Below are positions 1 through 64,000 of a stretch of DNA of 64,000 nucleotides, one piece after another. Within the stretch, counting starts at the first letter, position 1. The number at the start of each line of letters is the position of its first letter. Both the position numbers and the translations under genes were made by a program. The stretch comes from Thermococcus sp. 4557. GTDB lineage: Archaea; Methanobacteriota_B; Thermococci; Thermococcales; Thermococcaceae. Below the pieces are notes generated by a model. That model searched no databases, had not been told where the DNA came from, and was given only the letters and a program-made list of their open reading frames with translations. Where the stretch lies: positions 1 to 64,000 of the forward strand of contig NC_015865.1 of assembly GCF_000221185.1 (NCBI RefSeq). Reading direction: 5' to 3'.

Positions 1-1
1 C

Positions 2-550
2 TATCTCCAGCAGAGGGCTGAGGCTACGGGCAGGCAGACCACCCAGGAAGTCGCCAGCGGACTGAAGATAGAGGGCGTCACGGGATACGTGAGCAGTGGA
101 AAGATCACCATGCTTGCGATCCAGGTTTCACCGAATGCCGGCAGTGAGGGAATCGACCTCAGCCAGGCCAAGCTCACCATAAGCAACGGTACCAAGCTGG
201 CCGTCCTTAAATACGGGGATAAGGCAGTGAGTATCAATGACAATACGGGTCTAAACGGAAACCTCTTTGACTCTGGAAAAGATCCATGGAGTAGCCTTGA
301 CGGGAGTAGCTTTGGACTGATAATAGTCAGGGATGAGGACAACTCCCTCTCTGGTACTTCTCCAACTCTCAACGCAGGGGACATAGTGATACTCGCCGTC
401 AAGGCCGACGCAGTTTTCAGTAGTGGAAGTGGAGTCGGCCCCAGAACGGAGATCACCATCGAACTCAAGCCGGAGTTTGGTGCTCCAGGCTACGCCAAGG
501 TCGTCACCCCCGCCAGCTACGGAACCGACACCATCATAGAACTCAAGTGA
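2..550 (+). CDS. flaB: Archaellin (flagellin B), C-terminal part, start outside window
   Basis: Archaellin is the filament subunit of the archaellum, exported as a pre-protein and assembled outside the cell. The open frame runs from base 2 without an internal start need: the residues before the first possible GTG (base 89) read on as ATGRQTTQEVASGLKIEGVTG, which is typical of the conserved beta-rich archaellin core. The hydrophobic N-terminal helix and the class III signal peptide are off the left edge. The C-terminus (ASYGTDTIIELK) is the usual Thermococcales ending. The gene lies directly ahead of flaC-J, the usual place of the last of several tandem flaB copies, so it is probably one of a series. 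Confidence 0.93.
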   Translation, partial: YLQQRAEATGRQTTQEVASGLKIEGVTGYVSSGKITMLAIQVSPNAGSEGIDLSQAKLTISNGTKLAVLKYGDKAVSINDNTGLNGNLFDSGKDPWSSLDGSSFGLIIVRDEDNSLSGTSPTLNAGDIVILAVKADAVFSSGSGVGPRTEITIELKPEFGAPGYAKVVTPASYGTDTIIELK

Positions 551-601
551 GGTGTCTTCCGAATTTTCCTTTTTCCACAACTCTCCTCGCGGGTGATCGG
601 G

Positions 602-1108
602 ATGTCGTTTTCGTACCTCAAAAATAAATTCAAAAAGAAAAACGGGGGGGATTCGGCGGATTCCGGGGATAACAGGGAAGTAATAACGCTGGATGAGCTT
701 CAGGAGGAGATCTTTGAAGAACCTGCCACCGGGAAAAACGAGGAAGAGGAGCTCCTGACCCAGGTCATGACCCGTGTGAATGAGATTGAAAACGATATCC
801 CGAGGATAAAGGTGAGTATCGACACCCTCAAGTCCCAGATTAATGAGCTCAGGGAAGAGATAGAGCGCCTTGATCGTGTTATAAAGGATGTCATGGTCCT
901 CTACGAGGTTGTATCACAGCAGATCAACCCGTTTAAAGATGTCGACTCTGCTAACCCCCTGCTGGGCGAGATTCAGGAGCTGAGTGAGGAGATTGAGAAT
1001 CTGAAGACCGAGATTGCTCACATAAAGGCTGACATGAAGCTTCTCGTGGTTGATGGTGTGGATCTCGACGACCTCATATATGACGTCCTTTCGGAGGGAG
1101 GCCTATGA
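602..1108 (+). CDS. flaC: Archaellum accessory protein FlaC (ArlC)
   Basis: FlaC is a cytoplasmic part of the archaellum motor; with FlaD/E it links the motor to the rest of the cell and to chemotaxis input. The protein of about 168 residues is acidic and mostly helical. A strong coiled coil at roughly residues 55-100 (repeated L/I heptads) is followed by a second helical part and the C-terminus DLIYDVLSEGGL. A GTG at 593 is in frame, but GGTGATC at 592-598 fits a ribosome binding site for the ATG at 602, so 602 is preferred. The stop overlaps the flaD start (ATGA at 1105). Identification rests on position in the operon and coiled-coil character. Confidence 0.85.
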   Translation: MSFSYLKNKFKKKNGGDSADSGDNREVITLDELQEEIFEEPATGKNEEEELLTQVMTRVNEIENDIPRIKVSIDTLKSQINELREEIERLDRVIKDVMVLYEVVSQQINPFKDVDSANPLLGEIQELSEEIENLKTEIAHIKADMKLLVVDGVDLDDLIYDVLSEGGL

Positions 1109-1986
1109 TCACCGAGATCGAGATTGACGAAAAACTGAAGCGCCTGAGGGGAAAGGTGCCGAACTTCCTGGTTGATGACCTGAAGGAGAGGCTCATGAAG
1201 AAGAGGGACATACTCACCCCCGAGCAGGTCGATAAAATAGTCGACAGGGTGCTCCAGACCTACGCGGGCCAGCTGGAGAGGATCTCGAAGCTCGACAGCC
1301 GTGTTGATGAGATTGGTCGTTACCTCGAGGAGATACGCAACCACCTGATGGGCTTTTCTGGTGATCCCAGTAATCAGCGGACGTTTGGGGGAGTATCACA
1401 GGAGCCAGGAGGGGGGACCCCGACAGGCGAAGCCTTCGAGACGAATGGTGCGGGTATTGCCACAAAAGTCAGTGAGGGGTCTCCCATCAGTGAGTCTGCG
1501 GGCGATGTTTCCGTGCCCCTGAATACCGCTACCCCCAGAACTGTGGAGGTCATGCCTATGGAGAGGGGATTTGAGATACCTCCGGATATTAGGGATGTTT
1601 TGATAAGCGCCCCCAGCACCCCTGCCCGGCTTGAGAGGATACCGAACGACATGATCTCTACTATGATGGCCCTGAAGTGGCTCGGCTTTCTCATTGACCG
1701 CGTGGGAATGCAGAACCTCGAGAACGTGCTGGAGTTCTATTACTCGATAGGCTGGATATCGGAGGGGGTGCTCAACACCCTGCTCAGGTACGCGGCGGGT
1801 ATAAGGCCGCACCACAGGGAACCCGACTGGAGACCGGACGAGAGGCTCACCATCCAGGACCACCTGGTGTCCCTGCTCTTCATTGAAAGGCTGAGAGGGG
1901 TCAGAATAACCAGGGAGGTACTGGACGCGGTGGAGAGGGAGATGAGACTAATCGGAAAGGTGCTGGACGATATGTACGGGGTTTAG
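1105..1986 (+). CDS. flaD: Archaellum accessory protein FlaD/E (ArlD/E)
   Basis: Cytosolic component of the archaellum motor complex. The first 80 residues are helical (LKERLMKKRDILTPEQVDKI), followed by a low-complexity Gly/Ser/Thr/Pro linker at about residues 85-160. A compact C-terminal domain of roughly 110 residues begins near IPNDMISTMMALKWLGFL; this is the conserved FlaD/E domain. Its start overlaps the flaC stop by four bases, implying translational coupling. A single gene stands where some other archaea have separate flaD and flaE. Confidence 0.87.
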   Translation: MITEIEIDEKLKRLRGKVPNFLVDDLKERLMKKRDILTPEQVDKIVDRVLQTYAGQLERISKLDSRVDEIGRYLEEIRNHLMGFSGDPSNQRTFGGVSQEPGGGTPTGEAFETNGAGIATKVSEGSPISESAGDVSVPLNTATPRTVEVMPMERGFEIPPDIRDVLISAPSTPARLERIPNDMISTMMALKWLGFLIDRVGMQNLENVLEFYYSIGWISEGVLNTLLRYAAGIRPHHREPDWRPDERLTIQDHLVSLLFIERLRGVRITREVLDAVEREMRLIGKVLDDMYGV

Positions 1987-1995
1987 GGGATCCCC

Positions 1996-2505
1996 ATGGG
2001 ACTCAGCGTTCCTGCGGCTTTCGCGGTAATAGTCACGGCAGCGCTGGTTTCCTTTGGGCTGCTCTACACCTCAGGGGAGAGTGCTTACTCCATGATCCAC
2101 GAGGCCGGCGAGGACTACAACCAGATGGTGCTCCGTGCGAAGACCGCCGAGCTGGCTCTGTCTTCGTACAACTACACGACGGATGGCACCGTGCTAGTTT
2201 ATGACATAACGTTCAACCTGACCAACGGGGGAACCACTCTCTCCCCGGCCAGATGGGCCTTCATCTACGACGGCCGGCTCGACGACTCTGATGTCCTGAT
2301 ATCCGGGGATGAGTACCTCCTTCCCGGGGACTCCATGACTGTGACGGTGCAGAACATTCCCAAAGTCGAGCTGGAGGTTCATTCACTCGTTATCAGCACG
2401 GAAGTGGGATGCGCCCTCAAGGTCAAATGGGAGTGGGTCGGAAACCGAACCAACGGTTCGCCAAGGGTGATCGGCAGTGCCTGGTACTGCCCCGTGGAGG
2501 GATGA
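1996..2505 (+). CDS. flaF: Archaellum stator protein FlaF (ArlF)
   Basis: FlaF sits in the cell envelope: a membrane helix at residues 5-25 (AAFAVIVTAALVSFGLLY) followed by an outside beta-sandwich domain. In characterised archaea that domain binds the S-layer and works with FlaG as the stator. Several N-glycosylation-type sequons (NYT, NLT, NRT) fit an outside location. The ATG at 1996 follows GGGGATC nine bases after the flaD stop. The stop overlaps the flaG start as ATGA at 2502. Confidence 0.88.
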   Translation: MGLSVPAAFAVIVTAALVSFGLLYTSGESAYSMIHEAGEDYNQMVLRAKTAELALSSYNYTTDGTVLVYDITFNLTNGGTTLSPARWAFIYDGRLDDSDVLISGDEYLLPGDSMTVTVQNIPKVELEVHSLVISTEVGCALKVKWEWVGNRTNGSPRVIGSAWYCPVEG

Positions 2506-2954
2506 CGATGGCGGGCTCCGTGGCTTCGGAACTGGTACTTTTCATAACCTCGCTGCTGGTGGCGGGAATGGTGGCGGGGGGACTCTATCTGGTTACTCAG
2601 GATATCTCCGACGGCATCGTGGTGAAGGGCAGTTCTGTGGCCACGGCCCTGCGAACGAACTTCGAGATAATAAACGATCCTGAGAACATACCCAGTTCGG
2701 GCGGTTCATACGTGTTTTACGTGAGGAACATCGGGAAATCCTCCATCACATTCACCCCCGATTCGGTTATCGTCATGATAGACGGCGTGATAATCCCTCC
2801 CTCAAACCTGACCTTCACACCTTCGGGCATTCTGGCCCCCTACGATGTTGGTGAGATACACGTGCCCACGTCCTTCCTCTCATCGGGATATCACAGGATA
2901 ACGGTCGTTACCGAGAGCGGAAACCGGCGGTCCCTTATATTTAGGATAGGGTGA
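2502..2954 (+). CDS. flaG: Archaellum stator protein FlaG (ArlG)
   Basis: Partner of FlaF: one N-terminal membrane helix (residues 6-28, SELVLFITSLLVAGMVAGGLY) and an outside beta-sandwich (YVFYVRNIGKSSITF). The open frame extends upstream to 2409, but the ATG at 2502 overlaps the flaF stop in an ATGA and puts the membrane helix at the N-terminus, so it is chosen. The product is about 150 residues. The order flaF-flaG-flaH is the usual one in Thermococcales. Confidence 0.88.
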   Translation: MTMAGSVASELVLFITSLLVAGMVAGGLYLVTQDISDGIVVKGSSVATALRTNFEIINDPENIPSSGGSYVFYVRNIGKSSITFTPDSVIVMIDGVIIPPSNLTFTPSGILAPYDVGEIHVPTSFLSSGYHRITVVTESGNRRSLIFRIG

Positions 2955-2959
2955 GGCCA

Positions 2960-3655
2960 ATGAAGTCGCTCCTTGAAATACGGGTACCCAACGACGAGCT
3001 CCACAGGCGTCTTGGTGGGGGAATACCCCCCGGCAGCATAGTCCTGGTTGAGGGAGATAGGGGGACTGGCAAGTCCATATTCTCTCAGAGGCTGCTCTAC
3101 GGCTTCCTCAAAAACGGCCACAGCGCCACCTACGTCTCAAGCCAGTACACCACACCGGAGTTCATAAACCAGATGGAATCCCTGGGATACGGGATAGTCC
3201 CCGAGCTGATAAAAAGACGCCTCCTCTTTGTGTCGCTCTATCCCCTCCTAGTTGGGCTCTCCGAGAGGAAGAGATTCCTGAACCGGTTTGTTGGAGAGCC
3301 GAGGCTCTGGAAAACTGACGTGATCATAATTGACTCCGTGTCGGCACTCCTATCATCCGATATCGGTGAAGATGAAGCGCGCGAGTTCTCACTCCATCTC
3401 AAGAGGGTCAGTGCCCTGGGAAAGGCCATAGTCCTGACGGTGAATCCATCCGACATCGAATCTGACGCGCTGAGGGTATTTGAAGAGGCCTCCACCATGC
3501 TGATACGACTCAGTGTGAAGGTCTTCGGAGGCGACCTGAAGAACTCAGCAACCATCGTGAAATACAACAACGCCCCGGGGATCTTTCAGAAGATAATCCC
3601 GTTCAGAGTGGAGCCCCGGGTGGGGTTCATTGTCGAGATAGCTGCGGTGGTATGA
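2960..3655 (+). CDS. flaH: Archaellum motor ATP-binding regulator FlaH (ArlH)
   Basis: RecA/KaiC-like protein that sits on the FlaI ATPase at the inner face of the archaellum motor. Walker A GDRGTGKS lies at residues 32-39, and the hydrophobic strand DVIIIDSVSALL is the Walker B. The glutamate expected of an active RecA ATPase is not obvious, in keeping with FlaH binding ATP rather than turning it over quickly. An in-frame GTG at 2951 overlaps the flaG stop. GGTGAGG at 2950-2956 would serve the ATG at 2960, so the shorter form is given. Confidence 0.9.
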   Translation: MKSLLEIRVPNDELHRRLGGGIPPGSIVLVEGDRGTGKSIFSQRLLYGFLKNGHSATYVSSQYTTPEFINQMESLGYGIVPELIKRRLLFVSLYPLLVGLSERKRFLNRFVGEPRLWKTDVIIIDSVSALLSSDIGEDEAREFSLHLKRVSALGKAIVLTVNPSDIESDALRVFEEASTMLIRLSVKVFGGDLKNSATIVKYNNAPGIFQKIIPFRVEPRVGFIVEIAAVV

Positions 3656-3656
3656 G

Positions 3657-5285
3657 ATGCCGGTTAAGAAGGACGTCAGCGACACTCTGGACATGGCCGT
3701 TGCCCGAAATCCTCATTTAAAGGCGTATATAGACAGCTTTATGAAGAGAACGGGTAAAATGCCCGATTTCCATCCGCAAATAACCCGTGACATGGGGGAC
3801 ATCAAGTACCCCAACATAATATACCCGGTGGGCGATCCGATATTCATCCACATTTACGGGGATATGCATACCGAGAGGCGGTACCTGGTCGTGGAACCCA
3901 GAATATCTGGCCCTGAGGAGGAGGCAAAATACGAGATTCTCAAGGACAAAATTCTCGAGCTTGCCCCCCAAAGGAAGATACCGGAGGACAGCGAGGAGTT
4001 CGAGCGCTTTCTGGATGAGCTGATTGATGATGCGGTTTCAAAACTCTCCAGGGGCCTCCCCTTCAGGAAAAAGACCTCATTTACCCCCCAGGAGATAATG
4101 AAGTTCCGCTATCTCCTCAAGAGGGATATAGTGGGAATCGGCCCCCTCGAGCCCCTCATGCGCGACCCGTACATCGAGGATATCCACATCATCGGTGCCA
4201 ACTACGTCTCCCTCATCCACAAGATATTCGACGCGATGGAGACCAACATAACCTTCGGCGACAACCTCCGCCTAGCGGACTATTTCAAGAACCTCAGCGA
4301 GAGGATGGGGCGGCCCGTCAGCGACAAGAACCCGATCGTTGACGGAACCCTGCCGGATGGCTCGCGTATCAACATAATCTACTCGCCCGACATCAGCATC
4401 CAGGGCCCGAGCGCAACTATCCGTAAGTTCTCGGCGACGCCGCTCAGCGTCGTCCAGCTCGTTAAGTGGAACACCTTCTCGGCGGAGGTCGCTGCTTACC
4501 TCTGGCTGGCCCTTGAGTACGGTATGAGCGTCTTCGTCTGCGGCGAGACGGCGAGCGGAAAGACCACGACGCTCAATTCAATCATCCCGTTTATTAAACC
4601 AGACGCTAAAATCTACACCGCCGAGGACACCCCCGAGGTTGTCGTTCCACACAAGAACTGGCAGAGGCTCACCACCAGGGAGCGCGGGCCGGAGGAGAGC
4701 AGAGTTACGCTCTTTGACCTCCTGAAGGCGGCATTGCGTTCAAGGCCGAACTACATAGTTGTCGGTGAGATACGCGGAGCCGAAGGTGCCATAGCATTTC
4801 AGGCGATGCAGACGGGTCATCCTGTTATGGCGACGTTCCACGCGGGCGACGTCAGGAAGATGATACAGCGTTTCACCGGCTCGCCGATAAACATCCCCGT
4901 GACGTTCATAGACAACCTCAACATAGCTCTCTTCCAGCAGGCGGTCTACGTCCGCGGCAGGTTCCTGAGGAGGGTTCTGAGCGTCGTTGAGATTGAGGGT
5001 TACTACGAGGAGCTGGGCGGTGTTGCGACGAGGAACGTCTTCGAGTGGGACTCGGTGACGGACAGGCACATCTTCCGCGGAATGAACAACTCTTACATCC
5101 TGGAGAGGAAGATCGCTGAAGTTGCCGGCTACGAGGATCCTAAGGAGATATACAACGAGCTCTTTCTGAGGGCGAGGATAATCAAGAGGATGGCCGAGCT
5201 GGGGATAACCAACTACCACGATGTCCATCGCGAGATAAAGGCGTTCTATGAGAAGGGAATAGAGGGGCTGAGCTTCAGGCTGTGA
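3657..5285 (+). CDS. flaI: Archaellum assembly and rotation ATPase FlaI (ArlI)
   Basis: Hexameric type II/IV secretion-family ATPase that drives both archaellum assembly and rotation. At 542 residues it is full length. The N-terminal domain leads into the P-loop GETASGKT near residue 296. Further motifs are the Asp-box region AEDTPEVV, Walker B region YIVVGEIRGAE, and the His-box MQTGHPVMATFHAG. The start follows the flaH stop by one base, with GGTGGT upstream at 3647-3652. It is followed at once by flaJ, its membrane partner. Confidence 0.95.
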   Translation: MPVKKDVSDTLDMAVARNPHLKAYIDSFMKRTGKMPDFHPQITRDMGDIKYPNIIYPVGDPIFIHIYGDMHTERRYLVVEPRISGPEEEAKYEILKDKILELAPQRKIPEDSEEFERFLDELIDDAVSKLSRGLPFRKKTSFTPQEIMKFRYLLKRDIVGIGPLEPLMRDPYIEDIHIIGANYVSLIHKIFDAMETNITFGDNLRLADYFKNLSERMGRPVSDKNPIVDGTLPDGSRINIIYSPDISIQGPSATIRKFSATPLSVVQLVKWNTFSAEVAAYLWLALEYGMSVFVCGETASGKTTTLNSIIPFIKPDAKIYTAEDTPEVVVPHKNWQRLTTRERGPEESRVTLFDLLKAALRSRPNYIVVGEIRGAEGAIAFQAMQTGHPVMATFHAGDVRKMIQRFTGSPINIPVTFIDNLNIALFQQAVYVRGRFLRRVLSVVEIEGYYEELGGVATRNVFEWDSVTDRHIFRGMNNSYILERKIAEVAGYEDPKEIYNELFLRARIIKRMAELGITNYHDVHREIKAFYEKGIEGLSFRL

Positions 5286-5295
5286 GGTGATTGGG

Positions 5296-7014
5296 ATGGT
5301 GGGGGAGAAGGCGGGAATCCTGGTGCAGTCGGGCGTCACCATGCGCGAGTACCTCCGGAAGGTGCTTCTTCCCAGTCTTGTGGGGGCGGTGGTACTCTTT
5401 GTGGCGGTCTCGGCCCTCCGGAATTTCGCGTCTCTGTCGAGGACGGTTCTCTTCGCCCTCTACGCAATCCCCCTCCTCCCACTCCTCTACGCCATAGGAT
5501 ATCCCTACGCCAAGGTCAGCGGCAGGAAAGTCCAGATAAACTCGAAGATACCGTATTTTGCAACGTATTTTGCGGTACTCTCGACGAGTGACGTTAGCAG
5601 GAGCGAGCTCATCTGGAATCTGGCCACCGAGAAGATTCTGGAGCCGATAGCGAGCGACATGAAGAAGGTTTACTACCTGATAGCCAGGCTCCACAGGGGA
5701 ATGCCTGAGGCCCTGAGGTTCCTTGCCAGGAGGACGCCCAGCAAGGTCTTCGCGGACTTCCTTGACAGGCTGGCTTACTCCCTGGACAGCGGTGTTGACC
5801 TCAAGGAGTACCTCCTTCAGGAGCAGAAGACCGTCATGGATGACTACGAGACCTTCTACGAGGGTGCCCTCTACGACCTCGACGTCTTCAAGGAGGTGTA
5901 CTCATCCCTCATCATATCCGTCGTTTTCATGGTCACGTTCATCATCATCGGACCGATACTAACCGGACAGGATATAGTCAGCCTGAGTGCTTTCATGTTC
6001 GTCCTAGTCCTGGCAACGGAGATCGGTATAATGCTGGTTATAAAATATAAGATGCCCGAGGACAGGATATGGGCGGAATACGCTATGACGCCCGAACGGA
6101 GGGGCAGGTTCCTGAAGGCCGCTATGGTGTCCTTTGGGGGGAGCCTGGTGGTTTCCATCGCGGTGGTGCTCCTCCTGCGGCCGCGCTTTGATGTCCCGCT
6201 TCTCGTCCAGATCGCCGTGGGTCTGACCCCCATGATGTACGTGGGTAAGGTTCTGGATAGGGAGGAGAAAAACATCCTTCTGAAGGATGAAAACTTTCCT
6301 GCCTTCATGAGAAGCCTGAGTTCTTCCCTTGCGGCTAGTGGGGCGGCCCTTCCGCTCGTCCTCAAGTATCTGAGCGCCCACGACTTCGGCGTCCTCACAC
6401 GGGACATAAGAAACCTCTACCGCAGGGTGTCAATGAGGATAAGTAACGACAGGTCGTGGCGCTACTTCACGATTGACACCGGGAGCTGGCTGATAGGTAT
6501 GTTTTCGGAAATATTCAACAAGAGTATAAAGCTGGGCGCCGAACCGGACTACGTTGGAATGGTCATCTCACGGAACTTTGAACGGCTCATCAGGCTCAGA
6601 CGGAAGCGTGCACAGACCGTGGCCAGCTTTAGGGGTGTTATCTATGGTGTGACGGGCGCATTTGCCTTCTCCGTGGCCTCCGCCTTCCAGGTCGCCGTTT
6701 ACATGAACCAGCTGTTCTCCAATCTGTCCATTCAGGGCGATCTCCTTCAGAGCATAATCTTCGTGCCGTCGAAGGCGGGGCTGGAGCTGACGGAGTACAT
6801 TTTGATACTTATCCTTCTCGTCCATTCCCTCATCTCGGCCCTTTCGATAAAGTTTGCCGATGGGGGGCATGTGGGAATCACCGTTTACTACTTCGTCGTG
6901 CTGGTATGGCTCTCCGCCATCGGCCAGTACCTCGGTACTGTGGTCATGGGCAAGATGATGACCTTCTCCTCCTTAGTCGCGGTCCTGACAGGATCTCTGG
7001 GGGTGATGCTGTGA
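5296..7014 (+). CDS. flaJ: Archaellum platform membrane protein FlaJ (ArlJ)
   Basis: Polytopic membrane platform protein, related to PilC/TadC (GspF domains), on which FlaI acts. The ~572-residue product has hydrophobic segments near the N-terminus (VLLPSLVGAVVLFVAV), in the middle (LIISVVFMVTFIIIGPIL) and at the C-terminus (YFVVLVWLSAIGQYLGTVV). Two soluble helical T2SF-type domains lie between them. A GTG at 5287 is in frame, but AGGTGAT at 5285-5291 fits the ATG at 5296. The stop overlaps the start of the next gene (GTGA at 7011), so an unrelated-looking secreted protein is coupled to the archaellum operon. Confidence 0.92.
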   Translation: MVGEKAGILVQSGVTMREYLRKVLLPSLVGAVVLFVAVSALRNFASLSRTVLFALYAIPLLPLLYAIGYPYAKVSGRKVQINSKIPYFATYFAVLSTSDVSRSELIWNLATEKILEPIASDMKKVYYLIARLHRGMPEALRFLARRTPSKVFADFLDRLAYSLDSGVDLKEYLLQEQKTVMDDYETFYEGALYDLDVFKEVYSSLIISVVFMVTFIIIGPILTGQDIVSLSAFMFVLVLATEIGIMLVIKYKMPEDRIWAEYAMTPERRGRFLKAAMVSFGGSLVVSIAVVLLLRPRFDVPLLVQIAVGLTPMMYVGKVLDREEKNILLKDENFPAFMRSLSSSLAASGAALPLVLKYLSAHDFGVLTRDIRNLYRRVSMRISNDRSWRYFTIDTGSWLIGMFSEIFNKSIKLGAEPDYVGMVISRNFERLIRLRRKRAQTVASFRGVIYGVTGAFAFSVASAFQVAVYMNQLFSNLSIQGDLLQSIIFVPSKAGLELTEYILILILLVHSLISALSIKFADGGHVGITVYYFVVLVWLSAIGQYLGTVVMGKMMTFSSLVAVLTGSLGVML

Positions 7015-8987
7015 AAAAGCTCATTATCCTGGTCTTCGTTGTGCTTCTTCTTCCCAGCGTATCGGCGGATTCTTCAATAACCGGCTGGTTCAGCTATCCA
7101 TTCACCATAGATCCCGGGACTGGGGAAGTGCGGGTTGGTGACGTATCGTTGGATGACGGTTCGGTGCTGGTGTACCCTGGGGGCTATTCCACCGGTATGA
7201 GTGTCCTTCACGTTGGGGAGAGTCTCGCGTGGAATGATCGCGAGTTTGACTTTCATGGGGGCGTCTACTCGGGGGACTTCACGTATCTCAACGTCTCTTA
7301 CCTCTTTCCGTACCTCTTAGAAGGAAAAGAGCTGCTCTTTGGGCGCTACAGGATGGTTTTGGAGTCCGTTGATGAGAAGACAGCCACTCTGAATGTTTCT
7401 CTCGGAGATGGGTCAGCCGAACTCACCCTCACACAGGGTAAAGACGCGTCCATCGGGAACCTTCGGATATCCGCCACCCTGATGCCGGTTCTCTTCGACG
7501 GCTATCTCAGGAGGGGCAGGGCTGTTCGGGTGGGAGGATGGTTCGTGGAATTCGGCAACTACACCGTGACCTCGCGGGGAGGTGAGCTTGAGGAGATCGT
7601 TGAGGTTTTTGTAAACAAGAAGAGATATCTGGCAGAACCGGGGGACACGATAGAAGTGGATGGATTGGTAATAAACGTGGGCGACCTCGTGGGCTCCGAG
7701 TATTTGAAGGTGCGCTTAAGGCTCAGGGGCGCTTATCTCGATGTGGACGTCCTTCCGTCCTTTGAGGGCTGGCTCAGTGAGGGCAAGGCGGAAAAGCTCG
7801 GTCCGTACATCATCCGCGTGGAGAAAGTGCTCGATGACGGTGGATACGTCTCGATAAGAAACCCCTGCGGCAGGGTTCTGCGTTCGGGCTTCGTTTACGC
7901 AGGCAACGTTTCGTCCGGAATATACTATGGCGGCCTCCTTCTGGGCGCAACAGGCACCAAACTGAGCGGGGGCACGCGGGAGCTCCACATCGTTGCCTTC
8001 CTCAACGACGCAGATGTTCCTGAGCCTGGCGATGCGGCCATGCTTAACGTCTCCCTCGACGCGCCAGACAATGCAACACAGCTGCAGCCCTTCGAGGCGA
8101 GGATCGTGATAACGAACACCGGCCCCGGGGAGGTACGGTACATTGAGGTGATCCCGAACTTCACGTCGGGCTTTAGAATCCTCAGTGACTATCCGGAATA
8201 CATCGCGAGCATCCCGAAAGGTGGTAGGGTTGAGTTTTCCATGACCATCGTTCCTGTGAAGGCGGGCAACCTCACCCTTGGCGACGTGGCCATCGTCGGG
8301 CACGCACCCTACGACCTCTCCTGCTACGGGATGGGGGAGATGACGTTCACCTCGGAGAGAAGGGTCGTGCACGTAAGGAATGCTGAGGTTAAATACGCGG
8401 TCGCGGTGAAGGCCCTGAACGGAACCGTCGGGACGGGGATCCCGTTGAACATCACTGTGACGAACACGGGCAACACAGGTCTTCCCTTCAACATCACAGT
8501 TGCCCTGCCCGAAGGCTTCGCCGCCATCGCCAGGAACTTCACGATTAACGGGAAGTGGTTGAGGGGAAGCGACAGTCTTGGCGCCGGGGAGAGCAGGATG
8601 TACTCAATGGAGATAGTCCCCCTGGCCCCGGGGGAGTACACGATAACCGCCGGCGTTGAGAGTGGTGGTAATGTGTTCTACAACTCAACCCGAATAGTCG
8701 TGGGCCCGCAGCCCACCTCTAGTGCTGATACTGCGGAGGATGTCCCCACACCCCCTGCCCCAGGGAATGCAACGACGTTCGGAAACGGCACCAACACGAC
8801 CTGTGAGCCGGAGGTGGTTACCAAAGTGGTGACTGTCCCTGTTACCTCAAACACCACCTGTGGGGATGAGGCAAAAACCGGGATATCCCCCGGGGGGAAG
8901 CTCCTATACGCGGTCGGTTCCTTTGTCGCCGGAATGGTCTTTATACTCCTCCTTGCGTGGATAGCGGCCAGACTGGAGGAGAGGTAA
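7011..8987 (+). CDS. Secreted, C-terminally membrane-anchored Ig-like (COG1361-type) protein coupled to flaJ
   Basis: About 658 residues. A signal peptide (KKLIILVFVVLLLPSVSA) is followed by a long beta-rich outside region. Between roughly residues 350 and 580 there are two repeats resembling the CARDB/NEW3-type Ig fold seen in archaeal S-layer-like proteins (ARIVITNTGPGEVRYIEV and ITVTNTGNTGLPFNITV). A Thr/Pro-rich spacer and a single C-terminal membrane helix (FVAGMVFILLLAWIAARLEER) end it. Many NxT/S sequons suggest glycosylation. An upstream in-frame extension to 6906 exists, but the GTG at 7011 overlaps the flaJ stop and starts the signal peptide. Its role is unknown; coupling suggests an envelope function linked to the archaellum. 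Confidence 0.85.
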   Translation: MKKLIILVFVVLLLPSVSADSSITGWFSYPFTIDPGTGEVRVGDVSLDDGSVLVYPGGYSTGMSVLHVGESLAWNDREFDFHGGVYSGDFTYLNVSYLFPYLLEGKELLFGRYRMVLESVDEKTATLNVSLGDGSAELTLTQGKDASIGNLRISATLMPVLFDGYLRRGRAVRVGGWFVEFGNYTVTSRGGELEEIVEVFVNKKRYLAEPGDTIEVDGLVINVGDLVGSEYLKVRLRLRGAYLDVDVLPSFEGWLSEGKAEKLGPYIIRVEKVLDDGGYVSIRNPCGRVLRSGFVYAGNVSSGIYYGGLLLGATGTKLSGGTRELHIVAFLNDADVPEPGDAAMLNVSLDAPDNATQLQPFEARIVITNTGPGEVRYIEVIPNFTSGFRILSDYPEYIASIPKGGRVEFSMTIVPVKAGNLTLGDVAIVGHAPYDLSCYGMGEMTFTSERRVVHVRNAEVKYAVAVKALNGTVGTGIPLNITVTNTGNTGLPFNITVALPEGFAAIARNFTINGKWLRGSDSLGAGESRMYSMEIVPLAPGEYTITAGVESGGNVFYNSTRIVVGPQPTSSADTAEDVPTPPAPGNATTFGNGTNTTCEPEVVTKVVTVPVTSNTTCGDEAKTGISPGGKLLYAVGSFVAGMVFILLLAWIAARLEER

Positions 8988-8993
8988 CGTGAA

Positions 8994-9004
8994 ACCTTAT
9001 AATT
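8994..9004 (+). promoter_or_regulatory. TATA box for the amidohydrolase gene
   Basis: ACCTTATAATT lies 30-40 bases before the ATG at 9034, the usual spacing for a Thermococcales promoter. The ribosome site GGTGAG (9025-9030) lies between. Confidence 0.55.
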
Positions 9005-9033
9005 TCCGTGAATCAACTTCCCCCGGTGAGCCT

Positions 9034-10290
9034 ATGAGAGCACTGGTTGGAACCGCCGTTGACTTCGAGTCGGCCAGAGAGAACGTCGCGGTCATAGTGG
9101 AAGACGGGTTCATCCGGGACGTCGTTCCCCGGGAAAGGGTCGGTGAATACGCCGTCGATGAAGTTTACGGGGGAGACGGCTACATAATCCTGCCAGGCCT
9201 GGTCAACGCCCACACCCACACCGCCATGTCGAAGTTCCGGGGCCTTGGTGAGGATGTGCCCATAGAGAGGTGGCTCAGTGATGTCATATGGCCCGCGGAG
9301 CTGGAGTGGGAACCAGAGGACGTTCGCCGCTGGGCGCTCCTTGGGATGGCTGAGGCGCTGGCCAACGGTTCGACGACGATAAACGACCACTACTTCTTCG
9401 CCGACGAAATAGCGAAGGCCGCCCGGGAGCTCGGGATAAGGGCCTTCATCGGCCAGACCGTTATGGATACGATTGACTTCCCCATAGCCGCGCCCGAGGA
9501 GGGCTTCAGGTTCTTTAAGGACTGGGTGGGGAAGGATGAGCTCGTGACCCCCACCCTCGCGCCCCACGCCACCAACACGGTGTCCCTTGAGCTGATGAGG
9601 GAAATCGGCGAGTTCGCCCGCGGTAGGAACGCCCTGATTCACGTTCACCTCTCCCAGAGCATGGGGGAGGTGCGGGAGGTCAAACACCGCTACGGCCTCT
9701 CTCCCGCGGAATACCTCGAAAGGGCCGGCGTACTTGGGGACAACCTTATCGGCGTCCACGGCATCTATCTGAGCGATTCAGAGGTTTCCCTCTACGCGAA
9801 AAGCGGTGCGACGCTCGTCCATTGCTCCCTGAGCATGGCAAAGCTTGAGGGAAGGATAGCCCCGATAATAGAACTCTTTGAGAGGGGAACGAACATTGCC
9901 CTCGGAAACGACTCCCCGAATCCGGTGGGCCTGATGGACATGTTCACGGAGATGCGCTTCGCGGCGGTTCTGAACAAGGTCTGGAGGAGAAGAACCGACG
10001 TCGCCTCTGCGAGGGAGGTTTTCCGCTGGGCCACGGTCGGGGGTGCAAATGCCCTCGGACTGAGGGCGGGCCTCATAAAGCCCGGCTACCTTGCGGATCT
10101 GGTCCTGATAAACGCCAGAAAGGCCCAGTTCCTCCCCGGGGAGAACCCGCACTCCCATGTGGTTTACTCGGCCCGGGGAAGCGATGTCGAGCTGGTCATG
10201 GTGAACGGAGAGGTCGTTTACAGAAACGGCCTGTTCACGAAACTTGGAAAAAGGATGGAGGATCTGTGGGCGGAGTTCAGACCTTCCTGA
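9034..10290 (+). CDS. Amidohydrolase, 5'-methylthioadenosine/S-adenosylhomocysteine deaminase type
   Basis: Metal-dependent deaminase of the amidohydrolase superfamily. The metal site is visible: H60 and H62 in NAHTHTAM, the histidine in IHVHLSQS, the histidine in GVHGIYL, and the aspartate in GNDSPNP. The family acts on MTA/SAH or related adenosine derivatives in the methionine cycle; exact substrate cannot be told from sequence. The open frame extends to 8989, but the ATG at 9034 has GGTGAG upstream and a TATA box at the right distance, giving 418 residues, a normal length. The 3' end overlaps the convergent NfeD gene by 14 bases. Confidence 0.85.
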
Positions 10291-10696
10291 CCATGAGCTT
10301 GACGCCGTCAACATTGACGACCTCAACGGTGTCGCCGATTCCGGGCTTCTCGTCTCCCTCGGCCAGCGCTATCCACCTATCTCCCTCAAGCTCGACGATG
10401 TAGTGGTCTTTTCCTATTTCAACCACCTTCCCGCGCTTGCCTTTCAGCTCGAAGGTGTACTTGCCCTTTCCGGCGTCCTGGACGTCCTTTCTTACGTAGC
10501 GGCTAACGATTATGTACGATACTACCGCCGCTATGAGGGCCGCGACGAAGCTCTCGGTGAAGTTCACCCCGAACCCCATCAGGAGCCCCATGACGACCAT
10601 CGCTATTCCGATCGGGGTTATGAACGCGGTAACCATCATGTCCAGGGCTATCACGAGGAGGCCGAGGATAAGAAGGGAAATCGGGAGCGCTTCCAT
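10277..10696 (-). CDS. Short NfeD-like membrane protein
   Basis: About 139 residues. Two to three membrane helices ([21 protein letters not shown] and [11 protein letters not shown], then [12 protein letters not shown]) are followed by a C-terminal OB-fold domain ([20 protein letters not shown]...[16 protein letters not shown]). This is the short NfeD form without the serine-protease domain. It lies 33 bases downstream of the stomatin-like gene, the usual pairing. Upstream in-frame starts are ATG 10708 and TTG 10711; GGTGGT at 10701-10706 (read on the minus strand) favours ATG 10696. Confidence 0.82.
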
Positions 10697-10728
10697 GCCC
10701 ACCACCATCAAAAATTAAGAAAAGGCCT

Positions 10729-11697
10729 TTAAGCCTTTTCCGGGTTCAAATCTGAGTTACCTTCACCAGACTCGGAGGGAGTCACTTCCCTCCCGCCATC
10801 GCCGCTGGAAGGTTCCGGCGTCTCAGGCATCGGGATGTCCCTCACCTTCTGGAGTATCCTCAGCAGTCCGATTAGGGACTCGGTGTCGTAGGGTACGATA
10901 AGGTTGCCCTGCCTTCCGAGTTCGGGGAGCTTCTCGATGTACTGGAGGGCGAGGTACTTCTCGTCGGCCATCGAGAGCGCCTCGAGGACCTTCCGTATTG
11001 CCTCGGCCTGACCCTCGGCGACGAGTATCTGCCTCTGCTTCTCACCCTCGGCCCGGAGTATGGCTGCCTGTTTTTCACCCTCGGCTTTCTTTATCTTGCT
11101 CTCCCTCTCACCCTCCGCGAGGAGTATCATGGCCCTCTTCTCACGCTCTGCCGTCATCTGCTTGGCCATCGCGTCCTGAATGTCCTTTGGCGGGTCTATG
11201 CGCTGTATCTCAACGCGGGTTATCTTGACACCCCAGCGGTCGGTTATCTTGTCAAGCTCCTCGCGCAGCTTGGCGTTGATTATGTCCCTGCCGCTGAGGG
11301 TTTCGTCGAGCTCCATCTCACCGATGATGGCACGGAGGTTGGTCTGGGCGAGCTTGATGATGGCCATCAGGAAGTTGCTGACGTTGTAAACGACCTTGAC
11401 GGGGTCGAGTATCTGGTAGTAAACGATGGCATCGACGGTGACGACGACGTTGTCCTTACAGATGACCTCCTGCGGCGGCACATCGACGACGTGCTCGCGC
11501 ATGTCCACGACCTTGACGCGCTCCATGAAGGGTATTATGAAGTGTATTCCCGGCTCCAGGATTCTGTTGAACTTTCCGAGCCTCTCGACGAGACCCTTCT
11601 GGTACGGGCGGATAACCTTCACGCTCAGCAGGAGCATTATCAAAAGGAACACTCCAATTACGATAAGCGCTGCTCCGGCAAAGGCCCCCATTACCAT
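10729..11697 (-). CDS. Stomatin/prohibitin-family (SPFH) membrane protein
   Basis: SPFH protein of 322 residues, first gene of the stomatin-NfeD pair. It has one N-terminal membrane helix (residues 5-28) and the SPFH core with typical stretches RPYQKGLVERLGKF and VVDMREHVVDVPPQEV. A charged helical region rich in Ala/Glu/Arg (AEGEKQAAILRAEGEKQRQIL) and a Pro/Ser/Glu tail follow. Such proteins form membrane scaffolds and can be substrates of NfeD-type proteases. ATG 11691 is also possible and has better spacing from GGAGG. Confidence 0.9.
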   Translation of the reverse strand: MVMGAFAGAALIVIGVFLLIMLLLSVKVIRPYQKGLVERLGKFNRILEPGIHFIIPFMERVKVVDMREHVVDVPPQEVICKDNVVVTVDAIVYYQILDPVKVVYNVSNFLMAIIKLAQTNLRAIIGEMELDETLSGRDIINAKLREELDKITDRWGVKITRVEIQRIDPPKDIQDAMAKQMTAEREKRAMILLAEGERESKIKKAEGEKQAAILRAEGEKQRQILVAEGQAEAIRKVLEALSMADEKYLALQYIEKLPELGRQGNLIVPYDTESLIGLLRILQKVRDIPMPETPEPSSGDGGREVTPSESGEGNSDLNPEKA

Positions 11698-11736
11698 CGC
11701 CTCCAGTTAGTCCTCAAACTTGAGAAAATTGAAGTT

Positions 11737-11745
11737 CTTATAAGG
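11737..11745 (-). promoter_or_regulatory. TATA box for the stomatin-NfeD pair
   Basis: CCTTATAAG on the minus strand lies about 40 bases before the start. The 151-base stretch 11698-11848 is AT-rich; beyond this promoter and the tail end of the kinase cluster nothing else is seen in it. Confidence 0.5.
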
Positions 11746-11848
11746 ATTTCTATTGAACTCAGAGCTTTTGTTATGGTAGCAGCCATACGTGAGATCTATC
11801 AATTAATAAAACATTTTAGAAAATTTTATGATGCTAACAATAGTTTCT

Positions 11849-13138
11849 CTATAGTCCTGTCATCTCCTTTATTGTGCTAATAATTCTATTTTTGGTACTC
11901 TGGTATTCCTCTTTAAGCTCAATTATCTTGTGAAGCTCTCTTTCGATGCTTTCGAGGAGTTCCACGGCCTCTTTCCTTTCCTTCTTCCTGCGTACCTTTT
12001 CGTTTGCGGTCTCTATCATCGACTTAAGCTCTTCGTAGACGGGCAAAGCCTCCTCGGGAAGTTCCGACGGCGAGATTTTTGAGTATTCTTTCCTGAGAAC
12101 TTTCAGGCGTTTTTTGGGAGGCAGCTTACTCAAGTCCATCTCGCTTTCTCCGGAATCCTCCACCTGGAACATTGTAAACGTGTCGGGAGGTAGCACAAGG
12201 AGGAGAACCGAGGGTAAAAGCGTCATAAGAACTCCAAAAATCATGATATCCCAATCATACAAGTTCCATCCCTCACAGATTATTAAGAAAAGTAAGAATG
12301 TGATGGGAAAAACTATAGTGGCATATTTTATTTTGGGGCTACGAACTGGGAGGATGGAGAAGGCGGGCATCATAAGCAGAATGTACGTGAGTTCATGCCA
12401 TCTCAAAGGACTTTGGGTGATATACAATACGAAAGCTAGGAATGAAACAATTAATAGGACTGATAAGGTCTTGGTGGACGATTTCAAAGCTTTCCAGTGA
12501 AGGACCTCCTCGATCATTGGTAGTTCCCAAGCCAAGAGCATCGAGGCAAATGAGATTATAAACTTTCCATTTGGAGGAAATTGAGGAGACGGTGGAAATA
12601 TCAATACGTGATATTTCATAATTGAGATGATGGTGAGCATCTGGAAAGCCAACGCAAAAAAGGCTAAAAGAATTGAGGCAATTTTCCTGATTTTCGAACC
12701 AATTCCCAGAATGTAACACGCTATAAAACCAAACATACCCATAAACGAAGCGAGGGGAATAACATGGCCTCCATATCTAGGCCATAATCCGCCTATAGGA
12801 GTAGAAAGTACATTCCAAAGTGCCAAAAGCATGGCTAAAAGTGGTCCAAAATACGAAGGGGAGTAATAGTAATACAGATGCCGTAATACATAAACTGTCA
12901 GTATGTTGATTATGACCAGTGCAAATATCGGTAGGTACCCCGAAGTGTTTTTTGCCCTGTCAGTGAGTTTGAGAATCGGAAAGATGAACATTAAAACAGT
13001 TGCCAAATAGAACATAAGGGACATCCAAGTCATGCCCCAACTTTTGAATTCTTTGAAAATCTCAAGTACTGTGAGGAAAATTAGGACGAAAAAATATCCA
13101 AGGACAACATTTTTTCGGTTCATCCGGAACCCCTCCAT
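11849..13138 (-). CDS. Polytopic membrane protein with cytoplasmic helical hairpin domain
   Basis: Not a recognised family. 429 residues with about nine or ten hydrophobic segments over residues 8-310. The C-terminal tail of about 105 residues is charged and helical: ISPSELPEEALPVYEEL, a hairpin, then ELKEEYQSTKNRIISTI. That tail matches in pattern the tails of the proteins at 14902, 16798 and 22314, so it is probably a shared docking or oligomerisation domain. The gene starts three bases after the AAA gene stop with GGAGGAT before the ATG, and is the last gene of the cluster. The membrane part is distinctly more AT-rich than its neighbours, hinting at separate origin. Confidence 0.75.
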   Translation of the reverse strand: MEGFRMNRKNVVLGYFFVLIFLTVLEIFKEFKSWGMTWMSLMFYLATVLMFIFPILKLTDRAKNTSGYLPIFALVIINILTVYVLRHLYYYYSPSYFGPLLAMLLALWNVLSTPIGGLWPRYGGHVIPLASFMGMFGFIACYILGIGSKIRKIASILLAFFALAFQMLTIISIMKYHVLIFPPSPQFPPNGKFIISFASMLLAWELPMIEEVLHWKALKSSTKTLSVLLIVSFLAFVLYITQSPLRWHELTYILLMMPAFSILPVRSPKIKYATIVFPITFLLFLIICEGWNLYDWDIMIFGVLMTLLPSVLLLVLPPDTFTMFQVEDSGESEMDLSKLPPKKRLKVLRKEYSKISPSELPEEALPVYEELKSMIETANEKVRRKKERKEAVELLESIERELHKIIELKEEYQSTKNRIISTIKEMTGL

Positions 13139-13141
13139 TTT

Positions 13142-14284
13142 TTATCCTCCAAACTCCTCCGCCCACTTCTCGTACCTCTCGATCTCCTTCCTCGTCAGTG
13201 GGGACTTGATCCTCTTGAAGGCCTTCTCGAAATCTCTCATTTCAAGAGGCCGGGTTCTCAGTTCGATTTCACCGTCAAGTATCTCAGAAACGGCTTCTAG
13301 GTCCTCCAGTTCCGGGTTTTCCTCAACCAGCATACTCTGAATGGCCAGGTTGCACAGGTTCGCTACCTCCCTCCCTGAGTACAGCCGTCTAACGCTCTCC
13401 TCTGCTATCGCATCGAGGTCGAGCCTGCTTATGTCCAAACCCTTGGTGTGTATCCTCACAATCTCTTTGATGGCCTCCTTATCGGGTAGTGGCACGTAAA
13501 TCCTCAGTGGAAACCTTGAGAGTAGCGCCTCGTCAAGGTCCCAGGGGGTGTTGGTGGATGCGAGTGTAAGGACGAATCCCTCCGCTCTTCCCTTAAAGCC
13601 ATCTATCTCCGACAGGAGGGTCGCCAGGGTTCTCCGCGTTGTCTCGTGAACGCTCTCTCTTTTCAGACTGAGTGCATCAACCTCATCGATGAAAACTATA
13701 CTGGGAGCCTTCTCCCTCGCCAGTCTGTACAAAGCCGTTATCAGCTTTGAGGATTCACCATAGTACTTGCTGAGTACGTCCGAAGCTTTGACGTTGAAGA
13801 ACGTGGCCTTTAAACTCCCCGCCGCCGCGGAAGCGAGGAGTGTCTTACCTGTGCCGGGTGGGCCGAAGAGGAGAATTCCTTTCCACGGCTTTATGGCATC
13901 GGGTCTCTTTGCGAAGGCTATGGCAACGTTCCGTGCCAGCAATCTCTTGACTTCCTCCAGCCCCCCTATGTCCTTCCACGTGACGGTAGAACTGGCTATC
14001 AGCCCCTCCACCTGCGCCATGTATTCATCGGTGGATGCTCCCCCTTTGATGCTGCCCCCTGTTCCACGGGGTGATGGAGTTTTGAGTTCCTCCGCGGCCT
14101 CTTCCCAGCGCCTTGCCTTCTCCAGGTAGAATTCTCTCCTGTCAGGCATCTTGTCCGCCAGTGCCTTCAGAATCCCTGCGCACTTGAGGGCGTACTCTCT
14201 GGCTCCTTCTATGTTGCCCCTCGCCAGCTCCGCCTCATACTCCTTTCTGCATTCCTCAAAAAGAGAAAGATAGAGGGACTTCAT
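13142..14284 (-). CDS. Vps4/CdvC-like AAA ATPase with MIT-like N-terminal domain
   Basis: 380 residues. Residues 1-70 are a three-helix, MIT-like segment (KEYEAELARGNIEGAREYALKC...). A linker follows, then one AAA domain: Walker A GPPGTGKT near residue 144, Walker B IVFIDEVDAL, sensor 1 LTLASTNTPWDLDEA, arginine-finger region LLSRFPLRIYVPLP. The end, RKEIERYEKWAEEFGG, resembles the C-terminal helix of Vps4 enzymes. Vps4 disassembles ESCRT-III polymers. The gene directly follows the Snf7-like gene (TGA then G then ATG), the same pairing as cdvB-cdvC in crenarchaea. Close paralogue of the gene at 29997. Substrate and role are inferred. Confidence 0.82.
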   Translation of the reverse strand: MKSLYLSLFEECRKEYEAELARGNIEGAREYALKCAGILKALADKMPDRREFYLEKARRWEEAAEELKTPSPRGTGGSIKGGASTDEYMAQVEGLIASSTVTWKDIGGLEEVKRLLARNVAIAFAKRPDAIKPWKGILLFGPPGTGKTLLASAAAGSLKATFFNVKASDVLSKYYGESSKLITALYRLAREKAPSIVFIDEVDALSLKRESVHETTRRTLATLLSEIDGFKGRAEGFVLTLASTNTPWDLDEALLSRFPLRIYVPLPDKEAIKEIVRIHTKGLDISRLDLDAIAEESVRRLYSGREVANLCNLAIQSMLVEENPELEDLEAVSEILDGEIELRTRPLEMRDFEKAFKRIKSPLTRKEIERYEKWAEEFGG

Positions 14285-14285
14285 C

Positions 14286-14852
14286 TCAACCCCTCATCAT
14301 ATCCTCTATCTGTTTCAGTCTGGTTTTGGGTTCTAGGTCGGAGGATGCGGAGGCCTCAAATAACGATGCGGTCTCCTCGAGGCTCTCCGCGTCGAACTCA
14401 CCGGTTAAGATGCTCTCACTTGTAAGGTCGAGCATCGTGCTGAGGGCCTCGTCAAGACCCTCCACTTTTGTCATGGCCTTTTCAAACTCAACCTGCATCT
14501 TGGCTACGTCCTCGGCCCCGGGCCCTTCCGCTATGCTCTCCACGATGTCCCTGCTAAACTGAATGAAGTTTGCAGAGACCTTCACCAGTTCTCTCTGAAT
14601 CTCGGCTTCCTCCATGAGGAGCAGCAGCCTCTTGGCCTGCTTTATCCGCTCCTCAAGGGCGAGATACTTCATGGCGCTCCTCTTCAGCAGTGCTTCATCG
14701 CCAAGCTTTGCTGCTTCCTTACCCTGGAGGAAAATTTTACGCTTCAGGTTTTCGAGGTTGTTTATGTACTGCTTCAGGGCCATTTTGGCCTTCCGCATAC
14801 GAACCTTGCGCTCGATTTCCTTTTCCTCTTTGGACTTCCAAAACCTCACCAT
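14286..14852 (-). CDS. Snf7/ESCRT-III-like coiled-coil protein
   Basis: 188 residues, entirely helical. The N-terminal half is strongly basic (KSKEEKEIERKVRMRKAKMA, LKRKIFLQGKEAAKLGD), followed by a long hairpin and an acidic C-terminal half (DLTSESILTGEFDAESLEE). This charge layout and the GKEAAKLGDEALLKRSAMKY stretch resemble the alpha1-alpha2 hairpin of ESCRT-III/CHMP proteins. The tail LEPKTRLKQIEDMMRG could be an MIT-interacting motif. The ribosome site GGAGG lies seven bases before the ATG. The Vps4-like AAA gene follows immediately. Homology is judged by eye and needs a profile search. Confidence 0.65.
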   Translation of the reverse strand: MVRFWKSKEEKEIERKVRMRKAKMALKQYINNLENLKRKIFLQGKEAAKLGDEALLKRSAMKYLALEERIKQAKRLLLLMEEAEIQRELVKVSANFIQFSRDIVESIAEGPGAEDVAKMQVEFEKAMTKVEGLDEALSTMLDLTSESILTGEFDAESLEETASLFEASASSDLEPKTRLKQIEDMMRG

Positions 14853-14901
14853 TTTGAATCCTCCATACAGTTATCATCATTCATCACAGCATTAACATAT
14901 G

Positions 14902-16776
14902 TTAGGCATCGGACGATTCATTAGTTTCTCCAGATGAGGAAATTCCCTGTGAAAGCATCTTTCTAATGTCTTCCTCCAGGTTTCTTTTGAGGTCCTGGTA
15001 GTCTTGCATTGTCCTTTTCAATTCTCTGAGCTTTATCCACAGCTCTTTAATTGCCTTCTCTCTTTCACTGCCTTTGGTCTTTTTCAATGTGTGTAAAGCG
15101 GCCTCGGCCTCCCGGTATGTTACAACGGCTTCTTCGGGGAGCATGGAGGGACGGATCGAGTTGAATTCTCTCTCCAGGAGCTTTGTCTCGTTTGGCTTCC
15201 CGTGGAGCTTTATTCCCACCATCAGGCCTAGAACCATAACTGCAGCGCCGATTATGTAAATGCTACTCGGCGTGCCTTCCGTAGCGTTTCCGTAATTTGG
15301 GCTGATGGTGGCTTCTTCCATTCCCTCCGTTTCTGAAGCTTCTTTGGTTTCTTTTACCGTTTCCAGGGGTGTTAATTCCACGTTTATCTCCTTTGTCTCT
15401 CCTGCTTCAATTTTGATGGACGTTTTGTAGGCCTGGTATCCATCGTCCTCTACCGTTACTTCGTAGGCTCCCGCCTGTACTTTGTACTCTGTTATGGGGG
15501 TGTTGCCGATGTACGTGCCATCAAGATACACCCTGGCCCCGCTCGGCTCAGATGTCACCGTTACGTACCCTACGGGTGTAAGGCTCGCGGAAATCCCGGT
15601 CGTTTCACCTGCCCTAACTTCAATTCTGTCCTCGTACTCTTCGTATCCATCAAGGGTCACCCTGACGGTGTATGTTCCTGGGTCTAATTGGAGCTCAAGC
15701 GGTGTTCTCCCAGCGTTTTCGTCGTTGATGTATACCTCTGCTCCGGAGGGTGTTGATGTCACCTTTAATACTCCCCACGATGGGGTAAGCTGGGCATGTA
15801 TCAGGTATTCCTGACCTGGAACCACTGTTATTCTCTTTTCATATACCTGATATTTGGGCAGTTTTACCTCAATCCAATACTTTCCGGGGTTTAGACTGTA
15901 CCCGTCTATGGGTGTTTTGCCGATGTAGGTTCCATTTACGTATACCTCCGCGCCGGAGGGTTCTGATTTTATTCTGAGCTTGCCCGGTTTTGGTTTAAGA
16001 TTGACGGAGATTTCCTTAGTGTCACTGGCCTTTACGGTGACCGTTGTTGAGTACTCAAAATATCCATCCAGGACGAGTTTTACCCGGTATGTTCCAGGGG
16101 GAAGTTCGTAGGTTATGGGAGTTCTACCGATGTAATCTCCGTCTACGTAAACTTTGGCGTTTGATGGTGTTGATTCAACCTTGAGTTTCCCCACTATCCT
16201 CTCTAGACTTGCGTATAGGGTCTTGTATTCCCCCGTCTCGAGTACGACCGTTGTGTTGTAGGGCCTGTATCCCTCCTTAGCAACTACAATTTCGTGGGTT
16301 CCGGAGGGGAGTTCAACGGTGAGGGGAGTCTTTCCCCGATATTCGCCGTCTATATAAACGGCTGCATCACTGGGGTCTGACGATATCCTCAGGGTGGCCG
16401 TGTCGCTAACTACGGTATAGCCATCGTCGAGGTAAAAGCGCAGCCTGACTGACACGTCTCCCGAGATCCCCATGAACACGTCGAGAGGCTCCACGTCAAA
16501 TCCGTGGGAGGTGTCTCCATACAGCCGTTCTTTCAGATGAACCGTGTACATCACGGGACTTCCCTGGGGTAGGGCCTGGAACTTGAATATGACCTTCTCG
16601 TTGATGAGGTCCACGTCATAAATTGTAATTCTGTAGAGATCCTCACCCGTGTACGTGTTTCTTATTATCAATGCGTCCCCGACATGATACCACTCTTCCA
16701 TTGTTGTTTCGGGGGATACAGGTGGAAGGAACAGGGAGGAGAGCACGATTAACAGTACCACCATACCCTTTTTCAT
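14902..16776 (-). CDS. Exported protein with five PEGA repeats, membrane helix and cytoplasmic helical tail
   Basis: About 624 residues. A signal peptide (KKGMVVLLIVLSSLFLPPVSP) precedes a beta domain. Then come five PEGA repeats of about 70 residues, each opening with a strand and PSxAxVYxDG (PSDAAVYIDG, PSNAKVYVDG, PSGAEVYVNG, PSGAEVYIND, PSGARVYLDG). A membrane helix near residue 510 (IYIIGAAVMVLGLMVGI) leads to a charged tail with SMLPEEAVVTYREAE and a helical hairpin shared with three neighbours. PEGA domains often bind cell-wall or S-layer material. ATG 16794 is possible, but GGTGAAGGCG precedes ATG 16776. Likely an envelope sensor or anchor in the signalling cluster. Confidence 0.82.
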   Translation of the reverse strand: MKKGMVVLLIVLSSLFLPPVSPETTMEEWYHVGDALIIRNTYTGEDLYRITIYDVDLINEKVIFKFQALPQGSPVMYTVHLKERLYGDTSHGFDVEPLDVFMGISGDVSVRLRFYLDDGYTVVSDTATLRISSDPSDAAVYIDGEYRGKTPLTVELPSGTHEIVVAKEGYRPYNTTVVLETGEYKTLYASLERIVGKLKVESTPSNAKVYVDGDYIGRTPITYELPPGTYRVKLVLDGYFEYSTTVTVKASDTKEISVNLKPKPGKLRIKSEPSGAEVYVNGTYIGKTPIDGYSLNPGKYWIEVKLPKYQVYEKRITVVPGQEYLIHAQLTPSWGVLKVTSTPSGAEVYINDENAGRTPLELQLDPGTYTVRVTLDGYEEYEDRIEVRAGETTGISASLTPVGYVTVTSEPSGARVYLDGTYIGNTPITEYKVQAGAYEVTVEDDGYQAYKTSIKIEAGETKEINVELTPLETVKETKEASETEGMEEATISPNYGNATEGTPSSIYIIGAAVMVLGLMVGIKLHGKPNETKLLEREFNSIRPSMLPEEAVVTYREAEAALHTLKKTKGSEREKAIKELWIKLRELKRTMQDYQDLKRNLEEDIRKMLSQGISSSGETNESSDA

Positions 16777-16797
16777 CGCCTTCACCGTTGCCATAGT

Positions 16798-17466
16798 TTA
16801 ACGGCCACCGGAGTACGTATCAAATGTGAGGACACGAACTCCATCTGTTCCCAAAGTTCCGCCATCCACCTCTCTTCCGATCACTGTCCCGATGTTTCTC
16901 CTCCTGGCCAGCTCAACGAGGACATCCGTCACGACGGTTGGCACTATCAGAACCCTCCCCGTAACCGGCTGGGTGTTGAGCCTTACCACCATAGAAACCA
17001 CACTATCTATCGCCACGGGCTGAAATTCCTCATCGAGTAGCACCGCAACATGATTCTTGCGGGCGTGGTCAATGTATCTTAGAATGTGAACTTTCCCATC
17101 GTTTTCACCTTTTTGCCGTGCCCCTATAGCCGAAGAACTTGGGGCGGGCACTGTCACTTCCCCGAGGCCTGGAGTTTCCAGGAGCTCCGATATTGCGCCC
17201 GTGACGGTTTTTTTCAGTGCTATGTACTCTCCTGTCAGAACCTCAAGCCGCGAGATCTCCACCTCGATGCTTTCGAGGATCTTTGAGGCTCCTTCCTTGT
17301 TGCCCCTCCTGATGAGCTTCCCGGCGTGTTGAATGAGTGCCAACGCCCCTATGAGACCCTCTTTGCCCTCCTCAGGAACCCTGTCCTTCAGAGAATCGAG
17401 GCGCCCCCTCAGCTCCCGGAGCCTTTTCTCTTCCTTCGATGGCAAAATGGAGGAAAAAATGCCCAT
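16798..17466 (-). CDS. Soluble protein: helical hairpin domain plus DnaG-C-terminus-like domain
   Basis: About 222 residues, no membrane helix. Residues 10-110 carry the PEEG-type helical hairpin seen in neighbours (SLKDRVPEEGKEGLIGAL ... EVLTGEYIALKKTVTGAI). The C-terminal ~95 residues form an alternating beta/alpha domain (HVAVLLDEEFQPVAIDS ... GRVLIVPTVVTDVLVELAR ... IGTVIGREVDG ... RVLTFDTY). Its pattern recalls the C-terminal domain of archaeal DnaG primase-like proteins, without any of the Toprim catalytic half. GTG 17475 is in frame, but GGGGTG at about 17472-17477 suits ATG 17466. It lies between PP2C and PEGA genes with 12 and 21 base gaps. Function unknown. Confidence 0.72.
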   Translation of the reverse strand: MGIFSSILPSKEEKRLRELRGRLDSLKDRVPEEGKEGLIGALALIQHAGKLIRRGNKEGASKILESIEVEISRLEVLTGEYIALKKTVTGAISELLETPGLGEVTVPAPSSSAIGARQKGENDGKVHILRYIDHARKNHVAVLLDEEFQPVAIDSVVSMVVRLNTQPVTGRVLIVPTVVTDVLVELARRRNIGTVIGREVDGGTLGTDGVRVLTFDTYSGGR

Positions 17467-17478
17467 TACGGGCACCCC

Positions 17479-20247
17479 TCAGTGGCGGTAGAGGACCACC
17501 GTTATGTTGTCGTCGCTTCCGTAACCGTAGGCCTTTTCCACCAGTATCTTCACGGCTTCTTCGAGGGACGGGGCGGCGAGGACGGTTCTGGCTATCTCGC
17601 TATCCGGAAGGGCATCGCTGAGGCCGTCAGAGCACAGGAGCAGGTAATCGCCCTTCTGAATGCCCACTTTCTTTATGTCGTTCCTTCCAATGGTTATGGT
17701 CTGGGAAATGCCCAGGGCCTTAGTTATAACGTTCTTCTGAGGGTGTTTTCTGGCCTCCTCAGGCGTTATCTCGCCCTTGTCTATGAGCTCCTGGACGAGA
17801 GAATGATCTTTAGTAATCCTCTTTATGCTTCCATCGGGCCGTATCAGGTAGGTTCTGCTGTCACCTATGTTGGCAACCGTCGCTGTGTTGCCCCGGACTA
17901 TAGCCGCAGTCAGGGTGGTTCCCATGTTGTACCACTCCGGGTGCGCCGGGTCGTGTCCCATCTGGTAGATTACCTCGTTGGCCCTCTTTATGGCCTCCCT
18001 GAAGACCTCCTCGGGGTCGGCGAACTTGTTGTGCTTCAGAGTTTCCTTGAGTATCTCGGTTGCTTTTTTGCTCGCCACCTCGCCTGCGAGATGCCCACCC
18101 ATACCATCGGCGACCGCCAGGAGTATGTTGCCGCCTACCTTCTCGACAATGTAGGCATCCTCGTTGTTCTGCCTGCGTCCTATGTAGCTCTTGGCCGCCA
18201 CGTGCTTTGTTATGTCCACGTTAAGGGTCTGCTTGTAGGGAGCTATCCTGAGGTTGAGCACCTCGTATTCTGACAGGAACTTCTCCTTCAGGGTGAGGGG
18301 CCTTCTGTAATCACCCCTCTCAAACGCCGCCCGGGCCTCACTAACGAGCCTCCTCATCTCACTCAGCTTCCTTGTTACACCTTCATCCGTCAGCAGGTTG
18401 AGCGATTCGAGTTCCTTCTGGAGGCGTTCTATGATATCTTCCATGATTTCAACCGCTTCCCTCGCCCGATCCACGCGCTTCTTGTCCTGGTACTTGGTGT
18501 ATCCGATGTATCCCCCGTAGCCCAGGCCAGCCAGGAGGAGCAGTGCAATCACTGCCAGGAGAACCTTGTTCCAGGTGTATCTGCTCTCGGCATCATCAAT
18601 CGACTTGCTGGCGTCGTTCAGCAAGCTCTCCACTTGGGCCACACTGGCGGTGGGTTGTCCCTGACCCCCTGTCTCTTTGCTGATGACTGATATTGCGGAT
18701 TCAAACTCGTTCACGGCCGCTATGAGGCCATTCGCATCCTGGGCGTTCTGAGCTTTGAGGTACGCTTTTTGAGCTTTAAGTTGCATGTTCAAAACTATTA
18801 GGCTTGCATTAACCTGATTGAGTTTTTCCTCGGCTTCTCTTAGCTTGTCGTCCGCGCTTATGATCGATATGGCCGGCTTATTCTTTCTGGCCTTCTCGAG
18901 TCTCTTCTGAACCTGCTCGTACCTCTTTTCCAGTTCTTTGAGCTTCTTCTCGTCCACATTGGTCCCATTTGCACCGAGCTTCTTCTTCATATGCTCCAGG
19001 ATTATCTCCTTGATAGCATTGAACTTGCCGCCTTCAATGACTTCAACCGCCAGCGAGATGGCGTTATCGTAGTTCTCCTTTGAGAGCGCCGTCTTAGCAT
19101 TCTTGAGCTTGGATTCGAGGGGCGGTATTATGGTGTTGTAGTAATCGGAATATTTTGGTAGAAGTTTTCCATAATCTCTCTTCAGTTGCCTTATTTCTTC
19201 GTCAGCTTTCCCGACGAGGCACTCCGCTAGGGGGTTTTTGACGTTTTCCAGGGCGTTGAAAGCGGACTTCGCGTATGATATTGCTTCCGCTATCTTATTC
19301 TGGGACAAGCTCTCCTTCGCTCGGTCTAGCTGTTGATTGGCGGTTTTCAAGTCGTTCTCGAGGGTTTTCTGACCGGTCGTTCCGGTGCAGTATTTAGTGA
19401 TGTAGCCGTTGTATGTGTTGTAATCCGCTTGAAGTGCGTTCAGCTTGCCAGACACTATCTCCCTGATGCGGCTCATGACTTCGTTAATGGTGGTGTTGGC
19501 CTGGGAAACGTTGCCCGCGTTCAACAGTTTCCTGGCAAATGTAATATTGCCTTCAATGCTGCTTAGGGTCTTGTTGTCCACGTCGAGGAACTTCCTGTTT
19601 TCCTTGATCGCCTGGAGCGCGCTTTCGGCGGAGGTAATCTTCTTCTCGACCTCGTTTGAAGCGGCGGGGCACTTTTCAATATCGCCCTTAATCTTGTCCA
19701 GCTTCCATCTAACCTCCAAAAGCTTGGACAGGGCGTCTGAGAATTTTGAATGATCATTGTTGCCTTCGCTTATCAGCTTGTCTATCTGATCAAGGAGCGA
19801 TTTTACCTCATTGAGGTCGCTTTGGATCCCTTTTGAAACCTTCTTATCGCTGCACGCTTTAGCATCCTTTGAGAGCTGGGTGTACTCTTTATTGAGGTCC
19901 TTCGTGATGTTGTTCATAAGCTCCTTAAGGGGGTTCCAGAAGTAGTTTATCAGGGTCGCGTTGGCGCTCTCTAAATCCCCGCTGTTCAGCTGCTCTCTTG
20001 CAGTGGTTATGCTCTGGTTCAGCTTTTGGATCTCCTTCACTGACACGTTCAGGGCGGTTTTGTTCTCGTTCAGGGTTTTCAGAATCTGGCTGGCAATGTT
20101 TATGTCGTCGTTCAGTTTTTCCACGTCACTTGAAGCCTGCGGGGTTGAATCCTGGGTCGTCTGTCCGGTGTCCGCGGCAGTTACGGGCACGCTAAGCACC
20201 ATAATGATGAGGAGGAATATTGAAACAACACGCCTCAGGTTAACCAT
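17479..20247 (-). CDS. Receptor-type PP2C phosphatase with long extracytoplasmic coiled coil
   Basis: 922 residues. Signal peptide (RVVSIFLLIIMVLSVPVTAA), then about 540 residues of outside coiled coil (SDVEKLNDDINIASQILKTL and similar), a membrane helix near 570-592 (VLLAVIALLLLAGLGYGGYIGY), a short inside helical region, and a complete PP2C domain from about residue 680. PP2C metal and catalytic motifs are present: NNEDAY, VADGMGGH, MGTTLTAA, IGDSRTY, DHSLVQ, LLCSDGLSD, DNITVV. It should remove phosphate from Ser/Thr residues inside the cell under control of an outside signal. The gene lies nine bases downstream of a kinase gene, so kinase and phosphatase are made together. Confidence 0.92.
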   Translation of the reverse strand: MVNLRRVVSIFLLIIMVLSVPVTAADTGQTTQDSTPQASSDVEKLNDDINIASQILKTLNENKTALNVSVKEIQKLNQSITTAREQLNSGDLESANATLINYFWNPLKELMNNITKDLNKEYTQLSKDAKACSDKKVSKGIQSDLNEVKSLLDQIDKLISEGNNDHSKFSDALSKLLEVRWKLDKIKGDIEKCPAASNEVEKKITSAESALQAIKENRKFLDVDNKTLSSIEGNITFARKLLNAGNVSQANTTINEVMSRIREIVSGKLNALQADYNTYNGYITKYCTGTTGQKTLENDLKTANQQLDRAKESLSQNKIAEAISYAKSAFNALENVKNPLAECLVGKADEEIRQLKRDYGKLLPKYSDYYNTIIPPLESKLKNAKTALSKENYDNAISLAVEVIEGGKFNAIKEIILEHMKKKLGANGTNVDEKKLKELEKRYEQVQKRLEKARKNKPAISIISADDKLREAEEKLNQVNASLIVLNMQLKAQKAYLKAQNAQDANGLIAAVNEFESAISVISKETGGQGQPTASVAQVESLLNDASKSIDDAESRYTWNKVLLAVIALLLLAGLGYGGYIGYTKYQDKKRVDRAREAVEIMEDIIERLQKELESLNLLTDEGVTRKLSEMRRLVSEARAAFERGDYRRPLTLKEKFLSEYEVLNLRIAPYKQTLNVDITKHVAAKSYIGRRQNNEDAYIVEKVGGNILLAVADGMGGHLAGEVASKKATEILKETLKHNKFADPEEVFREAIKRANEVIYQMGHDPAHPEWYNMGTTLTAAIVRGNTATVANIGDSRTYLIRPDGSIKRITKDHSLVQELIDKGEITPEEARKHPQKNVITKALGISQTITIGRNDIKKVGIQKGDYLLLCSDGLSDALPDSEIARTVLAAPSLEEAVKILVEKAYGYGSDDNITVVLYRH

Positions 20248-20256
20248 CTCTATCCC

Positions 20257-22224
20257 TCACATCCATTTCTTCAATACGGTCTCCACCCTTCTAAACGTGT
20301 CTTCAGTTGGGCGGGCGTTCTCGGATGCCATGAGCGATATCTGCGTGTGGAGATCCTTGAGTTCCGGATAGCCGGTTTCGTGGTAGAGCGCATCGAGGTC
20401 CGCCGCGAGCTTTGCCAGCTCGGATGAGACCTCCTGAGCAAAACCGTCTACAATCGCCTTGATGCGCAGGTAGGCGTTCTCAGCGAGGATCTTTGCCCTC
20501 TCCCGCGAGCTGACGCTGTCTCTGACGTGGACCCCCATGCGTATCAGAACTTCCTTGATGTCGTTCTGCAGCTCCCTCACCGTCTGGTAGCGCTTCTCCG
20601 GGTCCTTTTCGAGCATCTTCATTACTATCTCATCAAAGACCCTCGCCTCGGGGTTGAGGTATGAGGGGGGCTCGGGGGTCTTGTTCAGTATGTTGTTGAT
20701 GATGGTTCCCTCGTACTCGGCCGTGAAGGGGTGCTTGCCGGTCAGTATCTCGTAGAAGACGATGCCGAGCTGGAAGATGTCGCTCCTGTGGTCGATGTGC
20801 TCCGGATCCTTTATTTGCTCGGGGGAGGAGTAGAGTATGGTCTTGTGCCTGACAAGAGAGGATTTTCTTGTGGCTCTGGATGCGAGCCTTGCAAGGCCCC
20901 AGTCGCCGAGTTTAACCTGCTCCAGGCTTCCGAATATGAGTATGTTGCTCGGCTTTATGTCCCTGTGGTATATCTTCTGGGAGTGGGCGTGGTGGAGGGC
21001 GCGGCCTATCTCGAATATTATTCTCCCTGCCACGGAGGGGCTTATGGGTTTCTTGACCTTCTCCAGGTTGTTGCTGGCCAGCTCCATCTCAAGGAAGCCG
21101 AGCCTCGGGTCGGCGCGGTGAACCTTGACGATGTTCTCGTGGTCGAGCTTTTGGGCCGCCGCGAACTCACGCATGAACGAGGAGGTGGATTCCTTGTCCA
21201 GGTATTTGAGCACCTTGAGTGCCACCTTGTGTCCCTGTGGATTCTTGGCCTCGTAAACGTAGGAGAACGCGCCCTCTCCGATGGTTCTTATTATCCTGTA
21301 CCTTTCCTTTATCTGCTCCAGCCTCGTCTCGAAGTTCACCGACAGGTCGAATGTCTCCTCCTCGACGACTTCCTCCTGGAGGACGAAGCTGTCCTTGTCC
21401 GGGATCTGGAGGCGCCAGCCCTTGGGAACCTCCCCAGTGTAGAGGAGCTCGGTGATTCCGTAGAGGTTGCTGTCGCAGGCTTTTATCAGCTCGTTTATCA
21501 TTGCGACTTCCTCTACCAGGTCGTGCTTCTTCGCCATCTCCAGGAGGTTCTCCAGGACTTTCTTCGCGCTCTCGAGGCTCTTCTTGGCGGAGAACCAGTC
21601 CTCCTTCCTGTACATCTCGGCGGCCTCTATCATCATGTCCGCTACCGCCTGGAGCTGGAGCATTATTATCTTCCTGTGGGCAACTATGAGGGCGTCGAAC
21701 CTGTCGTCTTCCATCGGAACCTCAACGGTTTCGAGCTCCCTAATCGCATCCCAGAGCTCCTGCTCGGTTTGAGCGTCCTTTATCTTCTGGTATATCCTCC
21801 TGAAGTTGGCTATCTTCCTCAGGTTCTCGGTGGTCTCTATGGTGTTCCTGAGCTTTTGAATCAGCTCCTCCTGGGTACCATCTTCGACCTCCAAAACCGT
21901 AAGGGCCTGGTGATATTTCTCCAGCGACTCCGCGAACTTTGATATTGCCTCCTCAAAGTTCCTCGCCTTTAGAAGCTTCTCTCCGTCATGCCTCAGACGG
22001 AGGGCGTTGCTTAGAAGGAAATCCCTATCTGGAAGGGCTGCTATCAGGGCTTTTTTGACCATCTCAAGCGCGGTGCCGGTGTCATCGGCGTTCAGCGCGT
22101 TTAACGCGTTCTGAAGATAATCCTTAGCCTGCTCGATGTTCGAGCCGGGTAATCCAAGCGTCATGTAATTTGAAATTTTCGGGAGATACGACTCGATCTC
22201 CCTCAGGTCAGCTATCCTGCCCAA
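20257..22224 (-). CDS. Soluble Ser/Thr protein kinase with N-terminal TPR-like helical region
   Basis: About 655 residues, no membrane helix. The first ~300 residues are helical repeats of TPR-like type (ARNFEEAISKFAESLEKYHQAL). The Hanks-type kinase domain follows: glycine loop GEGAFSYVYEA, VALKVLK lysine, HRDIKPSN catalytic loop, DWG instead of DFG, SSPEQ. A helical C-terminal domain ends it. GTG 22254 is in frame, but the TATA box at 22258-22268 predicts a transcript start near 22236. GGGGGTG lies just before TTG 22224, so the TTG is preferred. First gene of a run with the PP2C gene nine bases downstream. Confidence 0.88.
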   Translation of the reverse strand: MGRIADLREIESYLPKISNYMTLGLPGSNIEQAKDYLQNALNALNADDTGTALEMVKKALIAALPDRDFLLSNALRLRHDGEKLLKARNFEEAISKFAESLEKYHQALTVLEVEDGTQEELIQKLRNTIETTENLRKIANFRRIYQKIKDAQTEQELWDAIRELETVEVPMEDDRFDALIVAHRKIIMLQLQAVADMMIEAAEMYRKEDWFSAKKSLESAKKVLENLLEMAKKHDLVEEVAMINELIKACDSNLYGITELLYTGEVPKGWRLQIPDKDSFVLQEEVVEEETFDLSVNFETRLEQIKERYRIIRTIGEGAFSYVYEAKNPQGHKVALKVLKYLDKESTSSFMREFAAAQKLDHENIVKVHRADPRLGFLEMELASNNLEKVKKPISPSVAGRIIFEIGRALHHAHSQKIYHRDIKPSNILIFGSLEQVKLGDWGLARLASRATRKSSLVRHKTILYSSPEQIKDPEHIDHRSDIFQLGIVFYEILTGKHPFTAEYEGTIINNILNKTPEPPSYLNPEARVFDEIVMKMLEKDPEKRYQTVRELQNDIKEVLIRMGVHVRDSVSSRERAKILAENAYLRIKAIVDGFAQEVSSELAKLAADLDALYHETGYPELKDLHTQISLMASENARPTEDTFRRVETVLKKWM

Positions 22225-22257
22225 CCCCAACACCCCCAACGCGGGGCATAACACCCG

Positions 22258-22268
22258 CTTTTATTAGG
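22258..22268 (-). promoter_or_regulatory. TATA box before the soluble kinase gene
   Basis: CCTAATAAAAG on the minus strand, about 34-44 bases before TTG 22224. It suggests an internal promoter in the cluster for the kinase/PP2C/PEGA/AAA half. Confidence 0.45.
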
Positions 22269-22313
22269 GCAAAGTACTTATTAACGTTGTTATTTCTCCA
22301 AAGGGGGATGGTA

Positions 22314-24365
22314 TTACTTCTCATTGCTCCCTTCCCCCTCTGAAGGCGCCTCAGCTGCCGGCTGGTTCAGCAGGCTCATAATGTCCCTGCTGATCCTATC
22401 TTTCATGCTCCTGTACTGGCCTTTCAGCTCTTTGATACGTGCTACCTCGGCAGCAACCTCCTCTCTGAGCCTTGAGAGGCTGCCTCTGTCCCCCCTGCGG
22501 TAGGCTTCTTCTATCGCCCTTCTTTTTCCCTCCAACCCGTTTAGTATCTCACTGGCTTCTTCGGGGATGTTTTCCCTCCTCACGGAGTCTATCGTGGCCA
22601 GTAGCTCTTTGTAGCTCTTTCTGAAGTTGTACTTCCGGTATGTCATAACTAGGAGAAGCAGTACTATCAGGACGGCTATACCTGCCGCCACCCTGATGCC
22701 GTAGTAAACCGGATCCATCTGCATGTCCGGCGTTAGCTCCCTTATCTCGCCTGGACCCAGTGAGACAGTGGTGGTGTAGTCCTTCTTCCCCTCCTTTTTG
22801 AGCATCACCGCATAGCTTCCCGGCTGAATGGAGATGGACGTCGGTGCGGTTCCGTAGTAGGTTCCGTCCACGTAAACCTCCGCCCCTGAGGGTCCGTTTA
22901 TTTCGAGCTTCGCCGGACAGGGCTCCAGGCGGGCCGCCACCGATACCGGTGCGGGCGAGTTTATTGACACCTCTTCCCGGTACTCCCCGCAGAACCCGTC
23001 GGCCCTCACCGTGACGTTGTGATCCCCTGCGGGAATCGTGTAGTTCAGAAGGGGCGTCTTGCCCACGGGTATCCCGTCTATGACAACCTGGGCACCATCT
23101 ACGTTGGAGTAGACGTTTATCGTACCGTTGGCAAGGGGCAGGGAAATGTACTCTTTGACGACATCACCGGAGGAAACGCTCACCTCGACGACCTTCGTGT
23201 GGTAGTACTCCCTCGCGACCTTTACAGTGTAAGTTCCTGGGAGGACTGTGAATGCCGTAGGAGTCTCCCCTATCTCGGTGTACTCACCGCTCTCCATCAG
23301 GTACACCCTAGCGTCGCTGGGGTCGGTCAGTATCTGGATCACTCCCGGAACCCGGTAGAGCGCAACCGTGCCGTCCTTGGTCCCAACCGCCAGGTAGTTC
23401 CCGTCCTGAGAGAGTGCCACTGCGTAGACCGGAGAACCAAGGTTTTCCTTCCAGAGCAGGTAGCCTTTCTCGTTGAAGACGTAGACGTTCCCTCCCGTGT
23501 CGCCCACCGCGATTACCCTGCCCGTTGGGGTGATATCGACGTCAAAAGCCGGCGCGTCCAGCTTGTACCTCCACACGAACTCCCCGGAGGGCCGGTAGAG
23601 ATAGACGTAGTAATTCCCCGAGCCGGTCCACTTTCCGCTGGGATCGAGGTGGAGTCCCGTCACGGCAGCGTAGTACTTCTCCGATATGGCCGTGCCCACG
23701 ACGGCATCGTCGAACTCCCTGGTGGACTTCAGGAACGTCCCCGAGAATAGGAAGAGCTTGCTGTACTCGTTGTCGTCCCTCCGGTAGAACCACGGGGAGT
23801 GCGACACCACCAGGTAGTTTCCGTAGGTGTCCACCTCAGGCAGATCAACGCCCACGAGGTTCGTGGATATCCTCGAGCCGGTGTGGCTGAAGCGTATTAT
23901 CTTCCCCTCGCTCCCGACGTATATCCTGTCCTGGCCCGCAGACACCGATGAGAAGAATTCTTTGGTCTGTGAGGTGTATGTCCAGAGCACGTGCTTTCTG
24001 TCGTCCAGGTAGATTATCTTCCCGTACTCCGGGGAACCGTCCCTGTTCGTGTCGTAGCCAACCGCGGCCACGATGTTCTTGCCATCCTTGGCTATGTCAA
24101 GGGACGCTATGAAGCCCCCGGTCAGGTAGTCCCATATCGGCCTCCCATCCCAGCTGAAGTAGTATATCCTTCCGTTCTTGCCTCCAGCTACCACGTACTG
24201 GCCGTTTGGTCCCACTTTGATAGCGTGAACCTCGGTGTTGACTTTGTACGTCCATTCCGGTGTTATCTGCGGTGCAGAGGCCTTCACGTGAGCTGTTCCT
24301 GGGGCGGACATCAGTAGCAGGAACATCACGATAACAATGACCGTCTTCCACTTAGCGGCCACCAT
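22314..24365 (-). CDS. Exported beta-propeller plus three-PEGA protein with membrane helix and cytoplasmic hairpin
   Basis: 683 residues. Signal peptide (KTVIVIVMFLLLMSAPGTAH), a WD40/PQQ-like beta-propeller over about residues 30-345 with repeats such as GPNGQYVVAGGKNGRIYYF and SQDGNYLAVGTKDGTVALY, then three PEGA-type repeats (PSDARVYLMESG, DGAQVVIDG, PSGAEVYVDG). A membrane helix near 560 (RVAAGIAVLIVLLLLVMTY) leads to an inside tail with RRENIPEEASEILNGLEG and a hairpin like those of the proteins at 11849, 14902 and 16798. Probably an envelope sensor. Sixty bases separate it from both neighbours. Confidence 0.84.
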   Translation of the reverse strand: MVAAKWKTVIVIVMFLLLMSAPGTAHVKASAPQITPEWTYKVNTEVHAIKVGPNGQYVVAGGKNGRIYYFSWDGRPIWDYLTGGFIASLDIAKDGKNIVAAVGYDTNRDGSPEYGKIIYLDDRKHVLWTYTSQTKEFFSSVSAGQDRIYVGSEGKIIRFSHTGSRISTNLVGVDLPEVDTYGNYLVVSHSPWFYRRDDNEYSKLFLFSGTFLKSTREFDDAVVGTAISEKYYAAVTGLHLDPSGKWTGSGNYYVYLYRPSGEFVWRYKLDAPAFDVDITPTGRVIAVGDTGGNVYVFNEKGYLLWKENLGSPVYAVALSQDGNYLAVGTKDGTVALYRVPGVIQILTDPSDARVYLMESGEYTEIGETPTAFTVLPGTYTVKVAREYYHTKVVEVSVSSGDVVKEYISLPLANGTINVYSNVDGAQVVIDGIPVGKTPLLNYTIPAGDHNVTVRADGFCGEYREEVSINSPAPVSVAARLEPCPAKLEINGPSGAEVYVDGTYYGTAPTSISIQPGSYAVMLKKEGKKDYTTTVSLGPGEIRELTPDMQMDPVYYGIRVAAGIAVLIVLLLLVMTYRKYNFRKSYKELLATIDSVRRENIPEEASEILNGLEGKRRAIEEAYRRGDRGSLSRLREEVAAEVARIKELKGQYRSMKDRISRDIMSLLNQPAAEAPSEGEGSNEK

Positions 24366-24425
24366 GGCTCAAACCCCCGTCCGGCGTTTCAATGAGCTTG
24401 AAAAAGAAAGTGAAGGACAATCCAA

Positions 24426-27400
24426 TCACCTCTTCCGATCCTTGATGACGGACAGTTTGCCCCTCTTCCTTGTTATCTTGAATCCCAGCCTGCGGTAGCC
24501 GTGGACGTTCTCGGCGTAGAGCCTGAACTCCTTCTTCTGTATGCTGAACCGTGTGAATCTAGGGACGTCGGAGACACCGGTTTCCCTCTTTATCATCTCG
24601 TCTATCTCCTCCCGGTGCTTTAGGTAGTACTCCACCATCTCCCCGAGGGTCTCTTTAGGGTCGCCCTCGAACTCCTCGTCCCTGACCACGTACTCCACAG
24701 GCCCGTAGCCTGGAACCTCTATTCTTCCGTCCACCCTCTGTCTCCTCCCGCCCCCGCCGGCGGTCGTGATTGTCGGTGTAATTCCTGCACGTCTTTTCGG
24801 TTCCCGTTTTCCGCTCACGGTTTCGCTCTCCACCTCGAGCTTCACCCTGTCGAGCAGGACCCTCAGCTCATCTATGGTCGACTTCCCTATCGGAATGCCC
24901 TCGCGCATCATGAGCTCAAGCTGTTCTATGGCCCCTTCTATTTCCGCCTTGTACTCCCTGGAAAGGCCCTTCAGCTCCTCGAGCGCCCCTATGAGTCCTG
25001 CCTTGTCGTTGAGCTGGGCGTGAAGTAGAGCGTTCCTGCTGAGCTGTTCCGTGAGCCTGCGTTTGAGCCTCGCGAGTTCTTCCCCGCTGGTGGTCATCAT
25101 TGTCGTCCGGGTTTTCTCGATCTCCCGCTCAATGGCTTCCTTCTCCTTCTCCAGCCTCTCCACCAGTTCAAGGTCGTGGAGGAACTCCTCGACGCTCTGG
25201 TAGCGGTCTTCCTTCCTCTTCGCGAGAAGCTTCTCGAAAATGCCGTCGTACTTCGCCAGGGCCCCGCTGAAGTGACTCGGTGGCAGGGTCTTCGCGCTTC
25301 CCCCAAGGAGGCTTGCGACGATTGCTGTCTTTGATGACCCCTCGTAGGGGAGTTTGCCCGTCAGGAGTTCGTAGAAGATGAGGCCGAGCTGGTAGATGTC
25401 CGTCCTCGCGTCCGTGCCACCGTGGACGCCCGGATTGAGCTGTTCTGGGGCGGAGTAAAGGAGCGTTAGGCTCTCGGCGGTGGTAGGGACAGCCGGGGAA
25501 GCCCCGATCTTCGCCAATCCCCAGTCGGTTATTTTTGGCGTCATGTCCCCCTTGAGGAGAACGTTCTCCGGTTTGAGGTCGAGGTGGTAAATGCCCTTCG
25601 AGTGAGCGTGCGCCAGTCCGCTCGCTATCCCTCTGATAAGCTCCAGGGCCCTTTTCTCGCCGACCGGTTTGGGATAAGCTCCAAGGTCTCTGACGCGGGT
25701 TCCATTGACTTCAATGCCCTCAACGAACTCCATCTCCAGGTACGGAACCGGGAGAATATCGGCATCGTGGAGTCGCACTATGTTTGGATGGTTCAGGTGG
25801 AGCCAGGCCGAGACCTCCTTCAGGAAGCCCTTGCTAGTCTTCTCATCTATCCTCGGTATCTTGAGGGCGGCTACCTTTCCGTCTTCCCTCCTCTTGACCT
25901 TGAATACCTTCGCGAAGCCCCCTTCCCCTAGGAACTCGAGGGGTTCATACTTCCCTAGAAGCTCTTCTGGGAACAGGAGACTCTTGTCTCTGGGCGTGTT
26001 GCGCGTTCCATCCTCCTTTTGCTGCGACTTGGTCTTTCCCCCGGACTTTTTCTTCCGTCTTCCCAGCGTGAATATCCCGAACACAGCCACGGCCGATAAA
26101 CCCAGTGCTAGGAGTACCATGTTCCAGCTGGTAGTTTTTCCTGTCGAGGCCTCTTCGCTCTCCAGAATCACACTGCCGACCACAGCGAGCGAGAACTCGG
26201 AGACCTTTACCTCCGTGGAGTCGGGGATCAGGGGCGGCACTGATGGTGGGTCAAGTTGCAGGAACCTGTTCTCGCTGGTTGAGATGGATGCCTGCACCCC
26301 CGAGATGTTGGAGACCCTGCACATCGGGCATTCTTTGGGCATCGCGCCAATGTCTAGAGTGAGGAGGGTAACGTGGGGCTTGTCCATGTTCAGGTACGAC
26401 CTCATCGCGACCGTCAGCGTTTCCCCTGTGAGGGACGCGTCGAGCACACGACCCCCTACCGGAGCTGTGTATATTCTGTGCGTCCTGATTTCGCCGGTTT
26501 CGTCCGTTACAAGTACCACCACGTCGCCCGAGTCGAAGATGCGCGTCGCGGTGCCCACCAGCACGAGGTCGTTCGCCCCAAGAATAACCCGTTCGATGGA
26601 CAGTTTGGCGCCTTCATGGGAGTACGTCCTCGCGAACTCCACGGCGCCGTTCGGTTTCAGCTTGACGAGGAGCCCCTTCACCCCCAGGTCCGATTCCACG
26701 CTCCCCGCGAGGATTATTCCGTCGTCGGTTCTAGCCACATCCGCCAGCTTCGTCCCTGGATAGATGCCGTAAACCTTTCCCCACATCACGACTCCGCCCG
26801 CGGAGATCATCGCCACGGCCAGGCTCTTGCCTTTGTTGCCCGCCAGCAAGATGTAACCGTTCTCCAGGGCCTTCACCTTCAGGAGTTTGAGGTCGTACAC
26901 CCCCCTGTACCTGTAAACCCACTCCAGGTTCCCAGAGGGGTCCAGTTTGAGGATCAGATACTCCCAGGGAGTATCGAGTTCTATCAGCCCGAACACGCTC
27001 CCGTCGTCCGCCACGCTTGCGTCCACTAGGTCCCTACCGCCCGGTGACGCGTACACTCTTGTCCACTCCACGTTCCCGTTTCCGTCGAGCTTGATTATCC
27101 ATACTCCCCTGCCGTCTCCGACCGTACCTCCTGCAATGATGGAGCCTTCGGGTCCCCTGGCCAGCACCTTTCCGATGAAACTGTACTTGCTTTCGACGAG
27201 CTTGGACCACACCACTTCCCCGTTTTCTCCAATCCTGGCCACTACCACGCCCTGTTCAGTGTTTCCAAGCAATACAATGTCGTTCCCAATATATTCAACA
27301 CTCACCGTTCCTTCTGGGTCAATGTTGGAGTACGCTTTCGCCCAGGGCTCGGCCGCCGCCTGTGGGAGTGAAGCCATCAGGAGGGTTAGGATGAGACTGA

Positions 27401-27437
27401 AAATCAGACTTGCCTTGAATTTCGATGCTGCTGTCAT
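24426..27437 (-). CDS. Receptor Ser/Thr kinase with extracytoplasmic beta-propeller; non-RD kinase
   Basis: About 1003 residues. Signal peptide 1-29, outside propeller about 31-400 with WxxxY blade motifs (WAKAYSNIDPEG, WTRVYASPGGRD), a CxxC pair (ECPMCRV), membrane helix about 439-457, then kinase domain about 497-760. Kinase motifs are GEGGFAKVFKV, VAALKIPR, YHLDLKPEN, DWG, SAPEQ. The HRD arginine is leucine, so activation-loop control differs from classic kinases. After the kinase come a helical domain (REGIPIGKSTIDELRVLL) and a C-terminal ~100-residue domain (RIEVPGYGPVEYVV ... RKRGKLSVIKDRK) not found in the other five. ATG 27437 overlaps the PP2C stop (ATGA); GTG 27443 is also open. Confidence 0.9.
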   Translation of the reverse strand: MTAASKFKASLIFSLILTLLMASLPQAAAEPWAKAYSNIDPEGTVSVEYIGNDIVLLGNTEQGVVVARIGENGEVVWSKLVESKYSFIGKVLARGPEGSIIAGGTVGDGRGVWIIKLDGNGNVEWTRVYASPGGRDLVDASVADDGSVFGLIELDTPWEYLILKLDPSGNLEWVYRYRGVYDLKLLKVKALENGYILLAGNKGKSLAVAMISAGGVVMWGKVYGIYPGTKLADVARTDDGIILAGSVESDLGVKGLLVKLKPNGAVEFARTYSHEGAKLSIERVILGANDLVLVGTATRIFDSGDVVVLVTDETGEIRTHRIYTAPVGGRVLDASLTGETLTVAMRSYLNMDKPHVTLLTLDIGAMPKECPMCRVSNISGVQASISTSENRFLQLDPPSVPPLIPDSTEVKVSEFSLAVVGSVILESEEASTGKTTSWNMVLLALGLSAVAVFGIFTLGRRKKKSGGKTKSQQKEDGTRNTPRDKSLLFPEELLGKYEPLEFLGEGGFAKVFKVKRREDGKVAALKIPRIDEKTSKGFLKEVSAWLHLNHPNIVRLHDADILPVPYLEMEFVEGIEVNGTRVRDLGAYPKPVGEKRALELIRGIASGLAHAHSKGIYHLDLKPENVLLKGDMTPKITDWGLAKIGASPAVPTTAESLTLLYSAPEQLNPGVHGGTDARTDIYQLGLIFYELLTGKLPYEGSSKTAIVASLLGGSAKTLPPSHFSGALAKYDGIFEKLLAKRKEDRYQSVEEFLHDLELVERLEKEKEAIEREIEKTRTTMMTTSGEELARLKRRLTEQLSRNALLHAQLNDKAGLIGALEELKGLSREYKAEIEGAIEQLELMMREGIPIGKSTIDELRVLLDRVKLEVESETVSGKREPKRRAGITPTITTAGGGGRRQRVDGRIEVPGYGPVEYVVRDEEFEGDPKETLGEMVEYYLKHREEIDEMIKRETGVSDVPRFTRFSIQKKEFRLYAENVHGYRRLGFKITRKRGKLSVIKDRKR

Positions 27438-28180
27438 TTCCACACCACCACCGTCACGTTGTCCCTTGTGACGGGCAGGGCCTCTTCGATCAGCCTTCTA
27501 GTTATCTCCTCCGCGCTCCTGCCCTGTGCGGCTATCCCGACTATTCTTTCTTCGTCCACGTAGTCATGAAGCCCGTCGGAGCTGAGCAGGAGAACGTCCC
27601 CGTGCCTCAGCTTCCATTCGTAAAAATCAACCTCAAATTTGGCCCCGAGGGCCCTCGTTATGATGTTCCGCATCGGGTGCCTCCTCGCTTCATCGGGGGT
27701 TATCTCACCTCTATCAACGAGCTCCTGGACGAGTGAGTGGTCCTTCGTCCTGGCGATGATTCTTCCGTTCCTTATCAGATACGCTCTGCTGTCCCCGGTA
27801 TTGGCTATGAGAACCCTTCCTGGGGAAACGAGGGCGGACACAAGGGTCGTCCCCATTCCTTCCCTCTCTCCCGTGGCGTTCTCCAGTATTCTGGAGTGTG
27901 CCAGCTCGTACGCTTTCCTGAGCGTTATCCGGGTGAGATACTGGGGAGCGCCAGGTTCGTACTCCTGGAGAAGCGTCTCTTTCAGAACCTCTATTGCAAT
28001 CCCGGAAGCCACCTCGCCGGAGCTATGGCCCCCAAGCCCATCGGCCACCGCCAGGAGATACGCGTCGGGCAGTTTCAGGATTAAAAAGCTGTCCTCGTTG
28101 TTGTATCTTCCCCCAACGTGGCTTATGCCGGATAAAAATGGAAGAAAAACTGCCATCGTTCCCCCATTGGACTCGGCCAT
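27434..28180 (-). CDS. Soluble PP2C-family Ser/Thr phosphatase
   Basis: 248 residues, a bare PP2C catalytic domain without membrane segment. Metal and catalytic motifs: NNEDSF, VADGLGGHSSGE, MGTTLVSA, NTGDSRAY, DHSLVQELVDRGEITPDEA, LLLSSDGLHDY, DNVTVV. It is sandwiched between two kinase genes with overlaps at both ends: its ATG overlaps the upstream kinase stop (TAATG), and its stop overlaps the next kinase start (ATGA). This argues for equal production of kinase and antagonist. It is closely related to the PP2C domain of the protein at 17479. Confidence 0.93.
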   Translation of the reverse strand: MAESNGGTMAVFLPFLSGISHVGGRYNNEDSFLILKLPDAYLLAVADGLGGHSSGEVASGIAIEVLKETLLQEYEPGAPQYLTRITLRKAYELAHSRILENATGEREGMGTTLVSALVSPGRVLIANTGDSRAYLIRNGRIIARTKDHSLVQELVDRGEITPDEARRHPMRNIITRALGAKFEVDFYEWKLRHGDVLLLSSDGLHDYVDEERIVGIAAQGRSAEEITRRLIEEALPVTRDNVTVVVWK

Positions 28181-30000
28181 TAGCCCTCCACCTCCCTCTG
28201 CACCTTGTGGAGGAGTACTTTGAGCTCGTCCAGCGTGGACTTGCTTATGGGCACGCTCTCGCGCATCATCAGCTCGAACTGGCCTATTGCGCCCTCAAGC
28301 TCCTCCCTGTGGGCCTTTGAGAACGCCTTCAGGTCTTCCAGTGCGTTGATGAGTCCGGCCTTGTCGTTGAGCTGAGCATGAAGGAGGGCGTTCCTGCTCA
28401 ACTGTTCAACCAGCTGGCGCATGAGCTTTTTGAGCTCTTTGCTATCGGTCGTCATGTTCATCGTGGTCTTTGTCTTCTCTATCTCCTCGGCCAGTTTATT
28501 TCTCTCCGCGTCGAGCTTCTTCATTAGCTCAAGATCGTGGAGGAACTCCTCGACGCTCTGATAGCGCTGTTCTTTCTCCTTTGCGAGAAGCTTCTCAAAA
28601 ATGCCGTCGTACTTCGCCAGAGCAATATTGAAGTGGCTCGGCGGCTTGGGCTTCACGGCAGGGTTTATCACCTTGGCCATGACAACGGCGGGAGAAGTCC
28701 CCTGATAGGGGAGCTTGCCCGTTAGCAGCTCGTAGAATATGAGTCCGAGCTGGTAGATGTCCGTCCTGGCATCGGTGTGGCCGTAGGTCTCGTCGTCGAG
28801 CTGTTCCGGAGCGGCGTAGAGAAGGGTTAGGCCCTTTGTTGTCGTGGCAGTCGTTGAAACTGCACCGACTTTAGCCAATCCCCAGTCGGTTATCTTAGGA
28901 GTCAAATCACTGGTTATGAGGACGTTCTGGGGCTTCAAATCCCTGTGGAAGACCTGCTTGCTGTGGGCGTGTTTGAGGCCCTCTGCGATACCCCTGATGA
29001 ATTGGAGTGCCTTTTCCTCCTCGACGGGCTTCGGATACTTGCCGAGGTCTCTGATGACCTCGCCGTTGAGCTGGATTCCGTCAACAAACTCGATTTCTAG
29101 GTGTGGCAACGGCTCGTCGAAGGCGTTGTAGAGCTTCACTATGTTGGGGTGATCAAGCAGGCGCCAAGCTTTAACCTCCTTGAGGAAGAACCTCTTGGCC
29201 TTCTCGTCCAGGCGGGAGACCTTTAGGGCTATGATTTTTCCGTCTGATTTCCTCCTTACTTTGAATACCTTTGCAAAGCCGCCCTCACCAAGGAATTTGA
29301 GGGGCTCGTATTTGTTGAGGAGCTCGGGGGGGAAGTAGGGGACGAGCTTTGGTGGGGTTCTAATTTCTGGTTGAGCGGTCGTGGGCAAACCTTCATCTTC
29401 AAAACTTTTCGTGTCTTTACCGCTGGATCTCCTGCTGTGTACGTAACCTAGGACAACAATTCCAACTCCGACAAGAATCATGGCTATTAGTGCATAAGAG
29501 AAACCACCATTTGTGGTGCCGGAGAGATCTGCGTAACTCCTGGTTTCTGTGGGAGTGTACGGGTGGGTGACATACAGCGAGACATACGTCCTCTTGCTGT
29601 ATGTCTTGTCTTCCAACAATCCGGGATCAGTGTACTGAACCGTTACAGTTATCGTTTTGCTTCCGCTGGATTCAGATGACGGAACAAACACTCTAAACTC
29701 GAAGGTTCTGCTTTCCCCTTGGGGGATTTTATCTACGTATGCGGTTTCTGGGGATATCACTATGTTGCTGTATCCCGCGATTTCTGGAGTGACTCTAACA
29801 TCAACGGCATCGTCATCTCCAATCTCCTTAACCGTGACGGTCAATGTTGCATAGTTCCCCGCCGTTATGGATTGGGGTTTTAGATACGCAGATACGTCTA
29901 TCTGAGTGGTTCCCCCGATTCCTAATACTTGCGGCGTTCCAATGAACAGAATCACCGTTAGGGCGAGTACTATCTTAAAGAAAAAGGGTACGCGTCTCAT
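28180..30000 (-). CDS. Receptor Ser/Thr kinase with extracytoplasmic Ig-like domain
   Basis: About 606 residues. Signal peptide or first membrane helix 5-27 (PFFFKIVLALTVILFIGTP), an outside Ig-like (NEW3/CARDB-like) domain 33-148, membrane helix 167-187, kinase about 231-490. Kinase motifs are GEGGFAKVFKV, IIALKVSR, FHRDLKPQN, DWG, AAPEQ. The end is the helical domain shared with sister kinases (RESVPISKSTLDELKVLL). The frame is open back to 30195, but that stretch lies over the AAA gene. ATG 30000 overlaps the AAA stop (ATGA) and starts the signal peptide. Here the catalytic loop is the classic HRD. Confidence 0.9.
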   Translation of the reverse strand: MRRVPFFFKIVLALTVILFIGTPQVLGIGGTTQIDVSAYLKPQSITAGNYATLTVTVKEIGDDDAVDVRVTPEIAGYSNIVISPETAYVDKIPQGESRTFEFRVFVPSSESSGSKTITVTVQYTDPGLLEDKTYSKRTYVSLYVTHPYTPTETRSYADLSGTTNGGFSYALIAMILVGVGIVVLGYVHSRRSSGKDTKSFEDEGLPTTAQPEIRTPPKLVPYFPPELLNKYEPLKFLGEGGFAKVFKVRRKSDGKIIALKVSRLDEKAKRFFLKEVKAWRLLDHPNIVKLYNAFDEPLPHLEIEFVDGIQLNGEVIRDLGKYPKPVEEEKALQFIRGIAEGLKHAHSKQVFHRDLKPQNVLITSDLTPKITDWGLAKVGAVSTTATTTKGLTLLYAAPEQLDDETYGHTDARTDIYQLGLIFYELLTGKLPYQGTSPAVVMAKVINPAVKPKPPSHFNIALAKYDGIFEKLLAKEKEQRYQSVEEFLHDLELMKKLDAERNKLAEEIEKTKTTMNMTTDSKELKKLMRQLVEQLSRNALLHAQLNDKAGLINALEDLKAFSKAHREELEGAIGQFELMMRESVPISKSTLDELKVLLHKVQREVEG

Positions 30001-31193
30001 CCCCCAAACTCCTCCGCCCACTTCTCGTACCGCTCGATCTCCTTCCTCGTCAGCGGGCTCTTGATCCTCTTGAAGGCCTCCTCGAAGTCCCTCATTTCCA
30101 GGGGTCTCGTCCTCAGGGAGCGCTTTCTCAGCTCGTGGAAGGGAAGCTCCGCCAGCTTGTGGAGATCCCTGTTCTCCTCGCGTATCATGTGCCATATCGC
30201 CTCCTGACAGAGGTTCTTGAGGTCCCTTCCGGAGTAGAGCCTCCTGACGCTCTCCTCCGCTATCGCGTCGAGATCAAGCCGGCTTATGTCCAGTCCGCGG
30301 GTGTTGATCTTGATTATCTCCTTCGTGGCCTTCTCGTCCGGCAGCGGGACGTAAATCCTGCGCGGGAAGCGGGAAAGGACCGCCTCGTCCAAATCCCAGG
30401 GAGTGTTGGTCGCCGCCAAAGTCAGGACCAGTATGTCGCTCTTTTTGTCCTGGAAGCCGTCGAGTTCCGTGAGAAGTGTTGAGAGCATTCTCCTCGAGGC
30501 CTCGCTCTGGTCGCCGGAGCGCTTGGTCGTCAGGGCGTCTATCTCATCCATGAAGACTATGCTCGGGGCCTTTTCCCTGGCAACCTCATAGAGGGCCGAG
30601 ATTATCTTGGTGGACTCGCCGAAGTACTTGCTGAGGACATTGCTGGCCTTAACGCTGAAGAAGGTCGCGTTCAGGCTTCCGGCCGCTGCAGAGGCGAGCA
30701 GCGTTTTGCCGGTTCCCGGCGGGCCGAAGAGCAGGATACCCTTCCAGGGCTGGATCGATTCGGGCCTCTGCAGGGCGGAGATGACGACCGTTTCCATCAT
30801 CAGCATCTTGACCTCTTCCAGCCCGCCTATGTCGCTCCACTTGACCTTGGACTTCGTTATCAGGTTCTCGACGTATTGCTTGAACTTGTCCTCCTCGCCG
30901 TCCTCCGTCCCGGCCTCCTTTCCGCTTCCACCTTCTTTCATCGGCCTGTGCTTCCTCTTTACCCCGTAGCGGCCGGCTTCAACGTCCCTCGCTATGGTCT
31001 CCCACTTCTTGGCCTTCTGCAGGTAGCTCTCGCGGTTGAACTCGTCATACTTCGCGAGTTGCTTCAGTATCCTGGAGCATTCGAGGGCCTTTTTTCTGGC
31101 GGTTTCCTTGTCGCCCTTCTTTATCGCTTCCTCAAACTCCTTCTTGGCCTTCCTAAAGGCTGACATCAGGGGACCGGAAAGATCGACGGGCAT
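29997..31193 (-). CDS. Vps4/CdvC-like AAA ATPase with MIT-like N-terminal domain (second copy)
   Basis: About 398 residues. MIT-like three-helix segment 8-75 (SAFRKAKKEFEEAIKKGDKE ... RESYLQKAKKWETIA), a Lys/Gly/Glu linker, AAA domain with Walker A GPPGTGKT, Walker B IVFMDEIDAL, sensor 1 LTLAATNTPWDLDEA, arginine region VLSRFPRRIYVPLP. The C-terminus, TRKEIERYEKWAEEFGG, is nearly identical to the copy at 13142. ATG 31208 is in frame, but GGTGGTGGTTGGG lies just before ATG 31193. The gene opens a tightly overlapping run AAA-kinase-PP2C-kinase, which ties an ESCRT-disassembly-type ATPase directly to phosphorylation control. Confidence 0.84.
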   Translation of the reverse strand: MPVDLSGPLMSAFRKAKKEFEEAIKKGDKETARKKALECSRILKQLAKYDEFNRESYLQKAKKWETIARDVEAGRYGVKRKHRPMKEGGSGKEAGTEDGEEDKFKQYVENLITKSKVKWSDIGGLEEVKMLMMETVVISALQRPESIQPWKGILLFGPPGTGKTLLASAAAGSLNATFFSVKASNVLSKYFGESTKIISALYEVAREKAPSIVFMDEIDALTTKRSGDQSEASRRMLSTLLTELDGFQDKKSDILVLTLAATNTPWDLDEAVLSRFPRRIYVPLPDEKATKEIIKINTRGLDISRLDLDAIAEESVRRLYSGRDLKNLCQEAIWHMIREENRDLHKLAELPFHELRKRSLRTRPLEMRDFEEAFKRIKSPLTRKEIERYEKWAEEFGG

Positions 31194-31233
31194 CCCAACC
31201 ACCACCATGGTTTTGGATTGATATTACCTCTGT

Positions 31234-31245
31234 GTTTAAAAAATA
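31234..31245 (-). promoter_or_regulatory. TATA-like element before the AAA-kinase-PP2C-kinase run
   Basis: An A/T-only stretch reading TTTTTTAAAC on the minus strand lies 40-50 bases before ATG 31193. It sits between the start and the 11-bp repeat array at 31291-31409. Confidence 0.4.
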
Positions 31246-31290
31246 AAAATTTCGGGCGGCTATATCCTGATTTTGCGGGTTGATCCAGCC

Positions 31291-31409
31291 TGACCCCTTT
31301 ACGACCCCTTTCTGACCCGAATGGGCCGTTTATGAAACGTTTGCGATGCGTTTGAAACGTTTTAAGCTGAGCCAATTTTGAGCCTTTTATGAGCCAGCTG
31401 AGCCCTTTC
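31291..31409. repeat. Array of 11-bp-phased short direct repeats in the intergenic gap
   Basis: Three blocks follow one another at near-helical spacing. GACCC occurs at 31292, 31303 and 31314. CGTTT occurs at 31327, 31338, 31349 and 31358. TGAGCC occurs at 31368, 31379, 31390 and 31399. The spacings are 11,11; 11,11,9; 11,11,9. Two AAACGTTT palindromes (31335 and 31355) lie exactly 20 bp apart. The period is not a multiple of three, so coding is unlikely although a 99-codon frame stays open. The position, 50-170 bp upstream of the TATA-like element of the AAA run, suggests a regulator-binding array. The rest of the 335-base gap is AT-rich with no other feature seen. Confidence 0.7.
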
Positions 31410-31528
31410 ATTTGGCCTGCCGTGAGGCATTCTTGAGTCAATTCCGAATCAATTGGGGCAATCATATTATCACACCTCTACATCAACTTGAGTATTGGGC
31501 GTTTGATTATACCAAACTTGCTCAACTC

Positions 31529-33472
31529 TCACCTCGACACCTCCCTCTCGATCCTCAGTAACAGCGCCCTAACCTTTTCCTCGACCTCGGAGCTTATCGG
31601 AATCCCCTCCTTCAGCAGCATCTCCACCTGGGCTATCGCGTTGAGCAGGTCGTCGAGGTTCTCCTCCGTGTAGAACTTGAGGTCGTCCAGCGCCGCCAGC
31701 AGTTCGGCCTTATCGTTGAGCCTCGCCGCCAGAACCGCGACCTTAACCGTCTTGCGGGCGCTTTCAATCTTCAGCCTCTCGAACTCCTCCCGCGAGCGGC
31801 TTCTCCTCAACGCCAGGCCGGTTTTTATTAGCTCGCCTTTCTCCCGCTCCAATTCAGAGAGGGATTCCAGGGCATTTAGGAACTCCTTAACGCTCTGGTA
31901 GCGCTCTTCTTTCCTCTTCGCCAGGAGCTTTTCAAAAACTCCGTCGAGCCTCTTGAGCTCAGGCTTGAGCTCGGACATGGGCTTGGGCTTTGCGTGGAGG
32001 ATTTTTCCAACGAGGGCACCAGGAGAGGTGGCTTTATACGGGAGCTCGCCCGTTAGGAGCTCGTAGAAGATCAGCCCGAGCTGGTAGACGTCGGTTCTTC
32101 CGTCGGGTTCGCCGTAGGTTTCTTCGTCAAGCTGTTCAGGAGCGGCATACAGCGGGGAGTAGCCGTAGTGCCTGCTCAGCGAGCTCCTCGCGCTTATCTT
32201 CGCCAGTCCCCAGTCCGTTATCTTTGGCGTCAGGTCGGCTTTGAGGAGGACGTTCAAGGGTTTGAGATCGAGGTGGTAGATGCCCTTTGAGTGTGCATGC
32301 TTGAGACCCTCGGCGATGCCCGTGATTAGTTTAATTGCCATCCTCTCGGGAACGGGCTTTGGATAAGCTCCGAGGTCTCTGAACAGCTCCCCATCGATCT
32401 CAGCGCCCTCAACGAACTCCATCTCCAGATACGGAACCGGCAAGATGTCTGCCCTGTAAAGCCTGACTATGTTCTCGTGGTTTAGGTTGTACCACGCGGC
32501 GACTTCTTTGACGAACAGGCCGCTCGTCCTCTCGTCTATTCTCGGTATCTTGAGGGCAACAATCTTTCCGTCTTTCCTTCTCTTGACCTTGTACACCCTG
32601 GCGAAGCCGCCCTCACCGAGGAATTCAAGGGGTTCGTAGCGTGAGAGAAGGGCTTGTGGGAAGTCCTTTGGAATCTCTCCATTGGAGGGTTTCTTCGTGT
32701 CCAAAGTTAGTAAGTCATCTGGGATTTTTATTGTCAATTTTTTCCTCTTCCTGGGGCTTTCCTCACCAGCCCGTGGGCCATTTGATTCCGTTGTAACTCC
32801 CACGAAATCCTTGAGGGTGCGGTTTATCCTCTCCACCACGATCTTTGCCTCTTTGCTTTCGATTTTCTCGTGTCTCCTCTTGGCCGTCTCTAAAAGCCTG
32901 CGAATCTGCGTAGAGGTTATTTTGTATGTTATCTTCCATTGCCCCCCGATCCTTCCGACTCCGAGGTCATCGGGAGAAACCTCGATGTAGGCCTCCGGTA
33001 GAAATGAGGCGGAGTACCTCTTCCTGGCAACGAGTGTCCCCTGGTATTCCCTACCGTTCAGGACCTGGGATATATACGACAGGTGCCTGTCTTCCCATTC
33101 CCCTGCCCTCACGAGTTGGGTCAGGTTGCGTATGACTTCCTCTGGGAGAAGGTCCCTTAGAGGCGTTCCGGTGGGAGCATCGGTTGGAGGTCTCACGGCA
33201 TCTCCATAAAAGCCAACGAAGTACCATCTGCCGTCGAGGGGATTCATGCTAATGAACAGCACTATCCCCCTGCGGAATCTTTTTGGCCTGTTGAGAATGG
33301 TACCGTAGTATTTGTCAGGGGAGAATCCCTCGTAGAAGTTCCACCATTCGTGAGCATATCCCGTTTGCCTGACAAACTCGAAGCCTGATTCATACCTTCT
33401 CCTGAATGCTTCCCAGTCAAACCCTTTCCAGCGGTTGAAGGACCAGTTTATCTTTGCCACCAGTTTATCCAA
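31529..33472 (-). CDS. Soluble Ser/Thr kinase with Trp/Tyr-rich N-terminal domain; non-RD kinase
   Basis: 647 residues, no membrane helix. Residues 1-190 form an aromatic-rich domain not seen in the other kinases (INWSFNRWKGFDWEAF, HEWWNFYEGF, RRGIVLFISMNPLDGRWYF, GGQWKITYKI). A basic linker leads to the kinase domain at about 278-540: GEGGFARVYKV, IVALKIPR, YHLDLKPLN, DWG, AAPEQ. HRD is HLD, as in the propeller kinase. The C-terminal helical domain (KEGIPISSEVEEKVRALL) is shared. The start is TTG 33472, with GGGGTGG upstream; no better ATG was seen. It lies 19 bases after the previous kinase gene. Confidence 0.86.
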   Translation of the reverse strand: MDKLVAKINWSFNRWKGFDWEAFRRRYESGFEFVRQTGYAHEWWNFYEGFSPDKYYGTILNRPKRFRRGIVLFISMNPLDGRWYFVGFYGDAVRPPTDAPTGTPLRDLLPEEVIRNLTQLVRAGEWEDRHLSYISQVLNGREYQGTLVARKRYSASFLPEAYIEVSPDDLGVGRIGGQWKITYKITSTQIRRLLETAKRRHEKIESKEAKIVVERINRTLKDFVGVTTESNGPRAGEESPRKRKKLTIKIPDDLLTLDTKKPSNGEIPKDFPQALLSRYEPLEFLGEGGFARVYKVKRRKDGKIVALKIPRIDERTSGLFVKEVAAWYNLNHENIVRLYRADILPVPYLEMEFVEGAEIDGELFRDLGAYPKPVPERMAIKLITGIAEGLKHAHSKGIYHLDLKPLNVLLKADLTPKITDWGLAKISARSSLSRHYGYSPLYAAPEQLDEETYGEPDGRTDVYQLGLIFYELLTGELPYKATSPGALVGKILHAKPKPMSELKPELKRLDGVFEKLLAKRKEERYQSVKEFLNALESLSELEREKGELIKTGLALRRSRSREEFERLKIESARKTVKVAVLAARLNDKAELLAALDDLKFYTEENLDDLLNAIAQVEMLLKEGIPISSEVEEKVRALLLRIEREVSR

Positions 33473-33490
33473 TCAATCCACCCCCTTTCT

Positions 33491-35083
33491 TTACGGCATA
33501 CTAATTCTGTGGACAATAATCTCACCCTTGGCGATTAGATGTTCCGGAACGGGCAGACCCTCCTCAACCCTGGCTTCAAGGCTTTCTATCAAGCCATCCA
33601 GCTCTTCCCTAACCTTTCCTCTGGCGTACCTCCTGAGGGAGAGAGCGTACTTGAGGGCCTCCTTGGCATCCCCGAGCTTCAGGTGGAGCAGGAGCAGCTG
33701 GCCGGCGTAGTATGCAGAGCGCGAAAGGTCCGTGCTCCTCTCGAGCTCCCTCCTGTACTTCCCACCGAGAATCTCCGCCAGATCCCTCTGCAGCTCGGCA
33801 ACTGACTGATAGCGCTCCTCCTTCCTCTTGGCGAGGCACCTCATTATTACCGGCTCGAGGGGCCTTGCATCCGGATTCAGCTCGCTTGGGGGAACGGGAT
33901 CCTCCATCGTTATCTTTTCGGCGACTTCGATGAAGTCCTCCCCGTCGAAGGGCACCTTTCCGGTCGCAAGCTCATACATGAGAACGCCGAGCTGCCAGAC
34001 GTCCGTCCTCTCATCGGTTCTGCCGAAGCGTTTGCTTATCTGCTCCGGAGCGGCGTAGAGAGGGGTAAAGGTAGCTGTGGTCGTCCTGCTCTCAGTCAAT
34101 ACCTTACTCAGCCCCCAGTCACTTATCTTTGGCGTGCCGTCCTTCAGAAGGATGTTGCTCGGCTTTATGTCCCTGTGGATTACTCCCCGCTCGTGGGCGT
34201 ACTTCAGGCCCTCACAGACGTTGAAGGCTATCTCCGCCACCCTCTCCGGGGAAAGGGGCTTCTTGATGCCTCCCAGCGAGCCCTCACAGTACTCCATCTC
34301 TATGTACGGCACGGGGACGATGTTTGCCTCGTAGAGCCTGACTATGTTTCGGTGCCTCAGCCCGCTCCAGACGGCAACCTCATGAAGGAACTGCCTCCCC
34401 ACTCCCTCGGAGAGGCTGTGGGGAACCTTAAGCGCCACAGTCGAGCCGTCCGGTTTCACTGCGCGGTAGACGGTGGCGAAGCCGCCGGAACCAATTGGTT
34501 CCACGGACACGTACCTTGACAGCAGTTTCTCCAGCCCGCCGGGCCCCGAGGGCAGGGGTTCGGATTCCTCCCTTGGGAGCGACTTAACCCTGAGAGTTAA
34601 GGGAACTCTCACCAGGTAGATCCCGGATTTCAACCCTGCGCGGGCTTTTATCTCGCCAACTTTCCGCGGAATGAACCTCACGAAGGTTGATTTGACCTCA
34701 CCGGGAGCCAGCGAGAGGTCTATTCTTCCGGGGGATACCTTTCCGTACTCCCCAAGCTCGTCCAGCCGTATTGTGACTGCCAAAGGGCGGCTAGAAACAT
34801 TCCTCATCCCAACCCTCAGGAGGGCCTCAACGCCTTCGTTCAGTTCCGGAGGTGCTTCGAAGATGAAGCCCTCGCGGAGAACCTTCCGTAGATCCTGTCT
34901 TTTAGAGGACGCCCTCGTAACGGGTGCACGGGTGGGACTCGCGCTCTCTTCAATAATCCTTACTATTAGCGGCAGGAAGATTAACAGAGCCAAAACTACC
35001 CCGAACTCGCCCAACAGATACACAATGAAAATGGAAACAAAAAGGCGACGAATGAAGTCGGCCTCCAGGGAGCGCCGTTGCAT
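33491..35083 (-). CDS. Membrane-anchored Ser/Thr kinase with Ig-like domain
   Basis: About 530 residues. An N-terminal hydrophobic stretch 12-45 (one long or two short membrane helices) precedes an Ig-like beta domain 70-167 (EALLRVGMRNVSSRPLAVTI). The kinase is at about 190-445: GSGGFATVYRA, VALKVPHS, IHRDIKPSN, DWG, AAPEQ. The last ~90 residues are helical, ending EEGLPVPEHLIAKGEIIVHRI, close to the end of the kinase at 42321. If the hydrophobic part is a hairpin, the Ig-like domain is inside. ATG 35083 overlaps the stop of the upstream propeller gene (TGATG). Confidence 0.89.
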   Translation of the reverse strand: MQRRSLEADFIRRLFVSIFIVYLLGEFGVVLALLIFLPLIVRIIEESASPTRAPVTRASSKRQDLRKVLREGFIFEAPPELNEGVEALLRVGMRNVSSRPLAVTIRLDELGEYGKVSPGRIDLSLAPGEVKSTFVRFIPRKVGEIKARAGLKSGIYLVRVPLTLRVKSLPREESEPLPSGPGGLEKLLSRYVSVEPIGSGGFATVYRAVKPDGSTVALKVPHSLSEGVGRQFLHEVAVWSGLRHRNIVRLYEANIVPVPYIEMEYCEGSLGGIKKPLSPERVAEIAFNVCEGLKYAHERGVIHRDIKPSNILLKDGTPKISDWGLSKVLTESRTTTATFTPLYAAPEQISKRFGRTDERTDVWQLGVLMYELATGKVPFDGEDFIEVAEKITMEDPVPPSELNPDARPLEPVIMRCLAKRKEERYQSVAELQRDLAEILGGKYRRELERSTDLSRSAYYAGQLLLLHLKLGDAKEALKYALSLRRYARGKVREELDGLIESLEARVEEGLPVPEHLIAKGEIIVHRISMP

Positions 35084-37158
35084 CACCGTCTCACCTTCCG
35101 GGTGAGCAGTGCCGGGAGCAGTGCGGGAATTGCGAAGAGTCCTGGTCCACAGATGCCGCCTCCACCTTCGTTGGTCTGCGTTTCCGTCTCAACATCGCCA
35201 AAGCTGCCCGTTTCAAACTCCTTCAGCTTCTCCTCGTCCAGTTCCCCACTTCTTGCCTTAGCCAGTATCTCGCTGAGTGCATTCTCTCCGTTCTTGCCCG
35301 CGTTTTTCAGTGCGACCCTTGCCTTCTCCGCCAGTTCCTTCGCTCCCTTCACGTCGCCGTCCTTGAACTTCCCGGCCGAGTCGAGGAGTGGATCAACGTA
35401 GTTCCAGAGGCGGACGTCCTTCTTCCAGTACTCATCCACAACCGCCGCGGCCCCATCTGCGGCATCGAACAGCCCCTTCTGCTCACCCTCCAGCTTTCCA
35501 CTTAGCGTTACTGCCTTTCCGAGGGCATCCTCGAGGTTCCCCGAGTCGTAGCTCTCCCGGATAGGGCCTACGTCGATGCCCCCCTTTGACAGTATTGCCA
35601 TGTCGTACTGAACCCAGAACTCCCTGAACGCGGTTATCCACGCCTCAAGGGCCTTGTCCCTCGCGTCCGCGTAGTTTCCGTTGAGGTACTCCTGCTTCGC
35701 CCGCTCAAGGATGGGCCCTGCGAGGTCCGCGGTGTAACCGAGTTCGTTTATCCTGTCAATCAGTTCCTCCGTTTTCTGAATGGCATAGCTGGACATCTCG
35801 CGCAGGTAGTCCTCAGAGGGCCGGAAGTCGATTTCCCTGCCGCCGAGCCTGTATTTTTCCATCGATACCCCCGGACTGGTGGTAGTGGTGGTGACCGTTC
35901 CGGTTGGAGTCTCTATCTCCGCCCTCTTCTCCAGGGTCAGAGCCACCGTCTCGCTCTCCCCCAGATCCAGATTGACAGTCGTTTCGTTCGAGTAGTACCC
36001 CTCCATGCTCACAGTGACTTTGTACTTTCCGGGATCAAGGGTCAGGCTGAGCGGTGACGTGCCCTTGTAAACCCCGTTTATGTAAACCTCCGCCCCGCTT
36101 GGATCAGTTCTCACAGTGAGGACCGCGTAGTTGAAGTTGAAGAAGCCGAGCTTTTCCCCACCGGCGGCCAGGTAATCGGCCTTTTCCGTCCCGGCCACGG
36201 AGTTCGTGTTGCCGATATCGTAGAAGTTCACGGACGAGCCGTCCTTCGTCGTCAGTATCTCCACGCCCTCATCCGTCGCAATTCCAACGTAGTGGAGCGT
36301 GACCGCCAGATCCTTAGGGGTACCTCTGGTTGCCTTTGACCATTCAACGTTTCCGTCCCTGTCCGCCAGGTAAACCTTCCCGTCAGAGGTAAGGATCGCT
36401 ATGTACTTCCCGTCAGGGGTGAACTCTAGGTCGATGACGTTTGAAATGGCAAGCTTATCGCGGAACGTCCCGTAGACGTCGAGTATCCAGACCCCGTCCT
36501 TTCCACCGACCGCTATCAGGGAGTTGTCCGGACTTATTGCCAGGGTCTCAAAGTTCCTGTCGGCACTGGCGTCGGCGTATGGGTCGTACTTCCACCCTTC
36601 TGTCCCATCGGCCCGGTAGTAGATGACCTTGTCCCCTGCGAGCACTATGGCCTTGTCCGCGAATCCAACGGAGTAACCTACCTCCGCCGCCATAGCGACC
36701 CCGCCGGAGGTCCTGGTCTCCGGAAATCGCAGGAACGTCAGCTTTCCTGTGTACCTGTAGGCCTCAACGCTGAAGAGCGTCCCCACGACGAACCTGTCCC
36801 CCGAAGCGGCCAGGCTCTCTATCTTCCCCTTCGTGTCCGTGCTCCAGAGGAACTCTCCGTTGAGGGCGTTTATCACGTAGACGTTCTTCTCTCCCGCTCC
36901 CACCACGTACTTCATGTCCGGCGAAACCGCGAGGAGTTTGATGGCCTCGGGCAGTTCCGTGTGCCAAACCTCGGTCCCGTTCCGGTCGAAGAGGTACACT
37001 CCGTCCCCGGTTCCCACGAATATCTTTTCCCCACTTGGGGATATGTATACCGAGTACACCCCGATGTTTTTTGTCCAGGTGGGTGTGGCTGCGGCTGCTA
37101 TGGGGGACAGAAGGGCAAGTATCATGCCCAGTGCCACGATAAACCCCAGGTACCTCAT
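35083..37158 (-). CDS. Secreted beta-propeller/PEGA protein with CGP-CTERM tail
   Basis: About 691 residues. Signal peptide (YLGFIVALGMILALLSPIAAA), propeller about 27-350 with repeats such as SPSGEKIFVGTGDGVYLF and SPDNSLIAVGGKDGVWIL, one PEGA repeat (PSGAEVYINGVYKGTSPL), and a long helical region about 440-655. The C-terminus is GGGGICGPGLFAIPALLPAL then basic residues: the CGP-CTERM signal typical of Thermococcales surface proteins, expected to be processed and anchored. ATG 37158 follows GGTGATAACA; the frame is open to 37233. Unlike its neighbours it has no inside domain, so it may hand a signal to the kinase encoded right after it. Confidence 0.86.
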   Translation of the reverse strand: MRYLGFIVALGMILALLSPIAAAATPTWTKNIGVYSVYISPSGEKIFVGTGDGVYLFDRNGTEVWHTELPEAIKLLAVSPDMKYVVGAGEKNVYVINALNGEFLWSTDTKGKIESLAASGDRFVVGTLFSVEAYRYTGKLTFLRFPETRTSGGVAMAAEVGYSVGFADKAIVLAGDKVIYYRADGTEGWKYDPYADASADRNFETLAISPDNSLIAVGGKDGVWILDVYGTFRDKLAISNVIDLEFTPDGKYIAILTSDGKVYLADRDGNVEWSKATRGTPKDLAVTLHYVGIATDEGVEILTTKDGSSVNFYDIGNTNSVAGTEKADYLAAGGEKLGFFNFNYAVLTVRTDPSGAEVYINGVYKGTSPLSLTLDPGKYKVTVSMEGYYSNETTVNLDLGESETVALTLEKRAEIETPTGTVTTTTTSPGVSMEKYRLGGREIDFRPSEDYLREMSSYAIQKTEELIDRINELGYTADLAGPILERAKQEYLNGNYADARDKALEAWITAFREFWVQYDMAILSKGGIDVGPIRESYDSGNLEDALGKAVTLSGKLEGEQKGLFDAADGAAAVVDEYWKKDVRLWNYVDPLLDSAGKFKDGDVKGAKELAEKARVALKNAGKNGENALSEILAKARSGELDEEKLKEFETGSFGDVETETQTNEGGGGICGPGLFAIPALLPALLTRKVRR

Positions 37159-37200
37159 TGTTATCACCATCTCTACCGGCTCATACCGACACCTCCGCTG

Positions 37201-37210
37201 ATTATATTCC
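37201..37210 (-). promoter_or_regulatory. TATA box before the CGP-CTERM propeller gene
   Basis: GGAATATAAT on the minus strand, about 45 bases before ATG 37158. A T-run (37239-37253, minus strand) just upstream could end the preceding transcript. Confidence 0.45.
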
Positions 37211-37253
37211 TGGGTTGATTTGACGACGTTCAATTAATCAAAAAACGCAAAAA

Positions 37254-37868
37254 TCAAAGCTCCTCCAGCCACTCTTCCTTCTTCTTTGCCTTCTCTTCGC
37301 CGATCACCTTCTCGGCGGCAACCTCCGGTTCCAATTCACCTTCCTTAACGGCGTGTATCGTCTTCATTATCTCGGCCAGCTCCTCGTCCTCCTCGAACTC
37401 GACGCCCGCGCCGATGGTCTGGTCGGTCATTCCGAGCATTCTGTTGAGGTTCTCGTTGAAGTTCTGGGCGTCGAGCTGCATCTCGGTGAGGTGGCTCTCA
37501 AGCTCCTCGGGCGACATTCTCTTCAGCAGGTCCCAGGTGGGGGTGCCCTTGAGTATGCTCTCGTTCTCCTTGATTATCACGAGGTTGCTGATGAGCATCA
37601 GCTGCTTGTTGAGCTGCATGTGGGTCTTCTGGAGGTTCTTCTTGCGCTGGTTGAGGGTCTTTATCTTGGTGGCTAGTGTGAGTTCCTCGCTCTTGGTTCT
37701 GGCCAGCTTGGCCCTCTCGAAGAGCCTCGCTATCTCCTGGTCTATCGAGGCTATCTCCTTCTCCACCTTCTCTATCTGGTACTCCAGCTTGATCTGGCTC
37801 TCCCTGAGCTTCGGAAGGGGTATGTCGAGGGGGTTCTTCTTTCCAAAAAAGCGGGAGAGGACGCTCAT
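37254..37868 (-). CDS. Small coiled-coil protein, possible ESCRT-III-like, paralogue of next gene upstream
   Basis: 204 residues, fully helical. It opens with a short basic region (SVLSRFFGKKNPLDIP), then a long heptad hairpin (RESQIKLEYQIEKVEKEIAS), a middle helix (LISNLVIIKENESILKG) and an acidic, Glu-rich end (EEWLEEL). The basic-hairpin-then-acidic-tail layout resembles ESCRT-III subunits. Its ATG overlaps the stop of the paralogue at 37865 (ATGA). Family membership is an inference from layout only; an unrelated coiled-coil pair is possible. Confidence 0.6.
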   Translation of the reverse strand: MSVLSRFFGKKNPLDIPLPKLRESQIKLEYQIEKVEKEIASIDQEIARLFERAKLARTKSEELTLATKIKTLNQRKKNLQKTHMQLNKQLMLISNLVIIKENESILKGTPTWDLLKRMSPEELESHLTEMQLDAQNFNENLNRMLGMTDQTIGAGVEFEEDEELAEIMKTIHAVKEGELEPEVAAEKVIGEEKAKKKEEWLEEL

Positions 37869-38464
37869 AGCTCCTCGTCCTCCTCGAGCCTGCGGTCTAT
37901 GGAGACGACCTTCTCGGTGACATCCTCGACGTCGGCCTCCCCTGCCTCAACCTGGCTCCAGGCCTTCATCAGCTCCCTCTCGGTCTGATCCTCGCTCTCC
38001 TCGAACTCCGCGACCTCCATCTCGAAGACCCTGTTGAGGCCCTCCACCATCTCGTCGAACTCCTTGCCGTCGAGGTTTATCTTTATCAGCGCCTGCTCCA
38101 GCTCCTCCGGCTCGACGCTGTTGAGCTTCTCCCATACACCGGTCTTCCTCAGCTCCTTCTCGTACTTCTTCACGATTATCAGGTTCTTTATGAGGGTGTA
38201 CTGCTTCTGGGCGGTGGTGAAGTCCTTGAGCTTGAGCTTCTGCTCCATGTCGAGGCTCTTTATCTCCTGGGCAAGCATCTTCTTCTTGAGCTTGTCGGCC
38301 CCGATTCCCTCCTGGAAGAGCTGCTTCTTCTTCTTTTCAATCTGGTTGATGTCCTTCTTGAGCCTCTCGAGTCGGTTTCTCAGTCTTATCTCCTCCCCCT
38401 GAAGCTCCCTCAGGGAGAGCTTTTCGATGGTGTTTTTCCTCCCAAACATGTTGCGTATCTTCAT
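37865..38464 (-). CDS. Small coiled-coil protein, possible ESCRT-III-like, paralogue of next gene downstream
   Basis: About 199 residues with the same layout as its downstream neighbour: short basic start (KIRNMFGRKNTIEKLSL), heptad hairpin (IRLRNRLERLKKDINQIEKK), a middle helix that aligns by eye (LIKNLIIVKKYEKELRKTG), a conserved PEELEQALIKINLDG stretch (neighbour: PEELESHLTEMQLDA), and an acidic tail. GGAGGTG lies seven bases before ATG 38464; the frame is open to 38482. Two overlapping paralogues suggest a hetero-oligomer. Confidence 0.62.
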   Translation of the reverse strand: MKIRNMFGRKNTIEKLSLRELQGEEIRLRNRLERLKKDINQIEKKKKQLFQEGIGADKLKKKMLAQEIKSLDMEQKLKLKDFTTAQKQYTLIKNLIIVKKYEKELRKTGVWEKLNSVEPEELEQALIKINLDGKEFDEMVEGLNRVFEMEVAEFEESEDQTERELMKAWSQVEAGEADVEDVTEKVVSIDRRLEEDEEL

Positions 38465-38500
38465 CCTACACACCTCCAACACGTAAAAAGTGAAACTAAA

Positions 38501-40348
38501 TCAGAGGAAGCCCTCCTTGACGAGGACGTAGCCCACGCCCTCGACGAACTTGGTTATGTAGCCCTTCTCCTTCGAGAGCTCGCGGAAGGCCCTCTTTACA
38601 GTCTCCTCAGCGAAGTGCTCCAGGGCCTCTTCCAGCCTGACGTAGCCCCTCTTGAGTATCTTCTCCTCAAGGAAGTCCTTAACCTTGGCGAGAAGCTCCT
38701 CGTCCCTCTCAAGGCGAAGCATCGGCTCGAACGCCTTTGCGTACTCATCATGGGGGTTGTATATCAGCTCGCCGCTCTCGAGGTCGAGGAGAGCCAGGGA
38801 GACGTTCTCGGATATGAAGTTCCTGTGGAAGTCACCTGAATTGACGTAGTTCGCTATCCTCCTCTCGAAGCCCGTTGGGGAGGCGACGAGGAGAACGATG
38901 CGGCCGTCCTTTGCCTCATCGCGGGCATCGACCAGGAGTGCGTTGATATCTGCCAGCTCCAGGGGGTCGGTGTCGAAGCCGACCTCGGCGTAGCGCTCGG
39001 GCCTTCCATAGAAGAGCGCCCTTACGGTTATCTCCTCCTTCTTTCCGAGGAGCTTCTTCTCCCTGAGCCTGACCTCCACCATTCTGTTGTCCGGGACGTT
39101 CTTGAGGTCCCTCTCGCTCAGTTTTCCTGTGTAGCTGCCCTTGTCAAAGGTCTTCCTCTCCTCAACGGACCCCACCTTGAAGGTCCTTCCCAGGAGCTTC
39201 ACCTCGTCCCTGAACTTGCTCCTTATCCTCCCAACGAAGTTCATCTCGAGCATTCTCGCCTCGTCGAGCCTGACGAAGCGCGAGCCCTTCTCGACCTTGC
39301 CGGCCAGGCTCATTACCTCCTTTATCCTCTTCGAGACTTCGTCCTCCTTTTCTTTGAGTTCGAGTTCTCTTTTCCTCAGCTCCATCTCCTTCTCCTTGAG
39401 CTGGAGCTCCTTCCTCCTTATCTCCGCCTCCATGGCTTCGATACTGGCCAGCATTTCTCTCTGCATTCTTTCGAGCTCCTCCTCAAGCATCCTCCTGGCT
39501 TCCTCGTCCTTCATCCTGCTTATCTCTTCAATGAGCCTCCGCCTCTCTTCCTCGAACTGCCTTTTCATTTCCTCTTTCTCCTGGATGAGCCTCGATATCT
39601 CGGCTTCCTTAGCGGTTTCGAGCCTTCTCCTGAGTTCCTCCTTCTCCCTCTCGAAGTTCCTGAGCATCTCTTCCATCTGGCGCCTGAGCTCTTCTATTTC
39701 CCTGTCCTTGGCCTCCAGTCTTCTCTGATACGTCCTCTCCACAGCCTGCGTCTCTTCCCCTGCCATCGTGAGGAAGTCCCTGAACCAGTCGAAGCGCACC
39801 GTTGCCTCTGCTATGGCCGCGTTTATCTTGCCCTTGTAGGAGTCCCACTTGGTCTTGAGGAACTGCCGCAGGGGGAGCTTTATCGAGGGGTCGTTGAGGG
39901 CATCGTCGATCCACCTGTCCACGCCGTGGTAGTACTCCCTGAGGAGGCCAAGAACGTTGTTATCCCTGTGCATTATCTTCTTCATTATGTCCTCCTTGGA
40001 GTATATCTCGAAGACGTTGTAGCGGAGAACCCTCTCGAGAGCCTCCAGCTCCCTATCCCTGTACCTCCTGCTGGCCGGGAGGTACGTTTCCCCGTTCTGC
40101 TGAAAACTCCATGCTAGTATGGCCAAAGCCCCCTCGAACTTGCCCCTGAAGTGCATGTCGAGGTCCCTCAGGAACTCCCCGCACTCGCCGTCGAGGTAGC
40201 GGTCGTAGTTCTCCTCTATCTGGAGCCAGAGCTTTTCCCTCCTGGAGAAGCTCTCCACCCCGATGTCGAGGCCCTCCTTCAGGACGCGCTCGGCGGGCTT
40301 CAGGAGCTCCTTAACACAGTCCGTCTTTCCTTCCTCAAATATCCCCAT
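38501..40348 (-). CDS. Long coiled-coil protein with C-terminal winged-helix-like end
   Basis: About 615 residues, not recognised. A helical N-terminal domain (1-190) precedes a very long Glu/Arg-rich coiled coil (about 195-350, e.g. REIEELRRQMEEMLRNFERE). An alpha/beta domain follows (about 380-540, with INALLVDARDEAKDGRIVLL and VSLALLDLESGELIYN). The final ~70 residues look like a winged helix (YVRLEEALEHFAEETVKRAFRE...GVGYVLVKEGF). GGTGGTTGAG precedes ATG 40348. It starts two bases before the stop of the gene upstream and precedes the two small coiled-coil genes. It could be a scaffold. Confidence 0.68.
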   Translation of the reverse strand: MGIFEEGKTDCVKELLKPAERVLKEGLDIGVESFSRREKLWLQIEENYDRYLDGECGEFLRDLDMHFRGKFEGALAILAWSFQQNGETYLPASRRYRDRELEALERVLRYNVFEIYSKEDIMKKIMHRDNNVLGLLREYYHGVDRWIDDALNDPSIKLPLRQFLKTKWDSYKGKINAAIAEATVRFDWFRDFLTMAGEETQAVERTYQRRLEAKDREIEELRRQMEEMLRNFEREKEELRRRLETAKEAEISRLIQEKEEMKRQFEEERRRLIEEISRMKDEEARRMLEEELERMQREMLASIEAMEAEIRRKELQLKEKEMELRKRELELKEKEDEVSKRIKEVMSLAGKVEKGSRFVRLDEARMLEMNFVGRIRSKFRDEVKLLGRTFKVGSVEERKTFDKGSYTGKLSERDLKNVPDNRMVEVRLREKKLLGKKEEITVRALFYGRPERYAEVGFDTDPLELADINALLVDARDEAKDGRIVLLVASPTGFERRIANYVNSGDFHRNFISENVSLALLDLESGELIYNPHDEYAKAFEPMLRLERDEELLAKVKDFLEEKILKRGYVRLEEALEHFAEETVKRAFRELSKEKGYITKFVEGVGYVLVKEGFL

Positions 40349-40349
40349 C

Positions 40350-40865
40350 TCAACCACCCGCGAAGAGCTTAAGCTCTTCATCTATCCTTTCGGCGAGAAA
40401 ATCAACGGCATCGCCGTAGCCTTCAATCTCTAGGGTCACCCTCGTCCTGCCGTTCCCATCGATGGTGGCCCTTATGGTGGCCCTCCCCTTCCTGGTGTAC
40501 ACGCCGTAAACCTTTGCTTCGTTCTCCGAGTGGGAGTAGCCGGCGTTCATCTTGGAGAGCAGGTAGTCGATGAACCTCTCGACGACCTTCCTCTCCTCTG
40601 CTATGGTGTACTCAAGGGTTCTCCGCTTTGCCTCGACCCCCTTCTCGACCCTTCTCGCGCTGTACACCTCGACCTTCTCCTCGGCGTTGCCCTCAAGCCT
40701 CGAGAAAAGTTCCTCCAGAAACTCCTGGGTGTCGTCCGTTTCGATGTAGAACACCGCTCCCCTGGGCTTTTTCACGGTGGCTCGTGAAGACCATTTGTCA
40801 AGAAGGTAGTCTATGCGCTTTCTCTCGGCATCATTATCGTACGTGACGAAGACTATGTAGCCCAT
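40350..40865 (-). CDS. Small alpha/beta protein of unknown function, first gene of the cluster run
   Basis: About 171 residues. The N-terminal half alternates strands and helices (GYIVFVTYDNDAERKRIDYLL, RGAVFYIETDDTQEFLEELF) like a ferredoxin-type fold. The second half has a long helix and a beta part (KGRATIRATIDGNGRTRVTLEIEG). No known family was recognised. GTG 40874 is in frame; ATG 40865 has GTGGTG upstream. A TATA box lies about 35 bases before the start, so this gene probably heads the transcript that continues into the coiled-coil genes. Confidence 0.68.
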   Translation of the reverse strand: MGYIVFVTYDNDAERKRIDYLLDKWSSRATVKKPRGAVFYIETDDTQEFLEELFSRLEGNAEEKVEVYSARRVEKGVEAKRRTLEYTIAEERKVVERFIDYLLSKMNAGYSHSENEAKVYGVYTRKGRATIRATIDGNGRTRVTLEIEGYGDAVDFLAERIDEELKLFAGG

Positions 40866-41183
40866 ACGCACCACTGCTTTGAATTAGTCGTTCATCTTAT
40901 TTAAAGTTTTCTCCGATTTGGAGGATATTATGTGCCTCTGTAATGCCTTTAACGGGATTTAGCTGGCTCGTTCATAACGGGGTTTTGCGGTGTTTGGCGA
41001 ACTACTGAAACCTCCCGTGGTGACGTTGCGTTTCCCAGACGTTAGGGTGTTATAGAATAAATGGTTTTCGCCCTTTGGAAAGTTCCACCGTTATCGAGTC
41101 CACAAAACAAATAAATACGTTTTGCGAGATATAGCCTACATACCCGTGTCCCACTGACGGATTTTCCCTGGTTGGGGTGGTCC
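40866..41183. promoter_or_regulatory. Divergent intergenic region with a TATA box for the minus-strand run
   Basis: A 318-base gap between divergent genes. ACTTTAAATAAG (minus strand, 40896-40907) is placed about 35 bases before ATG 40865. On the plus strand CAAATAAATACG (41106-41117) is a weaker TATA candidate for the channel gene, with GGGGTGGTCC before its ATG. No RNA gene, inverted repeat of note or coding stretch was found in the rest. Confidence 0.45.
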
Positions 41184-42314
41184 ATGAAGTGCGTCCACAG
41201 CTACCGTCACAACCCCATCAAGGAGTGCCCCAGAGAGGCGGAGGAAGATTCGGCATTCTGCCCCTTCCATGAGCCCGTTGGCGGGAAGGATTTTGAAAGG
41301 GCTGACCTCTCCGGCGAAGATCTGGAGGAAGCCTATCTCTCGGGCGCCAACCTTAGAAAGGTCAACCTGGAGGGCAGCAACCTGCGCTATGCCGATCTGA
41401 GCGATGCGGACTTAACCCACGCCAATCTGGGTTGGGCTTTACTCAATTCCGCTGACCTCAGCGGTTCCATCCTATCCCATGCCAGTCTGAGCAACTCCCG
41501 TCTCGATGGCAGCGACCTGACGGGGGCAAGGCTCATAAGCGCTGATCTCTCACTGGCGAGTCTTGAGAACGCCACACTAGCCAATGCAGATCTCCGGGGA
41601 GCTGAGCTCTACGGTGCAAACCTCAACGGTACCAACCTCTTCAACACCGACTTCAGGGGCGCAAAGCTCTACGGTGTTTCCCTCAGCGGTGCCAAGAACC
41701 TCCGCTACGCGAAGTTTGATCGGGTAGTCGTTGAGGAGGTTACGGGGGACAGGCTCGTCAGGGAGGGAAGGTACGCCGAGGCCGCTGAGAGCTACAACCG
41801 GGCGATAGACGTTTACCTCCTGTTAAAGAAGCTCTTCACTGAGCAGGGGATATACGACATGGCGAGCACCTACTCCGTGGGCGAGTGGAGGGTGCGTGGA
41901 AAGATCCAGAGACTGGCCCACCGGGTTCCCGGTAGGTACGTTGAGGCCTTCGTTCCTCTCACGGCGAGGTCCGGAAAAAGATGGCTCACCTTCCTTGAAG
42001 GTCACCTCCGCTGGCTCGTCAACCGCTTCCTCTGGTACACCTCCAGCTACGGCGAGAGTCCGGGTAGGGTCTTTCTGACAACTGTGGCTGTCATTCTCCT
42101 TTATGCCTTTGTTTACACCCTCCTCGGAGCCGTCAGTGGGGCGTCAGGGTTCTGGGAGAACCTTTACTTCAGCGTGGTCACCTTTACCACAGTCGGCTAC
42201 GGCGACTACGTTCCGAAGCCCGGCTACCACCTTTTGGCGGTGAGTGAAGCTTTTCTTGGAGCGTTCATGATGGCCTTCTTTGTCGTAGTGCTGAGCAGGA
42301 AGGTGATAAAGTAA
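41184..42314 (+). CDS. Pentapeptide-repeat potassium channel
   Basis: About 376 residues. The N-terminal part has CVHSYRHNPIKECPREAEED with Cys/His residues that could hold zinc. About 25 pentapeptide repeats of A(D/N)Lxx type follow (ADLSGEDLEEAYLSGANL, LRYADLSDADLTHANL). A helical linker and a two-helix pore domain come next (VFLTTVAVILLYAFVYTLL, pore FTTVGYGDYV, then LLAVSEAFLGAFMMAFFVVVL). TVGYGD is the potassium selectivity filter. Such fusions are known as predicted channels in various prokaryotes. It is convergent with the kinase gene at 42321, only six bases away. Confidence 0.88.
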   Translation: MKCVHSYRHNPIKECPREAEEDSAFCPFHEPVGGKDFERADLSGEDLEEAYLSGANLRKVNLEGSNLRYADLSDADLTHANLGWALLNSADLSGSILSHASLSNSRLDGSDLTGARLISADLSLASLENATLANADLRGAELYGANLNGTNLFNTDFRGAKLYGVSLSGAKNLRYAKFDRVVVEEVTGDRLVREGRYAEAAESYNRAIDVYLLLKKLFTEQGIYDMASTYSVGEWRVRGKIQRLAHRVPGRYVEAFVPLTARSGKRWLTFLEGHLRWLVNRFLWYTSSYGESPGRVFLTTVAVILLYAFVYTLLGAVSGASGFWENLYFSVVTFTTVGYGDYVPKPGYHLLAVSEAFLGAFMMAFFVVVLSRKVIK

Positions 42315-42320
42315 AAGAAG

Positions 42321-45300
42321 TCAAACCTTTTCAAACCCCACCCTTATCTTGTGCACTACTATCTCGGCCTTCTCTATCAGCTCCTGCGGTATATCCAAGC
42401 CCTCCTCCAGCCTAAACTTGACCTGCTCGGCAAGCTTTTGGACTTCTTCCTTAAGTTCGCCCTTAACGTAGAACGCCAAATCGCTCGCGTACTTGTAGGC
42501 CTCTCGGGCGTTGTTGGTCTTCAGGTTGATGAGGAGAAGCTCCGTCAGGTAGTATTTTGCTCTCCCAACGTCGCCGAGGGTCTTACTCTCCTTCAGGCTC
42601 TCCGAGTAAGTCATGTTGAGGACTCTTGCTAAATCGCGCTGGAGCTCCTCGATGGACTGATAGCGATCCTCCTTTCTCTTGGCGAGCATCCTCATGATTA
42701 TTTGCTCTACCTCCCTTGCCGCCGGGTTCAACTGGCTCGGCGGAACCGGGTCATCCCTCAGAATCCCCATCATCACCTGACTCAGCGTACCTTCGAAGGG
42801 GAGTTTGCCGGTGACTAACTCGTAGAAGATGACGCCGAGCTGGTAGATGTCGGTCCTCTCTTCCGTGTGCCCGTACTTTTTATCGATCTGCTCCGGAGCC
42901 GCGTAGAAGGGTGTGAAGCTGGTCGTGGTCGTCGTGCTCATGCTCTCCTCTAAAACCTTACTCAAACCCCAGTCAGAAATCTTCGGTAAGCCATTCTTGA
43001 GGAGAACGTTGCTCGGCTTCAAATCCCTGTGCACGATCTTCTTCCCGTGAGCATACTTCAAAGCCTCGGCAATGTTGAAGACTATGAGTGAAGCCTCATC
43101 TACCGGCAGGGGTTTTTGAACCCTTGCCAGCGAGCTCTCGCAGTACTCCATTTCCAGGTACGGCACGGGAAGGACGTTCACATCGTAGAGTTCGACGATG
43201 TTCGGGTGCTTGAGGTGCAGCCAGTTGGTGATTTCTCTAACAAATGCCCTGCCAACCGCAGGATCGAGGGTCTTCGGGATCTTGAGCGCAACGGTTTTTC
43301 CATCCTTCCTCTTGGCCCTGTAAACCCTCGCGAAGCCGCCCTCGCCGATGTACTGGAAGTCAGAGTAGAGTTCCTGGAGAGCCTCAACCGGGTTGATTAT
43401 TGGGATGCTCGTTAGGGCTGATGGGGTCACAGCCGCCGCGCCCATTCTAGCAGTCTTCGTGACCTTCACCGGGATGACTCTTCTGAAGGACCCCTTATCG
43501 GACTCAACGGTTATGATGAAGTCGAAGTCTCCCATGAACCTGGGCTTCACGGTGATGCTCTCGCCTATCGTCCTGCCTGGCTTGACGCGCGGGAAGTTCA
43601 CCTTCTCCTCGCTCAGCTCGAAGTAGTCCACGTTTTCGCTCAGGTCAACGGTGAGGGAAAGGTCCTCGGAGAACCTGTTCGTCACTATTATGGAAACCTC
43701 TGTCTCGACCTTGTGAGGCATCTCGGTTGGAACGTCGAGCTTGAGACTCTCCTTCAGAAGTTCGAGCCTCTGCCTCTCTTCGACCCTCATAATTCTCCCC
43801 TTTATCCTGGAAGGGTCAACGTGCATGGCTTCTGCAATTCTCAGCGCTTCGTCGTAGAGTTTAAGGGCCTCGGTGTAATCTCCACTCTCAAAGGCTGAGT
43901 CTCCCCTAGAAACCAGATTTTCCATACGGGTTTTTAGAGATTCAAGCTTCTCCTGAACCCTCCCTATCATCCCTAATGCTTTTGCTATGTTTAGGGACTC
44001 ATTGATAACTATCACGGCCCTGGAGTATTCCTTACGATCCATTAGCTCATCAACTCTAGATAACATGGAGTTCAGCCTTTCAATCTGAGACTCCCTGTCC
44101 CTTAGAGCCTTCGCGTGTTCAATCTTCTTGGATACAAGTCTAGACTTGCCAATAGCCTCTGCCAGAGGTAGCGCTGACTCGTACACCCTTATGGCGTCGT
44201 CAAACCGCCTTTCCAACAGCAGTGCATCGCCCTCCGAGAGGATCTTCGACAGTTCGTTTTCCGCTTTGGAGAGTATCCTCTGAGCTCTGATTCTGATGTC
44301 TTCAAGGTACCCGGCTATTTCAAGGGCCTTTTTGGCCTTTTCAATGGCCTCATTCATTGGGGCGTTCTCGGCCTGTTTTAGCAACTTATCTGAGAGATGT
44401 TTTTCGATCTCGAATATTCTTTTCTCAGCGAGGTTTGCTTTTTCTGGCTGGTTCAGTTTGAGGGCCTTGCTGTAGGCTTTCCGGTATTTGCCCAAGGCGA
44501 TCACGTATGCACTGTTTTTAAAGGCGCTGTCCGCTTCCTCAAGCAGTGAATCAACTTGAATCTCGTCCATAAGTCTTTCAATCTCTCCACTCCGTCCTAT
44601 TGCACGGGCCAGTGGGAGGAGTTCCTTAAGTTCAATGAGGGCGCTTGAGTATTTCCTATCGTCGGCCAGTTTTCTTGCATTAGAAATCTTTTTAGAACTC
44701 TCTTTGGTGTAATATTCTTCAATTCGTTTCAGCCCTTCTCCAGCCTTTTTCATCAAGAGTTCGTGGTTGAGGGACTGTGCCTCTGACAGGGCTCTCTTAA
44801 ACTTGGAATATGCTTGAACCAGCTCATCTTTTGAAAGCAGGAACTGGGCTTCCTCCAGTGCATGGTATACCTCCTTGACCTTTTCTAGCCTCTTTTTGTG
44901 CCAATTAATGTTCTTTCCCAAAGCTTCCGCGTAGGGTTCTGCTTCCTTGAGCTTTGCCTCAGCAGTTTTAATGTCCAGGTTTTCTAGGGCAGTATTGAAC
45001 TCCTTGATGATGACGTTGAGGGTTGTGAAAATCTCGGTCTTCGTGGCGTCGAGAAGATTTTTGGCCTTCTTGGCAAGGGTTTTGTCAACACCCTTAATCA
45101 TGTTATAAGCATCTTGCAGGAGTTTTACTTTTTCCACCGGTGTTGATGTTTCGGCCCTAATCAAAAGCTCATTGAAGCACTTAATTCTATGTTCGCGCTC
45201 CTTTCTCTCACGAATTTTCCTATGTCCACGCTCCTCTTTCTTACGAATTTCCCTGTGTTCGCGCTCCTTTCTCTGTTTTGTTCCGTCAATCTTTGTCCAT

Positions 45301-45572
45301 GCCCAAAAAGCCGTTAATATGAAAGGGGCCATTCCAAATAAGGCAAATAACACTATTATGAAAATCATCCAACTCTTGTATTTGGGGTTTACCTTCGGAA
45401 TCCAACGTATAGCAAATATGGTTGGTATTATCACCAGAAGTAATAGGAACCATAAAGTAGCGAAGAGTATATCGTTTTCATTGAGAATGGGGAGTGTTGC
45501 TAGTATAAACCAACACATCCAGCCTACAAAACCTATAATTCCTGTAGCTAGGTACTTCCATATGCGTGCCAT
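42321..45572 (-). CDS. Large membrane Ser/Thr kinase with TPR-like region and Ig-like domain
   Basis: 1083 residues, the largest kinase here. Three or so membrane helices at 1-95 (YLATGIIGFVGWMCWFILATL, LWFLLLLVIIPTIFAI, WMIFIIVLFALFGMAPFIL) precede a helical, TPR-like region to about 600 (repeats of FDDAIRVYESALPLAEAIGKS type). An Ig-like domain (EVSIIVTNRFSEDLSLTVDL) leads to the kinase at about 722-985: GEGGFARVYRA, VALKIPKT, VHRDLKPSN, DWG, AAPEQ. The C-terminal domain resembles that of the kinase at 33491. GGTGATT precedes the ATG. The first third is clearly more AT-rich than the kinase part. Confidence 0.9.
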   Translation of the reverse strand: MARIWKYLATGIIGFVGWMCWFILATLPILNENDILFATLWFLLLLVIIPTIFAIRWIPKVNPKYKSWMIFIIVLFALFGMAPFILTAFWAWTKIDGTKQRKEREHREIRKKEERGHRKIRERKEREHRIKCFNELLIRAETSTPVEKVKLLQDAYNMIKGVDKTLAKKAKNLLDATKTEIFTTLNVIIKEFNTALENLDIKTAEAKLKEAEPYAEALGKNINWHKKRLEKVKEVYHALEEAQFLLSKDELVQAYSKFKRALSEAQSLNHELLMKKAGEGLKRIEEYYTKESSKKISNARKLADDRKYSSALIELKELLPLARAIGRSGEIERLMDEIQVDSLLEEADSAFKNSAYVIALGKYRKAYSKALKLNQPEKANLAEKRIFEIEKHLSDKLLKQAENAPMNEAIEKAKKALEIAGYLEDIRIRAQRILSKAENELSKILSEGDALLLERRFDDAIRVYESALPLAEAIGKSRLVSKKIEHAKALRDRESQIERLNSMLSRVDELMDRKEYSRAVIVINESLNIAKALGMIGRVQEKLESLKTRMENLVSRGDSAFESGDYTEALKLYDEALRIAEAMHVDPSRIKGRIMRVEERQRLELLKESLKLDVPTEMPHKVETEVSIIVTNRFSEDLSLTVDLSENVDYFELSEEKVNFPRVKPGRTIGESITVKPRFMGDFDFIITVESDKGSFRRVIPVKVTKTARMGAAAVTPSALTSIPIINPVEALQELYSDFQYIGEGGFARVYRAKRKDGKTVALKIPKTLDPAVGRAFVREITNWLHLKHPNIVELYDVNVLPVPYLEMEYCESSLARVQKPLPVDEASLIVFNIAEALKYAHGKKIVHRDLKPSNVLLKNGLPKISDWGLSKVLEESMSTTTTTSFTPFYAAPEQIDKKYGHTEERTDIYQLGVIFYELVTGKLPFEGTLSQVMMGILRDDPVPPSQLNPAAREVEQIIMRMLAKRKEDRYQSIEELQRDLARVLNMTYSESLKESKTLGDVGRAKYYLTELLLINLKTNNAREAYKYASDLAFYVKGELKEEVQKLAEQVKFRLEEGLDIPQELIEKAEIVVHKIRVGFEKV

Positions 45573-45590
45573 ATGGAATCACCTTAATAG

Positions 45591-45603
45591 CTAATTATAA
45601 TAG
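45591..45603 (-). promoter_or_regulatory. TATA-like element before the large kinase gene
   Basis: CTATTATAATTAG on the minus strand lies only about 20-30 bases before the ATG. That would give a very short leader, so a second, more distant promoter cannot be excluded. Confidence 0.3.
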
Positions 45604-45613
45604 TATGTTGCTC

Positions 45614-45765
45614 TCATTCTCCAAACTCCTTTGCCAACTTTTTGTACCTTTCGATGTCCCTCTTCGTTCGTGGGGGACCGTACCCTTCTTAAATGCTTCT
45701 CAAATCTCTCATCGAGTAGCGTTTTGCCCGCCAGGCGAGCCGAACAGAAGGATGCTCCTCCAAGG
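45614..45765 (-). pseudogene. Decayed, internally deleted Vps4-like AAA ATPase gene
   Basis: On the minus strand one reads PWRSILLFGSPGG, then in the next frame GKTLLDERFEKHLRRVRSPT, then in a third frame KRDIERYKKLAKEFGE and a stop. In the intact AAA proteins of this window the same blocks are PWKGILLFGPPGTGKTLL and MRDFEKAFKRIKSPLTRKEIERYEKWAEEFGG. An extra G follows the P-loop glycines, a tandem ACGA duplication shifts frame after RSPT, and about 200 codons between P-loop and C-terminus are gone. So this is a relic of a third copy. Confidence 0.8.
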
Positions 45766-45776
45766 TATTATTGCCG

Positions 45777-45917
45777 TCAGTTCCTCGCGATTGCAACCGC
45801 GTAAGCCATATCAACATCTCTTCCACCGTAAGCTTTGACCCACCATAGGCCGGGGTTTTCGGCTGTGACGAGAGGTAAAATCATCGCGAGAAGAAGGAGC
45901 AATGGTATCCTCCTCAT
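45777..45917 (-). pseudogene. Truncated secreted beta-propeller gene: signal peptide and first blade only
   Basis: ATG 45917 opens a 46-codon frame: signal peptide RRIPLLLLLAMILPLVTA, then ENPGLWWVKAYGGRDVDMAY and a stop after AIARN. The WxKxYGG start is the typical first blade of Thermococcales secreted propeller proteins and resembles WAKAYSNIDPEG in the kinase at 24426. The body of the gene is missing and the AAA relic begins directly after the stop. Possibly a fusion of two gene remains after a deletion. Confidence 0.7.
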
Positions 45918-46029
45918 ATCACTACCCACCGTGCTACATCACCGAGGACTAAGAGGCTTTCGGTTGATGGATCCAACGCGGGGTTCAGGGTCATGCCCGG
46001 TCGTGTTGTCGGTTGAAAACCCGCCGGCC

Positions 46030-46037
46030 TTTATAAA
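46030..46037 (+). promoter_or_regulatory. TATA box, first of three
   Basis: TTTATAAA, 116 bases before the start at 46153. The region 45918-46152 holds this and two more TATA boxes; no gene was found in it. Confidence 0.45.
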
Positions 46038-46064
46038 TAGATGGCGATTGCCATTCGGCAAGAC

Positions 46065-46072
46065 TTTATAAA
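46065..46072 (+). promoter_or_regulatory. TATA box, second of three
   Basis: TTTATAAA followed by CCCCTGC; 35 bp after the first box. Confidence 0.45.
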
Positions 46073-46111
46073 CCCCTGCCGGACGACGTTCCGCAAGGTC
46101 GACCAATCGCC

Positions 46112-46119
46112 TTTATAAA
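46112..46119 (+). promoter_or_regulatory. TATA box, third of three
   Basis: TTTATAAACCCCCG, 33 bases before the ATG at 46153, the standard place. The ribosome site AGGTGAG follows at 46141-46147. Confidence 0.6.
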
Positions 46120-46152
46120 CCCCCGCTCCCTTTTCGCCTCAGGTGAGAGAAA

Positions 46153-48048
46153 ATGGGAAGGCCGGTCTTCCTCGGTAAGGCTTACATAAACTGGTGCGAG
46201 AAGTGCAACGTCCCGCTCATCGGTGATAGCTGTGCCGTTCATGGAAAGGAGAGCGTATTCCGTCTCAACATCACTCCCCCCGGCGATTTGAGATTCGCCT
46301 TTGAGAAGGACATCGAGTTCATACGCTCGGTCTTCAGGGAGCACTACGGCGTCGATATCGGCGAGCTGTTCGAGGGGAAGGTGGTGCTTCTCAACAAGAC
46401 GCCAGGAGAGGACGACTCCTACGAGATAATACTCGACGGCTACGTCTTCGGCTGGGTGCGCTTCGACCCGCTGGAGCTGAAGTGGAAGCCCGGCCTGAAG
46501 GTCGAGGGTGCCATCGCCCTCTGGAAGCGCTTCGGAAAATCCATGAGGAAGTGGATAATCGTCGATGATGGTGCAATAGAGCCCATCCTCAACGGCTCCA
46601 ACCTCCTGCCGGTTGGCATAATCGAGGCCGAGCCGAGTATAAAGCGCGGGGACGACGTTATTCTCATCTCGGAGGATGGAGAGATCATCGCGACCGGCAT
46701 AGCAAAGAAGGACTACGAAGCCCTGGCCAACAGGGAGCGCGGCACCGGAGTCAAGGTCAGGCGGCAGAAGAGTGTGAACTACCGTGAGGGGAGAAAGGCC
46801 ACGATGGAGGACGTTCTCAGGGCAAACTCCATCGAACTGGAGAAGAAGGTGATGGAAGCGAGGCGCTTCATGAGGAAGACCGCGAACAGGTACTCGGACC
46901 TTCCGGTCGCTGTGGCATTCTCCGGCGGGAAGGACAGCCTGGCCGTCCTCGGCCTAGCGCTGGAGGAGTTCGGCGACGAGGGCTTCACAATCTTCTTCAA
47001 CAACACCGGCATAGAGTTCCCAGAAACGCTTGAATACGTCGAGGAGCTGAGGAGGGAGCTCGAGCCGAAGGGGATTAAGTTCATCGTTGCCGATGCCGGC
47101 GACGCATTCTGGCGCGCCATCCACGTCTTCTCCCCGCCGGGCCGCGACTACCGCTGGTGCTGTAAGGTAACGAAGCTCGGCCCGATAACAATGGCGATAA
47201 AGGAGAACTACCCCGAAGGAGTTCTCATGTTCGTCGGCCAGAGGAAGTACGAGAGCATAAAGCGCTTCAAGCAACCCCGCATCTGGAAGAACCCCTGGGT
47301 GCCGAACGAGACCGGGGCATCGCCCATATTCCACTGGCGCGCGCTGGAGGTCTGGCTCTACATCTTCAGCCGGAACCTCAAGTACAACCCGCTCTACGAG
47401 GAGAGGCTCGACAGGATAGGCTGCTTCCTCTGTCCGAGCGCGTCCCTGGCGGAGATTTACACCCTAAAGGAGGAGAGGCCCGAGCTGTGGGCCAAGTGGG
47501 AGAACGAGCTCAAGCGCTGGGGAAAGCGCTTCAACATGCCCGACGAGTGGATAACCTACGGCTTCTGGCGCTGGAAGAAGCTGAGTAAGGGGGAGAAGGC
47601 GATAGCGAGGGAGCTCGGCGTTGAAGTTCCGGAGGAGCGTTCCTGGGAGCCCGTGAAGTATTCGATGGTGGAGAACGACGACGGCACCTTCACGGTTCGC
47701 TTCAACACCGTCGTGAACCTGAGGAGGATTAGAGAGGTTGCCCCGATCCTTGGAGAGGTCGAGGAGGGCGAAAACTACATAAGAGCGGGGGAGGTTATCT
47801 TTAGGGAGGACGGCGCATACACCGGAGACTTCGGTGAGGGAGTCCAGGCCTACTACCTCGTCAAGCGCGCCTACGAGTGCGTCGGATGCGGTGTCTGCGT
47901 CGGCAAGTGCCCGGAGGGGGCGCTCAGCATAGACCCGAGGAGCAAGAAGATTGTCGTGAACCCCGAACTCTGCACCCACTGCCGGGAGTGTATGGACGTA
48001 TGCCCGCTCCTGAAAATCAAAAACCCCGAGGAAGGAAGCCAGCTTTAA
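46153..48048 (+). CDS. PUA/PAPS-reductase-family/ferredoxin fusion protein
   Basis: 631 residues. The N-terminus has a small Cys/His cluster (CEKCNVPLIGDSCAVHG). A PUA-like domain around 140-200 (IKRGDDVILISEDGEIIATGIAKKDYEAL) leads to a PP-loop ATPase domain of the PAPS-reductase (CysH) family with SGGKDS near residue 257, then WCCKVTKLGP and GCFLCPSASL cysteines. Two 4Fe-4S motifs end the protein (CVGCGVCVGKCPEGAL, CTHCRECMDVCPLL). PUA domains bind RNA, so a role in RNA sulfuration is at least as likely as sulfate reduction; neither is shown by sequence alone. Confidence 0.86.
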   Translation: MGRPVFLGKAYINWCEKCNVPLIGDSCAVHGKESVFRLNITPPGDLRFAFEKDIEFIRSVFREHYGVDIGELFEGKVVLLNKTPGEDDSYEIILDGYVFGWVRFDPLELKWKPGLKVEGAIALWKRFGKSMRKWIIVDDGAIEPILNGSNLLPVGIIEAEPSIKRGDDVILISEDGEIIATGIAKKDYEALANRERGTGVKVRRQKSVNYREGRKATMEDVLRANSIELEKKVMEARRFMRKTANRYSDLPVAVAFSGGKDSLAVLGLALEEFGDEGFTIFFNNTGIEFPETLEYVEELRRELEPKGIKFIVADAGDAFWRAIHVFSPPGRDYRWCCKVTKLGPITMAIKENYPEGVLMFVGQRKYESIKRFKQPRIWKNPWVPNETGASPIFHWRALEVWLYIFSRNLKYNPLYEERLDRIGCFLCPSASLAEIYTLKEERPELWAKWENELKRWGKRFNMPDEWITYGFWRWKKLSKGEKAIARELGVEVPEERSWEPVKYSMVENDDGTFTVRFNTVVNLRRIREVAPILGEVEEGENYIRAGEVIFREDGAYTGDFGEGVQAYYLVKRAYECVGCGVCVGKCPEGALSIDPRSKKIVVNPELCTHCRECMDVCPLLKIKNPEEGSQL

Positions 48049-48956
48049 TTGGGTTAGTCTCCATCCTCCTCTTCCTCTCCTTCGCGCTCCACGGTGTGGG
48101 CGCACAGGAATACGACTACGAGATAAACGCCTACGCGGTCTATTTTGACGTGGTTACCCCCGACCAGGTGGAAGAGACAATTGAGATCGATTTAACTTCC
48201 CACACAAACCTCAGCCAGTACGTTATCTACACGGACTATCCTGTGGAGGATCCGCGGGCCGTTCTGGACCTTCCGAGCGGCGTGAAACCGGTAAACGTGA
48301 CGGTCAAGGAGGTCTTGGGGGGAACGAACGCAATCTACATGTACTTCCCAACCCTCGGCCCAGGTGAGAGCGCGAGGATACGGCTGACTTTCACAACCCG
48401 GGGCATGATAACCGAGGACGAAGGGAAGAACCAGTTCACTTATTACATACGCTTCAGTCAGCCGGTGGGTCTCTTCCACATGCAGCTGGTCGTCCCCAAA
48501 GGCTACGCGGTGCTTTCCCCGATAATTCCATCGCCGGACAGGGTCGAGAGCTCCACAAGCCGGCTCCTGCTTGAGTGGACGCGCCGCGACCTCCGCGCCG
48601 GCGATGAGTTCTACTTCATAGTGGGATTCTCGGGCGAGATAACGGCCCCCTCCCAGCCATCCCCGCTCTTCTATGCGGGAACCTTCCTGGCGGGCCTCCT
48701 CATCGGCGGCGGCTCCGTTTACGGCTACATCCTCTACCGCGAGAGGAAGCACGAGGAGGAGAAGACCCACCTGCGGAGCGACGAGGAGAAGATACTCGCC
48801 CTGCTGAGGGAGGGCCCGGTTCTCCAGAGCGAACTCGCTGACAAGCTCGGCGTTTCGAAGGCGAAGGTCAGCATAATCCTCCGCGAGATGGAGGGGAAGG
48901 GCCTCATCACGCGCGTGAAGGAGGGCAGGACATACCGGGTTTTTCTGAAGGAGTGA
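48000..48956 (+). CDS. Membrane-anchored protein with C-terminal winged-helix DNA-binding domain
   Basis: About 318 residues. An N-terminal hydrophobic segment (ALIGLVSILLFLSFALHGVGAQ) acts as signal peptide. An outside beta domain follows (YEINAYAVYFDVVTPDQVEE), then a membrane helix near 225 (FYAGTFLAGLLIGGGSVYGYIL). The inside winged helix of about 65 residues (EEKILALLREGPVLQSELADKLGVSKAKVSI) is MarR/ArsR-like. This is the layout of one-component transmembrane regulators. ATG 48000 lies inside the end of the upstream gene, a 49-base overlap; the frame is open to 47877 but the extra residues look non-native. Confidence 0.8.
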   Translation: MPAPENQKPRGRKPALIGLVSILLFLSFALHGVGAQEYDYEINAYAVYFDVVTPDQVEETIEIDLTSHTNLSQYVIYTDYPVEDPRAVLDLPSGVKPVNVTVKEVLGGTNAIYMYFPTLGPGESARIRLTFTTRGMITEDEGKNQFTYYIRFSQPVGLFHMQLVVPKGYAVLSPIIPSPDRVESSTSRLLLEWTRRDLRAGDEFYFIVGFSGEITAPSQPSPLFYAGTFLAGLLIGGGSVYGYILYRERKHEEEKTHLRSDEEKILALLREGPVLQSELADKLGVSKAKVSIILREMEGKGLITRVKEGRTYRVFLKE

Positions 48957-48961
48957 GTACC

Positions 48962-48969
48962 TTTATAAA
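48962..48969 (+). promoter_or_regulatory. TATA box for the zinc-ribbon gene
   Basis: TTTATAAA, 33-40 bases before ATG 49002. Confidence 0.55.
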
Positions 48970-49001
48970 CGCCTCCCCTCTTCTTCCCACTGGTGAGAGA
49001 C

Positions 49002-49616
49002 ATGGAGGAGTATTTCATCTGTCCAGAGTGCGGTAGCGATGACGTTGAGGTCATCAAGGAGAGGGGAAGGGAGCTCACCCTTCGCTGCAACGAGTGCGGC
49101 AACGTGTGGCACGTCACGCTTCCAAAGCTCATCAAGGTCCCGCTCATTGTGAGCAAGCACGAGAGGAGTTTCAGAACCTTCGCTGAGTTGCCGGAGGGCG
49201 AGGAAATACGAGTGGGCGACATAGTTGAGACCGAAGACGACGAGGTCAGGATAACCGGCATAGAGCTTGATGAGAACAAACGCGTGGAAAGGGCCAAGAT
49301 AGGCGAGATAAGAACCCTCTGGGGCGAGAGCTTAACCTATCCGAAGGTCATCAAGGTCTCCATCTACCTGCCGAAGGGCGTAACCCAGGCCTTCAGGGTC
49401 AAAGTCGGCAGGGACGAGGAGTTCGTCGTCGGCGAGGTTCTGGAGGTCGGCGGCTACACCTTCCGGATCGAGAAGATAAAGACGGAGACCAAGATGCTCC
49501 GCCACGGTGGTGCGAGGGCCGACAAAATCATCTCCATTATGGGACACTCGATTCCCCGCGCCCGCGCTAGGAGGAGCCTGGAGATATACAGGGGCTACGG
49601 CAGGGAATCCCGGTGA
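49002..49616 (+). CDS. HVO_0476-family zinc-ribbon protein
   Basis: About 204 residues. An N-terminal zinc ribbon CPECGSDDVEVIKERG...CNECGNVW is followed by beta-rich domains (RVGDIVETEDDEVRITGIEL, FVVGEVLEVGGYTFRIEKIK). The family is conserved in euryarchaea, function unknown. The ribbon resembles those of transcription or translation factors. GTG 48993 is in frame; GGTGAG at 48992-48997 serves ATG 49002. Confidence 0.82.
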   Translation: MEEYFICPECGSDDVEVIKERGRELTLRCNECGNVWHVTLPKLIKVPLIVSKHERSFRTFAELPEGEEIRVGDIVETEDDEVRITGIELDENKRVERAKIGEIRTLWGESLTYPKVIKVSIYLPKGVTQAFRVKVGRDEEFVVGEVLEVGGYTFRIEKIKTETKMLRHGGARADKIISIMGHSIPRARARRSLEIYRGYGRESR

Positions 49617-49636
49617 GAACACCGGAGATGATGAGG

Positions 49637-49651
49637 TTTTCTTTCCTTTTC
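49637..49651 (+). terminator. Oligo-pyrimidine terminator after the zinc-ribbon gene
   Basis: TTTTCTTTCCTTTTC about 20 bases after the stop; archaeal termination uses T-rich runs without a hairpin. Confidence 0.35.
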
Positions 49652-49692
49652 TGACCCCTTCGGGGAATGAAGAGCTTGGCCGCTGCTGACCC

Positions 49693-50160
49693 TTACTTCC
49701 AGAAACTTTTTGGGCACAATTCTACAACACCGGACACGTTCTGGAAATCCTTATCCAGAGTTGCCAGTTTGTCCGCGCCGTTGGTCAGTAGCGTTGCAAG
49801 GATGCGGGCATCGTTCGGCAGTAGATGGTACTTTTGGGCGAGTATGATGGTGTCCTCCCAACTGACGTTTTCCGGTATTGTCACAACGTTATGGAATGCC
49901 AATGTTGCCTTCACGTAGCTGTATGCCTTTGAAAGAATCTCCGGAGGGACCTTGTTGGATTTTAAAGCTTCTCTCAGGCTTTTTGTTGAGTTTATCCCGT
50001 ACTCGTCTTTGGCAAGTTTTCTGAGGGTCACGAAAATGGCCTCACTTATGGCAGTGTCGGAGATTATTTTTGGCTCCGGAGCGGAAAGGGCCTCGGTGGC
50101 GTACGTTGTTAGTTCCGTTTCAAAGATATAATTGTAGATTATGTTGGTGTCCAGATACAT
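49693..50160 (-). CDS. VapC-like PIN-domain toxin
   Basis: About 155 residues. PIN-domain acidic residues are visible: D4 in YLDTNIIYNYI, E in AISEAIFV, and DARILATL plus TLDKDF near the end. VapC toxins are RNases. The ATG at 50160 overlaps the stop of the antitoxin gene (TGATG), the usual toxin-after-antitoxin order. TTG 50163 is an alternative. Confidence 0.84.
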   Translation of the reverse strand: MYLDTNIIYNYIFETELTTYATEALSAPEPKIISDTAISEAIFVTLRKLAKDEYGINSTKSLREALKSNKVPPEILSKAYSYVKATLAFHNVVTIPENVSWEDTIILAQKYHLLPNDARILATLLTNGADKLATLDKDFQNVSGVVELCPKSFWK

Positions 50161-50357
50161 CAAGACTCATACACCTCATCGGCGTATTCATCAAGCTCCT
50201 TTGAGGTGGATTTTCCGCCAAATCCGGGCTTTAAAGTCTTAATGAGATGATTTACCTCCTTCTCCAGTTCTGCCTTCATGAGGTCTACCTCAAACCTTTC
50301 CCGGAGTTCCGGGGGAAGGGCCTTAAGGAACTCGTACATCTTCATGGCCTCAGACAT
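50160..50357 (-). CDS. VapB-like antitoxin partner of the PIN toxin
   Basis: 65 residues (EFLKALPPELRERFEVDLMKAE ... STSKELDEYADEVYES). The helical start and the acidic tail that would block the PIN site are typical of the short archaeal VapB-like antitoxins. Coupled to the toxin by TGATG. Confidence 0.75.
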   Translation of the reverse strand: MSEAMKMYEFLKALPPELRERFEVDLMKAELEKEVNHLIKTLKPGFGGKSTSKELDEYADEVYES

Positions 50358-50402
50358 GGTATTCGTTTCGGTTTAGGGCTTAAATCGTTTCCTATCGAAA
50401 TC

Positions 50403-50411
50403 CTTTTAAAG
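50403..50411 (+). promoter_or_regulatory. TATA box for the L7Ae gene
   Basis: CTTTTAAAG, 62-70 bases before the ATG; a leader of about 35-40 bases is implied. Confidence 0.5.
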
Positions 50412-50472
50412 CCTCCCCCAGAATCGAGCATGCACAACTCGATGAACGATGAGGATTCCGGAGGGATGAAAA

Positions 50473-50844
50473 ATGGCTAAGCCAAGCTACGTCAAGTTTG
50501 AGGTTCCGCAGGAGCTCGCTGAGAAGGCTCTTGAGGCCGTTGAGCTCGCTCGCGACACCGGAAGGATAAGGAAGGGTACCAACGAGACGACCAAGGCCGT
50601 TGAGAGGGGCCAGGCCAAGCTCGTTGTCATCGCTGAGGACGTTGACCCCGAGGAGATAGTTGCCCACCTCCCGCCGCTGTGCGAGGAGAAGGAGATTCCG
50701 TACATTTACGTTCCGAGCAAGAAGGAGCTCGGCGCCGCTGCCGGGCTTGAGGTCCCGTCGGCCAGCATAGCCATCGTTGAGCCCGGCAAGGGCCGCGAGC
50801 TCGTTGAGGACATCGCTATGAAGGTCAGGGAGCTCATGAAGTGA
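50473..50844 (+). CDS. rpl7ae: 50S ribosomal protein L7Ae
   Basis: 123 residues, full length. L7Ae binds kink-turns in 23S rRNA, box C/D and H/ACA guide RNAs and RNase P RNA. The conserved [22 protein letters not shown]-binding stretch and the [20 protein letters not shown] core are present. Followed by S28e and L24e, the normal Thermococcales order. Confidence 0.97.
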
Positions 50845-50870
50845 GCTCCTTTTCCCTTCATTCACGGAAA

Positions 50871-50879
50871 GGTTTAAGT
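50871..50879 (+). promoter_or_regulatory. TATA box for S28e-L24e
   Basis: GGTTTAAGT lies 41-49 bases before the S28e ATG. Confidence 0.45.
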
Positions 50880-50919
50880 TCATCCGTGCGAGGGATTTTT
50901 AGGTTAAGGGGTGTGAGAA

Positions 50920-51132
50920 ATGAGCGACGAAGGATACCCGGCTGAGGTTATTGAGATAGTCGCCAGGGCCGGCGTCACCGGTGGCGTTACTCAGGTCAAG
51001 GTTAGGGTTCTTGAGGGCCGCGACAAGGGCCGTGTCATAAGGAGAAACATCAAGGGCCCGGTCCGCGTCGGCGACATAGTCATCCTCAGGGAGACCGAGC
51101 GTGAAGCCAGGGAGATCAGGACCAGGAGGTAA
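50920..51132 (+). CDS. rps28e: 30S ribosomal protein S28e
   Basis: 70 residues, full length, an OB-fold protein with [20 protein letters not shown] and the REIRTRR end typical of S28e. L24e follows five bases downstream. Confidence 0.97.
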
Positions 51133-51137
51133 TCGCG

Positions 51138-51344
51138 ATGGCCAGGTGGAACGTCTGCTCCTACTGCGGAAAGGAGTTCGAGCCGGGAACCGGCAAGATG
51201 TACGTCAGGAACGACGGCAGAGTCCTGTTCTTCTGCTCCAGCAAGTGCGAGAAGTACTACTTCATGGGCAGGAACCCGAGGAAGCTCAAGTGGACCAAGG
51301 CCTTCGAGGAGGCCCGCCTTCAGAGGGCCAAGAGGAGGAAGTGA
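51138..51344 (+). CDS. rpl24e: 50S ribosomal protein L24e
   Basis: 68 residues, full length. The zinc site is complete: [13 protein letters not shown] and CSSKCEKYY. Ends in a basic tail (RLQRAKRRK). Confidence 0.97.
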
Positions 51345-51360
51345 TTTCTTTCTTTTCCTT
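51345..51360 (+). terminator. Oligo-pyrimidine terminator after L24e
   Basis: TTTCTTTCTTTTCCTT directly after the L24e stop codon. Confidence 0.4.
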
Positions 51361-51401
51361 CCATGTTTCCGGCATCGTTTCTGGTGAGACTTTCCAAAAA
51401 G

Positions 51402-51410
51402 CCTATTAAC
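51402..51410 (+). promoter_or_regulatory. TATA box for ndk
   Basis: CCTATTAAC, 30-38 bases before ATG 51440. Confidence 0.45.
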
Positions 51411-51439
51411 CACCCGGCCAACTAACTTCGGTGTTGCCG

Positions 51440-51964
51440 ATGGTGGAGAAGAAGATAGAAAGAACCCTCGTCATACTAAAGCCCGACGCCGTTGTCCGCG
51501 GGCTGATGGGCGAAATAATCTCCCGCTTTGAGAAGAGGGGACTTAAAATCGTCGGGATGAAGATGATATGGATCGACCGTGAGATGGCGGAGAAGCACTA
51601 CGAGGAGCACAAAGGAAAGCCCTTCTTCGAGCCTCTCATTGACTACATCACCAAGGCCCCGAGCGTTGTGATGGTCGTTGAGGGGCGCTACGCCATAAGC
51701 GTCGTCAGGAAGATGTCCGGCGCCACCGACCCTAAGGACGCCGAACCCGGAAGCATAAGGGGCGACTACGGCCTCGACATCGGCGACTCGATATACAACA
51801 TAATCCACGCCTCAGACAGCCCGGAGAGTGCCGAGAGGGAGATAAACCTCTACTTCAAGCCGGATGAGCTCTACAGATACTGCAAAGCCGCGGACTGGTT
51901 CTACCACACGCACGCCAGGGCGAAGAGGGAGTACCTCGACACTATGGACTGCCTGGAGCGCTGA
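51440..51964 (+). CDS. ndk: Nucleoside diphosphate kinase
   Basis: About 174 residues. It passes phosphate between NTPs and NDPs through a histidine intermediate; the family's active-site segment [16 protein letters not shown] is present, preceded by RKMSGATDP. An in-frame GTG at 51431 would add three residues. The extended region before the end ([15 protein letters not shown]) makes it longer than bacterial Ndk, as is usual in Thermococcales. Confidence 0.95.
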
Positions 51965-51965
51965 G

Positions 51966-52817
51966 TCAGTCTATCACCACATCCAGCTTTTCTCTCTTCC
52001 TGTTCTTGCGGAAGAACTCCCTGTATTCTTCCATAACCCCTCTGCAGCCTTCCTGGATGTTTGCCTTGGTTCTCTTGACCGCGATTATGGGGCCGACGAA
52101 GTACAGGGGGAGCACGAGGCCTGTGAGAACCAAAGCCGTGAACATGCCCTCCCCCATGGCGATTCCGACCGGGATGGGGAGGAGGTTGAGGGCGTATCCA
52201 AAGGCCCGAAGTGTCTTCCCAGCCTCGGGAAGCTCTGCAAGGCATTTCACGAGCTCTCTCCAGCGCGGGAAGTCGCTTAAAACTCTTCCGCCAAGTACGA
52301 GGTGCCGTTTAATCCTGTAAACAGATAAACTCTCTCTATCGGCCAGACATTCGAATCCGAGACTTTTGGCGAGTTCTCCGGGCTCCCCGGAGCAGGGTCC
52401 CGCCTTCAGCCAGCCAAGGGGATCTCTCTCAGAAAGCAGGACGATGATGGCGTAAAGCATCAAACCCGGCAGCGCCAAAGCGGGCAGTGCACTTGAGGAG
52501 AGCGCTATTCCAGTACCCAGCATCACCCAGAACAGGGCGGAGGTGCTTAGGTACTCATCTATGGTCAGGGATTTTCTCCCCCTGAACTGAGCGTAGGCGA
52601 TGGTCGCCAGAAGGGCCAGGAATGTCTGAAGCCCTATCATTCCCCCTCCCAGTTGCTCTTCGAGTATTCTCTGACCCCCATAGAACCCGTCCGCGATGAG
52701 ATAAGTGAATACTGGGGTGTATAGTGCCAGCGTAATCTCATGAGCCCTGTCCTTTAGCTTTCCTAGCATCAGCGCCGTTCCAACGCCGACAATCAATCCG
52801 AGTGCGAGCGCTATCAT
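51966..52817 (-). CDS. Polytopic membrane protein of unknown function
   Basis: About 283 residues with around six membrane helices (IALALGLIVGVGTALMLG, LQTFLALLATIAYA, LSTSALFWVMLGTGIALS, LPGLMLYAIIVLL, and two near the end). A soluble part of about 55 residues with two Cys lies at 140-195, and the tail is basic (FRKNRKREKLD). No family recognised. The frame is open to 52841; GGTGGTC before ATG 52817 decides the start. Convergent with ndk, one base apart. Confidence 0.75.
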   Translation of the reverse strand: MIALALGLIVGVGTALMLGKLKDRAHEITLALYTPVFTYLIADGFYGGQRILEEQLGGGMIGLQTFLALLATIAYAQFRGRKSLTIDEYLSTSALFWVMLGTGIALSSSALPALALPGLMLYAIIVLLSERDPLGWLKAGPCSGEPGELAKSLGFECLADRESLSVYRIKRHLVLGGRVLSDFPRWRELVKCLAELPEAGKTLRAFGYALNLLPIPVGIAMGEGMFTALVLTGLVLPLYFVGPIIAVKRTKANIQEGCRGVMEEYREFFRKNRKREKLDVVID

Positions 52818-52868
52818 GCGACCACCGTTGGACTTTACCACGGGCCTTTTTAATTCTTGCCCCGAACC

Positions 52869-52878
52869 CTTTAAAAAC
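52869..52878 (+). promoter_or_regulatory. TATA box for infB
   Basis: CTTTAAAAAC, 33-42 bases before ATG 52911. Confidence 0.5.
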
Positions 52879-52910
52879 CCACGCCTGAGTTAGGCTTAGA
52901 GGTGAGAACA

Positions 52911-54704
52911 ATGAAGAAGATTAGGCAGCCCATCATAGCGGTTCTTGGGCATGTAGATCACGGAAAGACCACGCTCCTCGACAGGATACGGCGCACGAAC
53001 GTCGCCGGCAAGGAGGCAGGTGGAATAACCCAGCACATAGGCGCGACGGAGGTTCCCATAGAGACCGTCAGGAATCTGGCGGGCCCACTTATCCAGCTCT
53101 GGAAAGGCGAGATAAAGCTTCCCGGGCTGCTCTTCATCGACACTCCCGGGCACGAGGCCTTCACGAGCCTGCGCGCGAGGGGTGGGAGCCTGGCCGATTT
53201 GGCGGTTCTCATCGTGGACATCAACGAGGGCTTCCAGCCGCAGACCATAGAGAGCATCGAGATACTCAGGAAGAACAGGACCCCCTTCATCGTGGCCGCC
53301 AACAAGATAGACAGGATTAAGGGCTGGAAGGTGGAGGAGGATGAGCCTTTCCTCGTGAACATCAAGAAGCAGGATCAGAGGGCCCAGCAAGAGCTTGAAA
53401 CCAAGCTCTGGGAGCTCATTGGAAAGTTCTACGAGATGGGCTTCCAGGCCAACCGCTTTGACCGCGTCCAGAACTTCACCCGCGAGCTGGCGATAGTTCC
53501 GATTTCGGCCAAGTACGGCATAGGTGTTCCCGAACTTCTCGTCCTCATCGCAGGTCTCAGCCAGAAGTACCTCGAGGAGAAGCTCAAGATCGAGGTCGAG
53601 GGCCCGGCGCGCGGCACTATACTAGAGATACGCGAGGAAGTCGGCCTGGGAACCACGCTTGACGTCATCATATACGACGGGACCCTCCGCAGGGACGACA
53701 CCATCGTGGTTGGAGGCAAGGACAAGGCGATAGTTACGAAAATCCGCGCCCTCCTCAAGCCGAAGCCCCTCGACGAGATACGCGACCCGCGCTTCCGCTT
53801 CGACCAGGTTGAAGAGGTCGCCGCCGCGGCGGGTATAAAGATAGCCGCCCCGGGACTTGAGGAGGCCTTAGCCGGCTCGCCGGTTATAGCGGCCCGCTCG
53901 GAGGAGGAGATTGAAAAGGCCAGGCAGGAAATCCTGAGCCAGATACAGAGCGTCGTCATAAGCACCGGCAAGGTGGGCGTCATTGTCAAGGCCGACACCC
54001 TCGGCTCGCTTGAGGCCCTCAGCAAGGAGCTCCAGGAGAAGGGGATTCCCATCAGGAAGGCCGACGTGGGGAACATAAGCAAGACCGACGTGATGGAGGC
54101 CCTGAGTGTCAAGGACGAGGAGCCCAAGTACGGCGTCGTTCTGGGCTTCAACGTCAGGGTGAACGAGGACGCCGAAGAGGTCGCCAAGGCCAAGGGGGTG
54201 CCGATATTCACCGGCAACATCATCTACAAGCTCATCGAGGACTACGAGGCCTGGGTCAAGGCGGAGGAGGAGAAAAAGAAGCGCGAGCTGCTCAGCAAGG
54301 TCACCTTCCCGGGTGTCATAAGGCTCTACCCGGACGAGCGCTACGTCTTCAGGAGGAGCCACCCCGCGATAGTGGGTGTTGAGGTCGTGGAGGGCCGCAT
54401 AAGACCCGGAGTGGCGCTCATCAAGCAGAACGGCCAGAAGGTCGGCGTCATCAAGTCCATCAAGAACAAGAACGACTTCGTCCAGGAGGCCAAGAAGGGC
54501 GACGCCGTTGCGATAGCCATCGAGGGCGCGATGGTCGGCAGGCACATCCACCCTGGCGAGACGCTCTACGTTGACCTGAGCAAGAACGACGTCATAATCC
54601 TCGCCAAGCAGCTCAAGAACGAGATGGACGAGACCGACGTAAGGGCCCTCAAGATGACGGCGAAGGTGAAGGCTCAGGGGGACCCGTTCTGGAAGGCGGT
54701 TTGA
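52911..54704 (+). CDS. infB: Translation initiation factor aIF5B
   Basis: About 597 residues. GTPase that joins ribosomal subunits at initiation. G1 GHVDHGKT is at about residues 14-21; DTPGHEAF and NKID follow, then the beta-barrel domains and the C-terminal domain (LYPDERYVFRRSHPAIVGV). GTG 52902 is also in frame; GGTGAG precedes ATG 52911. In several Thermococcales this gene carries an intein in the P-loop; here the P-loop reads straight through as GHVDHGKTTLLD, so no intein is present. Confidence 0.96.
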   Translation: MKKIRQPIIAVLGHVDHGKTTLLDRIRRTNVAGKEAGGITQHIGATEVPIETVRNLAGPLIQLWKGEIKLPGLLFIDTPGHEAFTSLRARGGSLADLAVLIVDINEGFQPQTIESIEILRKNRTPFIVAANKIDRIKGWKVEEDEPFLVNIKKQDQRAQQELETKLWELIGKFYEMGFQANRFDRVQNFTRELAIVPISAKYGIGVPELLVLIAGLSQKYLEEKLKIEVEGPARGTILEIREEVGLGTTLDVIIYDGTLRRDDTIVVGGKDKAIVTKIRALLKPKPLDEIRDPRFRFDQVEEVAAAAGIKIAAPGLEEALAGSPVIAARSEEEIEKARQEILSQIQSVVISTGKVGVIVKADTLGSLEALSKELQEKGIPIRKADVGNISKTDVMEALSVKDEEPKYGVVLGFNVRVNEDAEEVAKAKGVPIFTGNIIYKLIEDYEAWVKAEEEKKKRELLSKVTFPGVIRLYPDERYVFRRSHPAIVGVEVVEGRIRPGVALIKQNGQKVGVIKSIKNKNDFVQEAKKGDAVAIAIEGAMVGRHIHPGETLYVDLSKNDVIILAKQLKNEMDETDVRALKMTAKVKAQGDPFWKAV

Positions 54705-54720
54705 GCCTCGTTACCCTCTT

Positions 54721-54740
54721 TTCTTTCAAGTTCTTTCAAG
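54721..54740. repeat. Perfect 10-bp tandem duplication at the end of the methyltransferase gene
   Basis: TTCTTTCAAG occurs twice back to back. On the minus strand it makes the last codons and the stop of the TRAM methyltransferase gene (LERT, stop). Probably slippage. Confidence 0.8.
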
Positions 54741-55985
54741 CCATATCGCCGCCTCAACATGGGGCGTGTGCGGGAACATATCGATTAGAATAGCGTCCTC
54801 TATCCTGTAAGTCTTCCTCAGGTGGTTCTCGTAGTCGAGCCGAAACGCCTTTGGGTTGCAGGAGACGTAAATGACCCTCTCAACGCCGCTTTTTACCAGT
54901 AACTCGGCCGCCTCCCTCAACCCCTTCCTCGGCGGGTCAACTATGACTGTGTCGTAGTCACCGATTGGCGTTTCCTCGGCCCGACCGACGCGGAACCTGG
55001 CATTCACCCCATTTAGTTCGACATTTTTCCTCGCCATCTCCACAGCGAAGGGATTCAGCTCGACCCCATCAACCTCGAAACCCCTCTTCGCCAGCCAGAC
55101 GCCGAAGGTTCCGACGCCGGAGTAGAGGTCGAGGACTTTCTCGCCATCTGTAAAGTCTTCAACGGCCTTGAGGAGTAACCACAGGGCGTAGCTGTTGGTC
55201 TGGAAGAATGAATTGGGGTGGATGAGGTATGCCACGTCCCCGATCCTCTCACGTATGAAGGGTTCGCCCCCCATGATCTCGGGCTCTCCCCTTGGGTCGT
55301 CCCTCTCGTCCGTCTTAAGGCTCCAGTAGAGGGAATCCGCAAAGGAGAAGTAGTCCCTGAAGACCTCAGCAACTTCCTTCGAGGGTTTCGTATGGGCTAC
55401 GAGGTTCACCATGAGCTCACCCGTGAACTTGCCTTCCCTGACCTGCAGGTAGTGAACCTCGCCGGCTTTTCTCTTCAAATCCCATGGCTCAAGGCCAGTC
55501 TCGCTCAAAAAAGCCCGAAGGGCGCGCAGGTATTCGGATGTCCCTTTGGAGAAAACCGGACACTCGGAAAGCTCCACCACGCCGAGGGGATCCCCGTACT
55601 CCTTGAGTCCTATCCCTTCAGCAGTCACGATGAAGTTGCTCACGTTCCTGAAGTCCCAGATTTGGGGTGATCCCTTAACCGGCGCGCTTATCCCGGTTAT
55701 CCGCTCGAAGAGTTCGGCTTTGAATCTCAACTGTTCCCCATATCTCAGACCCTGCCAGAGGCAGCCTCCGCAGGCTCCGAAGTGGGGGCATCTCGGGGTC
55801 TGCCTGAGAGGTGAAGGTTCCAGAAGCTCAAAATCCGTGGCGATCCTCCTGCCGAAGCGCCTCTTCGTCCGCCGGACGAGGACGTAATCCCCTGGATATG
55901 CGAAGGGAACGTGGATCCGTCTCTCCCCCTCAAGGAGGCCGAGGCCATCGGCGCTGAGTTCCTTTATCTCTCCCCTGATGCGCAT
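54726..55985 (-). CDS. TRAM-domain class I RNA (uracil-5-)methyltransferase
   Basis: 419 residues. An N-terminal TRAM domain (RIRGEIKELSADGLGLLEGE) is followed by an iron-sulphur cysteine set (CPHFGACGGCLWQ). A SAM-binding domain (VLDLYSGVGTFGVWLA) follows, with DPPRKGL and the catalytic cysteine in YVSCNPKAF. This is the RumA/TrmA-like family; Thermococcales have paralogues acting on tRNA U54 and on 23S rRNA, and which one this is cannot be told here. It is divergent from the dehydrogenase gene at 56047. Confidence 0.9.
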   Translation of the reverse strand: MRIRGEIKELSADGLGLLEGERRIHVPFAYPGDYVLVRRTKRRFGRRIATDFELLEPSPLRQTPRCPHFGACGGCLWQGLRYGEQLRFKAELFERITGISAPVKGSPQIWDFRNVSNFIVTAEGIGLKEYGDPLGVVELSECPVFSKGTSEYLRALRAFLSETGLEPWDLKRKAGEVHYLQVREGKFTGELMVNLVAHTKPSKEVAEVFRDYFSFADSLYWSLKTDERDDPRGEPEIMGGEPFIRERIGDVAYLIHPNSFFQTNSYALWLLLKAVEDFTDGEKVLDLYSGVGTFGVWLAKRGFEVDGVELNPFAVEMARKNVELNGVNARFRVGRAEETPIGDYDTVIVDPPRKGLREAAELLVKSGVERVIYVSCNPKAFRLDYENHLRKTYRIEDAILIDMFPHTPHVEAAIWLERT

Positions 55986-56006
55986 GGTCGGGACTCGCCA
56001 TCAGGG

Positions 56007-56015
56007 TTTTTATAC
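56007..56015 (+). promoter_or_regulatory. TATA box for the dehydrogenase gene
   Basis: TTTTTATAC, 32-40 bases before ATG 56047, in a 61-base divergent gap. Confidence 0.5.
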
Positions 56016-56046
56016 CCCTCGCTGAGTTTCAGGCGGAGGTGAGATT

Positions 56047-57051
56047 ATGAGGCCAAAGGTCTTCATCACCCGTGCGATTCCCGAAAACGGCATCGAACTC
56101 CTGAGGGAGCACTTTGAGGTCGAGGTCTGGGAGGACGAGCATGAGATTCCGAGGGAAGTCCTGCTCGAGAAGGTTCGGGACGTCGATGCCCTCGTTACCA
56201 TGCTGAGCGAGAAGGTAGACGCCGAGGTCTTTGACAGCGCCCCTCGGCTTAGAATCGTGGCCAACTACGCCGTCGGCTACGACAACATAGACGTTGAGAA
56301 GGCAACGAGGCGCGGGATATACGTCACCAACACCCCCGACGTCCTCACTAACGCCACCGCCGACTTCGCCTGGACACTCCTCCTTGCCGCCGCGAGGCGC
56401 TTAATTGAAGCGGACGGGTTCATCCGCTCGGGCGAGTGGAAAAAGCGCGGTATAGCCTGGCACCCGAGGATGCTGCTGGGCCACGACGTTTACGGAAAGA
56501 CCATCGGTGTGGTCGGCTTCGGAAGAATCGGCCAGGCGGTGGCGAGGCGCGCAAGGGGCTTCGGGATGAGGATATTCTACAACTCGAGGAGCAGGAAGCC
56601 AGAGGCCGAGAAAGAGCTCGGCGCCGAGTTCAAGCCGTTGCACGAGCTCCTGCGCGAGAGCGACTTCGTGGTTCTGGCAGTCCCGCTGACGAAGGAGACC
56701 CACCGCATGATAGGCGAGAGGGAGCTCAGGCTTATGAAGAAAACAGCGATACTCGTAAACATAGCGAGGGGCAAGGTCGTCGATACGGAGGCGCTCGTCA
56801 GGGCACTCAAGGAAGGCTGGATAGCCGGTGCAGGCCTGGACGTCTACGAGGAGGAGCCGTACTACCATGAGGAGCTCTTCAGCCTCGACAACGTGGTTCT
56901 GGCGCCCCACATAGGCAGCGCCACCCATGGTGCCAGAGAAGGAATGGCCGAACTCGTGGCCAGGAACCTGATAGCCTTCAAAAACGGTGAGGTTCCGCCC
57001 ACGCTGGTCAACCGGGAGGTCATGAAAGTTAAGGAATCGGGGTTTGATTAA
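56047..57051 (+). CDS. gyaR: Glyoxylate reductase-type D-2-hydroxyacid dehydrogenase
   Basis: 334 residues. NAD(P)-binding motif [16 protein letters not shown] near residue 155-170; catalytic Arg in [10 protein letters not shown], Glu in [10 protein letters not shown] region and His in APHIGSATH. The length and the [19 protein letters not shown] stretch fit archaeal glyoxylate reductase (reduces glyoxylate to glycolate); hydroxypyruvate may also be used. AGGTGAG lies before the ATG. It overlaps the convergent PIN gene by four bases. Confidence 0.92.
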
Positions 57052-57461
57052 AGGAGAACAACGCTTACGCCCAGTTTCTCCGCTATTTTTCCCTGTTTCT
57101 CGTCGCAGGTGACGAGAGTGGCGTGGAGCGCCTCCGCCTGCGCTATGAACAGAGCGTCGTAGATTGCTATGCCACCTTCGACGCTCAGCTCGAAGGCTCG
57201 TCTCAGGTATTTTTGATTCTCCTCGATAGTTATCACTCCCTTATCAACAAGGAGTTCCAGCGCTCCGAGGAGCTTCTCCCCATCCTCTCTGCCAAAGTTT
57301 CCGTATATCCGCACGTTCTTCCAGATTACATTGGTGGTCTCGGTGAGCAGCATATCAACCGCGTGGACGTCGCTCTCCGGCTGGAGATAGGGTACCACAT
57401 CCCTCCAGCCTTCTTCCTTCAGGAGAAATTTACAGAGGGCAGATGTGTCAATGACTATCAC
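57048..57461 (-). CDS. VapC-like PIN-domain toxin (second pair)
   Basis: 137 residues. PIN acidic residues: D4 in [13 protein letters not shown] in [13 protein letters not shown] in [14 protein letters not shown], and [14 protein letters not shown]. Predicted RNase. The start overlaps the antitoxin end by 14 bases. Confidence 0.9.
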
Positions 57462-57675
57462 GGTCCTCCCTCACGAGCTTTTCCGCAGTTCCCTTTGGAA
57501 CCCCATGAAGGGACTCAACGAGCTCTATAACTTCCTGGAGGGCCTGTTTTTTCTCCTCCTCTTCAATCCTCTTCCGTATGAACGCCCTTATCTCCTCGCT
57601 CCAGTTGATATCGTACTTCTTCATCTCACGCCTGAGTTCCGGTGGAACCCGGACGCTCACAACCGCCGAGTTCAT
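57448..57675 (-). CDS. VapB-like antitoxin (ribbon-helix-helix type)
   Basis: About 75 residues. The N-terminus SAVVSVRVPPELRREMKKYD is the ribbon-helix-helix start of CopG/VapB DNA-binding antitoxins, followed by the toxin-binding acidic tail ([10 protein letters not shown]). GGTGAACTAC precedes ATG 57675; ATG or GTG at 57687 is also in frame. Confidence 0.86.
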   Translation of the reverse strand: MNSAVVSVRVPPELRREMKKYDINWSEEIRAFIRKRIEEEEKKQALQEVIELVESLHGVPKGTAEKLVREDRDSH

Positions 57676-57705
57676 GTAGTTCACCACATTTAATTTGGTA
57701 TTACA

Positions 57706-57716
57706 AATCTTAAACT
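57706..57716 (-). promoter_or_regulatory. TATA box for the second VapBC pair
   Basis: AGTTTAAGATT on the minus strand, about 35 bases before ATG 57675. Confidence 0.45.
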
Positions 57717-57780
57717 TTTTGCACTACAATGGGTATAATTCACGCCTGTGTCCGACGATCGCAGAAAAACAACTGGATTG

Positions 57781-57951
57781 TTAAGCTCTCCAGGCGTATT
57801 CTTCGAGTTCTTCAACGCTCGCCTTTCCGAGTATTCCTAGGTGAACCTTCTTTTTCATAGCCTTTGCAAGGAACTCTGCATCAGCTTCGAGGAGTTTTTT
57901 CAGCCTTTCGAGGTCAACTCCCGCCGGAACCTTTATCATTATCTCTCCCAT
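57781..57951 (-). CDS. Solitary small antitoxin-like protein
   Basis: 56 residues starting GEIMIKVPAGVDLERLKKLL and ending ASVEELEEYAWRA. The short beta start, helix and acidic tail resemble archaeal VapB-type antitoxins (compare STSKELDEYADEVYE in the pair at 50160). GGTGGGAGC precedes ATG 57951, and a TATA box lies at 57982-57990. No toxin gene follows: the next 105 bases before the neighbouring VapB start contain no PIN frame. Either an orphan antitoxin or one acting on a toxin elsewhere. Confidence 0.65.
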   Translation of the reverse strand: MGEIMIKVPAGVDLERLKKLLEADAEFLAKAMKKKVHLGILGKASVEELEEYAWRA

Positions 57952-57981
57952 GCTCCCACCTAAAGGGAATTCAATGAGGTT

Positions 57982-57990
57982 GTATAAAGC
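57982..57990 (-). promoter_or_regulatory. TATA box for the solitary antitoxin-like gene
   Basis: CTTTATACA on the minus strand, 31-39 bases before ATG 57951. Confidence 0.45.
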
Positions 57991-58002
57991 CTTATCGAAG
58001 CT

Positions 58003-58281
58003 TCACACCTCTTTCATCATCGCCCTGAACCTCCTCGCGTCCCTGCACATGTCAGAGTTGTTGAAGAAGACGAAGCCCTCCCCGCGGTTCCAGCCGAGGA
58101 CCCTTTCCCTTATCTTTTTCAGCTCTTCGTCGCTGTAGGAGTGCCTGTAGATTATCCTCCCGTTCTCGTAGCGCCCGTGCAGGCGGTAGTAGTTCATCTC
58201 CCCGTTATGGAGCGGGATCCTCACGAGGGGGTCGGTGACGTCTATAACGTCGAACTCCTCACTCCAGCGGCTCCCTCCCAT
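58003..58281 (-). pseudogene. C-terminal fragment of a DUF72 protein
   Basis: 92 codons matching only the last third of DUF72 proteins: DVIDVTDPLVRIPLHNGEMN, YYRLHGRYENGRIIYRHSYS, then FVFFNNSDMCRDARRF. The N-terminal TIM-barrel part of about 150 residues is absent; the frame instead overlaps the end of nurA by 23 bases. No sign of the missing part is seen within nurA. Could be translated by coupling to nurA, but is more likely a deletion remnant. Confidence 0.7.
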
Positions 58282-59509
58282 AGCGCAGGAAGCTCAGGAA
58301 CCTCTCGTCTTCCCCCACCAGTGCGCTCAGCACCGCGCTCACGTATGCGTCGAACTCCTGCTTTTTGATGACCACTGAGTGGTGGGCGTACTCCAGCGGG
58401 ATGACGTATTCATCCTCGGCGACGGAGAGGATATTTGCAAGGGTTCCCTCGAAGTCCTGCCTTTCTGGTACCTCAAGAAGGTATATCAGCCCCCTTTCGG
58501 CGAAGCGGACGTATGCCGGTCTTATCCGGGCTCCGAGTATCTTACCGTCCTTCATGATGAGGATTTCCTTGAGGCTCTGGAGCTTTCCGTGGTGCATCAA
58601 ATCGACGACCAGCTTTGGAAAGGCCTCCTTGGGCTTTTCGAGGTACCTGAACTCCAGGTAGCCGCTCTCGTCCGAAAGCGAAGCCACAACGGGGGTATCG
58701 ACTATCATTGGTGCTCCCTTGAGCTTCTCTTTCTCCCTTTCCAGGACTGTCTTAACGACGTCGGACTTGTAGAAGGTCTTAGCTACCGCCGCTATCCTGC
58801 CCCCAAGGAGCCTGTCCAGTGCGTGGAGGTACTCTAGGTACTCGAAGAGGACTATAAGATCCTCCTTGTCGTTGACCCACCAGAAGCTCTCCCTTATACT
58901 CCTCGCACCCCGTTTCATAAGCATTGAGAATATCTCCTCCCCGTTCCAGCCCCTTGAGGGAAGGGAAAAACCGTTGAGCACGCCGGTTTTCTCCAGCTCC
59001 TCCCTCCACTCAACCCACTGTTCGTCGAGGAAGTCAAGGAACTCTAGGGCCGCTTCGAGGAGTTGCTTTCCGTGCCGGTTGTAGAGTTCCCTCGTCGTTG
59101 AAGATGCGTAAGTGGGAGGTGTGATTATGGCGCTGCTTATCGTGCCGTCCATGAGCACCAGATCGGCGCCGAGTTCGAGCATCATCGCGCCCATTCTCTT
59201 CTCCAGAATGTCCATGTGGATCCTAACCCTCTCCTCGACGTTCTTATAGGGAAAGACCATGCCGATATCGTTCCAGTAGTAGAGCCTCTCACCTATCGCA
59301 GAGGCCGAAACGGCGTAGATTATCGCCCCGCTGAGGCGCTTCATCATTCTGCTGCCATCGATCGCGTAAACGTTTCCACCCCTTGGAGCGGGCAGGGGCT
59401 TCCAGGAGAAGTGTTTCGCCACTGCGCTTCTCAGCTTCCCAACGTCCCTGAGGCTCCTGAGGAGAAAGTTCCTGATCTCCTTGATATGAACATCGCTAAT
59501 ACGCTCCAA
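58259..59509 (-). CDS. nurA: NurA 5'-3' nuclease
   Basis: 416 residues. NurA works with HerA in DNA end resection ahead of homologous recombination. The RNase H-like core starts at YAIDGSRMMKRLSG (metal-binding Asp), with a second Asp in ADLVLMDGTISSA. The last gene of herA-mre11-rad50-nurA. The start is TTG 59509 with GGTGGAGAG upstream; it overlaps rad50 by 14 bases. Confidence 0.92.
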   Translation of the reverse strand: MERISDVHIKEIRNFLLRSLRDVGKLRSAVAKHFSWKPLPAPRGGNVYAIDGSRMMKRLSGAIIYAVSASAIGERLYYWNDIGMVFPYKNVEERVRIHMDILEKRMGAMMLELGADLVLMDGTISSAIITPPTYASSTTRELYNRHGKQLLEAALEFLDFLDEQWVEWREELEKTGVLNGFSLPSRGWNGEEIFSMLMKRGARSIRESFWWVNDKEDLIVLFEYLEYLHALDRLLGGRIAAVAKTFYKSDVVKTVLEREKEKLKGAPMIVDTPVVASLSDESGYLEFRYLEKPKEAFPKLVVDLMHHGKLQSLKEILIMKDGKILGARIRPAYVRFAERGLIYLLEVPERQDFEGTLANILSVAEDEYVIPLEYAHHSVVIKKQEFDAYVSAVLSALVGEDERFLSFLRYGREPLE

Positions 59510-62159
59510 TGCTCTCCACCTCCACGCGGCTCTTGCCGCCGACGTTCAGCACCCTTATCACGTAGTCCGCCGCGTCCTTCAGCTCCTCGTCGTGGGAAAC
59601 GATTATGACCTGCGGTATCTTCCTCAGCTGGCTCGATATTATCTCCACGAGCTTCTTCCTGCGCTCCTCATCCAGGAAGGGCGTGGGCTCGTCCAGGATC
59701 AGAAGCTCCAGGTTCCCCACCTTGTAGAGCGAGAGCGCCAGGCGGAAGGCCAGGCCGAGCGCTATTCTCTCCCCACCGCTCAGGAATTCCAGACCGACCT
59801 CGTTGCCGGCGTAGAGCACCTTCAGCTCTATCCGCTCCTTTCCGAACTTCTTCTCGCGTTTGAGCTTTATCCCCTGGTACTTGCCCTCCGTCATCTCCGA
59901 GAATGTCTCGCCGGCGAGTTTCTGTACTTCCTCAAGGCCCCTCAGCTCCTCCTCGGCCTTGAGCCTCGCCACCTTCTCCTTGAACGCGGTCATGTCTGCC
60001 ATGGCCTTTTCAACGGTCTCCAGCTCCCTCTCGGCATCTTCTATCTCCTTCTTCTTTGCCTTCAGCTCGTCGAGGAGCTTCATTACCTCGTCCCTCAGCT
60101 CTTCAGCGCCCTTGAGCTCCGTTCTGGCCTTCTCAAGCTCCCTCGCGGTTGCCATGTATCTCTTCTCTGCCTCGGCGTAGGCTTCCTCAGAGAACTCCCG
60201 CGAGAGTTTTTCCATCTCCGCCCTCAGCTCCTTGAACTCTCCCTCCAGTTTTCTAAGGGCCTCGATGCTCTCATCGCGCCTCTTCTCCAGGAGGGAGAGC
60301 TTCTTCTTCGTCCTCTCAAGCTGGGCCGGGACGTCCCTGAGCGAGAGGTACTCGCGGTAGGCTGGCTCGAGCTCCTTCATCCTTTCCTCAACGGCCTCGA
60401 ACGAGCCGAAGCCCTCGTTCTCCAGCCTTTCCAATATCCTCCTCTTTTCCCTGCCCATCTCCTGGAGCTTTTTCTCTATCCTACCCAGCTCGTCTTTTGC
60501 TTTCTCAAGCTCCTCGAGCTCCTCTCTGAGGTGTCTCAGCTCCTTCTTTATCTCGATGAGCCTTGCCTTGGCCTTTTCAAACTCCTCCGCGGCCTTCTCG
60601 AGTTCCTCCAGGTCGTACTTCGCCAGCTTTTCTTCGACTTCCCGCAGGAGGTCTGCCGTCTTTTTCAGCCTTATGAGCTTTGACTCCCTCTTGATGATTC
60701 CTTTGAGCTCGATTTCCCGTTCATTGAGCTTTTTGAGCTTCTTTGATAGCTTATTCAGCTTCTTCTCGATGGAGGTTATCTCGGCGTCGTACTCGGCCCG
60801 TATCTCCTCCTCGTCGTGCTCCCCGATGGGCCTCTTGCACAGCGGGCAGACCCTGGCGCCTTCCAGCTTCGAGAGATTCTCGATGAGACTCTCCTTCAGT
60901 CCGTTGAGAGTCGCAATCTCCTCCCTTATCCCGGTCACTTCCTCGCGGAGGTTCTCAAGCTCCTCCTTGGCGTTCTCGACCGCTTTTAGCTCCTTTTCCA
61001 GGTTCTCGGGGGTGACCCCCGCCCGCTCGAGTTCCCTCAGATACCTCTCCGCCTCGGCCTTCCGCTGGAGGGCGCGCTGGTAGAGGCCGTTCTGCCTCTT
61101 CAGCTCCTCGTAGGTCTCGCGGAGGGACTTTTCCTCCCCTTCGAGCTCCGCCATCTTTGCAGAGACCTCCTCGATCCTGGCGGCTCTCTCCTCAAGCACC
61201 TTTCTCTTCTCCGCCAGTCTTGCTTCGGCGGTTTCAAGCTTTGATAGCTCGTCCTTGAGGGAGAGGAGCGACTTCAGCTTCAGGTACTCCTTCTCGAGGG
61301 GCTCGAGCTCCCTGAGGCGTGCGAGCTTACCCTCGAGCTCTCCTATCTCCTTCTTCACTTCCTCGATCTGGGCTTCATAGTCCTCTATTCTACCCTTCTC
61401 GGCCTCTATCCTCTGCTCCAGGACTGCCCTCCTCTTCTCCAGCCCCTCAAGCTCACTCTTCAGGTCCTTGAGGCGCGAGTAATCCTCCTCCGCTTTCCTG
61501 AAGGCACCTTCGAGTTCTCCAACCCGCTCCCTGAGCTCGCTTATCCTCCTCAGCGTCTCGGAGAAGCGCTTCTCGGCATCGCGGAGGTTCTCCTCCACCT
61601 CGGCCTTCCTCTCGATGAGCTTCCTGAGGTACTCCCTCCTCCGCTTGAGCTCCCTTATCACCTCCGCCGCGTTCCTCTCGGCGTTCTCGTAGTCCTCTAT
61701 GCCCAGGACCTTGCGCAGGACCTTTTCCATTACCTCGCGGTTCGTGATTATACCCTCTATCTCACCCTGCCTTATGTAGAGCGCGTTGGTGAATACCTGG
61801 ATTGGGTAGACGTTCCTCTCGACCCAGCGCGCCACGTCGGAGCTCTTCTCCGCTATCGTCTCCCTGTCCTCAAGGAGCTCGCTCTTCTTGGAGTCCCTGA
61901 CGATTTTGTAGCTCTTCCCGTTGTGCTCGAACTCCAGCGTTAATCCCAGTCCGCCGGTCGAGTTGACGCGGGTGTTTGCCTGAATGTAGCCCCTCGGGAA
62001 GCTCGGGTGCCCCATGTAGAGGGCCGCGAAAATCGCCTCGAGGATCGAGCTTTTGCCGGCGCCGTTCTGGCCTATCAGCAGGTTTATGCCGTCGCTGAAC
62101 TCCACCTCGCTCATCTCGTGGGCCCTGAAGTTCCTGATCTTTATCCTCCTTATCCTCAC
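59496..62159 (-). CDS. rad50: DNA double-strand break repair ATPase Rad50
   Basis: 887 residues, full length. SMC-like ATPase partner of Mre11. Walker A LLIGQNGAGKSSILEA near residue 28-43; long coiled coils; zinc hook CPLCKRPIGEH at about 436; signature LSGGERIALGLAFRL; Walker B LELLILDEPTPFLDEE. The ATG overlaps the mre11 stop (ATGA at 62156-62159). Confidence 0.97.
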   Translation of the reverse strand: MRIRRIKIRNFRAHEMSEVEFSDGINLLIGQNGAGKSSILEAIFAALYMGHPSFPRGYIQANTRVNSTGGLGLTLEFEHNGKSYKIVRDSKKSELLEDRETIAEKSSDVARWVERNVYPIQVFTNALYIRQGEIEGIITNREVMEKVLRKVLGIEDYENAERNAAEVIRELKRRREYLRKLIERKAEVEENLRDAEKRFSETLRRISELRERVGELEGAFRKAEEDYSRLKDLKSELEGLEKRRAVLEQRIEAEKGRIEDYEAQIEEVKKEIGELEGKLARLRELEPLEKEYLKLKSLLSLKDELSKLETAEARLAEKRKVLEERAARIEEVSAKMAELEGEEKSLRETYEELKRQNGLYQRALQRKAEAERYLRELERAGVTPENLEKELKAVENAKEELENLREEVTGIREEIATLNGLKESLIENLSKLEGARVCPLCKRPIGEHDEEEIRAEYDAEITSIEKKLNKLSKKLKKLNEREIELKGIIKRESKLIRLKKTADLLREVEEKLAKYDLEELEKAAEEFEKAKARLIEIKKELRHLREELEELEKAKDELGRIEKKLQEMGREKRRILERLENEGFGSFEAVEERMKELEPAYREYLSLRDVPAQLERTKKKLSLLEKRRDESIEALRKLEGEFKELRAEMEKLSREFSEEAYAEAEKRYMATARELEKARTELKGAEELRDEVMKLLDELKAKKKEIEDAERELETVEKAMADMTAFKEKVARLKAEEELRGLEEVQKLAGETFSEMTEGKYQGIKLKREKKFGKERIELKVLYAGNEVGLEFLSGGERIALGLAFRLALSLYKVGNLELLILDEPTPFLDEERRKKLVEIISSQLRKIPQVIIVSHDEELKDAADYVIRVLNVGGKSRVEVESIGAY

Positions 62160-63568
62160 GGCTTACCCCTCCTGAGCCACGCGTCTAGGCTCGATGGGTT
62201 TTTGGGCTTGGAAATGGGCCTGGGTTTTTTAGGAGGCTCTTTCCCCAGATCTTTTTCCGGTTTGGGCTTCTCCGGCTTGGCGGTGCTCTCGGACACCTTC
62301 TCCTTCTTCTCGGGTTCTTCCCTCTTTTCAGTTTCCGGAACTTTCCGGGCTTTTTCCGGGATTCCCTTCTCGTACCTCCCAATCAGCCAGGAGACGAACT
62401 CGGTGAGCCCCTCGGAGAACTCCTTCGGGGAGACCCTCAGGTTCAGGAGGAGCTCCCGCTCCCATTCGGTGAACAGCTCCTCCTCGCTCAGCCTCTCCTT
62501 GGAAAGCACCGTCTCCCCCACGACCCTGCTCCTGAAGGTGTAGTACATTATCCCCGAATCTTTAAGGAGGTCGTTGAACTCGGCCAGGCTCACCCCGCCC
62601 TTAATCGTCCCTTCGAGCGTTATAACCGCTATCGCGTCCTTCGGGACGAGCGAGGCTGCCTCCTCAACCCTCTTCCTGAGCTGGGACTTGCTGTCCCCCT
62701 CCACCCTGATCGAGTAGAACGGCCTCGCATCGACTTCTACGAACTCCGGCTGAAAGTCCTCGACGATGTAGAACCCCTTCGGCCCCTCCCTGCTCTCCGT
62801 GACCTTCGGCTTTTTGTCCCTCAGGGAATAGCGGATTGTATGGCTCGCCTCCCTTACCTCCGTCCTCTCCAGCGAGCCCGGATAGACCAGAGGCCCGCTC
62901 AGCCCCGTCTGCTCCGGTTCAGCTACCCTCCTCACGTGGATGTGGCCGAGAGCGTAGTAGGAAAAGCCGTCGGGAAGCTCGTTGAGCTTCAGGTCAAAGG
63001 CGTCCTGGTAGGGCGTGTCCTTGGCGAGGTAATCGACCGCCTGGTGGAGCATCAGGATGCCCTTCTTTCCCTTGAAGAGCGCCTTGAGAACGTTTACGGC
63101 CCCTTCCTGCCTTATGAGCTGCCAGCGGGTGTGATGCCTGAGGCCGTGGATTTCAAGGTCTCCTACCTGGCCCCAAACTAGGTAGCGGTTCTCACTTATC
63201 TTCCTGCTCCTCTGGAACTCACCCTCCCTTGGCTCCCTCTTCAGCCCGACGGTGTATATCAGCCCGAGATGCTCGAGGAGGTCGAAGACCGAGGTTTCCC
63301 TTATGGTCTTGTCGTGGTTGCCCTCTATCGCGAAGACCGGGATTCCCTTCCGCCTCGGGAGCTCAAGGACCTCAACCGCGTCGCGTATCGTCCTCGGGGA
63401 CGGCCGGCTCACGTGGAAGAGGTCGCCTGCGATGAGTATGAAGTCCACCCTGGCTTTCACGGCCTTCTCGATGGACTCCCTGAAGACCTTGAGGTAGTCG
63501 TCGTAGCGGAAGGGCTGGTTGAACTGCTCCCTGCCGAGGTGGACGTCGGCGATGTGCGCGAATCTCAT
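62156..63568 (-). CDS. mre11: DNA double-strand break repair nuclease Mre11
   Basis: 470 residues. Metal-dependent phosphoesterase: IADVHLGREQF, ILIAGDLFHVSRPS, IEGNHDKT, LMLHQAVDY and YALGHIHVR carry the metal ligands. The C-terminal ~100 residues are Lys/Glu/Pro-rich and probably disordered before a short conserved end (NPSSLDAWLRRGKP) that may contact Rad50. Lies 15 bases after herA. Confidence 0.97.
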   Translation of the reverse strand: MRFAHIADVHLGREQFNQPFRYDDYLKVFRESIEKAVKARVDFILIAGDLFHVSRPSPRTIRDAVEVLELPRRKGIPVFAIEGNHDKTIRETSVFDLLEHLGLIYTVGLKREPREGEFQRSRKISENRYLVWGQVGDLEIHGLRHHTRWQLIRQEGAVNVLKALFKGKKGILMLHQAVDYLAKDTPYQDAFDLKLNELPDGFSYYALGHIHVRRVAEPEQTGLSGPLVYPGSLERTEVREASHTIRYSLRDKKPKVTESREGPKGFYIVEDFQPEFVEVDARPFYSIRVEGDSKSQLRKRVEEAASLVPKDAIAVITLEGTIKGGVSLAEFNDLLKDSGIMYYTFRSRVVGETVLSKERLSEEELFTEWERELLLNLRVSPKEFSEGLTEFVSWLIGRYEKGIPEKARKVPETEKREEPEKKEKVSESTAKPEKPKPEKDLGKEPPKKPRPISKPKNPSSLDAWLRRGKP

Positions 63569-63583
63569 GGTTCATCACCGGCT

Positions 63584-64000
63584 TCACAGCGGGAGGGCCT
63601 CTATGGCCTCTTCCTCGGTTATCTCCTCTTCCTCGTCCCTCCCCGCGAGCCACTCGCCGACGATGTCTATGTCCCCGCCGCCGTAGTGGCCGTTCATATC
63701 CCTTTCGAAGCTGTATATCTTGACCATCGCGGGAATCGTGATGGCGTAGCCCACTAGGACGGCCTCACCAACGCCAAGGGAGGCAATGTCGCTCAGCAGA
63801 TCCTCGCTTATCTGCTCGCTCGCCTGCTGGACGTAGCGCTGGTCGTTCGGCTCGACGAGCTTGAGGATTATCTTGGTGTTCGTCTGGCTGAGTATGTCGT
63901 CGTCCAGCTTCTTCGGCCTCTGCGACACTATCCCGAGGCCAACGCCGAACTTCCTGCCCTCGCGCGCTATCTTGCCGAGCCACAGAGTTGCGGGATTCTT
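63584..64000 (-). CDS. herA: HerA DNA-pumping ATPase, C-terminal part, start outside window
   Basis: The frame is open to the right edge and reads [20 protein letters not shown] then [20 protein letters not shown], the strongly conserved end of HerA/FtsK-like helicases. This includes the sensor-type glutamine-arginine of VSQRP. HerA forms a hexameric pump with NurA. About 139 C-terminal residues are present; Walker motifs are off the edge. Confidence 0.95.

Follow-up and report, generated by a model that had tools for sequence, protein, structure and literature searches.

Do two adjacent genes of the hyperthermophilic archaeon Thermococcus sp. 4557, one for a small coiled-coil protein and one for an AAA ATPase, form an ESCRT-type pair, and what would such a pair be for? 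An initial annotation of the window studied here (the whole stretch analysed, 64,000 nucleotides of contig NC_015865.1) likened the two genes to cdvB and cdvC. We call the small protein SNF7a and the ATPase VPS4a; coordinates are collected in Table 1.

Results

Order and linkage of the SNF7a-VPS4a pair

Both reading frames lie on the minus strand exactly where the initial annotation placed them, and a single base (14285) separates the SNF7a stop from the VPS4a start. We searched 94 Thermococcales species and found VPS4a in 11 genomes, in 12 copies. All 12 lie directly downstream of an SNF7a orthologue, nine with spacing identical to that in the window and three with about 17 bases. Because every VPS4a gene sits right behind SNF7a, we conclude that the arrangement is not due to chance. 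A Vps4 gene right behind SNF7a is nevertheless not a general rule among relatives, since in many of their compact loci SNF7a lies behind the phosphatase gene and Vps4 behind the kinase gene. Nor is the pair the sole ESCRT-type set within the window, which also holds a second Vps4, VPS4b, and tandem ESCRT-III-like genes, SNF7b and SNF7c. The pair itself belongs to a same-strand gene run with gaps of 1 to 49 bases, leading from 22254 down to 11849 in the order STK665, PP2C922, p225, PEGA630, SNF7a, VPS4a, TM429.

Table 1. Positions of the genes, domains and motif discussed in the text
Feature	Description	Positions	Strand	Basis
TM429	membrane protein, 3 bases behind VPS4a	11849-13138	-	shared C-terminal helical domain
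TM429, residues 344-428	shared domain	11852-12109	-	
VPS4a	Vps4-type AAA ATPase, 380 aa	13142-14284	-	ORF, ATG start; Pfam; tree
VPS4a, residues 1-70	MIT-like N-terminal three-helix bundle	14075-14284	-	AlphaFold2 (pLDDT 82); Foldseek
SNF7a	ESCRT-III-like (Snf7/CdvB-like) protein, 188 aa	14286-14852	-	ORF, ATG start
SNF7a, residues 175-188	conserved tail, PKTRLKQIEDMMRG, MIM1-like candidate Vps4-binding motif	14289-14330	-	conservation, pattern match
PEGA630	five PEGA domains, transmembrane segment, shared C-terminal domain	14902-16794	-	Pfam; domain search
PEGA630, residues 536-630	shared domain	14905-15189	-	
p225	shared helical domain and further C-terminal part	16798-17475	-	domain search
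p225, residues 18-105	shared domain	17161-17424	-	
PP2C922	membrane protein, C-terminal PP2C phosphatase	17479-20247	-	Pfam PP2C 7.5e-21
STK665	Ser/Thr kinase	20257-22254	-	Pfam
WDPEGA683	beta-propeller and PEGA protein, shared C-terminal domain	22314-24365	-	Pfam; domain search
WDPEGA683, residues 586-682	shared domain	22317-22610	-	
PP2C248	core-cassette phosphatase	27434-28180	-	Pfam; synteny
VPS4b	Vps4 of core ('Main' type) cassette, 403 aa	29997-31208	-	AAA 2.1e-40, Vps4_C 4.2e-8; synteny; tree
STK531	core-cassette kinase	33491-35086	-	Pfam; synteny
SNF7b	second ESCRT-III-like gene, core	37254-37868	-	Pfam Snf7 E 0.026
SNF7c	third ESCRT-III-like gene, core, SNF7b homologue	37865-38482	-	hhalign; weak CdvB match
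CC626	helical, coiled-coil, globular, HTH-like C-terminus	38501-40381	-	Pfam HTH_DeoR E 0.014 at 571-616; synteny
p174		40350-40874	-	synteny

SNF7a resembles archaeal ESCRT-III proteins

The charge of SNF7a is distributed as first described, basic and then acidic (net +11 in residues 1-94, -14 in 95-188). Its best Pfam family is Snf7, with nearly the entire profile covered at an E-value of 0.0032. The window protein scores 17.6 bits, below the curated cut-off of 27.3; Sulfolobus acidocaldarius likewise lacks a Snf7 match above the Pfam cut-off. Snf7 is the only Pfam family matched by all 25 SNF7a relatives, with a best E-value of 4.5e-6.

An AlphaFold2 model from 25 relatives (mean pLDDT 79) has helices at residues 8-50, 53-107, 113-150, 155-170 and 175-187. 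The hairpin that an ESCRT-III protein should have is present in this prediction, as alpha1-alpha2, together with an alpha3-alpha5 fold. Compared by Foldseek with 350,542 PDB chains, the model found archaeal ESCRT-III proteins (Sulfolobus CdvB and CdvB2) at ranks 1-9, with probabilities of 0.99-1.00. The E-values of these matches are weak to modest (0.02-0.09) and the TM score is 0.40, which we attribute to the hinged, open shape of SNF7a; BAR domains rank next. A search of solved structures with the SNF7a sequence profile gave no match. We conclude from sequence and predicted fold that SNF7a is ESCRT-III-like. Its profile did not align significantly with those of SNF7b and SNF7c in hhalign, so a recent origin of SNF7a by duplication of either is not demonstrated.

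VPS4a is a Vps4-type ATPase with a predicted MIT domain

VPS4a matches Pfam AAA (5e-38) and Vps4_C (4.1e-8; 33.5 bits against a cut-off of 21.3), and so has the single AAA domain with Vps4_C expected of a Vps4/CdvC protein. Its motifs are intact: Walker A at residues 141-148, the Walker B DE at 200-201 and the pore-loop stretch KYYGES at 173-178. Against the NCBIfam CdvC equivalog it reaches 180 bits, where the cut-off is 650. These matches place VPS4a in the Vps4 family, outside the crenarchaeal CdvC equivalog.

At the N-terminus the Pfam MIT match is weak (E 0.043), and a search of the PDB by sequence gave no confirming match for this region. For the predicted bundle, Foldseek ranks two Sulfolobus Vps4 MIT domains first and second (2w2u and 2v6y); the bundle superposes on 2v6y with TM scores of 0.68/0.75 and 1.7 A over 67 columns. 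By its predicted fold, then, VPS4a carries an N-terminal MIT domain.

The last ~20-40 codons of VPS4a and VPS4b are nearly identical in this genome (13142-13265 against 29997-30120). Over VPS4a codons 361-380, 92% of bases and 18 of 20 third positions agree with VPS4b, while the VPS4a 3' end is only 65% identical to that of the orthologue in genome G017. The pattern indicates recent gene conversion between the two 3' ends.

A conserved C-terminal tail resembles MIM1

The initial annotation proposed that the SNF7a tail could be a MIT-interacting motif. Preceded by a variable linker, the C-terminus is conserved as [DE]LEPxxRLKxIExMM[KR], and the MIM1 consensus is [DE]xxLxxRLxxL[KR]. The tail shares with the MIM1 of eukaryotic Vps2/Did2-class proteins a C-terminal helix motif, an acidic start and RLxxI; it differs in that Pro replaces the first Leu and Glu the last basic residue, and the strict pattern does not match. 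A relaxed MIM1 pattern, chosen after the tail was seen, fits 26 of the 30 SNF7a tails and about 1.3% of shuffled tails. Coiled coils can mimic MIM1: SNF7c has a match to the strict pattern within its first helix, a place where no tail motif can lie.

We also looked in the SNF7a tail for MIM2, the proline-rich consensus of CdvB (PMC5840170), and on the window's SNF7b and SNF7c for a MIM1-like tail; both were absent. Comparable tails are found at the C-termini of ESCRT-III-like proteins from Methanothermococcus, a Methanococci MAG and Cuniculiplasma. AlphaFold2 assigns most of the tail's length a pLDDT below 50. The proposal is supported in part: the tail is a conserved, MIM1-like candidate for Vps4 binding.

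The window holds a core cassette of known type

Altogether the window contains two Vps4 genes, three ESCRT-III-like genes, six kinases, two PP2C phosphatases and PEGA/propeller proteins. VPS4b is about 61-63% identical to VPS4a. Snf7 is matched by six of 11 SNF7b relatives (best 2.8e-4, Pfam); SNF7b and SNF7c align in hhalign at 99%, and the CdvB match of SNF7c is weak (E 1.1). By position and described architecture, CC626 would fit arCOG09748, and p174 is by position probably arCOG08177, a Cas2-like and TBP-fold protein (both PMC10936438). In relatives the compact cassette runs p174 - CC626 - SNF7c - SNF7b - kinase - Vps4 - PP2C - SNF7a; the Methanothermococcus order is p174 - CC626 - SNF7c - SNF7b - Vps4 - kinase - PP2C, without SNF7a. 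The locus also encodes a protein in which pentapeptide repeats are joined to an ion-channel domain (41172-42314); in genome G072 a relative makes up the C-terminal portion of a protein of 945 aa.

This kind of locus is already known, because the core cassette matches the 'Main' euryarchaeal ESCRT that Makarova et al. (2024, PMC10936438) reported in Thermococcales, Methanococcales and further groups. Common to both are Vps4, ESCRT-III-like genes, STK and PP2C, and probably also a helical/coiled-coil/wH protein and a second marker protein. The window differs in its two Vps4, three ESCRT-III-like and six kinase genes, in the separate SNF7a-VPS4a arm, and in PEGA/propeller proteins with a common unnamed domain.

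Neighbours of the pair share a helical domain

That domain, about 85 residues long, helical and without a Pfam name, is common to TM429, PEGA630, p225 and WDPEGA683 (pairwise E 6e-8 to 1e-3). Against Pfam, TM429 gave no match and p225 no confident match. Giant PEGA proteins of relatives carry the domain as well (L080:8540-17653, L081:15472-19569). It occurs in 10 of the 94 genomes: nine of the 11 with VPS4a and one of the 83 others (Fisher 5e-10, the species not being independent). Profile comparison ruled out that the domain is a relative of MIT (1.5% probability). Separately, STK665 has a weak N-terminal MIT-like match (residues 81-146, E 0.015), through which the kinase could be recruited to ESCRT-III tails.

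SPFH and NfeD genes (10277-11697) flank the locus. They are also found in genomes G018 and G042, where SNF7a is missing and the core runs straight into them; in G017, SPFH lies right behind VPS4a.

Distribution, Vps4 phylogeny and mobility

SNF7a is present in 30 of the 94 Thermococcales species and missing from 64; SNF7b is present in about 40. All 30 SNF7a genomes have a VPS4b-type Vps4 (Fisher 1.5e-17, again with species that are not independent). The core does not require SNF7a, since G018, G042 and G072 have the core and VPS4b but no SNF7a. Among 115 genomes of the phylum from outside the order, the only one with SNF7a was a MAG carrying the label Archaeoglobus (L097); misbinning or transfer may explain this case.

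In a Vps4 tree, where we ignored two rows labelled thaumarchaeal Vps4 that are CDC48-like proteins, VPS4a forms one branch with the published 'solo' Thermococcales Vps4s (support 97/96), apart from VPS4b. The solo proteins are reported without other ESCRT components (PMC10936438); the VPS4a gene, by contrast, is preceded at a distance of one base by that of an ESCRT-III-like partner. The distribution of the pair, this tree and the direct joining of core and SPFH-NfeD genes in G018 and G042 lead us to regard SNF7a-VPS4a as a second, accessory arm of the ESCRT locus. The Methanothermococcus Vps4 (L099) branches within the Thermococcus VPS4b group (95/80), which hints at transfer between orders.

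A 49-kb plasmid of Thermococcus peptonophilus (L233, NZ_CP014751.1, 17914-25817) carries the whole compact cassette, including an SNF7a, WP_062390961.1, annotated as hypothetical; this fits the patchy distribution. The plasmid cassette adjoins a heavy-metal P-type ATPase gene. A search of viral contigs gave no match.

Discussion

Pfam Snf7, AAA and Vps4_C matches, predicted folds nearest CdvB/CdvB2 and the Sulfolobus Vps4 MIT domain, and conserved linkage together support the first part of the initial annotation, an ESCRT-type pair. We consider it probable that SNF7a and VPS4a are the polymer subunit and the disassembly ATPase of an accessory arm of a kinase-linked euryarchaeal ESCRT. SNF7a would form polymers at the cytoplasmic side of the membrane, probably joined by the core proteins SNF7b and SNF7c. 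Its MIM1-like tail might recruit Vps4 through the MIT domain, and the ATPase ring would then pull SNF7a out, so that the polymer is remodelled or recycled. Since kinases and phosphatases share the gene run of SNF7a, phospho-regulated assembly is suggested, which the Ser/Thr kinases and PP2C phosphatases encoded here might gate. Since PEGA and propeller proteins have a domain in common, membrane placement or triggering is suggested too: these membrane proteins may place the assembly and the common helical domain may serve for docking. The machinery would probably serve to remodel the membrane locally, form vesicles or sort cargo, and not to divide the cell. In T. kodakarensis, disruption of any of three Vps4 homologues reportedly left vesicle output unchanged (unpublished, cited in PMC10117752), a result that speaks against a simple part in producing vesicles in bulk. 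Our best guess at the function is regulated membrane remodelling or cargo sorting.

Perhaps the pair serves cell division in the style of CdvB-CdvC? The parallel with crenarchaea is real, in that a small gene is followed by an ATPase gene and the predicted SNF7a and MIT folds match CdvB and CdvC best. It ends there: SNF7a has neither the MIM2 proline motif nor a winged helix, no CdvA-type gene was recognised when the locus genes were annotated, and the locus contains kinases and phosphatases. A division role is unlikely because the genome has three FtsZ-family genes and most relatives (64 of 94 for SNF7a) lack the pair; vesicles or sorting are also the published view for the clade. We therefore give this explanation very little credence, and the likeness to a cdvB-cdvC division pair, unlike the ESCRT assignment, is not upheld; the locus is a different, kinase-linked and published ESCRT type. 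Scarcely credible, too, is a reading in which the likeness to ESCRT arises from convergent helical hairpins, with VPS4a as an unfoldase of katanin/Vps4-like type and SNF7a as an unrelated adaptor built of coiled coil, such as a BAR-like one. The weak Foldseek E-values, the BAR domains next in rank and the failed alignment to SNF7b/c would suit such an adaptor, but Snf7 is the best family and the sole one matched by 25 of 25 relatives, nine archaeal ESCRT-III chains head the 350,542 compared, and Vps4 constantly accompanies SNF7a.

A stress or defence module deserves somewhat more thought, although we find it improbable. Here a phospho-regulated sensor locus would guard or repair the membrane, with an ESCRT-like polymer as effector, and spread between strains on plasmids. 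Patchy distribution, the T. peptonophilus plasmid cassette and the variability of the PEGA/propeller proteins are in keeping with this, and the locus kinases match PADLOC kinase models. Those matches, however, seem to reflect the general resemblance among kinases and among AAA proteins; we found no gene specific to defence, and viral contigs gave no match. We continue to prefer the accessory arm of a kinase-linked ESCRT. An extended version of it is possible but doubtful: a two-arm, phospho-switched ESCRT, made of a partly plasmid-borne core and the SNF7a-VPS4a arm, in which PEGA/propeller receptors recruit the polymer through the shared domain. In that version, the solo Vps4s known from Pyrococcus and Thermococcus would be related to this arm and would have lost their partner.

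The main texts of the literature we consulted held no description of the accessory arm, the docking-type shared domain or the link to orphan Vps4s. Apparently new are the pair as a second arm, VPS4a as sister to the solo Vps4s, the shared domain of ~85 aa and the plasmid cassette. A review describes Thermococcales as lacking ESCRT-III homologues and their vesicle formation as unexplained (PMC10117752); in contrast, we find ESCRT-III-like genes in 30 to about 40 of 94 species. Because some Thermococcus species are genetically tractable, a kinase-linked ESCRT becomes testable outside Sulfolobus and Asgard archaea. The VPS4a arm is a possible origin of the orphan Vps4 genes. The locus may encode a eukaryote-like membrane machine switched by signals, and its shared domain and second Vps4 give a practical entry point for asking how signals might be coupled to ESCRT polymers.

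Follow-up and report, generated by a model that had tools for sequence, protein, structure and literature searches.

Schlafen domains act on RNA, and centromeres of the ParR/parC type are built from tandem 11-bp iterons. In one account, prokaryotic Schlafen proteins combine a Schlafen RNase domain with a minimal histidine-kinase ATPase and a winged helix-turn-helix (wHTH) and serve as auxiliary effectors in BREX loci, this architecture being considered a probable RNase effector of defence loci (PMC12839542). Another system that relies on direct repeats is RptR, a repressor of type I restriction loci that binds three direct repeats (PMC12255303). A search of openly licensed PMC papers found no description of arrays such as those considered here, which occur at the 3' ends of Schlafen-type genes in archaea and bacteria and, in Thermococcus sp. 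4557, in a gap that holds no such gene.

The repeat array between the kinase and AAA genes

The window, that is, the whole stretch of 64,000 nucleotides under analysis, belongs to a host genome of 2.01 Mb and contains a 320-bp gap bordered by the genes for a Ser/Thr kinase and a Vps4/CdvC-like AAA ATPase (Table 1), the start codon of the latter being suggested at 31195 by its orthologues. The original prediction had described three repeat families in this gap, all of which were recovered with the positions and spacings ascribed to them: GACCC (31292, 31303 and 31314), CGTTT (31327, 31338, 31349 and 31358) and TGAGCC (31368, 31379, 31390 and 31399), together with a pair of AAACGTTT (31335 and 31355). 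The 9-bp last step reported for the second and third blocks was also found, but it had been overlooked that the first block has such a step as well (TGACCC at 31313 to TGGGCC at 31322) and that the rhythm continues to about 31455 (TGAGGC at 31423, TGAGTC at 31434 and CGAATC at 31445), spanning about 31280-31455 mostly in exact 11-bp register. Read on the minus strand, the segment of about 31291-31462 consists of three sets and a weak fourth, each with a direct repeat in four copies at steps of 9-11-11 bp (the plus strand reads 11-11-9), in the order weak set, GGCTCA x4, GTTTCA-type x4 and GGGTCA-type x4. The element GGCCCA, which is the first site of set C, is common to sets B and C; sets C and D are weak, as they only score 23.

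Table 1. Features of the kinase-AAA gap and its borders (window positions; on the minus strand each of sets A to D starts at its higher coordinate).
Feature	Coordinates	Strand	Basis or score
Vps4/CdvC-like AAA ATPase gene	29997..31208	-	Pfam AAA and Vps4_C; orthologues
AAA gene promoter/leader region, border of the variable segment	31200..31268	-	100% identical to G032
Possible extra degenerate site, weak (plus-strand TGATCC at 31281, 10 bp from the first TGACCC)	31280..31290	-	pattern positions
Set C: GGCCCA / GGGTCA / GGGTCG / GGGTCA, spacing 9-11-11	31291..31331	-	23/28
Set B: AAACGTTTCA / AACGCATCG / AAACGTTTCA / AAACGGCCCA, spacing 9-11-11	31327..31364	-	24/28
Set A: GGCTCA x4, spacing 9-11-11	31368..31405	-	26/28, best 9-11-11 set in 464 kb
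Set D (weak): TGCCCCA / TGATTCG / TGACTCA / TGCCTCA, spacing 9-11-11	31425..31462	-	23/28
Shine-Dalgarno-like GAGGTG and ATG (31465) directly before the stack	31463..31480	-	read from sequence
Ser/Thr kinase gene	31529..33472	-	Pfam

The lag-11 identity of the gap is 0.518, the mean of the shuffles is 0.316, and none of 3000 dinucleotide shuffles equalled the observed value. In a background sample of the host genome made up of the 64-kb window and 20 stretches of 20 kb (464 kb, 23% of the genome), the gap array is the top 110-bp stretch at lag 11. The motif score, which takes any four similar 7-mers with a maximum of 28, reaches at least 24 with 9-11-11 spacing at two places in these 464 kb, both in the gap array, and at least 23 at 14 places, five of which are in the gap array. 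The sets average 10.3 bp per step, and from the 9-11-11 spacing the sites would lie on approximately one face of the helix. To this extent the helical phasing claimed earlier stands, although it is an incomplete account, as the identity of the motifs is specific too.

The gap is a variable site, since the AAA orthologues of relatives carry different sequence, lacking the array, at this position, and since the nearest relative (G032, AAA protein 99% identical) shares exactly 31200-31268 and diverges where the stack begins. The kinase-AAA interval of that genome (C1 1974-3182 and 1987588-1988925) includes a Schlafen gene, a DUF5122 beta-propeller gene and another kinase end, and has no stack.

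That the stretch is not explained by any gene, as the original prediction put it, was close to right: the one gene reading considered, a 99-aa ORF on the minus strand (31166-31465), was rejected, as it has no Pfam match and, in 94 genomes, no convincing homologue beyond the shared AAA promoter (other matches E>=0.007). A scan of the window stretch for bacterial-type promoters and terminators gave zero of either. The GAGGTG followed by ATG directly before the stack is, from its sequence, a candidate for the leftover start of a lost gene. The surrounding region (24426-38482 and 13145-14290) is a dense cluster containing Ser/Thr kinases, a PP2C phosphatase and two Vps4/CdvC-like AAA ATPases (62% identical), as well as two small coiled-coil-looking proteins that have no Pfam match and resemble ESCRT-III by eye only.

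Arrays at the 3' ends of Schlafen genes

Three TGASCC sites spaced 11 bp apart occur, among 94 genomes of the family and besides the window, in G005 (with one mismatch), G032 and G040. In the latter two the array spans a stop codon or lies next to it, the gene in question having the Pfam domain order SLFN_AlbA_2, HATPase_c_4 and HTH_DeoR, as array-bearing genes do in general; in G040 the copy is truncated, and HATPase_c_4 is its only match. Homologues of this Schlafen gene were detected in 36 of the 94 genomes (E<=1e-25), and each of the closer Thermococcales homologues bears at its 3' end a motif of its own (GGGTCA, TTTCA, GGGCTCA/GGTATCA, GAGTCA, GCCATCA or GATGCA), mostly in four copies and spaced 9-11-11 or the reverse, 11-11-9. 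The 3' ends were scored first with spacings allowed to vary from 8 to 13 bp and then with each of the two spacings fixed, excluding matches short of residue 405, duplicates in the first 60 bases and segments below 110 bp. A score of at least 24/28 was obtained for 20 of the 22 distinct 3' ends (>=45% identity), and with fixed spacings for none of 1500 random segments of the host genome and none of 13 remote homologues (28-31%). Loci L089 and L092 have only one site and an inverted copy.

Several of these genes occupy the locus of the window stack. In G032 and G021 a Schlafen gene with an array directly follows the orthologue of the window kinase, and in G032, G021, G007, G038 and G043 a Schlafen gene, in some cases truncated, precedes the AAA orthologue by 3-10 kb on the same strand, a placement that for G032 holds only if contig C1 closes to a circle. 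The motif type of set B is that of the array behind the G021 Schlafen gene (L074/L113), the type of set C is found behind the Schlafen genes of G032 and G007, and the GGCTCA class of set A is present at the G038 gene as a single site and an inverted copy; in relatives, all three motif classes of the window are borne by Schlafen genes that lie upstream of this AAA gene.

Beyond the Thermococcales, a scan with one genome per species returned 80 loci in Thermoplasmata, Methanosarcina, Methanoculleus, Cloacimonadota, Thermotogae, Chloroflexi, Nitrospirae, Bacteroidetes and others, of which four truncated ones were left out. A set scoring at least 25 is present in 63 of the remaining 76 3' ends and missing from 13, the control values being 3/382 for mid-gene segments and 7/426 for flanks (10/808 together); the commonest spacing is 9-11-11 (27 of the 63). 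The conservation of phase in relatives, whose absence the original prediction would have taken as a refutation, is missing at the same gap, whereas the architecture recurs in both gene sets, and what had been called a multi-site array does consist of repeated sites, of the kind found at the 3' ends of Schlafen/HTH genes.

Two or more sets are stacked behind one gene in 14 of the 76 loci (controls, 0/349), about ten of them with clearly different motifs; L156, L160 and L163 are extensions of one motif and L171 is a variant. In L105 and L111 an array stands alone next to a gene that is decayed or has an internal deletion. A homologue on a Rhodothermus plasmid has by eye the same array just before the apparent start of a restriction specificity gene, and one on a Hymenobacter plasmid has pairs of ATTGGCTCA sites 11 bp apart. 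Restriction genes are sometimes neighbours (N6_Mtase matches 9 of the 67 ORFs upstream, Methylase_S 3 of the 58 downstream), and homologues of the Schlafen protein occur in 49 phage records. Fic proteins, which have the same wHTH fold, were set aside, two Fic 3' ends (L205 and L206) being devoid of an array by eye.

A different arrangement is displayed by the remote Schlafen-like homologue of the host (G000:C1, about 660579-661823; L099 1409-1479 and 2773-2843), in which, as in L097, L100, L101 and L102, a direct repeat of 70-72 bp, 92-100% identical, flanks the gene on either side and has GTTAACGGTA-like sites repeated within it.

The Schlafen protein and its recognition helix

As the fold predicted from a single sequence was poor (pLDDT 41.8), an AlphaFold model from an alignment of 30 sequences (pLDDT 88.6) was used. 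Its N-terminal part matches domain structures of SLFN5/11/13/14 and SAMD9 in a PDB structure search. Among the 30 proteins E11 is invariant and E16 and D47 are nearly so, residues which may be equivalent to the active site of SLFN13; D49 was rejected as the third catalytic residue, being not conserved. Residues 399-406 and 410-422 are predicted to form the winged HTH, with residues 409-417 in its second helix, and the most variable helix positions are 410, 411 and 414.

The motif of an array appears, from comparison of the sequences, to match the DNA-reading helix of the adjoining protein. When helices and motifs are listed together, recognition helices group with motifs across phyla: SKPTASREL pairs with GGCTCA in Thermococcales and in Kryptonium (L148), and K/RET(A/S)KRDL with GGGTCA in Thermococcus and Cloacimonadota. 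Covariation was evaluated on 76 proteins, 15 of 91 aligned ones having been filtered (array below 25 or gapped helix), in an alignment that excludes nine array-less and four truncated loci and includes the two plasmid homologues. For pairs with a body identity below 45%, a limit that applies to the body and not to the HTH, r was 0.256, a value reached in none of 5000 permutations (maximum 0.142). This is a modest correlation and may in part reflect shared descent of the 3' end, which inflates the covariation because the DNA coding for the HTH adjoins the array. In many pairs that match well, 41-73% of the remaining HTH is shared too, and unlike motifs are carried by many pairs in which 7-8 of 9 helix residues are equal. 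The best single case against shared descent is L174 and L155, which have the TATCGGACA motif in common and 7 of 9 helix residues equal, the rest of the HTH being 27% identical.

Origin and role of the stack

The window stack has the 9-11-11 spacing, known motif classes (GGCTCA, TTTCA and GGGTCA) and a locus in common with intact cases, and it does not lie at the 3' end of a Schlafen gene itself. No Schlafen coding sequence was detected in 30901-34000 (best E 0.29), which makes it an orphan stack rather than an intact array. The host genome has only one Schlafen relative, 32% identical, at 660579, and no HTH of the matching class, an HTH at 441348 being that of an unrelated membrane protein. 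Although no Schlafen coding remnant was found around the stack, it was probably left behind by the loss of one or more genes, and not by genes that never arrived. A parallel to such a history may be provided by G073 (L105:400-720), where an internal deletion has joined a start region to the final codons of a Schlafen gene with its array.

The stretch is likely to be a stack of three Schlafen arrays, and a weak fourth, that would dock their own protein for control in cis and whose gene or genes have been lost from this gap. Genes for an AlbA_2(Schlafen)-GHKL ATPase-winged HTH protein that bear such an array have, across or just behind their stop codon, four or sometimes more direct repeats of a private motif of 6-10 bp. 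According to this proposal, the C-terminal winged HTHs of several protomers would recognise these sites in double-stranded DNA, one for roughly each turn, and the protein would thereby be docked at the end of the gene that encodes it. For the arrays, docking and self-control of the Schlafen protein are the most likely role. Docking would keep a probable RNA-cleaving defence effector under cis control, either by damped expression of its operon or by an inactive docked state, and a private motif for each copy would prevent cross-talk between copies. In the host, arrays of at least three specificities would have stayed as an orphan stack once the genes were gone.

Among the other explanations, an exchange or attachment site is unlikely, though less so than the rest. 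At such a site HTH-plus-array cassettes or whole genes would recombine in at the arrays, stacks would be leftover ends, and rearrangement rather than control would be the function. Stacks with different motifs do exist, the HTH/array class SRQTATRDL/GAGTCA is found on two different protein bodies (L077_1486 versus L104 and L110), HTH-tail-like remnants that may be fossils of a replaced HTH are seen by eye behind the arrays of L175 and L130, and copies of the 5' end of a flippase-like gene (MSEASQALQKIARGTG) stand before and after successive Schlafen units (L103 1811/3315/4831; L105 574/2038/3563/5024). However, ordinary homologous recombination accounts for mosaics, no linked recombinase was seen among the neighbours, which were inspected unsystematically, and the tracking of motif and helix points to recognition by the Schlafen protein itself. 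The flippase-like starts in L103 and L105 look as if Schlafen units had been added serially at the start of that gene.

The regulation of the AAA operon by a host regulator, an idea drawn from the original prediction, found no support and is improbable: the repeated sites do lie directly upstream of the AAA promoter region (31200-31268), but the array is absent from the AAA orthologues of relatives, no host protein has a matching HTH, and a single stack contains three different motifs. More generally, an ordinary operator role is not evident, as the arrays are often located between two cistrons where no promoter is obvious. Their position, straddling stop codons and often preceding the next start codon, would suit a signal in the mRNA, between cistrons or in a leader, as would the action of Schlafen domains on RNA. 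This is less probable still, given that the window stretch has no Rfam match (covariance models, up to E 0.1), that the motifs covary with the HTH, and that the same helix class occurs with arrays oppositely oriented to the gene (L077 versus L147; L076 versus L131), which points to double-stranded DNA. The GC/AT alternation at 11 bp is high in the gap array, as would be expected of a chance minisatellite or a positioning sequence for archaeal histones; with the GC/AT pattern fixed, however, none of 5000 randomisations matched the observed lag-11 identity, and the same 9-11-11 rule is followed in unrelated bacteria and archaea, which renders this last explanation hardly credible.

Docking on the own gene remains the preferred reading, and a broader version of it is offered tentatively, as possible rather than probable. 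Oligomers of Schlafen defence proteins may dock on a private address that spans the stop codon of the gene, and this docking may act as a safety catch; specificity may be swapped as a cassette of HTH and array, stacks may record earlier specificities, and the more than 70 helix-motif pairs may amount to a recognition code, the whole arrangement being widespread and so far unnamed. The findings connect DNA arrays across archaea and bacteria with Schlafen-type proteins, whose link to phage defence has lately emerged, and they suggest a way in which a nuclease that harms its own cell might be held in check in cis. The matched recognition helices and DNA motifs constitute a natural data set, and orphan arrays could be used as markers of lost or exchanged defence genes.

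With regard to described systems, the best whole-body structural match of the modelled protein is DIP2311 of Corynebacterium diphtheriae (PDB 3lmm; Z 25.0, 345 residues aligned, rmsd 14.2), a structural-genomics entry with no stated function, and use of the structure search was restricted to the Schlafen and wHTH parts. ParR/parC has in common with the arrays tandem direct repeats about one turn apart beside the gene of a presumed binder; in contrast, the protein here is of the Schlafen/GHKL/wHTH type, the array is at the 3' end of its gene and no partition genes were seen. RptR differs in being a small homodimer outside the Schlafen/GHKL/wHTH family with a promoter site whose minimal form is the fixed palindrome TAGCTA, and it is similar in that a direct-repeat site is tied to restriction/defence loci (PMC12255303). 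As for the Schlafen proteins of PMC12839542, a term search of that source gave no mention of a 3' DNA array, and the gene is missing from the window; the array-bearing genes share the domain order of those proteins and some of them adjoin type I restriction genes.
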